Shown here: positions 1-33,308 of the stretch, piece after piece
Layout: each line of letters starts with the position of its first letter
Position numbering within the stretch: the first letter of the stretch is position 1
Source: Flammeovirgaceae bacterium
GTDB taxonomy: Bacteria > Bacteroidota > Bacteroidia > Cytophagales > Cyclobacteriaceae
Reading direction: 5' to 3'
DNA length: 33,308 nt
NCBI GenBank assembly: GCA_023251155.1
Contig: JAHEZH010000038.1
Location: 9,468 to 42,775 of the forward strand
Notes under the pieces: model-generated
What the model was told of the DNA's origin: nothing
Database searches by the model: none
Seen by the model: only the letters and a program-made list of their open reading frames with translations
Translations under genes and position numbers: made by a program

Positions 1-971
1 TTATTGACACCCCCCCGACAGATAAAATCTACCAAGAAAAAATAGCGCGCTCCTTTGAGCAGCGTAAGCTTACGAAAGTGATCAACGAATCTACCAATTG
101 CTATCGCCTCATTCATGGCGAAGGCGATGGACTACCCGGATTGATCATTGATGTATATCATGGAACTGCGGTGATGCAGGCACACTCTGCGGGCATGCAT
201 CACGATCGTCAACTAATTGCTGAATCGGCAAAGAGTGTTTTACAGAATGAAATTCAATCTGTCTACTATAAAAGTCAGAGCACACTGCAAGAGAAAACAG
301 AGAATGGCTATCTGCTCGGCATGAGTGGCGTGCCACACGTAGTGACCGAGCATGGAAATAAATTTCTGGTTGATTGGGAAGAAGGACAGAAAACAGGCTT
401 TTTTCTTGATCAGCGTGAAAACAGAAAACTGTTAGGAGAAATGTCTCGCGGCATGAAAGTACTGAACACGTTTTGTTATACTGGTGGATTTTCTGTTTAC
501 GCATTGAACTCGGGGGCTGAACTGGTCCACTCGGTAGACTCTTCCGAGAAAGCCATCAGCATGACACGAAAAAACATTGAACTCAATGGTTTCGATGCAA
601 CGCAACATACCTGCTACGCGGAAGATACTTTTGATTTCCTGAAAGACAAACAGGATCAGTACGACCTTATTATTCTTGATCCTCCCGCCTTCGCGAAACA
701 CAAAGACTCGCGCCACCAGGCCATGAAAGGATACCAGCGCCTCAATGCCGAAGCCATGCGCGTAATCAAACCCAATGGAATCATCTTCACCTTCTCCTGC
801 TCGCAGGTAGTGGACCGGCAGTTATTTTATGATACCGTAGTCTCTGCTGCCATACAGGCAGGGCGCGAGATCAAAGTATTGCAACACATCGGCCAGCCAG
901 CCGATCACCCGGTTTCTATTTATCATCGGGAGGGAGAGTACTTAAAGGGGCTGGTGTTGTTTGTGGTGTAG
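1..971 (+). CDS. rlmI: RlmI-type class I SAM-dependent rRNA (cytosine-C5) methyltransferase, 5' partial
   Basis: The reading frame is open from base 3 of the window, so the true start and the N-terminal PUA-type domain lie upstream; the GTG at 78 is internal. Early residues RLIHGEGDGLPGLIID are the linker typical of RlmI-type proteins. The SAM-binding motif I follows (LNTFCYTGGFSVYAL), then DPPAFAK (motif IV) and TFSCSQ, whose Cys is the expected catalytic residue. The end, PADHPV followed by EYLKGL, matches the family C-terminus. E. coli RlmI makes m5C1962 in 23S rRNA, and that target is inferred here by family. The gene ends with TAG and converges on the peptidase gene. An RlmI-family enzyme with another rRNA target cannot be excluded. 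Confidence 0.9.
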   Translation, partial: IDTPPTDKIYQEKIARSFEQRKLTKVINESTNCYRLIHGEGDGLPGLIIDVYHGTAVMQAHSAGMHHDRQLIAESAKSVLQNEIQSVYYKSQSTLQEKTENGYLLGMSGVPHVVTEHGNKFLVDWEEGQKTGFFLDQRENRKLLGEMSRGMKVLNTFCYTGGFSVYALNSGAELVHSVDSSEKAISMTRKNIELNGFDATQHTCYAEDTFDFLKDKQDQYDLIILDPPAFAKHKDSRHQAMKGYQRLNAEAMRVIKPNGIIFTFSCSQVVDRQLFYDTVVSAAIQAGREIKVLQHIGQPADHPVSIYHREGEYLKGLVLFVV

Positions 972-1004
972 ATTAATTAAGCCGTATAAATTTCAAGAGA
1001 GGAA

Positions 1005-1022
1005 AGCGATCTAAAAATCGCT
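1005..1022. other. small hairpin between convergent genes
   Basis: AGCGAT-ctaaaa-ATCGCT forms a perfect 6-bp stem with a 6-base loop in the gap between the rRNA methyltransferase and the convergent S9 peptidase gene. There is no adjacent T run, so a terminator role is only a guess. Confidence 0.25.
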
Positions 1023-1104
1023 GGGTGCGAGACGCTTATCACTTTCGTTTAGGAATGGTGACTAGTACTCTACTTTGAATCATTAATTAAATGGTATTTC
1101 TCTC

Positions 1105-3351
1105 CTATCTCGCTGCGTACCTCACATTCCAATCCGGAGGATCTACGCCCAGCAAATTTTTTACAAAAAAATCCCTGCGCTTCTTTTCGCCATATGTTCC
1201 ACCCAACGAATGCCCCATACCAGGCACGAATAGAAAATCGAAATTCTTGTCTGCCTTAATCAATGCATTTACCACCTGCATGGTAGATGATGGATCAACA
1301 TTGTCATCCAGCTCTCCTACTATTAGCAACAACTTTCCTTGCAGCTTTGATGCATGCGTTACATTAGATGAAGCAGCATACTCCGGTCCCACCGGATAGC
1401 CCATCCACAATTCATTCCACCACATTTTGTCCATTCGATTGTCATGACAACCGCTGGATGACACCGCCACTTTATAAAATTCGGGATAGTGCAATAATCC
1501 GCCCATTGAGTTTTGCCCTCCGGCCGAATTTCCAAAGATTCCCATACGATCGATGTCCATGTACGATCTTGTCTTTGCCGCTTCCTTTATCCAGATTATC
1601 CTGTCAGGAAAGCCCGCGTCTTTGATGTTCTTCCAACATACATCATGGAAAGCCTTAGAACGGTTTGAAGTGCCCATGCCATCGATTTGTACAATGATGA
1701 ATCCCAGTTCAGCCAATGGATGCCAGTTGCGCCAGGATAAATTGAATGTTTTGGGCACATGCGAGCTATGCGGTCCGGCATAAATGTATTCGATCACCGG
1801 ATATTTTTTGGACGGATCGAAATTCGAAGGCTTAATGATATAACCCCAGATATCAGTAATTCCATCACGGCCTTTTGCTTTGAATACTTCAGGCATGCGC
1901 CAGCCCGCTGCAAGCAATGAAGTAATATCGAGTTTCTCCAATGGCATTATTTCACTACCATCGGCCCTACGGAGCGTGGTGACAGTAGGAACATCCACCC
2001 GGTCTGCCATATCAATAAAGTAAGAATGATCGGGAGAAAAGATAATCTTATGCTGCAGCCCCTTTTCGGTTAACCGGGTTAATCCCGATCCATCAAAGTT
2101 GATTCTGAAATAGCTTATCATGTATGGATCAATACCTTCATCCATTCCACTGGCTCCAAACACAAGGTTCTTTGCTTTCTCATCGACATATTCCACACTA
2201 CGCACTACCCACTCTCCTTTAGTGATCTGATTCTTTACTTTTCCAGTTGCCCCATCATACAGGTAAAGGTGATTCCATCCGTCCCGCTCGGACATCCAGA
2301 TGATCTCTTTTCCATCTGCCACATCATAACGGAACGATTTGCCAGCATAATCAATGAAGGTTTTGCTTTGCTCGTCAATTAATACGTTAACTTCACCTGA
2401 TGGGGCTTTCACTTCAATCACTTTGTAGCGCTGGTGTCCACGCTCATTATATTCAAATGTGAATGAATTGTTATCGTTTCTCCATTCAAAATCAGACAAA
2501 CGAAACTGATGCGCAAACAAGTCGTGATCAATCTTTACCTGTTTTTTCTCATCGATCAAAAACAATTGTGGCATCCGGATTGGCAGTGCATCGCCTGGTT
2601 TAAGATAATCGCGCGACTGGAGTTTGGGCTGTAGTTGATCAACAGGTGAAGACTCAACAAAATAGATAGTATGATTTTCTCCAGGTCGAACTTTATATGC
2701 CATGAGCTTTTTACTGTCAGGAGACCATTGCATGGAAGTGGAATAGAATTCACCTGCCGAACCATCGATACTAAGTTTGAATTCTCTTTTTGTTTTTCGA
2801 TCACGTATAAACACATTGGACTCTCTAATGAAAGCAACCCACGCACTGTCAGGAGATGTGATTACTTTACCGCTCTTCTCATCCTGCTGTCCGCCCCAAT
2901 AGCGCGAAGATTGTTTTTTCAATCGCTCGATCTGCTTAAGTTCAGAAGTAATCGAATTGAATTGCCAGCGGCTGCTATCAAATACAAATTCAATAACCTT
3001 TTGATCACGAAAAGTAATGCGGTCAAAGGGAAGGTTAGTAGCACGTGCTGCCTTTCTGGTCTTTTCAGTTAACGCTTTAGCAAGTTTCTGATGATCAAAT
3101 GCCTGTTGTTTTGTTTTTTTGGCTGCATCTACGAGAATAAACGCTTTCCCTCCTTTAATCGCCTTTTGATACCAAAACCGGTTTTCATTTGGCAGCCACG
3201 CCCATTCTATCAGCTTATTAAATTCTTTATTCATATAAGCTGTGTCTGCGGTTTCGGCTCGCTGATAATCAGCCAGCGTGCCCTGTGAAAACCCCTCCCG
3301 ATCGTAGAAGAAAAGCATACATAGCAGCGAAGAGAAAATAAGCTTGTTCAT
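1105..3351 (-). CDS. secreted S9 (DPP4/prolyl oligopeptidase-type) serine peptidase
   Basis: This 748-aa protein begins with a probable Sec signal (hydrophobic residues 4-15, likely cut after about residue 22). A DPP4-type beta-propeller covers roughly residues 90-490 and an alpha/beta-hydrolase domain about 500-740. The catalytic triad is visible: Ser609 in GNSAGG, Asp682 in GELDDN, His714 in GMGHS. The Asp-His distance of 32 residues equals that of human DPP4. The nucleophile elbow is GNSAGG rather than the usual GWSYGG. The propeller region where DPP4 carries its Glu-Glu pair reads GSAGEFYSTS, with no double Glu. I infer periplasmic peptide hydrolysis, but release of N-terminal X-Pro dipeptides is not assured. 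No operon partner is visible. Confidence 0.87.
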   Translation of the reverse strand: MNKLIFSSLLCMLFFYDREGFSQGTLADYQRAETADTAYMNKEFNKLIEWAWLPNENRFWYQKAIKGGKAFILVDAAKKTKQQAFDHQKLAKALTEKTRKAARATNLPFDRITFRDQKVIEFVFDSSRWQFNSITSELKQIERLKKQSSRYWGGQQDEKSGKVITSPDSAWVAFIRESNVFIRDRKTKREFKLSIDGSAGEFYSTSMQWSPDSKKLMAYKVRPGENHTIYFVESSPVDQLQPKLQSRDYLKPGDALPIRMPQLFLIDEKKQVKIDHDLFAHQFRLSDFEWRNDNNSFTFEYNERGHQRYKVIEVKAPSGEVNVLIDEQSKTFIDYAGKSFRYDVADGKEIIWMSERDGWNHLYLYDGATGKVKNQITKGEWVVRSVEYVDEKAKNLVFGASGMDEGIDPYMISYFRINFDGSGLTRLTEKGLQHKIIFSPDHSYFIDMADRVDVPTVTTLRRADGSEIMPLEKLDITSLLAAGWRMPEVFKAKGRDGITDIWGYIIKPSNFDPSKKYPVIEYIYAGPHSSHVPKTFNLSWRNWHPLAELGFIIVQIDGMGTSNRSKAFHDVCWKNIKDAGFPDRIIWIKEAAKTRSYMDIDRMGIFGNSAGGQNSMGGLLHYPEFYKVAVSSSGCHDNRMDKMWWNELWMGYPVGPEYAASSNVTHASKLQGKLLLIVGELDDNVDPSSTMQVVNALIKADKNFDFLFVPGMGHSLGGTYGEKKRRDFFVKNLLGVDPPDWNVRYAAR

Positions 3352-3472
3352 GACAGAAGTTAATAAGATCTGAAATTAGAGATTACTCCATAAATTGCCA
3401 CAAGCTATTATTTAAATGGAAATTTTTTGACGACTTCGGGCGCGTGAGTCGAGCTTGTTTCTTGTAGCAATA

Positions 3473-6073
3473 TCACTTTAACTTCCCCAAAATCTCATTC
3501 AACTTCAGCAACGCCTCCACGGGACTGATGGTGTTGATGTCAATTTTACTGAGCATCTCCTTAACTTCTTTCATTTTAGGATCGGCCTCGAACAAACTCA
3601 TTTGGGGTGTGGGCTTGGGTAGCTCGTCAAACTTCTTCTTCGATTCGTTTTTGTGTTTGTCTTTTTCGAGGAAGTGAAGTATTTCATTGGCACGTAGTAC
3701 TACTTTGTTAGGCATACCGGCCAGCTGCGCCACGTGTATCCCAAAGCTGTGTTCGCTGCCGCCTTCTTTCAGCTTGCGCATGAAGATGATTTTGTTACCG
3801 ATCTCTTTCACGCTCACGTTAAAGTTCTTTACCCGCACCAGGTCTTCGGTGAGTTGGTTCAATTCATGATAGTGTGTGGCAAACAATGTTTTCGCCTTGA
3901 AGTCTTTGTGATTGTGCAGGTACTCCACAATGGCCCATGCAATGGACACACCGTCATAGGTACTTGTTCCGCGACCGATCTCATCCATCAATATCAAACT
4001 GCGATCACTCAGGTTATTAAGAATGCTGGCCGTCTCCGTCATCTCCACCATGAAGGTCGATTCGCCGCGCGAAAGATTATCAGAAGCACCTACGCGTGTG
4101 AATATTTTATCGACAATGCCCAGTGTCGCTGCTTCAGCCGGAACGAAACTTCCTATCTGCGCCAGCAATACAATCAGTGCTGTTTGTCTCAGCAAAGCAG
4201 ACTTACCCGCCATGTTAGGTCCGGTGATAACCAGTATCTGCTGCTTCTCGTTATCGAGATAGATGTCGTTAGGCACGTACGTCTCTCCTACGGGCAATTG
4301 TTTTTCAATTACCGGGTGGCGGCCACCTTTGATATCAATGATGGTGGTTTCATTGATGGAAGGCTTGACATATTTATTGGCGCGTGCCACCCCCGCAAAG
4401 GAAAGCAAGCCATCGAGCATGGCAATCACTTTTGCATTCTGTTGTATTTGCGTAATGAAATCAGCGGCATGTACGATAAGTTCCTGAAAAAGCTTTTGCT
4501 CGATCACACCCAGCTTATCTTCGGCATGAAGAATTTTTTCTTCGTACACTTTCAGCTCCTCCGTGATGTAGCGCTCGGCATTTACCAATGTCTGCTTACG
4601 TATCCAGTCGGCAGGTACTTTATCTTTGTTGGCGTTGCTTACTTCAAGGTAATAACCGAATACCTTGTTGTAGGAGATTTTAAGCGAGTTGATTCCGGTG
4701 CGATCTACTTCTCTCTTCTGAATTTGTAAAAGGTAGTCCTTACCCGAGAAAGCAATTGCTCTTAATTCATCCAGCTCGGCATTTACTCCTTCTTTAATAA
4801 TACCTCCCTGGTGTATCAGCATGGGAGCATCTTCCTTCAACTCCCGTTCAATCTTTTCCAACAGAAAGTCGCACCGATGCAATTGATCACTTGCCTTCTT
4901 CAGTTCATCCGAGTTCTGCACCGCCAGATGCTCTTTGACCGGCAGGATAGCCTGCAGGGATTTTTTGAGTTGAATGAGTTCGCGTGGATTAATGCGGCCT
5001 ACGGCTACTTTAGAAATCAATCGCTCCAGATCGGAAATGTGGCGCAATTGCTCAATGACGATGGCCGACAGTTCATATTCCTTATGAAAATGATCCACTA
5101 TGCGCAAACGCTCTTCAATGGCTATTTTATCTTTCAATGGCAACACCATCCACCTGCGCAACTGGCGCGAGCCCATGGGGGTTACGGTCTGATCCAATAT
5201 CTGTAACAGCGGCACTCCGCCTTCATGCTGCGGAGAAACCAACTCCAGGTTACGAATGGTAAACTTGTCCAGCCACACATAATGCTCTTCATCAATCCGC
5301 GAAAGCGATGCGATATGATGTGTGTCTTTGTGCTCGGTCGCCTCGAGGTAATGAAGAATAGCACCCGCTGCGATGATGGCTTCGTTCAATCCATCAACAC
5401 CAAAACCTTTGAGCGTAGCGGTTTTAAATTGCTGTATCAGTTTATCATGAGCAAAATCAAATGCATACACCCAATCATCCAAGGTGAAGGTGGCGTAATC
5501 CTCTCCCAGCAGCGTATCAAATTTATCGCGGTGCGACTTGCAGTAAATCACTTCTGCCGGGCGCAGGCTTTGAATGAGCTTAAGGATGTAACTCTCTGTT
5601 CCCTGCGCACAATAGTATTCACCCGTGCTGATGTCAAGAAAAGAAACGCCATAGAAGTTTTTGCCTGCGAAGATGGAGCAGAGAAAATTATTCTGCTTGC
5701 GTTCTAATACATTATCGTTGAACGACACCCCGGGCGTAACCAACTCGGTAACTCCACGCTTTACAATTCCTTTTACTGATTTGGGATCTTCCAGCTGATC
5801 GCAGATGGCCACACGATGACCGGCACGTACCAGCTTGGGCAAGTAGTTGTCCAGCGAATGATGAGGAAAACCGGCCAGTTCAATTTCGGAAGCAGAGCCG
5901 TTGCCTCGCTTGGTGAGTGTGATATCGAGCACCTTGCTGGCTTTGATGGCATCGTCACCAAAGGTCTCATAAAAATCGCCTACCCGAAAAAGTAATAATG
6001 CCCCCGGATACTTCGCCTTGATGACGCTGTATTGCTTCATTAACGGGGTCTCCATTGCGCCTGGTCCTGCCAT
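3473..6073 (-). CDS. mutS: DNA mismatch repair protein MutS
   Basis: This 866-aa protein has the normal length of bacterial MutS and the full domain order. The N-terminal mismatch-recognition motif is GDFYETFGD, with Phe34 and Glu36 matching the Phe-x-Glu that inserts at the mismatch. Connector, lever and clamp regions follow. The ATPase has Walker A GPNMAGKS at about residue 618, Walker B/signature DEIGRGTSTYDG, and ATHYHEL near the end. MutS binds mispairs and small loops and recruits MutL; no mutL is in the window. The start at 6073 gives MAGPGAMETP; an internal ATG at 6055 gives METPLMKQY, closer to many homologues, so the start may be six codons later. The gene stands alone. Confidence 0.97.
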   Translation of the reverse strand: MAGPGAMETPLMKQYSVIKAKYPGALLLFRVGDFYETFGDDAIKASKVLDITLTKRGNGSASEIELAGFPHHSLDNYLPKLVRAGHRVAICDQLEDPKSVKGIVKRGVTELVTPGVSFNDNVLERKQNNFLCSIFAGKNFYGVSFLDISTGEYYCAQGTESYILKLIQSLRPAEVIYCKSHRDKFDTLLGEDYATFTLDDWVYAFDFAHDKLIQQFKTATLKGFGVDGLNEAIIAAGAILHYLEATEHKDTHHIASLSRIDEEHYVWLDKFTIRNLELVSPQHEGGVPLLQILDQTVTPMGSRQLRRWMVLPLKDKIAIEERLRIVDHFHKEYELSAIVIEQLRHISDLERLISKVAVGRINPRELIQLKKSLQAILPVKEHLAVQNSDELKKASDQLHRCDFLLEKIERELKEDAPMLIHQGGIIKEGVNAELDELRAIAFSGKDYLLQIQKREVDRTGINSLKISYNKVFGYYLEVSNANKDKVPADWIRKQTLVNAERYITEELKVYEEKILHAEDKLGVIEQKLFQELIVHAADFITQIQQNAKVIAMLDGLLSFAGVARANKYVKPSINETTIIDIKGGRHPVIEKQLPVGETYVPNDIYLDNEKQQILVITGPNMAGKSALLRQTALIVLLAQIGSFVPAEAATLGIVDKIFTRVGASDNLSRGESTFMVEMTETASILNNLSDRSLILMDEIGRGTSTYDGVSIAWAIVEYLHNHKDFKAKTLFATHYHELNQLTEDLVRVKNFNVSVKEIGNKIIFMRKLKEGGSEHSFGIHVAQLAGMPNKVVLRANEILHFLEKDKHKNESKKKFDELPKPTPQMSLFEADPKMKEVKEMLSKIDINTISPVEALLKLNEILGKLK

Positions 6074-6080
6074 AAGTCGG

Positions 6081-6088
6081 CAAATATA
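6081..6088 (-). promoter_or_regulatory. candidate -7 element (TATATTTG) of mutS
   Basis: Read on the minus strand, TATATTTG fits the Bacteroidetes TAnnTTTG -7 consensus exactly and ends 7 bases before the mutS ATG at 6073. No clear TTTG -33 box is at the expected distance. If active, the transcript would be nearly leaderless. Confidence 0.4.
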
Positions 6089-6156
6089 AAGCGCTATTGC
6101 TCATTCAGAATCTTTTAGCCTGATAAAAAATACCGTCCGCTTGTTCGTGCACCGGT

Positions 6157-6191
6157 GCCTTCGTGGTCAAAACCATTTTCGTCACGAAGGC
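6157..6191. other. intergenic inverted repeat between mutS and the thioredoxin gene
   Basis: GCCTTCGTG (6157-6165) and CACGAAGGC (6183-6191) form a perfect 9-bp stem around a 17-base loop. The hairpin sits in the 236-base divergent gap between mutS and the thioredoxin-TPR gene. Otherwise that gap holds only the mutS -7 candidate; I see no small gene or RNA gene. The function of the repeat is unknown. Confidence 0.45.
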
Positions 6192-6309
6192 GTGCCCGGA
6201 AACGAAAGGCACAAAGATTAAAGCGTTAACATTTATTATGAAATCCTTGGGAAATCATTAACACATCAGGCGATGAAGCAGAACTACTTTTGATGATCAA
6301 CCAAACACG

Positions 6310-7158
6310 ATGAAACATTTTTTACTTCTGCTCTTAATCTGCTCCTCCTTCTTTATTTATGGACAAAAGCTATTGGGGACCTGCACCACCGGCCAGCTTG
6401 AAAAAGCACCTTATGCCCAATGGTACACTACCAATTATGAAGCTTACGCACCCAATCTGGAGACAACGGCCCGCCTCCGTAAAAGCAATCTGAAAAGATA
6501 TACGATCAAAGCCGTGTTCGGCTCCTGGTGTGGTGATAGCAAACGGGAACTGCCTCGCTTCACCAAACTGCTTGACGCAATTTCCTTCCCCAAAGAAAAT
6601 CTGAAAATCATCGGAGTGCAGGATTCTCTGCCGGTGTACAAGCAATCTCCTTCGCACGAAGAGCGCGGACTGGAAGTATACCGTGTACCTACGTTTATTG
6701 TTTATGAAAAAGACAAAGAGATTGGACGCATTACAGAGTATCCTTCTTTATCGCTGGAACTTGACTTTGAAGCGATCGTGACGGGGCAACCGTATACCTC
6801 CAACTATCAAACTTATGCTTCGATCACACAATGGCTGAGGCAAGGCACGCTGACGGATCCTAATGTTAGTGCAAGGGGATTGGCGAGTCAGCTGAAAAGT
6901 AAAGCTGGAAATGAATCGGAATTAAATTCGTGTGGTTATGTACTGCTGCACCGTGGACAAGTGAATGAATCAATTACCGTGTTTCGCATCAACACCAGTT
7001 TGTTTCCTCAGTCGGCCAACTGCTGGGACAGCTTGGGTGAAGCCTATGCGATAGCAGGGCAAAAAGACAAAGCCATACAAGCTTATGAGTGGGCGCAGAG
7101 GCTCGATCCGGAAAATGAAAATGTGAAGAAGCAATTGTTGTCGTTGAGAGGGAATTAA
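6310..7158 (+). CDS. secreted thioredoxin-fold protein with C-terminal TPRs
   Basis: This 282-aa protein has a signal peptide of about 18 residues ending in Y-G-Q. A thioredoxin-like domain (about residues 45-155) has its active site at SWCGDS: Cys74 is followed by Gly-Asp-Ser, so the resolving cysteine of CxxC is Ser77. The cis-Pro segment reads RVPTFIVYE. Residues 200-280 form about two tetratricopeptide repeats, the second including SLGEAYAIAGQKDKAIQAYE. I infer a periplasmic monothiol or substrate-binding thioredoxin-like protein whose TPRs hold a partner, since a CxxS centre cannot run the usual dithiol cycle. The partner is unknown. It is transcribed alone, divergently from mutS. Confidence 0.8.
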   Translation: MKHFLLLLLICSSFFIYGQKLLGTCTTGQLEKAPYAQWYTTNYEAYAPNLETTARLRKSNLKRYTIKAVFGSWCGDSKRELPRFTKLLDAISFPKENLKIIGVQDSLPVYKQSPSHEERGLEVYRVPTFIVYEKDKEIGRITEYPSLSLELDFEAIVTGQPYTSNYQTYASITQWLRQGTLTDPNVSARGLASQLKSKAGNESELNSCGYVLLHRGQVNESITVFRINTSLFPQSANCWDSLGEAYAIAGQKDKAIQAYEWAQRLDPENENVKKQLLSLRGN

Positions 7159-7165
7159 CAGGTTA

Positions 7166-7231
7166 CAGGTTCCAAGTTGCAGGTGGCCGGTTTTGGGTTA
7201 CAGGTTATGGAAACTTGCAACTTGGAACCTG
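7166..7231. repeat. intergenic inverted repeat (REP-like) before the TrmH gene
   Basis: The 16-base arm CAGGTTCCAAGTTGCA (7166-7181) is matched by its exact reverse complement at 7216-7231. With one G-U pair the stem would extend to 19 bp in RNA. The shorter word GGTTACAGGT occurs twice (7161-7170 and 7196-7205), which suggests a decayed repeat family rather than a simple terminator. The right arm lies within about 20 bases of the next start codon. Confidence 0.7.
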
Positions 7232-7238
7232 CATCCGC

Positions 7239-7246
7239 TACCTTCG
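7239..7246 (+). promoter_or_regulatory. candidate -7 element (TACCTTCG) before the TrmH gene
   Basis: TACCTTCG matches TAnnTTTG except for one base. A TTG at 7215-7217, inside the inverted repeat, lies 21 bases upstream, as expected for a -33 box. The element ends 4 bases before the ATG at 7251, which implies a leaderless mRNA if used. Confidence 0.35.
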
Positions 7247-7250
7247 CGCC

Positions 7251-7778
7251 ATGAAGAAACTGAAACTGGAAGAACTGGGGCGCATATCGGTAGATGAATT
7301 TAAAGAAGCAGAAAAAATTCCGGTCTGTATTTTACTGGATAATGTACGTAGCCTTCATAATGTAGGCTCGGCTTTCCGTACGGCTGATGCCTTTCGTGTA
7401 GAAAAGATTTACCTCACAGGCATTACAGGCACACCTCCCCATCGTGAAATTGAAAAATCGGCATTGGGTGCTACCTCTTCTGTAGCATGGGAACACCACG
7501 AGAGTGCGTCAAAAGCTGCAAAATCCCTCCGTGATCAGGGTTATCAGATGATCATTATTGAGCAGACCAACACCAGTATCCCCTTGCAGGAATTACCCAT
7601 TGATAAAAGTAAAAAGTATTGCCTTGTATTTGGCAACGAAGTGAACGGGGTAAGTGATGAGGTGATCGAACAGGGGCATCTGGCCGTGGAAATTCCGCAA
7701 AGCGGCACCAAGCATTCATTAAATATATCGGTGTGCGTGGGTATTGTTACGTGGGAAATAAGCAAACAATTGCGTTAA
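7251..7778 (+). CDS. TrmH/SpoU-family RNA 2'-O-methyltransferase
   Basis: The ATG at 7251 (MKKLKLEEL) is chosen because the open frame further upstream runs through the inverted repeat; this gives 175 aa. SpoU/TrmH motifs are clear. Motif 1 is DNVRSLHNVGSAFRTADAF (Asn and Arg for catalysis). Motif 2 is LVFGNEVNGVSDEV. Motif 3 is IPQSGTKHSLNISVCVGI, which closes the SAM-binding trefoil knot. The protein is short and lacks an N-terminal RNA-binding extension, as in tRNA-acting TrmH/TrmL-like enzymes. The target nucleotide, in tRNA or rRNA, cannot be told from sequence. Confidence 0.9.
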   Translation: MKKLKLEELGRISVDEFKEAEKIPVCILLDNVRSLHNVGSAFRTADAFRVEKIYLTGITGTPPHREIEKSALGATSSVAWEHHESASKAAKSLRDQGYQMIIIEQTNTSIPLQELPIDKSKKYCLVFGNEVNGVSDEVIEQGHLAVEIPQSGTKHSLNISVCVGIVTWEISKQLR

Positions 7779-7881
7779 GCTTCCTCAAATATTTTGTGCT
7801 TCTGCCACACGTTGTTAATTTTACCCACCCCGTCAGTAGCCTGACTTTTATTGTTTTACAAACAAATCATCATTTTTTCAT

Positions 7882-8718
7882 ATGGTAAAAAATATTCTTG
7901 TTGGTGCTCTGTGCATAATGGCTTGGTCTGCGTTCTCGCAAATAGAAAATGCAAAAGTGACTGTACCTCCTGTGATCAATGGAAATGTAGAAGACTGGGA
8001 TAGCCTGGCCTGGCTGGAAGATGACAATCATAAATTCAAATACAACGTAGCGTTTGATGACAACAACCTGTATGTACGTGTAAAAATCAAAGATGAGTTG
8101 ACACAGCGGAAGATGGCTTCTTTCGGATTTACCGTTTGGCTGGATGCCAGTGGCAAGAAGAAGACCAAGTTAGGTATGCGTTATCCTACCGGTGTAGAAG
8201 CCACCGAGCGGATGGAAGCCCTACAGAAATCGGGAGAACTGGAAAAAGAACGAAGCGCACCGAAACGCGAGGAATTACGAAAAGAATTGAAGAAAAGCAT
8301 GATCTCTGATATTGAAGTGCTTGAACTGATCGGCCTTGCTGATAAACCACTTACCACCTCACGCACCGGCATTACCAATGGCATACAAGTGGTACTGGCG
8401 ATGGATGCCGATGAAGCATACATCTATGAAGCGGCCATTCCATTCAAAGCATTCCGGCTTTCCAAAGCACAGATCCCCGTATTGAGTGTGGGTTTTGAAA
8501 CGGGCAAGTATGTCATGCCTAAAGACAAAAATGCCAACACCAACTCCGCTGGTGGAGGAATGCCCGGTGGCGGATTTGGGGGCGGTGGCATGGGTTATGG
8601 CGGATACGGGGGTGGTTATGGTGGATACGGTGGTGGAATGCAATCATCCGGAAGAAGCTACAACAGCTCACCCCTGCTGGTAACCACGCACATGTGGACG
8701 AAAGTAAAACTGAATTAA
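7882..8718 (+). CDS. secreted CBM9-like domain protein with Gly-rich tail
   Basis: This 278-aa protein has a signal peptide ending near A-F-S-Q (about residue 19). Residues 25-100 (starting VPPVINGNVEDWDSL, then NNLYVRVKIKDE and FGFTVWLDASG) resemble carbohydrate-binding module family 9-like beta-sandwiches, which also occur without a known sugar ligand. A charged helical insert (about 110-145) and a return of beta strands follow (YIYEAAIPFKAFRL). The tail, about residues 220-255, is nearly all Gly with Met, Phe and Tyr and contains a YGGYGGG repeat. The protein ends with a short beta-like segment. I infer an exported or surface protein; the ligand is unknown. Confidence 0.65.
   Translation: MVKNILVGALCIMAWSAFSQIENAKVTVPPVINGNVEDWDSLAWLEDDNHKFKYNVAFDDNNLYVRVKIKDELTQRKMASFGFTVWLDASGKKKTKLGMRYPTGVEATERMEALQKSGELEKERSAPKREELRKELKKSMISDIEVLELIGLADKPLTTSRTGITNGIQVVLAMDADEAYIYEAAIPFKAFRLSKAQIPVLSVGFETGKYVMPKDKNANTNSAGGGMPGGGFGGGGMGYGGYGGGYGGYGGGMQSSGRSYNSSPLLVTTHMWTKVKLN
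8596..8637 (+). repeat. 21-base tandem repeat coding YGGYGGG twice
   Basis: Two adjacent 21-base units (8596-8616 and 8617-8637) in the Gly-rich tail encode the same heptapeptide and differ mainly at synonymous third positions. This suggests an old duplication rather than a recent slippage event. Confidence 0.75.
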
Positions 8719-8736
8719 TTTTATAGCAGCAAAACA

Positions 8737-9105
8737 ATGACTGTGCTTATTGCTCATGCAATATTACTAATCATGTATTGCCCTGTGGCTGCATTCTTTT
8801 TCTATCATCCACCCGATACGATAAATGAATTGTTTGGCTACCGCACACGGTTATCCATGAAAAATGAACATACCTGGAAGGAGGCAAACCGGTTTTCATC
8901 CGTTCTGCTGGTACTCGTTGCTTTGAGCACGTTCGTATTTCAGGTGGTCGCTTATTTTTGGATGGATGGCATGAATTCATTTTTTGGTGCTGTGACTTTT
9001 TTCACCATCCATCTAATACTTGTGATTCCGGTCACCGAGCTACACCTGCATTCTATCTTCGACAAAAACGGTGATTTTAAAAGTAAACCCAATAGTAAGA
9101 GTTGA
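8737..9105 (+). CDS. SdpI-family membrane protein
   Basis: This 122-aa protein has three predicted membrane segments (about residues 3-24, 49-72 and 80-103). The loop after the first carries the SdpI-type signature GYRTRLSMKNEHTWKEAN. In Bacillus, SdpI gives immunity to the SdpC toxin, but most homologues, including small Bacteroidetes ones like this, have no shown role. No sdpC-like toxin or sdpR-like regulator is adjacent. It starts 18 bases after the CBM9-like gene and may be cotranscribed with it. Confidence 0.75.
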   Translation: MTVLIAHAILLIMYCPVAAFFFYHPPDTINELFGYRTRLSMKNEHTWKEANRFSSVLLVLVALSTFVFQVVAYFWMDGMNSFFGAVTFFTIHLILVIPVTELHLHSIFDKNGDFKSKPNSKS

Positions 9106-9117
9106 GGCAAAAATCCG

Positions 9118-9125
9118 GACATTTG
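9118..9125 (+). promoter_or_regulatory. candidate -7 element (GACATTTG) before purM
   Basis: GACATTTG followed by CACC resembles TAnnTTTG with one mismatch at its first base. It lies 25 bases upstream of the GTG at 9151. No convincing -33 box is seen. Confidence 0.3.
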
Positions 9126-9150
9126 CACCATAGAACATCCATTTCAGAAA

Positions 9151-10314
9151 GTGTCCGACCGTTATAATCAGCGCGGGGTTTCCGCCAGCAAAGAAGATGT
9201 ACACCAGGCGATTCAAAACCTGGACAAGGGATTGTATCCCAAAGCGTTCTGTAAAATTGTGCCCGACCTTTTATCAGGCGATGAACAGTATTGTACCGTC
9301 ATGCATGCGGATGGTGCCGGCACCAAATCATCCCTTGCTTACTTATACTGGAAAGAAACCGGAGACATCTCCGTATGGAAAGGCATTGCACAGGATGCAA
9401 TCATCATGAATGTGGATGATCTTCTTTGCGTGGGCGCTACCGGTCCCATTCTTCTTTCTTCTACGATCGGCCGAAATAAAAATTTAATTCCGGGAGAGGT
9501 GATCTCCACCTTAATTAACGGTACGGAAGAAGTGCTTGCCATGCTTCGTGAGCATGGAATGGAAATCTATAGCACGGGTGGCGAAACCGCCGATGTAGGT
9601 GATCTGGTTCGCACTATTATTGTAGACAGCACGGTAAACGCCCGCATGAAGCGCAGTGATGTGGTTGACAACAGTAATATTCAGCCGGGTGATGTGATTA
9701 TTGGCATGGCATCCTACGGCCAGGCCAATTATGAAACAGAATACAATGGCGGTATGGGCAGCAATGGATTAACCTCTGCACGCCACGATGTGTTTGCTCA
9801 AGAATATGCCGCAAAGTACCCGGAGACATTTGATAAAAGTGTGCCGCTCGATCTGGTTTATTCCGGAAAATATAAAGTAACTGATGCTGTGCCGGATGCA
9901 CCGGTAAATGTGGGGAAGCTGGTATTATCGCCCACGCGTACTTATGCACCTGTCATTATCGCATTACTGAAAGAGTTACGTTCGGAAATCAATGGACTTG
10001 TTCACTGCAGTGGCGGGGCACAAACCAAGGTGATGCACTTTGTCGATAACGTACACATCATTAAAGACAGCCTCTTCGATATACCTCCGCTTTTCAAATT
10101 GATTCACGAATGCAGTGGCACCGACTGGAAAGAAATGTATAAAGTCTTCAACATGGGCCATCGTATGGAAGTATATCTGCCCGCTCACTTTGCAGATCAG
10201 GTGATTGCCATTTCGAAAAGCTTTGGCGTAGAGGCGAAGGTGATTGGCCACGTTGAAAAATCAGACAAGAAGCAATTGACTATCCGAAGCGATAAAGGAG
10301 TATTCAGTTATTGA
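9151..10314 (+). CDS. purM: phosphoribosylformylglycinamidine cyclo-ligase (AIR synthase)
   Basis: This 387-aa protein catalyses the ATP-dependent closure of FGAM to aminoimidazole ribotide in purine synthesis. The start is GTG and reads SDRYNQRGVSASKEDV, the N-terminus usual for the longer Bacteroidetes form (the E. coli enzyme is about 345 aa). HADGAGTKSS is the conserved substrate-loop motif. STGGETADVGD and SYGQANYETEYNGGMGSNG follow, then NMGHRMEVY near the C-terminus. It is a cytoplasmic enzyme with no other pur gene in the window. It has no operon link downstream; the next gene is 184 bases away. Confidence 0.95.
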   Translation: MSDRYNQRGVSASKEDVHQAIQNLDKGLYPKAFCKIVPDLLSGDEQYCTVMHADGAGTKSSLAYLYWKETGDISVWKGIAQDAIIMNVDDLLCVGATGPILLSSTIGRNKNLIPGEVISTLINGTEEVLAMLREHGMEIYSTGGETADVGDLVRTIIVDSTVNARMKRSDVVDNSNIQPGDVIIGMASYGQANYETEYNGGMGSNGLTSARHDVFAQEYAAKYPETFDKSVPLDLVYSGKYKVTDAVPDAPVNVGKLVLSPTRTYAPVIIALLKELRSEINGLVHCSGGAQTKVMHFVDNVHIIKDSLFDIPPLFKLIHECSGTDWKEMYKVFNMGHRMEVYLPAHFADQVIAISKSFGVEAKVIGHVEKSDKKQLTIRSDKGVFSY

Positions 10315-10365
10315 CGGAGCTGCCTTTTGCACCTCTCTTCGTTTCTTTGATGCTGGTGAGAAAAC

Positions 10366-10408
10366 AGGTGTGACCACCCACCAGGGCGCGAATTAAATGG
10401 GGACACCT
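10366..10408. other. weak inverted repeat in the purM downstream gap
   Basis: AGGTGT (10366-10371) and ACACCT (10403-10408) can pair around a 31-base loop. Nothing else is recognised in this 184-base gap. No T run follows, so it is not a clear terminator. Confidence 0.2.
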
Positions 10409-10498
10409 CTTCAGCGCAACCTGCTCTTCCATTACCTCCCGAAATCGTTTGTTGGATTTTAAAAATCAATTCCCTAACTATGTGATGAGACACACCTA

Positions 10499-11038
10499 GT
10501 GAAACGACTTGTCGCCATATCTTTTCTCGCCGTATTCCTGTTCAACCTGGTAGGATATTATGGTGTCTATTTTGGATTGCGTGTCAGCGCCGATCAGGCA
10601 TTGAGAACCCAGCTTGATAATCACGCTTACAATGAAAATGAAACGGTCACGTTAAAAATTCCATTCTCCCTTCCCTACCAAACCGACTGGGCAGGATCTT
10701 TTGAGCGGGTGGACGGAAATTTTGAAAAAGAGGGTCAATCCTATAAGCTCGTGAAGCAAAAGGTAGAGCGCGATACACTGATTATTGTGTACATCAAAGA
10801 TCAAAAAGCGACCAGCCTTCTTGAATCATTAACCGAGTTTGTTCACGCCAGCACCGATTCTCCACTTGCCAAAAAAGCCTCCCAGCTGATGAAGACCTTT
10901 GCTAAAGACTACATTGGCACACGCAATGAAATACAGACCTCCAGCACTGGCTGGTCATTAGATGAAACCTTTTCAGAGCCACAGTATACCACACGTGGTC
11001 TCTTCGAAAAAATTGCTTCTCCACCACCCAAAGGGTAA
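10499..11038 (+). CDS. membrane-anchored protein of unknown function
   Basis: The frame starts at a GTG (10499) directly after a TAG and encodes 179 aa. One hydrophobic segment at residues 4-25 is followed by a soluble, presumably periplasmic part. The segment VTLKIPFSLPYQTDW, then FERVDGNFEKEGQSYKLVKQK and RDTLIIVYIKD, recalls hypothetical proteins of Bacteroidetes that I cannot name further. The C-terminus ends in PPPKG. It lies 257 bases upstream of the AhpD-like operon, so a shared role is possible but not shown. No catalytic motif is visible. Confidence 0.6.
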   Translation: MKRLVAISFLAVFLFNLVGYYGVYFGLRVSADQALRTQLDNHAYNENETVTLKIPFSLPYQTDWAGSFERVDGNFEKEGQSYKLVKQKVERDTLIIVYIKDQKATSLLESLTEFVHASTDSPLAKKASQLMKTFAKDYIGTRNEIQTSSTGWSLDETFSEPQYTTRGLFEKIASPPPKG

Positions 11039-11156
11039 TCTTTTTTTTATGGAAATGCCTGCTGCGATACGCAGTGAGTGCTTATTGTTTCAGTGAGCAT
11101 CGCTGTGGCATTCAACATTTCAAATTCACGTTATCGTTACCTGGTAATACTGGATG

Positions 11157-11174
11157 GTGACGCACGTTCGTCAC
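11157..11174. other. hairpin in the gap upstream of the AhpD-like operon
   Basis: GTGACG-cacgtt-CGTCAC is a perfect 6-bp stem with a 6-base loop. It lies in the 257-base gap that otherwise holds a T8 run right after the stop at 11038 and the stronger leader hairpin at 11227-11264. I see no open frame of note in this gap. Confidence 0.35.
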
Positions 11175-11226
11175 GGCATTTCTCCTTATTAAAAAATCGT
11201 AGTTACTGGTTTACTTATTAGATGAG

Positions 11227-11264
11227 GAAACGGGCTGGCTTATGGTTTAGACCAGCCCCGTTTC
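11227..11264 (+). promoter_or_regulatory. leader hairpin just upstream of the AhpD-like operon
   Basis: GAAACGGGCTGG (11227-11238) pairs with CCAGCCCCGTTTC (11252-11264), giving 12 pairs with one bulged C and a 13-base loop. It ends 31 bases before the ATG of the first gene of the seven-gene cluster. It lacks a U tract, so it is more likely a 5'-leader structure (stability or control) than a terminator. Confidence 0.5.
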
Positions 11265-11295
11265 AAATCTTCACCTGCTTAACCGTTTCATTTTT

Positions 11296-11856
11296 ATGGC
11301 TTATATCAAAGTAGAAGAACACTTACCCGGTATTACCGGATTGCTCGAATACCGCAAAGACTCGGCGGAGCCTATTCGCGACCTTACACAATTTTTATTG
11401 CGCGGCCCCAATAGTTTAACCGAAGGAGAGCGCGAGTTGATTGCCACCGTTGTATCGCACCACAATGCATGCACGTTCTGCACCTCGGCACATACAGCCG
11501 CTGCCGATTTACTTCTGGGCGAAAGTACTACAGCTGCCTGTGTGAAAGCAGACATTGAAACGGCACCGGTGAGCGAAAAGATGAAAGCGCTGCTCACCAT
11601 TGCCAGGCAAACACAACAAAGTGGTAAAGCCGTAACTACGGAAAGCATCGCACGCGCAAAAAATGCCGGAGCTACTGACGTAGAAATTCATGACACCGTT
11701 CTGATTGCCGCACTCTTTTGCCTCTACAACCGGTACGTCGATGGCCTTTCCACTTTTACACCTACCGATCCCGGTTTTTATAAAGGCCTTGCCGATCGCA
11801 TTGTTCATCATGGCTACACCCGCTTACCCAACGGATACGATCATCTGAAAAAATAA
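11296..11856 (+). CDS. AhpD-like (carboxymuconolactone decarboxylase family) protein 1
   Basis: This 186-aa cytoplasmic protein belongs to the AhpD/CMD superfamily (peroxidase-related branch). Glu47, Cys59, Cys62 and His66 (in ACTFCTSAH) have the same spacing as Glu118/Cys130/Cys133/His137 of mycobacterial AhpD, the thiol-based proton-relay centre. AhpD's second His between the cysteines is Phe here. The C-terminal half has HDTVLIAALFCLYNRYVDGL, shared almost exactly with its two paralogues downstream. I infer thiol-dependent redox activity rather than carboxymuconolactone decarboxylation. It is the first gene of the seven-gene cluster, 36 bases before the TonB receptor. Confidence 0.85.
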   Translation: MAYIKVEEHLPGITGLLEYRKDSAEPIRDLTQFLLRGPNSLTEGERELIATVVSHHNACTFCTSAHTAAADLLLGESTTAACVKADIETAPVSEKMKALLTIARQTQQSGKAVTTESIARAKNAGATDVEIHDTVLIAALFCLYNRYVDGLSTFTPTDPGFYKGLADRIVHHGYTRLPNGYDHLKK

Positions 11857-11892
11857 AATCCTTTAACCCACACTTCACCCAAGCACGACCAC

Positions 11893-14664
11893 ATGAAAAA
11901 AACGTTACTCCTCTTTAATCTGCTTCTCTTACTTTGTTACTCTGCACTGGCGCAAGAGACTAACATATCCGGTACGCTCACCGATGCGGAGACCCGTTCT
12001 CCGATTGCAGGAGCTAACATCGTTATCAAAGGAAAACTTACCGGCACTACTTCTGATGCAGAAGGAAAGTATTCATTGTCTACTTCGATCAAGCTTCCCT
12101 TCACACTCGCTATCTCTTTGCTCGGCTATCAAAAGCAGGAGGTCGAAATCACGGAGGCCAATCAAACTGTTTCAGTAAGCCTTACTCCCAGCGCAGAGAT
12201 TCTGAACGAAATGGTTTTCTCGGCATCGCGTGTGGAGGAAAATATTCTTCAGTCGCCCGTGGCTATTGAAAAGATGGACTCACGTGCCATTCGCGAGACT
12301 CCGTCTGTTAATTTCTATGACGGATTACAAAATATCAAGTCGGTGGAGATGGTGACCAGTGGTTTGACTTTCAAGCAAATCAATACCCGCGGATTCAACA
12401 GCACCGGTAATTCGCGCTTCCTGCAACTGGTAGATGGTGTGGATAACCAAACACCCGGATTGAACTTTGCCGTAGGCAATTTATTCGGTTCATCCGATCT
12501 GGATATGGAAAGTGCTGAGTTGATTCCCGGTGCAGCATCGGCACTATATGGGCCTGTTGCTTTCAACGGCGTTTTAATGATGCGCACCAAAGATCCATTT
12601 CAATACCAGGGATTAAGCGCACAGGTAAAGGCGGGTGTAAATCACATCAATGAAAAATACGCAGATCCAAAAGGATTATACGACTTTGCTATCCGCTACG
12701 CGAACGCATTTAACAACAAGTTCGCGTTCAAAGTAAACGCTTCTTATTTCACCGGTACCGATTGGTACGCGACCAACTATACCGATGTTGACCCCAACAC
12801 TCCGGTGGAACAACGTGGCGATCGTAATCCTGCACGCAATGCACTGAATATTTATGGGGATGACGATGCCCGTACGCTGTCCGGCAATATTGGCCGTGTA
12901 TCGCGCACCGGCTATGAAGAACGTGCCCTGATGAACTATGACTCTTACAGCCTCAAAGCAAATGCAGCTCTTCATTACCGCGTGAGCGATAATATCGAGT
13001 TGATCTATCAATACAACTACAATCAGGGAAGAGCGGCTTATACAGGAAGTAATCGTTTCATGTTGAACGATTTCAACTTCCAGCAACACCGTGTGGAGAT
13101 GAGAGGAAGCAATTACTTTGTGCGTGCTTACGCAAGTATTGAAGACTCCAATAATTCATACAATGGAAAAGGATTAGGTCAATTGATTAACAAAACATGG
13201 GTACGCGATTTAAATGGAAATATAGTAAGCGCTGACCAGGCCGATAACATGTGGTACACCCGATATGAATCAGCCATACCTGATAAAAACAACGTCAGCG
13301 CTGCTGATCAGGCAGCGGCACGCGCCTTCGCGGATCAGGGAAGATTCTTACCCGGCTCTCCTGAATTTGAAGAACAGAAGAAAAGACTGATCGCTACTCA
13401 AGGATTAAGCGGTGCTGGTATCCTTAGCCAAAGCAAACTGTACCATGCTGAAGGTCAGTATGACTTCAGTGATAAGATTAAAGTAATTGACCTGTTGGCC
13501 GGAGGTAATTTCCGCTTGTACGATATGTTCACCAACGGAACGTTGTTTGATGATCTGAATAACAAAATCACCATCAAAGAGGGAGGGGCATTTGTGCAGG
13601 CATCGAAAAGATTACTGGCCGAAAATTTAAAATTAACAGCTTCTATGCGTTACGATAAGAACCAGAATTTCAATGGACGATTCACTCCGCGAGCATCGGC
13701 CGTATACACTGTAGCCAGAAATCACTACTTCCGTACTTCTTTCCAAACAGGTTTCCGCAACCCTACACCGGGTGATCAATACATCAAGCTGAATGCAGGC
13801 CCTATCACTATCCTTGGTGGTGTGCCTGACAACAGCAAAGGAATGAACGTGTATGAAAATTCATTCACCTCCACTTCACTAGGGCCATTCTTCGGAGCAT
13901 TTGGTGCTGCAATGGCTCAAGGTGCTCAGCCACAACAAGCAATTAATCAAACCAAAGATTTATTAGTAAAATCAAATGTGCCTTACATCAAACCTGAACG
14001 AATTCAAAGTTTTGAAGTAGGATATAAAGGAGTATTCAATAACAAGATCGTAGTCGATGTGAATTACTATTTCAGCAGCTACAATGATTTCCTGTTAAAT
14101 CAGGTGGTGATGCAGCCAAACAGTCCCGTATTAGGTGCTGATGGAAAAATCAATCCACAAGCTGCGCAGGATCTGTTAAGTGGAAACAGTCACTTGTTCC
14201 AATTATATACTAATGCAAGTGATCGTGTTACTTCACAGGGAGCTACGGCTGGTCTTACTTTCCTTCTTCCAAGAAACTACATCATTGGTGCAAACGGAAC
14301 ATGGGCATCATTTGACTTGAAGAATGCCAACATCAATGATATCCCCGCATTCAACACACCGAAGTACAGAACTACTGTTACGTTTGGCAACAGCGCTATC
14401 ACCAAGAACATTGGCTTCAACATAGCATGGCGCTGGCAAGATGCGTTCGACTGGACCAGTACTTTCAATCAGTTAAGACCAGGTCGTATCGAAGCGTACA
14501 GCATTGTTGATGCACAGGTAAGTTATAAAGTAGCAATCATCAAATCGGTAGTAAAACTTGGCGCGAATAACCTTTTCAACAATCAGGTGTATCAGGCATA
14601 TGGTTCTCCTGCTATTGGTGCCATCTATTATGCAAGCATCACATTCGATCAATTATTTCGCTGA
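11893..14664 (+). CDS. TonB-dependent outer-membrane receptor with carboxypeptidase-like N-terminal domain
   Basis: This 923-aa receptor has a signal peptide cut near A-L-A-Q (about residue 20). A CarboxypepD-regulatory-like fold (about 24-105, ISGTLTDAETRSPIAGANI) follows. The plug (about 110-230) includes NTRGFNSTGNSRFLQLVDGV and LIPGAASALYGPVAFNG. The rest is a 22-strand type barrel ending YYASITFDQLFR. No SusD-like partner follows, and the length is below most SusC proteins, so polysaccharide uptake is less likely. The MFS transporter starts 11 bases downstream, arguing that the pair moves one substrate from outside to cytoplasm. The substrate is unknown. Confidence 0.93.
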   Translation: MKKTLLLFNLLLLLCYSALAQETNISGTLTDAETRSPIAGANIVIKGKLTGTTSDAEGKYSLSTSIKLPFTLAISLLGYQKQEVEITEANQTVSVSLTPSAEILNEMVFSASRVEENILQSPVAIEKMDSRAIRETPSVNFYDGLQNIKSVEMVTSGLTFKQINTRGFNSTGNSRFLQLVDGVDNQTPGLNFAVGNLFGSSDLDMESAELIPGAASALYGPVAFNGVLMMRTKDPFQYQGLSAQVKAGVNHINEKYADPKGLYDFAIRYANAFNNKFAFKVNASYFTGTDWYATNYTDVDPNTPVEQRGDRNPARNALNIYGDDDARTLSGNIGRVSRTGYEERALMNYDSYSLKANAALHYRVSDNIELIYQYNYNQGRAAYTGSNRFMLNDFNFQQHRVEMRGSNYFVRAYASIEDSNNSYNGKGLGQLINKTWVRDLNGNIVSADQADNMWYTRYESAIPDKNNVSAADQAAARAFADQGRFLPGSPEFEEQKKRLIATQGLSGAGILSQSKLYHAEGQYDFSDKIKVIDLLAGGNFRLYDMFTNGTLFDDLNNKITIKEGGAFVQASKRLLAENLKLTASMRYDKNQNFNGRFTPRASAVYTVARNHYFRTSFQTGFRNPTPGDQYIKLNAGPITILGGVPDNSKGMNVYENSFTSTSLGPFFGAFGAAMAQGAQPQQAINQTKDLLVKSNVPYIKPERIQSFEVGYKGVFNNKIVVDVNYYFSSYNDFLLNQVVMQPNSPVLGADGKINPQAAQDLLSGNSHLFQLYTNASDRVTSQGATAGLTFLLPRNYIIGANGTWASFDLKNANINDIPAFNTPKYRTTVTFGNSAITKNIGFNIAWRWQDAFDWTSTFNQLRPGRIEAYSIVDAQVSYKVAIIKSVVKLGANNLFNNQVYQAYGSPAIGAIYYASITFDQLFR

Positions 14665-14675
14665 TCTAAATCAAC

Positions 14676-15905
14676 ATGGAATTAACAGCTACAACGAATC
14701 AGCCCACAGAGCGAATCAGTGCTCACCTGTGGATTGCTTTTGTGCTCTGCTTTATCGTAGACATACTAAGCGGCACCGTGTCTACGCTGATGTCCGTATA
14801 TCTGCCCGTGGTAGTGAAGGATTTACTGGGTGATGTAAGTGGGCAGCAACTCGGCAAAGTGAGTGCCTATATCAATTCACTTTTTATTTTAGGATGGGCA
14901 GCAGGAGGTTTTATCTGGGGCATGATCAGTGATCGTATTGGTCGTTCCAAAGCATTGATCTTTGCTATGGGCTCGTATGGCACTTTCACGGTACTTACCG
15001 GCTTTGCTTCCTCATGGGAATTGGTTGTTGCCTTCCGTTTTCTATCCGGCTTTGGAGTAGGAGGAGTATTGGTCATTGCACCAATACTTCTTTCCGAACT
15101 CTTCCCTGAAAAATCGCGCTCCGTTTTTGTTGGAATACTATCCATTGGTTTTCCAATCGGAATATTCTCTGCCGGACTTGTAAACAACCTGATACCTACG
15201 TGGCGTCAGGGCTTTTTAATCGGCAGCATTCCCGTTGGTATCGCCATCATTTCGATCTGGGCGTTGAAGGAATCAGAGAAATGGAAAAATGCAACCAGTG
15301 TCCATTCCATTTATGGCAAATCATTATTCGCGCCTGAATACAGAAACAACCTATGGAAAGGAGCGGTCATCTTTGGGTCGATGCTCATTGGATTATGGGC
15401 CATCTTCTCATGGCTGCCTACATGGGTACAAAGTTTAATCACCGATACGGATGGGCAAAAAGAAAGAGGATTGAGCATGATGCTGATGGGTGCTGGCGGA
15501 TTAGCCGGAGGCTTCTTCTCCGGATGGCTTTCCAACGGCCTGGGTGTGCGCAAGGCGATGGTCATGTGTTTTTCTGCCTGCATTGTTTTATCATTCCTTC
15601 TCTTCGGATGGAACACCTCCTTTTCAAAAATCATATTCGTTGAGATTGCCACAATGGCTGTTTTCTTTGGATTCAGCCAGGGATTATTGTCCGTTTATAT
15701 TCCTCAGTTATTTCCTGTTTCACTTCGCGCAACAGCTACCGGTTTCTGTTTTAACATGGGCAGACTATTTACCGCTGCTGCCGTTTTCTTCATTGGTACA
15801 TTGGTAACAAAGCTGGGAGGTTATGGCAATTCGCTGCTCACATTCTCCGGTGTATTCGTCATTGGCCTCCTTGCTATTTATTTCACTAAAGACAAAGCAA
15901 ACTAA
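14676..15905 (+). CDS. MFS transporter, organic-acid/metabolite:H+ symporter type
   Basis: This 409-aa protein has about 12 membrane segments. The MFS motif A lies between TM2 and TM3 (GMISDRIGRSKAL). SELFPEKSRSVFVGI follows TM4, and QLFPVSLRATATGFCFNMGR lies in the second half. These motifs are typical of the sugar-porter-like aromatic-acid/metabolite symporter group. It probably imports a small organic anion, or exports one; direction cannot be read from sequence. It is tightly packed: 11 bases after the TonB receptor and 2 bases before the second AhpD-like gene, so translational coupling is likely. Confidence 0.9.
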   Translation: MELTATTNQPTERISAHLWIAFVLCFIVDILSGTVSTLMSVYLPVVVKDLLGDVSGQQLGKVSAYINSLFILGWAAGGFIWGMISDRIGRSKALIFAMGSYGTFTVLTGFASSWELVVAFRFLSGFGVGGVLVIAPILLSELFPEKSRSVFVGILSIGFPIGIFSAGLVNNLIPTWRQGFLIGSIPVGIAIISIWALKESEKWKNATSVHSIYGKSLFAPEYRNNLWKGAVIFGSMLIGLWAIFSWLPTWVQSLITDTDGQKERGLSMMLMGAGGLAGGFFSGWLSNGLGVRKAMVMCFSACIVLSFLLFGWNTSFSKIIFVEIATMAVFFGFSQGLLSVYIPQLFPVSLRATATGFCFNMGRLFTAAAVFFIGTLVTKLGGYGNSLLTFSGVFVIGLLAIYFTKDKAN

Positions 15906-15907
15906 CT

Positions 15908-16453
15908 ATGGCACATATTAAAGTTCCGGAAGGTGTTCCCGGTATTCGCAGCCTGGTCATGTTCCGGCCAGAGACAGGGAAGCCCTTATATGAATTGGCA
16001 CAAATCCTGTTGCGTGATGAGTCACCACTTAGTCCCGCAGAACGTGAACTGATTGCCACACATGTATCCTCACGCAATGAATGTATGTTTTGCATGAGCA
16101 GTCATGCTGCGGCAGCACGTGAGCTGTTGGGTGATCAGAAAGAAGTAGTGGATTGCGTCATTAAAGATGTGAACACCGCACCTGTTTCTCCGAAGATGAA
16201 AGCGCTGTTGAATATAGCAGGCAAAGTGCAGGTGAATGGGAAACAAGTGAAGCCTGAAGACATCGAAGAAGCACGCCAACACGGTGCCCATGATCGCGAT
16301 ATACACGATACCGTTTTGATTGCCGCCACCTTCTCCTTGTTCAATCGCTATGTCGATGGACTTGCCAGTTTCACGCCCACCGACCCCAAAGCCTATGAAG
16401 AGATGGGCAAGCGCATGTCATCGATGGGGTATGTTTTACCTCAACCCGCTTAA
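15908..16453 (+). CDS. AhpD-like (carboxymuconolactone decarboxylase family) protein 2
   Basis: This 181-aa protein aligns without gaps to the 11296 gene over its first 75 residues. It keeps Glu47, Cys59, Cys62 and His66 (ECMFCMSSH), the centre of AhpD-type thiol chemistry. It also keeps the late block HDTVLIAATFSLFNRYVDGL and ends with FTPTDPKAYEEMGKRMSSMG. The start ATG follows the transporter stop by only 2 bases. It is closer to the third copy at the N-terminus (MAHI, PGIR, FRPET) than to the first. The subunits may form mixed oligomers with its paralogues, since AhpD proteins are trimers or hexamers; that is inference. Confidence 0.87.
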   Translation: MAHIKVPEGVPGIRSLVMFRPETGKPLYELAQILLRDESPLSPAERELIATHVSSRNECMFCMSSHAAAARELLGDQKEVVDCVIKDVNTAPVSPKMKALLNIAGKVQVNGKQVKPEDIEEARQHGAHDRDIHDTVLIAATFSLFNRYVDGLASFTPTDPKAYEEMGKRMSSMGYVLPQPA

Positions 16454-16484
16454 TTAAAATAACCGGCCCTAATCCCAATACCAT

Positions 16485-18716
16485 ATGAAAAAATTAACTT
16501 CACTCGTACTCTTTGGTTTAATCACCTGCTTGCTCATTACCTGCAGCAGAACACCTTCATGTCATGAAGAGATGCTGGCATTACTCCAGCAAGTCCGGAA
16601 GGAAACACGCGTAGCCGATAATACTTTCAGTCCGGAAGGTAAAATAACGTACATGGATTCGTTGCTTAATTTACCTCACAGCACACCCGGGCAAATTGCC
16701 TATTGCAAATACCTGAAGGCGAATATTCTTCTGGAAATGGGAGAAGAGAAAAAAGCCATTGCCCTTTTCCAATCTATTCAGGAAGATGCTACGCCTGCGC
16801 AGCTTAGCAGAATTATTCGTGATCTGGGTATTGCCCAGCTGCGCGAAGGCGAACGCTCCAATTGCATCTCCAATCATGCTGCCGAATCCTGCCTGATGCC
16901 TGTTCGTGGATTGGGTGTACATCAGGATGCCAGTGGTTCCTCCAAAGCGATCGATCTTTACCTGTCACTTCTCAAAGAAAATCCAAAAGACCTGGAGTCC
17001 ATGTGGTTGTTAAATCTTGCCTACATGACACTGGGCGAATATCCATCCAAAGTACCGGCTCAGTACCTGTTGCCGGGAATGAATGGTGATACGACCGTAA
17101 CGGTGAAACCCTTTCAGGATATTGCTGCCGGTCTGAAGCTCGATATAAAAAACATAGCCGGAGGAAGCATCATCGAAGATTTCGATAACGACGGCTACCT
17201 GGATCTGGTTACATCAAGTATGGACTTAAGTGAATCCATGCATTACTTTAAAAACACAGGCACGGGCAGCTTTACTGATCTTTCCTTTCAATCGGGATTA
17301 AGCCAATTCACAGGCGGGCTTAACATGGTTCAGGCCGATTATAATAATGATGGATATACTGATATACTGGTGCTGCGGGGAGCATGGAAAGGAAAGTATG
17401 GCCATGAGCCCAATTCATTATTAAAAAATAATGGCGATGGCACATTCACCGATGTAACTACCATCAGTGGCCTTCTTTCTTTTCACCCCACACAAACAGC
17501 TACATGGAATGATTTTAATAATGATGGCTGGTTAGACGTTTTCATTGGTAATGAAAGCGGTGTAATGATGGAAGATACGCGCCATCCCTGTGAGCTGTAT
17601 ATGAGCAACCAGGACGGTACATTCCGCGAAGTTGCCAATCGTGCCGGATGTGATGTGAAACTGTATGTAAAAGGGGTGACTTCGGGTGACTATGATAACG
17701 ATGGATATAAAGATCTTTTTTTATCTACCATGAATGGCAAAAGAGTTTTACTGAAAAACAAAGGGCAAAATAAAGAAGAGATTCTCTTCGAAGATGTTAC
17801 GCTGCAGGCGGGCATCGCTGGTACATATGGTAACAGTTTCCCCACCTGGTTCTGGGATTATGACAACGATGGCTGGTTGGACATTTTCACGTGCGACTAT
17901 ACCTTCAAAAAATCGCTGGCATTCTATGCAGCGGCCGAAAAGCTGCACCTACCGGAAGGCAATCCTGAAAAGATGTTACTCTACCGCAACAATCACGATG
18001 GCACTTTTACCAACGTAGCCGGCCATATCGGGTTAGATAAAGTCGTCTTTGCCATGGGGGCCAACTTCGGTGATATCGACAATGACGGATATCTCGATAT
18101 GTACCTGGGAACAGGTAATCCTCAGTATCAGTCACTCGTACCGAATAAGATGTTTAAAAACATGGGAGGTAAAAAATTTGCTGATGTTACCACTTCCGCC
18201 CGTGTTGGTCACCTGCAGAAAGGACATGGCGTGTCGTTTGCTGACTTAGATCACGATGGTGATCAGGACATCTACATTGAACTGGGCGGAGCATACAAAG
18301 GAGATGCCTATCAGAACGCATTGTTCCTCAACCCGGGCCAGAACACCAACAACTGGATCAAGCTACAGCTACAGGGAACAACCGCTAATCGTGGTGCGAT
18401 CGGCACGAAAATAAAAGTAACGTTCAGAGAGAATGGTGTTCAGCGCAGCGTTTACCGCGATGTGAATTCAGGTGGAAGCTTCGGTGCTTCGCCTCTACGC
18501 AGAGAGATTGGGATAGGACAGGCCACCGTCATTGATGAAATAGAAATACAATGGCATGGAAGCAAAACGGTGCAGAAGTTCACCAACATCCATCCAAATC
18601 AATTCATCTGTATCACAGAAGGAGACAGGGCACTCAAACAACTGCCACATCAACCCATCAACTGGATCTTGCCTGATGCGCTTTGCTTGCCGGGTACACT
18701 TGCCTCACTCAACTAA
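16485..18716 (+). CDS. CRTAC1-family FG-GAP/UnbV exported lipoprotein
   Basis: This 743-aa protein has a lipoprotein-like signal (Cys20 in LLITCS; Thr at -1 is unusual). A helical TPR-like region covers about 55-210 and contains Cys127, His131, Cys136 and His146, a pattern found in this family that could bind metal. From about residue 228 come seven VCBS/FG-GAP calcium loops of the DxDxDG type: DFDNDG, DYNNDG, DFNNDG, DYDNDG twice, DIDNDG, DLDHDG. The end (about 620-715) is an ASPIC/UnbV domain with GAIGTKIKVTF and NSGGSFGASP. I infer a surface or periplasmic protein that handles the substrate of the neighbouring receptor. Its reaction is unknown. Confidence 0.87.
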   Translation: MKKLTSLVLFGLITCLLITCSRTPSCHEEMLALLQQVRKETRVADNTFSPEGKITYMDSLLNLPHSTPGQIAYCKYLKANILLEMGEEKKAIALFQSIQEDATPAQLSRIIRDLGIAQLREGERSNCISNHAAESCLMPVRGLGVHQDASGSSKAIDLYLSLLKENPKDLESMWLLNLAYMTLGEYPSKVPAQYLLPGMNGDTTVTVKPFQDIAAGLKLDIKNIAGGSIIEDFDNDGYLDLVTSSMDLSESMHYFKNTGTGSFTDLSFQSGLSQFTGGLNMVQADYNNDGYTDILVLRGAWKGKYGHEPNSLLKNNGDGTFTDVTTISGLLSFHPTQTATWNDFNNDGWLDVFIGNESGVMMEDTRHPCELYMSNQDGTFREVANRAGCDVKLYVKGVTSGDYDNDGYKDLFLSTMNGKRVLLKNKGQNKEEILFEDVTLQAGIAGTYGNSFPTWFWDYDNDGWLDIFTCDYTFKKSLAFYAAAEKLHLPEGNPEKMLLYRNNHDGTFTNVAGHIGLDKVVFAMGANFGDIDNDGYLDMYLGTGNPQYQSLVPNKMFKNMGGKKFADVTTSARVGHLQKGHGVSFADLDHDGDQDIYIELGGAYKGDAYQNALFLNPGQNTNNWIKLQLQGTTANRGAIGTKIKVTFRENGVQRSVYRDVNSGGSFGASPLRREIGIGQATVIDEIEIQWHGSKTVQKFTNIHPNQFICITEGDRALKQLPHQPINWILPDALCLPGTLASLN

Positions 18717-18748
18717 AAAATTATTCAACACTTAAAAGAATACAACTA

Positions 18749-19807
18749 ATGAAAATACCTACCGAACCCGTTGGAAGCATTCCCCGTCCTGTCTATCTGC
18801 AGGAAGCAATAAAGTCGTTTGCTCAAGGGCAGATACCTGAAAAAGAACTGGCTGCCAAAACGGAACAAGCTTTAAAGGAAACCATTCAGCAACTGGAAGC
18901 CACCTGTTCTCCTGTCATTAGTGACGGAGAGCAATCCAAACCAAGCTTTGTTACATATCCCATCCATGGCAATAAGCAGCTTGATTCCAATGGGGTAGTT
19001 ATTCCCTTTGCTGATGGACACACCCGTCAGCTGCCAAAGCTAACCGGTGGGCCGTTTCGTTATCAGAATTACGCAAGCAGCTACGTTGAAAAAGCGAAGT
19101 CACTTACACGTTTACCGGTAAAGCAAGCCGTTATTTCTACCTCCGCTATCAGTTTACTTTATCCGCAGGAAGGCATCGCGGACTATTCACATGATCAGTT
19201 CATCCAGGATCTGATCCATGAATCGGAAGCAGATATACGCCAGTGTTTGAATGCCGGTGCGTATAATGTGCAGATCGATTTTACAGAAGCACGTCTTGCT
19301 CTGAAGCTTGATCCTTCCCGACAATTACTACAGCGTTTCATTGATTTAAATAATCAAGTGCTGGATCGCTTCACGCAAGCAGAGAGAAAAAAGATTGGCG
19401 TCCACAGCTGTCCTGGTGGCGATCATGATTCCACTCACAGTGCGGATATCAGCTATGCGGATTTACTCCCCTATTTATTTCAACTTCGTGCCGGTAACTT
19501 TTATCTGGAATACGCAGCAGAAAAAGAGAAGAAGTCAACGTTGCAGGCCATCAGGGAGTTCTCCAAAAATGATCAACGTATTTTTCTGGGGGTAACAAAT
19601 GTATTGGATCCACATGTGGAAACGCCTGAAGAAGTGTGTGCGTTAATAATGGAAGCGGCCAAAGTTATACCTGTGGATCGACTGGGCACAACCGATGATT
19701 GTGGCTTCTCTCCTTTTGCGGATGATGTTTCCACGGCGCGTGAAACAGCATTCGCCAAAATCAAAGCACGCGTGCAGGGAACATTGCTTGCTGAAACAAA
19801 ATTATAA
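18749..19807 (+). CDS. MetE C-domain-like zinc-dependent alkyltransferase
   Basis: This 352-aa protein starts at ATG 18749 (MKIPTEPVGSIPRP); the frame further upstream overlaps the previous gene and is not needed. It corresponds to the C-terminal barrel of cobalamin-independent methionine synthase only; full MetE is about 750 aa. Likely zinc ligands are His219 and Cys221 (GVHSCPGGD), Glu254 (FYLEYA) and Cys318 (TTDDCGFSPF), matching MetE His641/Cys643/Glu665/Cys726 in order. Epoxyalkane:CoM transferases are also single-barrel members with HxC...C. I infer alkyl transfer to a thiol in the cytoplasm. Methionine synthesis is not supported because the N-terminal half is absent. The third AhpD-like gene follows after 16 bases. 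Confidence 0.85.
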   Translation: MKIPTEPVGSIPRPVYLQEAIKSFAQGQIPEKELAAKTEQALKETIQQLEATCSPVISDGEQSKPSFVTYPIHGNKQLDSNGVVIPFADGHTRQLPKLTGGPFRYQNYASSYVEKAKSLTRLPVKQAVISTSAISLLYPQEGIADYSHDQFIQDLIHESEADIRQCLNAGAYNVQIDFTEARLALKLDPSRQLLQRFIDLNNQVLDRFTQAERKKIGVHSCPGGDHDSTHSADISYADLLPYLFQLRAGNFYLEYAAEKEKKSTLQAIREFSKNDQRIFLGVTNVLDPHVETPEEVCALIMEAAKVIPVDRLGTTDDCGFSPFADDVSTARETAFAKIKARVQGTLLAETKL

Positions 19808-19823
19808 CCAACCAACAACTCAA

Positions 19824-20387
19824 ATGGCACACATCACTTTACCCGAAGGGCTTCCTGGCATTCGCGGACCGATGGCTTTTCGTCCAGAGACAGCAAAACC
19901 ACTCAATGCCCTCGCAGAAATTTTACTGCGCAGGGAGAATTCATTGAGCAGAGGTGACCGTGAACTCATGGCTACGTATGTTTCCTCCTTAAACGATTGC
20001 TTCTTTTGCCAGAATGCACATGGAGGCATTGCACAACATTACCTGCAATGCGATATGGCTTTTATCGATCAGGTGAAGAAAGACTATGAATCGATGCCAC
20101 TGTCGGATAAACTGAAAGCATTACTCTCCATTGCGGGCAGTGTTCAAAAAGGAGGACAACATGTTACCTCTGCACAAATTGAAAAAGCAAAAGCACGGGG
20201 TGCTACCGATATGGAAATTCATGATACCGTGTTGATTGCGGCTGCCTTCTGTATGTTCAATCGTTACGTAGATGGATTGGGTACATGGGCACCACAAGAT
20301 CGGAACATTTATGTAGCGCGCGGGCCAAGAAGAGCCGAAGAAGGTTATGAAAATTTTGATCCGATGGAACGCCTTGCTGCCGGGTAA
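19824..20387 (+). CDS. AhpD-like (carboxymuconolactone decarboxylase family) protein 3
   Basis: The ATG at 19824 (MAHITLPEGLPGIRG) is chosen by alignment with the two paralogues and gives 187 aa; the frame upstream overlaps the previous gene. Glu47, Cys59, Cys62 and His66 (DCFFCQNAH) are intact, as is HDTVLIAAAFCMFNRYVDGL. The C-terminus differs from its paralogues (GTWAPQDRNIYVARGPRRAEEGYENF, given here only to mark the divergence), so the copies may have separate partners. It is the last gene of the cluster; a 182-base gap and an ABC gene follow. I infer redox or peroxidase-related function, substrate unknown. Confidence 0.87.
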   Translation: MAHITLPEGLPGIRGPMAFRPETAKPLNALAEILLRRENSLSRGDRELMATYVSSLNDCFFCQNAHGGIAQHYLQCDMAFIDQVKKDYESMPLSDKLKALLSIAGSVQKGGQHVTSAQIEKAKARGATDMEIHDTVLIAAAFCMFNRYVDGLGTWAPQDRNIYVARGPRRAEEGYENFDPMERLAAG

Positions 20388-20390
20388 GTT

Positions 20391-20413
20391 TAAAAGTTAA
20401 AGTTAAAAGTTAA
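20391..20413. repeat. short direct repeat TAAAAGTTAA x2 after the cluster
   Basis: TAAAAGTTAA occurs at 20391-20400 and again at 20404-20413, separated by AGT. It lies 3 bases after the stop of the last cluster gene. It may be a decayed intergenic repeat; no function can be claimed. Confidence 0.55.
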
Positions 20414-20548
20414 CTGTAATACTACTGGAGAGAACTTCCTCTTTTACCAATTCACTTTGAACTGCTCTTATCCCACGATCATTTGTTTGCCGGTGATAAT
20501 CGTTGCTCATTTTGTGATACAAGGATCGTAACTCATCCATTAAGATTC

Positions 20549-20556
20549 TATTTTTG
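20549..20556 (+). promoter_or_regulatory. candidate -7 element (TATTTTTG) before the ABC gene
   Basis: TATTTTTG fits TAnnTTTG exactly and ends 13 bases before the chosen ATG at 20570. No -33 box at proper spacing is clear. It suggests the ABC gene has its own promoter and is not part of the AhpD-like operon. Confidence 0.4.
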
Positions 20557-20569
20557 TGCCCGTCAACTT

Positions 20570-21961
20570 ATGTACATGATCGAACTACGGCACGTTTCAG
20601 TAAACAAATCGGGGCAGCGAATTTTTAGTGATCTCAACTGGAGCCTACAAGAAGGAGAAAACTGGGTAGTACGTGGAGCAAACGGAAGTGGCAAAACCAT
20701 TTTGCTGGAACTACTTGCCGGGGTGATCCCTCCTGCTGAGGGCGAAGTGCATTACCATTTCATTTCTGAAAAAACCTGGGAGCAACGTTATCAGCAACGC
20801 AAACAGTCGATTCATTACATTCCTGCTGATGCTGCACTCACTCAGATTCATCAGCACGAGTTGTTCTATCAGCAACGCTATTATTCCCTCGGAGATGAGC
20901 TGGTACCTACTGTATCCGATTTTTTGGGTGAAGAAATGGTCAATGCTATCCATCGCCATCCATTTCCGGCATCGCTCTCTATCGATCTGTTGATGAAGTT
21001 GAAATTAACACAACTCTCCAACGGGCAGCAAAAGCGGGTGATGATTCTGAAAAATCTGGCCCTGAAAATTCCTAAATTCCTGGTGCTGGATTATCCGTTT
21101 GAAGCACTGGACCGCAACAGCCGCAAAGACCTCGCTGATTTTCTTGATCATCTCGCCCGTGTGCACGGCGTGCAACTTATTCTTACCGATCACGATAATG
21201 AACTGCCTTCGGTCATCAATCGTGAACTAACGATGGTTGATTTTAAGATTCAATCTCACTCATCAATCGTTTCTGTTTTTGCCGGTAATTTCGTGCAAAC
21301 AAAAGCAAGAAATGACTCCAAAGCGGCCACATCTCCCGTGTTGGAGATGCGGGATCTCACCATTCAATATGGGGAAACGGTCATTATTAAAAATCTTAAC
21401 TGGACCATCAATAAAGGGGAGCGATGGGCGCTGGCCGGAAAAAATGGTTCCGGCAAAACTACCTTGTTCAGCCTGATCTTTGCTGATCATCCATTGGCGT
21501 ACAGCCAGCAGGTGTACCTGTTTGGCAAGCGCAGAGGTAGTGGTGAATCGATATGGGACATTAAAAACAGGATCACGTATCTTGGACCGGAGCAAATGAG
21601 CTATCTGGATCCGAAAGACAAATTGTTGAGCGCGCGCCACTACATTCTTCCACTTCATAAAAATCAGGAAGAAAAAGAACTGGATGGATTAGTTCGTCAC
21701 TTCAATGCACTTCGGTATATTGACAAACCTCTCCGCATGTTATCAGCGGGCGAGCTGCAAATGGTTTTGATCATGAAATCTTTTCTCCTTCAAAAGGAAT
21801 TGCTTCTTCTGGATGAACCCTTTCGGTTTTTAGATGCTGTTCAAAAAGAAAGAGTAAACCAATACCTGCAAACCCATCTCAATACCGAAACCACGCTGGT
21901 GCTCATCACCCACGATGAGCAGGATATGAAGCGCTGGGGCATGCAGACGCTTTGGTTATAA
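20570..21961 (+). CDS. ModF-like ABC protein with two fused ATPase domains
   Basis: Starting at ATG 20570 (or 20576, MIELRHV), this 463-aa protein has two ABC ATPase domains and no membrane segment. Domain 1 has Walker A GANGSGKT (about 36-43), signature LSNGQQKR and Walker B FLVLDYPFEALD, where the catalytic Glu is Tyr175. Domain 2 has Walker A GKNGSGKT (about 290-297), signature LSAGELQM, and LLLLDEPF with Glu416. The stretch FGKRRGSGESIWDIKNRITY matches E. coli ModF closely. ModF has no settled role despite its link to the molybdate operon, and no mod gene is here. I infer a soluble ATPase with one hydrolytic and one probably non-hydrolytic site. Confidence 0.85.
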   Translation: MYMIELRHVSVNKSGQRIFSDLNWSLQEGENWVVRGANGSGKTILLELLAGVIPPAEGEVHYHFISEKTWEQRYQQRKQSIHYIPADAALTQIHQHELFYQQRYYSLGDELVPTVSDFLGEEMVNAIHRHPFPASLSIDLLMKLKLTQLSNGQQKRVMILKNLALKIPKFLVLDYPFEALDRNSRKDLADFLDHLARVHGVQLILTDHDNELPSVINRELTMVDFKIQSHSSIVSVFAGNFVQTKARNDSKAATSPVLEMRDLTIQYGETVIIKNLNWTINKGERWALAGKNGSGKTTLFSLIFADHPLAYSQQVYLFGKRRGSGESIWDIKNRITYLGPEQMSYLDPKDKLLSARHYILPLHKNQEEKELDGLVRHFNALRYIDKPLRMLSAGELQMVLIMKSFLLQKELLLLDEPFRFLDAVQKERVNQYLQTHLNTETTLVLITHDEQDMKRWGMQTLWL

Positions 21962-21972
21962 AGACCGTCTGC
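21943..21972 (+). terminator. hairpin over the ABC gene stop codon
   Basis: GCAGACG-CTTT pairs with AAAG and CGTCTGC (21960-21963 and 21966-21972) with a 2-base bulge, 11 pairs in all. The stem spans the TAA stop. The tail is A5 then TTTTAGTTT rather than a clean U run, so the terminator call is weak. Confidence 0.4.
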
Positions 21973-22034
21973 AAAAACCCATTTTAGTTTCTGCAAATAA
22001 TTTCATTGTTTGCACTACCTAATACCCTACTGCC

Positions 22035-24215
22035 ATGCGCACACTTCTCTTCTTCCTGTTACCGCTGTCTGTTTTTGCTCAACCGTTTAGTCCAAAAGAA
22101 ATCGCTCAGTGGAAACAGCAAGCCAGCCGTGTCACAATTATCAGAGACAAATGGAGTATCCCACACATATATGCCAAAACCGATGCCGATGTGGTGTTTG
22201 GATTGTTGTATGCGCAATGTGAAGACGATTTTGAGCGGGTGGAAGAAAACTACATTACTGCACTTGGCCGCTTGGCCGAAGTGAAAGGTGAATCTGTGCT
22301 GTATGAAGATTTACGTATGCGCATGTACTCCGACACGATTAAAGTAGCAGCACTCTATGAAAAAAGCCCGGCCAAAATGAAGTCGCTGATGACCGCTTTT
22401 GCTAACGGAGTTAATTACTATCTCTACACTCATCCAAACGTAAAACCAAAGTTGCTTCACCGCTTTCAACCGTGGCTTCCCCTGCTCTTCAGCGAAGGAA
22501 GTATTGGCGGAGACATCACGCGTATTTCTGTTGATGACGTGAAAGCTTTTTACACCCGGACTAATAGTACTGACACCGAAGGAGCATCGCTTGCCTTACC
22601 CGAGCCCAAAGGATCAAACGGATTTGCCATTGCCCCCAAATTGAGTGCATCGGGAAACCCGTTGTTGCTCATCAATCCTCATACTTCATTCTATTTTCGT
22701 TCGGAAGTACACCTGAATAGTGAGGAAGGCCTCCATGCGTATGGTGCGGTTACCTGGGGACAATTTTTTATTTACCAGGGGTTCAATGATCAATGCGGAT
22801 GGATGCATACTTCTACCTATGCCGATGTGGCCGATGAATACAAAGAGACAATCATCCTTAAAAATGATTCACTCTTCTATCAATACGATGGTCAACTACG
22901 CCCTGTGATCAAAGAGAAGGTGGAATTGAAATATAAAAACGGAAATGATATGGCCAGAAAATCATTCACTGTTTACCGTACACATCACGGGCCGGTGATC
23001 GCTGAGAAGCAAGGCAAGTGGATCAGCATTCGTATGATGTATGATCCGTTGAATGCATTGACCCAATCGTATATGCGTACTAAAGCAACCGACTTTAAAA
23101 GCTTTAGCAAATGGATGGAGCTGAAAACCAATTCCTCTAACAATACGGTGTTTGCCGATAACAAAGGCAATATTGCTTACTGGCATGGCAACTTCATGCC
23201 GAAGCGCGACACCCGACTGGATTGGACATTGCCGGTAGATGGAAGTGATCCGGCAACGGAATGGAAAGGACTTCACGACACGAAAGACCTGGTTCAATTA
23301 TTAAATCCGGCTAACGGATGGATACAAAACTGCAACTCCACTCCATTCACTGCTGCCGATGTAAATAGCCCGAAGAAAGAAAACTATCCTTCTTACATGG
23401 CTCCCGATGGACAAAACTTCAGAGGTATCAATGCAGCACGGGTATTAAAAAACAGTTCTGCCTATACCCTGGATAAGCTGATTACTGCTGCGTACAATCC
23501 AAAGCTCACTGCATTTGAAAAACTATTGCCTTCTTTAATGGAAGCCTACCAGTCGACCCCATCAGGTGAATTGAAGACAAAACTTATTGAACCGATCAAA
23601 ACCCTCCAATCATGGGATATGAACTGTGATGTTGAATCCGTGGGACAAACACTGGCTATCCAATGGGGCAAGAAAATTCAAGCTTTGACATTAACGCGAC
23701 TACCTGAACGTACTACAGAACAACGCACCGACATTGTTGGGTTAGTGGATAACATGATTGCCAAAAGCACCTCCGAAGAAAAAGTAAAAGCACTGGCCGA
23801 TGCCGTTGAGGAACTAACAACTGACTTTGGCCGCTGGAACATGGGCTGGGGAGAGATTAACCGCTATCAACGACTGACAGGAAAAATGGATGAAATTTTC
23901 GATGACTCAAAGCCAAGTCTGCCCGTTGCGTACACGTCTTCCTTCTGGGGAACGCTGCCTGCTTATGGCAGTCGTACCTACCCGGGCACAAAAAAATTCT
24001 ATGGAAATGTAGGCAACAGCTTTGTGGCGGTGGTGGAATTCGGCAAGAAAGTAAAAGCTAAATCCATTGTAACAGGAGGAGAAAGCAGTAATCCGTCATC
24101 ACCTCATTTTACTGATCAGGCGGCCATGTACACCAAAGGGGAATTCAAAGACGTATTGTTTTATAAAGAAGATGTTTTGAAAGGATCGGAGAAGAAGTAT
24201 CATCCGGGTGAATAA
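22035..24215 (+). CDS. penicillin acylase family N-terminal-nucleophile hydrolase
   Basis: This 726-aa protein has a signal peptide ending near V-F-A-Q (residue 16). The early part (SIPHIYAKTDADVVFGLLYAQ then EDDFERVEENY) is the conserved alpha-subunit start of the family. The autocleavage site and nucleophile is Ser194 in PKGSNGFAIAP; the beta chain would begin with that Ser. Later, INPHTSFYF and the oxyanion-type segment CNSTPFTA match the family. It hydrolyses amide bonds, but members act on acyl-homoserine lactones, beta-lactams, glutaryl or lipoamide substrates, so the true substrate is open. It is probably periplasmic and probably not in an operon. Confidence 0.9.
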   Translation: MRTLLFFLLPLSVFAQPFSPKEIAQWKQQASRVTIIRDKWSIPHIYAKTDADVVFGLLYAQCEDDFERVEENYITALGRLAEVKGESVLYEDLRMRMYSDTIKVAALYEKSPAKMKSLMTAFANGVNYYLYTHPNVKPKLLHRFQPWLPLLFSEGSIGGDITRISVDDVKAFYTRTNSTDTEGASLALPEPKGSNGFAIAPKLSASGNPLLLINPHTSFYFRSEVHLNSEEGLHAYGAVTWGQFFIYQGFNDQCGWMHTSTYADVADEYKETIILKNDSLFYQYDGQLRPVIKEKVELKYKNGNDMARKSFTVYRTHHGPVIAEKQGKWISIRMMYDPLNALTQSYMRTKATDFKSFSKWMELKTNSSNNTVFADNKGNIAYWHGNFMPKRDTRLDWTLPVDGSDPATEWKGLHDTKDLVQLLNPANGWIQNCNSTPFTAADVNSPKKENYPSYMAPDGQNFRGINAARVLKNSSAYTLDKLITAAYNPKLTAFEKLLPSLMEAYQSTPSGELKTKLIEPIKTLQSWDMNCDVESVGQTLAIQWGKKIQALTLTRLPERTTEQRTDIVGLVDNMIAKSTSEEKVKALADAVEELTTDFGRWNMGWGEINRYQRLTGKMDEIFDDSKPSLPVAYTSSFWGTLPAYGSRTYPGTKKFYGNVGNSFVAVVEFGKKVKAKSIVTGGESSNPSSPHFTDQAAMYTKGEFKDVLFYKEDVLKGSEKKYHPGE

Positions 24216-24417
24216 GTTCTATTGATTTGCATTGCCTTAAAAATTCAAGTACGCAAAGCAACCCCTGATAAAGTGCCCATTGCACGGCTGGCCTAACTTA
24301 TGGCCTGCATGAAGTTTGTATTTTCACGGTCGGCTGAATACTTTTCCCCAAAATGCATTCTCTCTATCACCCTATTCTGAAAGAAATTTGAAAAATAGTT
24401 CTGAAATATAATTTACC

Positions 24418-24434
24418 CCGCCAATAGATGGCGG
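24418..24434. promoter_or_regulatory. perfect inverted repeat, possible operator of the SIR2-like gene
   Basis: CCGCCA-ataga-TGGCGG has perfect 6-base arms and a GC-rich content in an AT-rich gap. It lies 10 bases upstream of a TAGTTTTG element. Its place suits a repressor or activator site, or an RNA hairpin; no regulator gene is adjacent. Confidence 0.4.
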
Positions 24435-24444
24435 AGTGCCTGGT

Positions 24445-24452
24445 TAGTTTTG
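24445..24452 (+). promoter_or_regulatory. candidate -7 element (TAGTTTTG) upstream of the SIR2-like gene
   Basis: An exact TAnnTTTG match 69 bases before the ATG. An alternative, TATATTTC at 24510-24517, would give a leaderless start. Neither has a clear -33 partner. Confidence 0.3.
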
Positions 24453-24521
24453 ACTTGTTCGGGTTTTAGCAATGGAAAAACGAACACGAAAAAATAACCG
24501 TACTTAAACTATATTTCAATA

Positions 24522-25409
24522 ATGAAAGCCTTACTCATCGGCAACGATATTAACAATGCCACCTCCGATTATTCGTGGAACAATTTACTCCAGGATCTTA
24601 TTGAATACGCGCAGCTAAAAGAACAGCCCCCTGTTATGGAAGGCAAACCCTTCCCCATGCTCTACGAAGAGATTTTTCTTAATTCGGCTAAACAATACGG
24701 CACTAAAGAGAAACGGATAAAAACGTATATCGCAGTAAAAGCCATGCGTTTGCAGCCCAACGAAATCCACAAAGAGATCATGAATATGGATATTCCTGTG
24801 CTGCTCACCACCAATTATGATCTTACACTCGAATCAACACTCAAAGCGCAGCCCGAGCACATCCGCAATGCTGCCGCTATACGCGAAAACCGGTATAGTC
24901 TATACCGTGTTAATCAGGTGGATCATCATCGCGTATGGCACATTCATGGAAGTGCGGCCAATCCTTCATCCATCACCCTGGGCTATGAGCACTATAGCGG
25001 TTACCTACAACAGATGCGCAACTATATGGTGGTAGGAAAAAAAGGTACTGAAAGTCAGAAAAGCGAACAGGCACTGGCGCGCAGAATCAAGGAGGACTCC
25101 GTTAAACACAATAGCTGGATCGATTACTTCTTCACGCATGACATCCACATCTTCGGACTCAATCTCGACTTCGTGGAAATTCACTTATGGTGGTTGCTCA
25201 CGTATCGCGCTCGCACCATTTTGTTGAATAAGGTGAAACTCAAAAACAAAATCTATTACTACTATCCGCAACACTATGCAGAGAAATCGCAACACAAACT
25301 TCAACTTTTCAAAGCCAATGAAGTAGTAACCGTGCCACTGCCAATGAAAGAGGGTAACCGGATCAGTTACTATCAGCGCGTATTGAAAAAGATTATGGCT
25401 ACGGAGTAG
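24522..25409 (+). CDS. stand-alone SIR2-like domain protein
   Basis: This 295-aa protein resembles the SIR2_2-type family of NAD-binding or NADase domains. Residues 3-11 (ALLIGNDIN) stand where the family has GNGIN. TTNYD with Asn98 and Asp100 is the conserved Asn motif. WHIHGSA holds the likely catalytic His142, followed by SSITLGYEHY. HIFGLNLDFVEIHLWWLL is the later dinucleotide-side motif. There is no signal peptide. Proteins with this domain often act in phage defence by depleting NAD, usually with a second domain or partner. Here there is neither, and the next gene encodes an outer-membrane barrel. I infer a possible single-gene NADase; a housekeeping role is not excluded. It ends with TAG. 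Confidence 0.8.
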   Translation: MKALLIGNDINNATSDYSWNNLLQDLIEYAQLKEQPPVMEGKPFPMLYEEIFLNSAKQYGTKEKRIKTYIAVKAMRLQPNEIHKEIMNMDIPVLLTTNYDLTLESTLKAQPEHIRNAAAIRENRYSLYRVNQVDHHRVWHIHGSAANPSSITLGYEHYSGYLQQMRNYMVVGKKGTESQKSEQALARRIKEDSVKHNSWIDYFFTHDIHIFGLNLDFVEIHLWWLLTYRARTILLNKVKLKNKIYYYYPQHYAEKSQHKLQLFKANEVVTVPLPMKEGNRISYYQRVLKKIMATE

Positions 25410-25480
25410 TAAGCATAGTATCATTCCACTATCTTAGTAGTACATCGATCAGTGGTATCGTTTATTGCCACAACCCTACC

Positions 25481-26239
25481 ATGGTTATTGCTAAGTATTA
25501 CCTTTTACTATGGCTGCCGTTGACTGGATTTATAACACATGCACAAACAAATTCATCTGCTCCGGGTATTGAAATGGGGACTATCGTCTACGGTAATTCC
25601 ATCAAAGAAAAAGATTACATCCGAAAATTATCATCCGGCACCAGCCATTTTTCCGGGTCGCTGACAACATCCTATTACGGCCTTAACTTGGAGCGAACCT
25701 TTTTCAACGATCGGCTTGGGATTATTGCCGGAGCCCGTTACTCTAACTCAATCAGTTCAGTGGGGCTCACCGGATTTTTCCACAGGCATTTTGATTACTT
25801 CTATTTGCGCATAAGCGAAGAGGGAACCACGACAACCTATTTAAAGACACAACAACTGAAACAGGTGTCGCACTACCTCGGCATTCCCTTAGAAGTACGT
25901 TACCTGCTATTCAACTCCCGTTTCACCAGGCTCTATTTCAAGGTTGGAAGTGTCTTTGACTTCCTGGTAAAATCGAAAAACGAAGTGGACTTAGCGGTTA
26001 CTACCTCCTCCTTCGATTTAGAGAACACGGCTGCAAACAAACTAGGAACTCCAGACAATTTCTGTCCTTCACTCTATGGAGGTATTGGTTTGCGGCTGGG
26101 CCGAGGAGCACCGCTATTCAATATCGAAATCACACTTCCGTCAGTTCAGTTGAATTCAAACTATTCCACACTGATCAATCCACACGCTGGAGGAGGGCTG
26201 CGCCTGATGTTTCAGATTCCACTTAAAACAAAAAAATGA
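25481..26239 (+). CDS. outer-membrane beta-barrel protein of unknown function
   Basis: This 252-aa protein has a signal peptide ending near T-H-A-Q (residue 22). Alternating hydrophobic strands rich in Tyr, Gly and Ser follow: TTSYYGLNLERTFF, LGIIAGARYS, LGIPLEVRYLLF, RLYFKVGSVFDFL, PSLYGGIGLRLG. The C-terminus, GGGLRLMFQIPL, is a final strand. This is the PorT/OmpW-like small-barrel pattern common in Bacteroidetes. Its stop overlaps the next ATG in an ATGA, so it is translationally coupled to the lipoprotein gene that follows. No specific function can be given. Confidence 0.7.
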   Translation: MVIAKYYLLLWLPLTGFITHAQTNSSAPGIEMGTIVYGNSIKEKDYIRKLSSGTSHFSGSLTTSYYGLNLERTFFNDRLGIIAGARYSNSISSVGLTGFFHRHFDYFYLRISEEGTTTTYLKTQQLKQVSHYLGIPLEVRYLLFNSRFTRLYFKVGSVFDFLVKSKNEVDLAVTTSSFDLENTAANKLGTPDNFCPSLYGGIGLRLGRGAPLFNIEITLPSVQLNSNYSTLINPHAGGGLRLMFQIPLKTKK

Positions 26240-26829
26240 GCAGGCTTATTCTTCTTTTAATTGTGCCTGTTTTAATAGCCGCATGTATTAATCCACCCCC
26301 GGAGGAATTGGACCGGTCTGTATTTATTGCCGATACTCAATATCCCGACTTGCCTGCTTATACCGAATGGGGTTACAATACGTTTGGTGCTCATTACAAT
26401 GAGGATGTATTTCTGTATACCTCCTCCGTAACCGCAAGAGCAACAAAAGACACACTCACTTTTGAGTTCTGCGGCACGCTTAAAAAAGCAAGCCCGCATG
26501 AGAGCGTGACCGTTTATTTTTCATTGGCCGAGAAGCATCCCTCCACTTACGCAGATCTGGTAGCACTGCATGCAACGTCATTTGATCTTACCTCCTCTAC
26601 CGCTATTACCTCGTTGTACGTAAATGGAAAAAGAAAGAAAGGAACAATATCCAATGGTCATCTGGAGTTTAAACGTGCACAGTACTTACTTGTGAACGGT
26701 CAACCCGATCGGGTAATCCTCTCCGGTTATTTCGATTTTCAGTTTTTAACGGATACCCATCAAACCATCACGGTTAAAGACGGGCGCTTCGATATAGGAA
26801 TAAACGGAAATAACTTTTACATGTATTAA
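26236..26829 (+). CDS. lipoprotein of unknown function coupled to the barrel gene
   Basis: This 197-aa protein has a clear lipobox (LIAAC, Cys17) followed by INPPPEE, so it is likely an outer-membrane lipoprotein. The mature part is beta-rich (e.g. DTLTFEFCGTL, VTVYFSLAEKH, VILSGYFDFQFL). No known domain is recognised. It overlaps the preceding barrel gene by four bases (ATGA), suggesting a barrel-lipoprotein pair. The TonB receptor gene starts 72 bases later with its own candidate -7 box. Confidence 0.7.
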   Translation: MSRLILLLIVPVLIAACINPPPEELDRSVFIADTQYPDLPAYTEWGYNTFGAHYNEDVFLYTSSVTARATKDTLTFEFCGTLKKASPHESVTVYFSLAEKHPSTYADLVALHATSFDLTSSTAITSLYVNGKRKKGTISNGHLEFKRAQYLLVNGQPDRVILSGYFDFQFLTDTHQTITVKDGRFDIGINGNNFYMY

Positions 26830-26885
26830 CAACTCACCGCAGTCGTTGATCATTTCTTTATTTTAACAATAGAATAAGTGTTTCC

Positions 26886-26893
26886 TATCTTTA
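26886..26893 (+). promoter_or_regulatory. candidate -7 element (TATCTTTA) before the second TonB receptor
   Basis: TATCTTTA matches TAnnTTTG except for the last base and ends 8 bases before the ATG at 26902. The same octamer lies upstream of the lipoprotein gene at 29029. No firm -33 box was found. Confidence 0.35.
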
Positions 26894-26901
26894 CAGTGAT
26901 T

Positions 26902-28935
26902 ATGAAACACCTGTATCTTGTTTTCCTCTTTTTGCTTTCCCTTTCTGCTCTTGCACAGTCCGATACGACCCGCGTTCTGGATGAAGTAATTGTATCTGCC
27001 TATCAAAGCAACCGATCGCTCAATGAAGTGCCGGCCTCCATTGGTAGGGTAAATGAGAAAGAACTGATTCGTTATAGCAACACCTCTTTATTGCCTGCGG
27101 TAAATGCCATTCCCGGTGTGCGAATGGAAGAGCGCTCTCCGGGTAGTTATCGTTTTTCTATCCGTGGCAGTTCGTTGCGTTCTCCCTTTGGTGTGCGTAA
27201 TGTAAAATTTTACTGGAATGGGTTACCCATGACGGACGGCGGTGGTAATACTTATCTCAACCTTCTTGATTTCAACTCGGTTGGAAGTATGGAAATCATA
27301 AAAGGACCAGGTGCAAGCCTGTACGGAGCAGGTACAGGTGGCGTGGTGTTATTGAAGAGTCCGGAAATAAAAAATAATCAAATTCAATTAGGTGTACTAT
27401 ACGGTAGTTATGGTTTGCAGCAATATAGTGCCTCCCTTCAACAGCGTAAAAAGAAAATGGATGCCGGTATTCGTGCCAACTGGCAACAATCGGATGGCTA
27501 TCGTGAGCAGAGTGAAATGAGCAGGGGAATTATTAACACGAATTTCAATTTTTATCTCCATTCAAAGAATACACTATCGGCAACGGTATTTGCTTCTCAA
27601 CTCAATTATCAAACACCGGGAGGATTAACTGAAGCGCAATACGATGAAGATGCACGCCAGGCAAGACCTGGAACCGGTACGGCATTGGGGGCCGTGGGGC
27701 AAAAAGCGGAAGTACTCAATAAGACCGCTTACGCCGGATTATCACATGACGTACAATGGAATAATTTTTTATCTACCCGTACCGGAGTATACGGATCGAT
27801 CAGTGATTTCAAAAATCCCACCATAAGAAATTATGAGGCCCGTAAAGAAAAAAATGGCGGGCTGCGTACATCAACTCGGTACGTACTCGATAAAACTTCA
27901 TGGAAAGCAACGTTCACAGCAGGTGCTGAACTTCAATTCTTCACTTCGGATGTAAGTGTATATGGAAACGATAAGGGCACGCGTACGCAACTGCAAACCA
28001 GGGATGCCTTAAATGCAAATCAGTACCTGGTTTTTGTACAAAGTGAAATCGATCTGCCTTATCAATTCTACCTCACGATAGGCACGAGTGTTAATTACCT
28101 GAAGTATAAAGATCAACAGTCCGTCACTGCTTTTAATTTATTGACGAAGAAGTTTGATCCGGACATTTCACCGCGCCTGGCACTGCTAAAGAAATTCAAC
28201 GAATCGCTCTCCGTTTATGGAAATATCAGCCGAGGATTTTCCCCTCCTACCTTTGCGGAAGCGCTTCCATCTACAGGGGTGTTCAATCCTGACCTGAATG
28301 CCGAGCGGGGTGTAAGCTATGAAGCAGGCATTCGCGGCAAGCTGCTGAAGCAATTTGATTTTGATATCGCGGCATATCATTTCCAGTTGAAGAATGCCAT
28401 CGTTATTCAACGCACTGCAGATGGGGCCGATTATTTTGTTAACGCCGGAAGCACATCACAAAAAGGACTGGAAGGAAGAGTGGCATGGACACAGCCCTTC
28501 ACATCAGGATTTATCCATTCGTTAGGCATCTGGTCGAGCGTCACCATTAATCATTATCGTTTTAAAACCTATGAACAGAGTGGCATTGATTATTCCGGTA
28601 ATCCGTTGACAGGAGTTGCTCCGGATATCATCGTTAGCGGAGTTGACATTTTTACCAAAACAGGATTGTATATTAATGCCACCATCAATTATACCGATCA
28701 CATTTCACTGAACGATGCCGGCACCGCTTATGCGGCGGATTACACCTTGCTCGGCACACGGTTAGGATATCGCAAGGCAGCCGGGAAAATAAGCTACGAT
28801 GTATTCGGTGGTGTTGATAACGCATTGGATCAAAAGTATAGTTTAGGCAATGATCTGAATGCGGTGGGAGGGCGCTTTTACAATCTGGCGGCCGGAAGAA
28901 GTTTTTATGGTGGACTAAAATTAAGTCTTCGGTAA
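26902..28935 (+). CDS. TonB-dependent outer-membrane receptor (no carboxypeptidase-like domain)
   Basis: ATG 26902 (MKHLYLVFLFLLSLSALAQ) begins a normal signal peptide, so the GTG eight codons upstream is not used; this gives 677 aa. After the signal comes a TonB-box-like segment (TRVLDEVIVSA), then a plug with PGVRMEERSPGSYRFSIRGS and EIIKGPGASLYGAGTGGVVL. A 22-strand barrel follows and ends GGLKLSLR. This layout is like siderophore, cobalamin or metal-chelate receptors rather than SusC. No ligand-processing gene is adjacent, and the substrate is unknown. Confidence 0.93.
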   Translation: MKHLYLVFLFLLSLSALAQSDTTRVLDEVIVSAYQSNRSLNEVPASIGRVNEKELIRYSNTSLLPAVNAIPGVRMEERSPGSYRFSIRGSSLRSPFGVRNVKFYWNGLPMTDGGGNTYLNLLDFNSVGSMEIIKGPGASLYGAGTGGVVLLKSPEIKNNQIQLGVLYGSYGLQQYSASLQQRKKKMDAGIRANWQQSDGYREQSEMSRGIINTNFNFYLHSKNTLSATVFASQLNYQTPGGLTEAQYDEDARQARPGTGTALGAVGQKAEVLNKTAYAGLSHDVQWNNFLSTRTGVYGSISDFKNPTIRNYEARKEKNGGLRTSTRYVLDKTSWKATFTAGAELQFFTSDVSVYGNDKGTRTQLQTRDALNANQYLVFVQSEIDLPYQFYLTIGTSVNYLKYKDQQSVTAFNLLTKKFDPDISPRLALLKKFNESLSVYGNISRGFSPPTFAEALPSTGVFNPDLNAERGVSYEAGIRGKLLKQFDFDIAAYHFQLKNAIVIQRTADGADYFVNAGSTSQKGLEGRVAWTQPFTSGFIHSLGIWSSVTINHYRFKTYEQSGIDYSGNPLTGVAPDIIVSGVDIFTKTGLYINATINYTDHISLNDAGTAYAADYTLLGTRLGYRKAAGKISYDVFGGVDNALDQKYSLGNDLNAVGGRFYNLAAGRSFYGGLKLSLR

Positions 28936-29000
28936 ACCTGTCGTTGTGAGTTACCTAACACGCGCCAGGCGTATTACAGACAGAATTCCCACAAACCCAT

Positions 29001-29008
29001 TATCTTTA
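29001..29008 (+). promoter_or_regulatory. candidate -7 element (TATCTTTA) before the 29029 lipoprotein gene
   Basis: The same octamer as at 26886, ending 20 bases before the ATG. This supports independent transcription of the small lipoprotein gene. Confidence 0.35.
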
Positions 29009-29028
29009 AATCAATTAAACACCCGAGT

Positions 29029-29583
29029 ATGAAAAAGTTTTCCCTTTTCCTTTTGGCGATCAGTGCATTGATACTGCCTTCGTGCAGCCTGTTTGATAAA
29101 GTTGATGACGTCAACTTCGATGTAAAACTGTATCAAACGATGAATGTAAATGTTACTACATCTTCTTCCTCTCCCGTAACTCTGGAACAAAACCAGATCC
29201 TTGATGCAACAACCAACGCGGATATCGCCAAATACGGAAGCAAAATAAAAGGCTACACAATTAACAAAATCACCTACACCATTTCCGATTACTCCAGCGG
29301 ACCTAACGCAGTTACTTTTTCTAACGGAAAACTTTCATTTGGTGCAGCAGGAGCTTCATCAACGGTAGCTGCCACCATAACCAGTGCGGATTTAAAAGCA
29401 TTAAGTACGAGTGGAGCTGAATCACAGTTATCAATTGATCAGGCAGGACTGGCCACGATCAGCGACCTTTTACTGAAAAATTCGGAAGTACAAGTTACTG
29501 CCTCCGGAACCCTTTCCAGTACTCCTGTGGCGTTCAAAGTAAACACCACGATTTACGTTACCGTAAAAGCAGACGCCCTTTAA
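29029..29583 (+). CDS. lipoprotein of unknown function
   Basis: This 184-aa protein has a lipoprotein signal (LPSC, Cys19) and a mature part rich in Ser, Thr and beta strands (LYQTMNVNVTT, INKITYTISDY, TIYVTVKADAL). The low complexity of the middle (Ala/Ser/Thr) resembles exported Bacteroidetes proteins of unknown role. No catalytic motif is seen. A strong intrinsic terminator begins 22 bases after the stop, so the gene is the end of its transcript. Confidence 0.75.
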   Translation: MKKFSLFLLAISALILPSCSLFDKVDDVNFDVKLYQTMNVNVTTSSSSPVTLEQNQILDATTNADIAKYGSKIKGYTINKITYTISDYSSGPNAVTFSNGKLSFGAAGASSTVAATITSADLKALSTSGAESQLSIDQAGLATISDLLLKNSEVQVTASGTLSSTPVAFKVNTTIYVTVKADAL

Positions 29584-29605
29584 AGAAGATATCAATCCTA
29601 ATCAC

Positions 29606-29640
29606 TAACTCCTGCCATCAAAGCAGGAGTTATTTTTTTG
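29606..29640 (+). terminator. intrinsic terminator after the 29029 lipoprotein gene
   Basis: TAACTCCTGC pairs with GCAGGAGTTA (10 bp, 7-base loop) and is followed by TTTTTTTG. It overlaps the last bases of the convergent ypdA-type gene, whose stop is at 29630-29632. Confidence 0.9.
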
Positions 29641-30592
29641 TGATGTGCTTCATGATCATCTCGGCATGCACACGAGAATTTTCGATAAACCATTTACCCG
29701 TGCGCAATCCTCCACATACTACTCCCGCCAGGTACATTCCCGGAATAGAGGTTTCCATTGTCACCTCATCATATAAGGGAGTATGGGCTGCATCGTCCTG
29801 TATCTGAATACCTGCTGCCTTCAAAAAGCCGAACGGAGGTTGATAGCCCGTCATGGCAAGTACAAAGTCATTATCTATTGTACGTTCTCCTTCGGGTGTA
29901 TTGATAACAACTTTATCTCGGGTAATCGCTTTGATGGTCGAATTGAAATAGGCTTTGATTGATCCTTCACTGATACGGTTTTCAATATCCGGCTTCACCC
30001 ACTATTTCACGGTATCGCGAAGCGAAGATTCACGCACCACCATCGTTACTTCCGCTCCCTTTCGCCACGTTTCCAGCGCAGCATCTACTGCCGAATTAGC
30101 CGCTCCCACAATCACTACTTTTTGAGCATAGTACGGGTGTGGCTCATCATAGTAGTGCTTTACTTTCGGCAGGTCTTCACCCGGCACATGGAGCAGGTAA
30201 GGCAAATCATAGAAACCCAATGCAAGTATTATCGACTTTGACTGATACGTTGCCTTACTAGTGCCGACCCGAAACACCGCTTCTTCTTTTTTTATGGACA
30301 CTACTTCTTCATACAAACGCACCTCCAGATGATTGGAAGCGCACACCCTTCGGTAATACTCCAGTGCTTCGGCTCGTGTTGGTTTGGGGTTATTGGATAT
30401 GAACGGAACTCCACCAATCTCCAAACGATCGGAAGTGGAAAAGAATGTCATGTTCACCGGGTAGTTATAGAGCGAATTAACAAGGCAACCCTTCTCAATA
30501 ATGACATAATCCAATCCCGCCTTTTTTGCTTCTAATCCACACGCCAGGCCGATCGGCCCTGCCCCGATGATCAATACCTCTTTTATTTCCAT
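29630..30592 (-). pseudogene. ypdA: YpdA-type bacillithiol disulfide reductase, interrupted by an in-frame TAG
   Basis: YpdA/Bdr is an FAD- and NADPH-dependent enzyme that reduces bacillithiol disulfide. The start MEIKEVLIIGAGPIGLACG (ATG 30592) carries the FAD motif. VVIVGAANSAVDAALE is the NADPH-side motif. The C-terminal part has AMTGYQPPFGF and AGVVCGGLRTGKWF. After about residue 196 (RDTVK) codon 30004-30002 is TAG, and the same frame continues as WVKPDIENRISEGSIK to a normal stop. Homologues commonly read VKYWV here, so one base (30002) turns a Tyr codon into amber. All motifs around it are intact. It may be a recent nonsense mutation, a base-call error, or a suppressed codon. Two genes elsewhere in the window end with TAG, so TAG is used as a stop. 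Confidence 0.85.
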
Positions 30593-30788
30593 TCGTAAAG
30601 TAGCTGTTTCGCTTTTCAACACTAATCGGAATCTTTAAGCCTTCAAGTTATCAATAATTAAAACACTTGTTATGGTTCAAAAAGAGTAAACACCTTACCC
30701 CTTAAATCCGTTTCCATAATCTGGCAAAACGATTGCTTAATAATTAACTTACCCGTTCACAAACAGCAAATTACCCCATTATCGCTTT

Positions 30789-31337
30789 ATGAGACTTCTT
30801 TTTTTTGTTCTGATCTGGGCATCTTTATTTTATTCCTGCAAGGAGGTTTCATTTACGGTAGCACAGCCCGCGGGTGTTGCTGCTCTCAAAGAAGTTCCTG
30901 AAGAGCTTCGTGGAAAGTTTCGCCCGCTTGAAACACCTTCCGATGAAAAGAAAGACACGCTCATCATCGAATCATGGGGATATCATTTTAAAGATAACAA
31001 TGACAAGGATTGGTTGGGACGAGGTACGATCAGTGACTCACTGGTCATCAAATTTTATCAAAACTATTATTTCGTCAACTTCCGTTCGGGCGATCAATGG
31101 GTATTACGACTCATCAAACAAAAACCATCGGGCGATCTGGAATTGATGTCCATTGATATCGGGGCGGATGAAAAGAGAAGAAAAGTACTGAAAAAATTAT
31201 CGAAACGTTTCAGGATTACCGAAGTACGCTATAAAGACGATACGTTCTACCAGATTAATCCTACTGCCGCCCAATTGATGCAGCTCATCAAAGAAGGTTA
31301 TTTCACCAGCAACGAATTGAAAAGATTAAAAAAGTAA
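30789..31337 (+). CDS. small lipoprotein of unknown function
   Basis: This 182-aa protein has a short signal and a probable lipobox at LFYSC (Cys17), although Phe-Tyr before Ser-Cys is not ideal. The mature part mixes charged helices and strands (IESWGYHFKDNNDKDWLGRG, LVIKFYQNYYFVNFRSGDQW). The C-terminus is Lys-rich and helical. I recognise no domain. It is transcribed divergently from the ypdA-type gene and convergently to the AsmA-family gene, with a shared terminator downstream. Confidence 0.65.
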   Translation: MRLLFFVLIWASLFYSCKEVSFTVAQPAGVAALKEVPEELRGKFRPLETPSDEKKDTLIIESWGYHFKDNNDKDWLGRGTISDSLVIKFYQNYYFVNFRSGDQWVLRLIKQKPSGDLELMSIDIGADEKRRKVLKKLSKRFRITEVRYKDDTFYQINPTAAQLMQLIKEGYFTSNELKRLKK

Positions 31338-31353
31338 TCAAAGCACTTATAAA

Positions 31354-31390
31354 CAAAAAACGCCATCTTCTTACGGATGGCGTTCTTGTT
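31354..31390. terminator. bidirectional intrinsic terminator between convergent genes
   Basis: AACGCCATC (31359-31367) and GATGGCGTT (31376-31384) form a 9-bp stem with an 8-base loop. An A6 run on the left gives a U6 tail in the minus direction, serving the AsmA-family gene. The plus-strand tail (TTCTTGTTT) is weaker but usable. Confidence 0.85.
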
Positions 31391-31409
31391 TAGGATTGAG
31401 CCTGAGCTT

Positions 31410-33308
31410 TTAATTGCTTTTCTTCTTCTTCAAGAGATTGTTCAACTTATTCTGAAGCGCTTCCGTTGCTTGTTCGGCCGCAGGCTTTGGCGTAGTGGCC
31501 GTACTGTCTTTCTTGGCCGCTGCTGCTTTTGATGCTGAGTCTTGTTTGTTCAATTTCAACAGGTTCTTCACTACCTCCTCCGGCTTGGCCCCTTCCGATA
31601 ACTGTTTCACCGCATCCTGCGCTTTTTGTTCAGCTACTTTAGTTACTGCTTCTTTTATCTGTTGCTTTTGTTCAGCCATGGATAGTTTAAAGGTTGGGCT
31701 GGTTACTGTTCCACCCATAGCAATGGTAACCGGAATCTCCGATGTGGAGTTGGTCGTCCCATTGATCTGATTCAATTGACTTTGAAACTGGGAAGCCAGT
31801 TTATTAGAAGGCACATTCATTTTGATGGTGTAGTCAACGGTCTGATCCAGACCTGAGCTACCCGATATGTTTGCCGCATAGTTGCCGAGCTTCACATCAA
31901 AAGGCTGCACACTCAACCGGCCATTGGTAATGACGGTCGACATGAGCACGTCTTTCAATGTTACTTTATCTGTATCATCCAATTTGGTAAGCGAAGTAAG
32001 ACCTGAAACCAGTTTAGATTGAGTTAATGCTGCCTGCGCAATCTTCACCAGACCGGCTCCATTTACTTTATCCAGTTTTGGCATCATGTCTTTACCCAGT
32101 TCTCCGTTGATTTTGAAATCCGTAGAGAAGTTTCCACTCACTAATCCGGCAACCGGGGCATACGTTTTCACTACCGAGAATGAGCTTGCCGCCTGCTGAA
32201 TAGAAAGGGCTTCGATTTTCAAACCTAAATCATACTTAGGGTGATTGATATCTCGGGTGTCATACGTTCCATTCACCACAAAACCTCCGCCCAGCATATT
32301 AAACTTCACTCCGCTCAGATTTGCTACACCATCTTTCACGATCACATCACCTGCGGCATTGGTCATGGTGTAATCCATCATCTTCACGGTTTTGATTTCT
32401 GATCTCAGGATGAAATCGATATTGGTGGGAACAGGAACAACTCCGTACGATGCACTATCAGGAGTAGTCGTAGTGGTTTCTGTGTCCGTCATGAACTCAT
32501 TCAAGTCAAGCAGGTTGGATTTGAAATCCATATTACCTTTAATCGTTTCATTTTGTCCGAAGATGTAAGCGATGTAGTTGCTCACCGCACCGTTTACAGC
32601 AAAGTCACTTTTACCAATTGTTCCGGACGTGTTCTTCAGTTCAATTTTTTGGGGATTGAATACCGCCTGTGCCTGCGATACGGTAACCGCATACGGAAGA
32701 TCTTTCGAATTGAATTTGAAATCAGTCAGCGTAGCTGTTCCACTGGTAGGAAGTTTGTCATAACGTTTCGCATCCACATCCGACATTTTTCCTTTTGTTT
32801 CCAGGTTGGCTTTCACTTTACCGGCCAGCGTCATTCCCTCTACAGGAAATATTTTGGTCATCTTTTCAATGTCTATTCCACCGTTGGCTTTCAGATCCCA
32901 CGTATAATCATCCAGGTTTTGCAAGATCAATGTTGCTGCAAATCGTTCACCATCAAGCAGCATCGAGAAATCACTTACGTTGACAACCGTTTCGGCCATC
33001 TTACCGGACGTGTTCTTTACATTCGCGGTCACTTTCAGTTCTTCCAGCGGAAGCGGAAACTCGGACGATTTCACATACCCATTTGCCAGCGTCATGTTTG
33101 CATCTACCGCAGGAATGATTTTACGGATGCTATCATAAACTCCTTTTGCTTTCGCATCGATGGAATAGGTTCCTTTCATTTCCAATCCATCCATCGGGAA
33201 CATTTTGCTCAGCTCAGCCAGGTTTAGTTTGGCATTAAGACTTCCGTCCATTTTATAATCTTTCAGATTCTCTACCAATAGTTTTGCATCTACCGGGTTC
33301 GATCCGAA
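31410..33308 (-). CDS. AsmA-family protein, C-terminal part (5' end outside the window)
   Basis: The frame is open to the right edge of the window; the TTG at 33278 is internal, so at least 632 codons are present. The sequence repeats AsmA-like beta blocks: KMFPMDGLEMKGTYSIDAKA and, later, KIFPVEGMTLAGKVKANLET are two copies of one module. An AsmA-like C-terminal region follows (YDLGLKIEALSIQ, VSGNFSTDFKINGELGKDM, KIAQAALTQSKLV). A Lys/Ala-rich, charged tail ends KKKKSN. AsmA/TamB-type proteins bridge the inner and outer membranes and are linked to lipid transport and outer-membrane balance. The N-terminal membrane anchor is not in view. Confidence 0.85.
   Translation of the reverse strand, partial: FGSNPVDAKLLVENLKDYKMDGSLNAKLNLAELSKMFPMDGLEMKGTYSIDAKAKGVYDSIRKIIPAVDANMTLANGYVKSSEFPLPLEELKVTANVKNTSGKMAETVVNVSDFSMLLDGERFAATLILQNLDDYTWDLKANGGIDIEKMTKIFPVEGMTLAGKVKANLETKGKMSDVDAKRYDKLPTSGTATLTDFKFNSKDLPYAVTVSQAQAVFNPQKIELKNTSGTIGKSDFAVNGAVSNYIAYIFGQNETIKGNMDFKSNLLDLNEFMTDTETTTTTPDSASYGVVPVPTNIDFILRSEIKTVKMMDYTMTNAAGDVIVKDGVANLSGVKFNMLGGGFVVNGTYDTRDINHPKYDLGLKIEALSIQQAASSFSVVKTYAPVAGLVSGNFSTDFKINGELGKDMMPKLDKVNGAGLVKIAQAALTQSKLVSGLTSLTKLDDTDKVTLKDVLMSTVITNGRLSVQPFDVKLGNYAANISGSSGLDQTVDYTIKMNVPSNKLASQFQSQLNQINGTTNSTSEIPVTIAMGGTVTSPTFKLSMAEQKQQIKEAVTKVAEQKAQDAVKQLSEGAKPEEVVKNLLKLNKQDSASKAAAAKKDSTATTPKPAAEQATEALQNKLNNLLKKKKSN

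Follow-up and report, generated by a model that had tools for sequence, protein, structure and literature searches.

Organization of the locus

Seven genes form a run on the + strand between positions 11296 and 20387 of the window, the whole stretch of 33,308 nucleotides that was analyzed, and the ORF listing agreed with the description of this run in a first-pass annotation. The ORF coordinates reproduced the intergenic gaps described there (36, 11, 2, 31, 32 and 16 bases, on one strand). A Pfam scan covering 26 window genes upheld the identities proposed for the receptor, the MFS transporter, the FG-GAP/UnbV_ASPIC protein (ASPIC below) and the single-barrel Meth_synt_2 protein, and gave CMD matches for the three AhpD-like proteins placed first, fourth and seventh. 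An eighth gene (10499-11038), outside these seven, is the upstream partner of the run. The features are as follows.

10499..11038, + strand: SPPP envelope protein, 179 aa, family without a name (no match in Pfam or NCBIfam; relatives' loci, alignment, model)
11039..11295, no strand: SPPP-AhpD1 spacer, 257 bp, with one weak hairpin at 11060-11076
11296..11856, + strand: AhpD1, CMD/AhpD-like, E47-C59-C62-H66 (Pfam, NCBIfam, alignment, tree)
11893..14664, + strand: TonB-dependent receptor, CarbopepD_reg_2, plug and barrel (Pfam; under the SusC cut-off)
14676..15905, + strand: MFS transporter (Pfam, NCBIfam)
15908..16453, + strand: AhpD2, CMD/AhpD-like, E-C-C-H retained (Pfam, NCBIfam, alignment, tree)
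16485..18716, + strand: FG-GAP/UnbV_ASPIC protein with a lipoprotein-like N-terminus by eye (Pfam)
18749..19807, + strand: MetE-like protein, single barrel of the core-MetE type, 352 aa (Pfam, NCBIfam, alignment, structure comparison)
19824..20387, + strand: AhpD3, CMD/AhpD-like, E-C-C-H retained (Pfam, NCBIfam, alignment, tree)

The start of the MetE-like gene was set at the ATG at 18749 (a longer TTG ORF begins at 18683) and that of AhpD3 at the ATG at 19824 (a longer ORF begins at 19695). In relatives, genes were called as the longest ORF, which makes some starts too long and masks some genes; at locus L106, AhpD2 and AhpD4 were masked in this way and were recovered at the stage of the AhpD alignment.

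Riboswitch control was rejected, no Rfam match being found in the window; among the MetE loci described below, 7 of 55 were searched and gave tRNA only. A Bacteroidota-type promoter pattern matched once, on the other strand, against 1.95 matches expected. Sigma-70-like sites numbered 6, versus 18.3 in shuffles, and no promoter stood out. Since neither a riboswitch nor a prominent promoter was found, the single-transcript reading draws on the gaps and the recurrence of the run only.

Sampling 395 genomes of the class turned up members of the SPPP family in 109. Its genes stand ahead of the run in many relatives and the family is linked to TonB receptors, the SPPP loci being a non-random choice from the higher-scoring matches. 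From prediction and alignment, the protein would consist of an N-terminal helix (a membrane anchor by eye), a small beta domain and an invariant C-terminal PP; the model shows a helix at residues 2-40 followed by four strands and is poor beyond residue 140. This family offers a separate opening into the workings of Bacteroidota TonB receptors.

Three AhpD-like paralogues

With NCBIfam TIGR01926, the three AhpD-like proteins scored 86.8, 99.5 and 90.4 bits, all above the cut-off of 81.8; identity to AhpD1 is 52% for AhpD2 and 46% for AhpD3. Their alignment confirmed that Glu47, Cys59, Cys62 and His66 are invariant and gap-free before column 82, as are invariant the late HDTVLIAA and NRYVDGL blocks noticed in the first reading. 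The E-x11-C-x2-C-x3-H centre was present in 3/3 window copies and in 61 of the 68 whole rows of the AhpD alignment; its spacing is that of Mycobacterium tuberculosis AhpD. Relatives of AhpD2 with solved structures are 2pfx, 3c1l, 2oyo, 2prr and 6k40.

The tree of the copies that the first-pass annotation had called for was built from 68 of 70 rows, two fragment rows being excluded. It resolved three separate clades, for AhpD1 (16 rows, support 100/100), AhpD2 (12 rows, 100/99) and AhpD3 (12 rows, 98/99), each with members from several other genomes and several Bacteroidota lineages, in agreement with the proposal that the copies are distinct paralogues. Because the copies fall into three such clades, the three-copy pattern exceeds chance. 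Judged from the tree, the three copies are old, co-inherited paralogues that separated anciently. The runs of some relatives include one or two copies without the CxxC spacing or the cysteines, together with another copy that is intact, a pattern that would fit a mixed AhpD hetero-oligomer.

Recurrence of the run in other genomes

A search with AhpD1 identified 21 other genomes, 6 of which had a match above 60% identity and were all examined. For the 15 genomes with matches below 60%, the neighbourhoods of three (G324, G342, G365) were fetched, and their copies lay outside the AhpD1 clade. The earlier view was sustained in part. A five-gene core recurs in four of the six genomes above 60%, but conservation of all seven genes together was not supported: a MetE-like or ASPIC gene was found in the run of none of the six, and four of them (G010, G019, G059, G431) contained no MetE-like gene anywhere at E <= 1e-20. 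The search for the same gene order, proposed at the same time, failed to recover the exact seven-gene order in any other genome examined. By these comparisons the run is made of two modules, AhpD1-TonB receptor-MFS-AhpD2-AhpD(3 or 4) and ASPIC lipoprotein-MetE-like, the latter pair being inserted ahead of AhpD3 in the window.

Another set of 55 loci (L016-L070) was fetched via MetE, which is thus present by construction. An AhpD gene lay near the MetE-like gene at 15 of them and none was found within 6 kb at the other 40, of which 11 are truncated by the end of the contig or stretch. The missing MetE-like gene in all six AhpD1-found runs, its absence from four of these genomes as a whole and the missing AhpD at these 40 loci count against reading the whole run as one uptake-and-redox module. 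The ASPIC gene directly adjoins the MetE-like gene in L017, L021 and L122, and a single SPPP gene separates them in L020, L029 and L118. In the MetE tree (59 of 62 rows, three partial rows excluded), the label for AhpD linkage changes at least nine times, including in an Acidobacteriota genome; according to this tree, the linkage of the MetE-like gene to AhpD is one that has repeatedly changed.

Within the stretch fetched around an AIR-synthase-like neighbour gene, the run was absent in 8/8 same-genus genomes, sampled from 12 others with this neighbour, and a conserved chromosomal position was rejected on this ground. The genes that follow the neighbour differ, save for a 24% match to an ABC protein, and no MetE-like gene was found in the 4 same-genus genomes listed. 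Such an absence fits either acquisition or loss of the run. Versions of the run occur in the cultured Bacteroidota Chryseolinea serpens, Dyadobacter bucti and Pollutibacter soli, the first having the order SPPP-AhpD-MetE-AhpD1 and the last a fuller run. A description of this gene order was not found in the open-licence PMC literature, a weak negative.

Transport genes and MetE-like protein

The window receptor scored 98.8 bits with the NCBIfam SusC model (cut-off 368.25) and Pfam detected no SusD in the run, which does not qualify as a SusC/SusD locus. L106-L109 contain receptors of this type, with 58-62% identity to that of the window. In L038, a SusC match of 509.8 bits is accompanied by SusD_RagB, and SusC/SusD were assigned in L032, L040, L051 and L066 through similarity to L038. 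The nearest subfamily of the MFS protein is the aromatic-acid/H+ symporter TIGR00895, at 155.2 bits (cut-off 418.55); this low score counts against the uptake-and-redox module. As a gene set for two-membrane transport, the receptor and the MFS carrier stood up to analysis, the run recurring in relatives.

The 352-residue MetE-like protein is not a double-barrel MetE (TIGR01371: 30.5 bits versus a cut-off of 929.95). By structure alignment, its fold is closest to the folate-independent core methionine synthases, and it is about 21% identical to the MesD structure 3rpd, which is not a close identity; Mes families share under 30% identity with one another, as stated in part of PMC7857596. The same excerpts assign homocysteine binding to S433/E484/D599 and zinc coordination to H641/C643/E665/C726 (PMC7857596). 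In our alignment of 62 rows, the homocysteine-binding equivalents S10, E61 and D177, placed by motif and alignments, are kept in 60, 60 and 61 rows, the remainder being gaps. For the zinc ligands, H219 and C221 are kept in 62/62 rows and C318 in 61/62. The position of the glutamate ligand, E254, is occupied by E in 29 rows, Q in 30 and A in 2, with one gap, and this variability counts against the uptake-and-redox module.

A main role in ordinary methionine synthesis was rejected, since the genome contains a full-length MetE and also a match to MetH that is interrupted by two stop codons. A search of the same genome for DUF1852 (MesX) gave no match, nor did any control.

Proposed function and alternatives

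The gene content, its recurrence, the old paralogy and the conserved catalytic and homocysteine-binding residues are the observations from which a function may be proposed. Because distant relatives also carry its core, the run is probably a real uptake-and-redox system. Our tentative reading, with a probability of about 0.45, is a TonB-fed uptake-and-redox module combining TonB/MFS uptake, thiol-redox chemistry by specialized AhpD copies and optional methyl transfer to homocysteine. An organic substrate would pass the outer membrane via the TonB receptor, with assistance from the envelope protein SPPP and perhaps also from ASPIC as a surface lipoprotein, a SusC/SusD pair taking this place in several relatives. 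The MFS carrier would then move the substrate into the cytoplasm. AhpD family members are CxxC thiol oxidoreductases, and the three copies, probably specialized or mixed subunits, would act here on the substrate or its product. As an optional add-on, the MetE-like enzyme may methylate homocysteine in a folate-independent reaction. Support for dealkylation is only indirect, through the kept homocysteine-binding residues. No substrate-specific gene was recognized, which counts against the module, as do the lack of a prominent promoter and the absence of the run next to the AIR-synthase-like neighbour in all 8 same-genus genomes examined.

An oxidant defence is a less likely explanation: the AhpD copies, together with the DUF3179, DoxX-like and PAP2/haloperoxidase-like proteins of relatives, would clear peroxides or hypohalites, the MetE-like protein helping to restore methionine. 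Peroxidase or thiol reductase activity is that of the AhpD family, and related runs do contain PAP2, DUF3179 and DoxX-like genes, the DoxX and haloperoxidase domain matches lying below the Pfam cut-off. Moreover, AhpD-like (CxxU) and DUF3179 (UxxC/T) proteins both figure among selenoprotein redox families in a portion of PMC9312934. Nevertheless, in many fuller runs an MFS gene goes with either a TonB receptor or SusC/SusD, pointing to uptake, and AhpC, catalase and methionine sulfoxide reductase are absent by Pfam among the 26 window genes.

We also consider it unlikely, and somewhat more so, that insertion joined two unrelated functions, AhpD/receptor/MFS and ASPIC-MetE, with no shared pathway. 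ASPIC does accompany the MetE-like gene away from AhpD in L020, L021, L029, L118 and L122, L106-L109 have the AhpD core without MetE, and four of the six AhpD1 genomes lack the MetE-like gene; against this stand the 15 of 55 loci with both genes and the repeated label changes of the MetE tree, reaching an Acidobacteriota genome. The CMD domain and the affinity of the MFS protein to aromatic-acid symporters might suggest an aromatic-acid pathway in which the AhpD-like proteins serve as genuine carboxymuconolactone decarboxylases. This is very improbable: the proteins match TIGR01926 with an intact CxxC-H centre, and the Pfam scan assigned ring cleavage to none of the 26 window genes.

In a bolder version of the uptake-and-redox module, to which we give little credence, and slightly less in view of the four of six AhpD1 genomes that lack a MetE-like gene, active and degenerate AhpD paralogues would be the subunits of one mixed thiol-redox enzyme acting on the imported compound. 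Where the MetE-like gene is present, a methyl group would be freed for a new core MetE family, and methionine would be made with the help of an external donor, requiring neither folate nor cobalamin, as with MesX-MesD, AhpD standing for MesX. If the trio is such an enzyme, AhpD-type proteins would have specialized as co-inherited subunits for nutrient uptake, not peroxide defence. If the MetE-like protein takes its methyl from an imported compound, an additional folate-independent methionine route would exist, and the methyl-donor question of core methionine synthases could be addressed in the three cultured species named above.

Comparison with known systems

The run resembles SusCD-type utilization loci by its TonB receptor with a surface lipoprotein and, in some relatives, by SusC/SusD with hybrid two-component genes, but the window run has neither SusD nor a glycan-degrading enzyme. 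In the conserved neighbourhoods of ECF41 sigma factors (COE genes), a CMD/AhpD-like gene is likewise central, as far as passages of PMC3426412 describe them; here, in contrast, the scanned window genes include no sigma factor, and several AhpD copies accompany transport genes. With MesA-MesD, the MetE-like family shares a single MetE catalytic barrel without the folate domain (3rpd), the homocysteine-binding residues and the His/Cys/Cys zinc ligands; it differs from them, as portrayed in sections of PMC7857596, in that its Glu ligand is often Gln and its genes are sometimes linked to AhpD. Finally, the window AhpDs exceed the cut-off of the TIGR01926 'peroxidase-related enzyme' subfamily and carry its E-C-C-H centre, but they belong to runs with two to six divergent copies each, tied to TonB/MFS genes, in which certain copies of relatives have dispensed with the CxxC centre.

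The AhpD1 run and its recurrence

Re-reading of the open reading frames gave the seven forward-strand genes and the gaps reported in the first-pass annotation. Pfam and NCBIfam assigned three products to the CMD/AhpD-like proteins (AhpD1 to AhpD3) and the others to a TonB receptor, an MFS carrier, an FG-GAP/UnbV_ASPIC protein (ASPIC) and a single-barrel Meth_synt_2 protein (MetE-like). Alignment bore out that E47, C59, C62, H66 and a late HDTVLIAA/NRYVDGL block are common to all three AhpD-like proteins.

The seven genes had also been taken for one conserved unit, a view that the comparison did not support. When 395 genomes were searched with AhpD1 (E <= 1e-40), 22 matched, the own genome included, and identity exceeded 60% in six besides the latter; the MetE-like and ASPIC genes were missing from the run in all six, and the exact seven-gene order was found at none of the other loci compared. 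Four of the six (G010, G029, G059, G431) carry AhpD1-receptor-MFS-AhpD2-AhpD4, AhpD4 being a paralogue absent from the window run; G019 carries AhpD1-MFS-AhpD3, and in G401, where a contig ends, DUF3179 comes after AhpD1. By whole-genome search (E <= 1e-20), the MetE-like gene was not found in four of the six. It lies about 0.4 Mb from the run in G029 and on a separate contig in G401, adjoining SPPP and OMPc14 (both named here), PAP2 and a DoxX-like gene.

In a midpoint-rooted AhpD tree (68 rows), the window's three copies fell in separate clades of 16, 12 and 12 rows (support 100/100, 100/99 and 98/99); the paralogues therefore predate the window's lineage and were inherited together. The E-C-C-H set is complete in 61 of the 68 whole rows; the seven altered rows comprise four with CxxxC (first cysteine one place earlier), two with a single cysteine and one with neither. 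At loci L108 and L109, AhpD1 and AhpD2 are altered and AhpD4 of the same run is intact.

Loci of the MetE-like gene

Scanning contigs with the MetE-like protein yielded 55 loci, which come from Bacteroidota, Acidobacteriota, Actinomycetota and further groups; within the order, 7 of 291 sampled genomes, own included, have the gene. An AhpD gene lies within 6 kb at 15 of the 55 loci (10 of 39 where 6 kb was available on both sides). Six loci (L028, L032, L038, L040, L051, L066) have a run with AhpD1 and/or AhpD2, MFS, AhpD3 and MetE, joined by AhpD4 and a SusC/SusD-like pair in all except L028, which stops at a contig end. On a MetE-like tree built by a quick method (59 rows, 16 with AhpD nearby), this label changes 10 times, at least nine of them forced by supported branches, which points to repeated association or loss rather than a single inherited neighbourhood.

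ASPIC immediately adjoins the MetE-like gene in the window, L017, L021 and L122, and is separated from it by one SPPP gene in L020, L029 and L118. The window is thus best read as an AhpD/receptor/MFS module with an ASPIC-MetE insert ahead of AhpD3. Near the MetE-like gene, L016, L027, L029, L052, L118 and L121 encode a TauE/SafE-like transporter, a short Asn-Gln-rich repeat protein or both.

An eighth gene and other genes of the window

10499-11038: SPPP family gene, upstream of the run across a 257-bp gap; no Pfam/NCBIfam match
24522-25409 and 25481-28935: SIR2-like domain protein (PF13289); next come a weak match to a barrel, one gene left unassigned and a further TonB receptor
29630-30622 (-): Pyr_redox_3 (pyridine nucleotide-disulphide oxidoreductase) gene, either broken or mis-sequenced: codon 206 is followed by an in-frame TAG

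The SPPP family, likewise matchless in both databases, was named for its C-terminus; in many members the start codon seems to be GTG or TTG and the protein to close with PP or PPP. A 17-row profile (E <= 1e-6) matched 109 of the 395 genomes sampled from the class, with four matches in the own genome (the window gene and others on contigs C262, C275 and C167). Two sets of 20 loci were hand-picked. Around higher-scoring members, PAP2 and OMPc14, a barrel by eye lacking a Pfam match, are both present in 13/20 stretches. Directly downstream of lower-scoring members stands a receptor-labelled gene in 16/20 (blastp labels, 21-31% identity), the rest being three unlabelled genes of receptor size and one contig end. 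We read SPPP as an envelope protein that generally partners TonB receptors. Its predicted structure has a helix and a small beta domain, for which fold comparison gave no trustworthy match.

An SPPP-OMPc14-PAP2 run recurs in L131-L147, frequently with a 'QGCVAIR' protein, a DoxX-like gene or a second receptor, and in L143 with a MetE-like gene. The own genome has a second AhpD run, SPPP-AhpD-OMPc14-PAP2 (L112, on C262). In L028 a tRNA (6071-6152) directly 5' of the SPPP-AhpD run is a possible insertion site.

Possible role of the run

On the most economical reading, a substrate would be taken up via the receptor and MFS carrier, specialised AhpD copies would carry out thiol-redox chemistry, and the MetE-like enzyme would optionally capture a methyl group. 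The main rival is oxidant defence, favoured by the PAP2, DUF3179 and DoxX-like genes of related runs and by DUF3179 and AhpD-like proteins both being redox families known with selenocysteine (PMC9312934). Beside uptake with thiol-redox chemistry, the bolder methyl-transfer reading has a small chance.

None of the papers listed by our literature searches describes three AhpD copies inherited together alongside TonB/MFS transport and, optionally, a core-MetE; the annotated protein families involved are all individually known.
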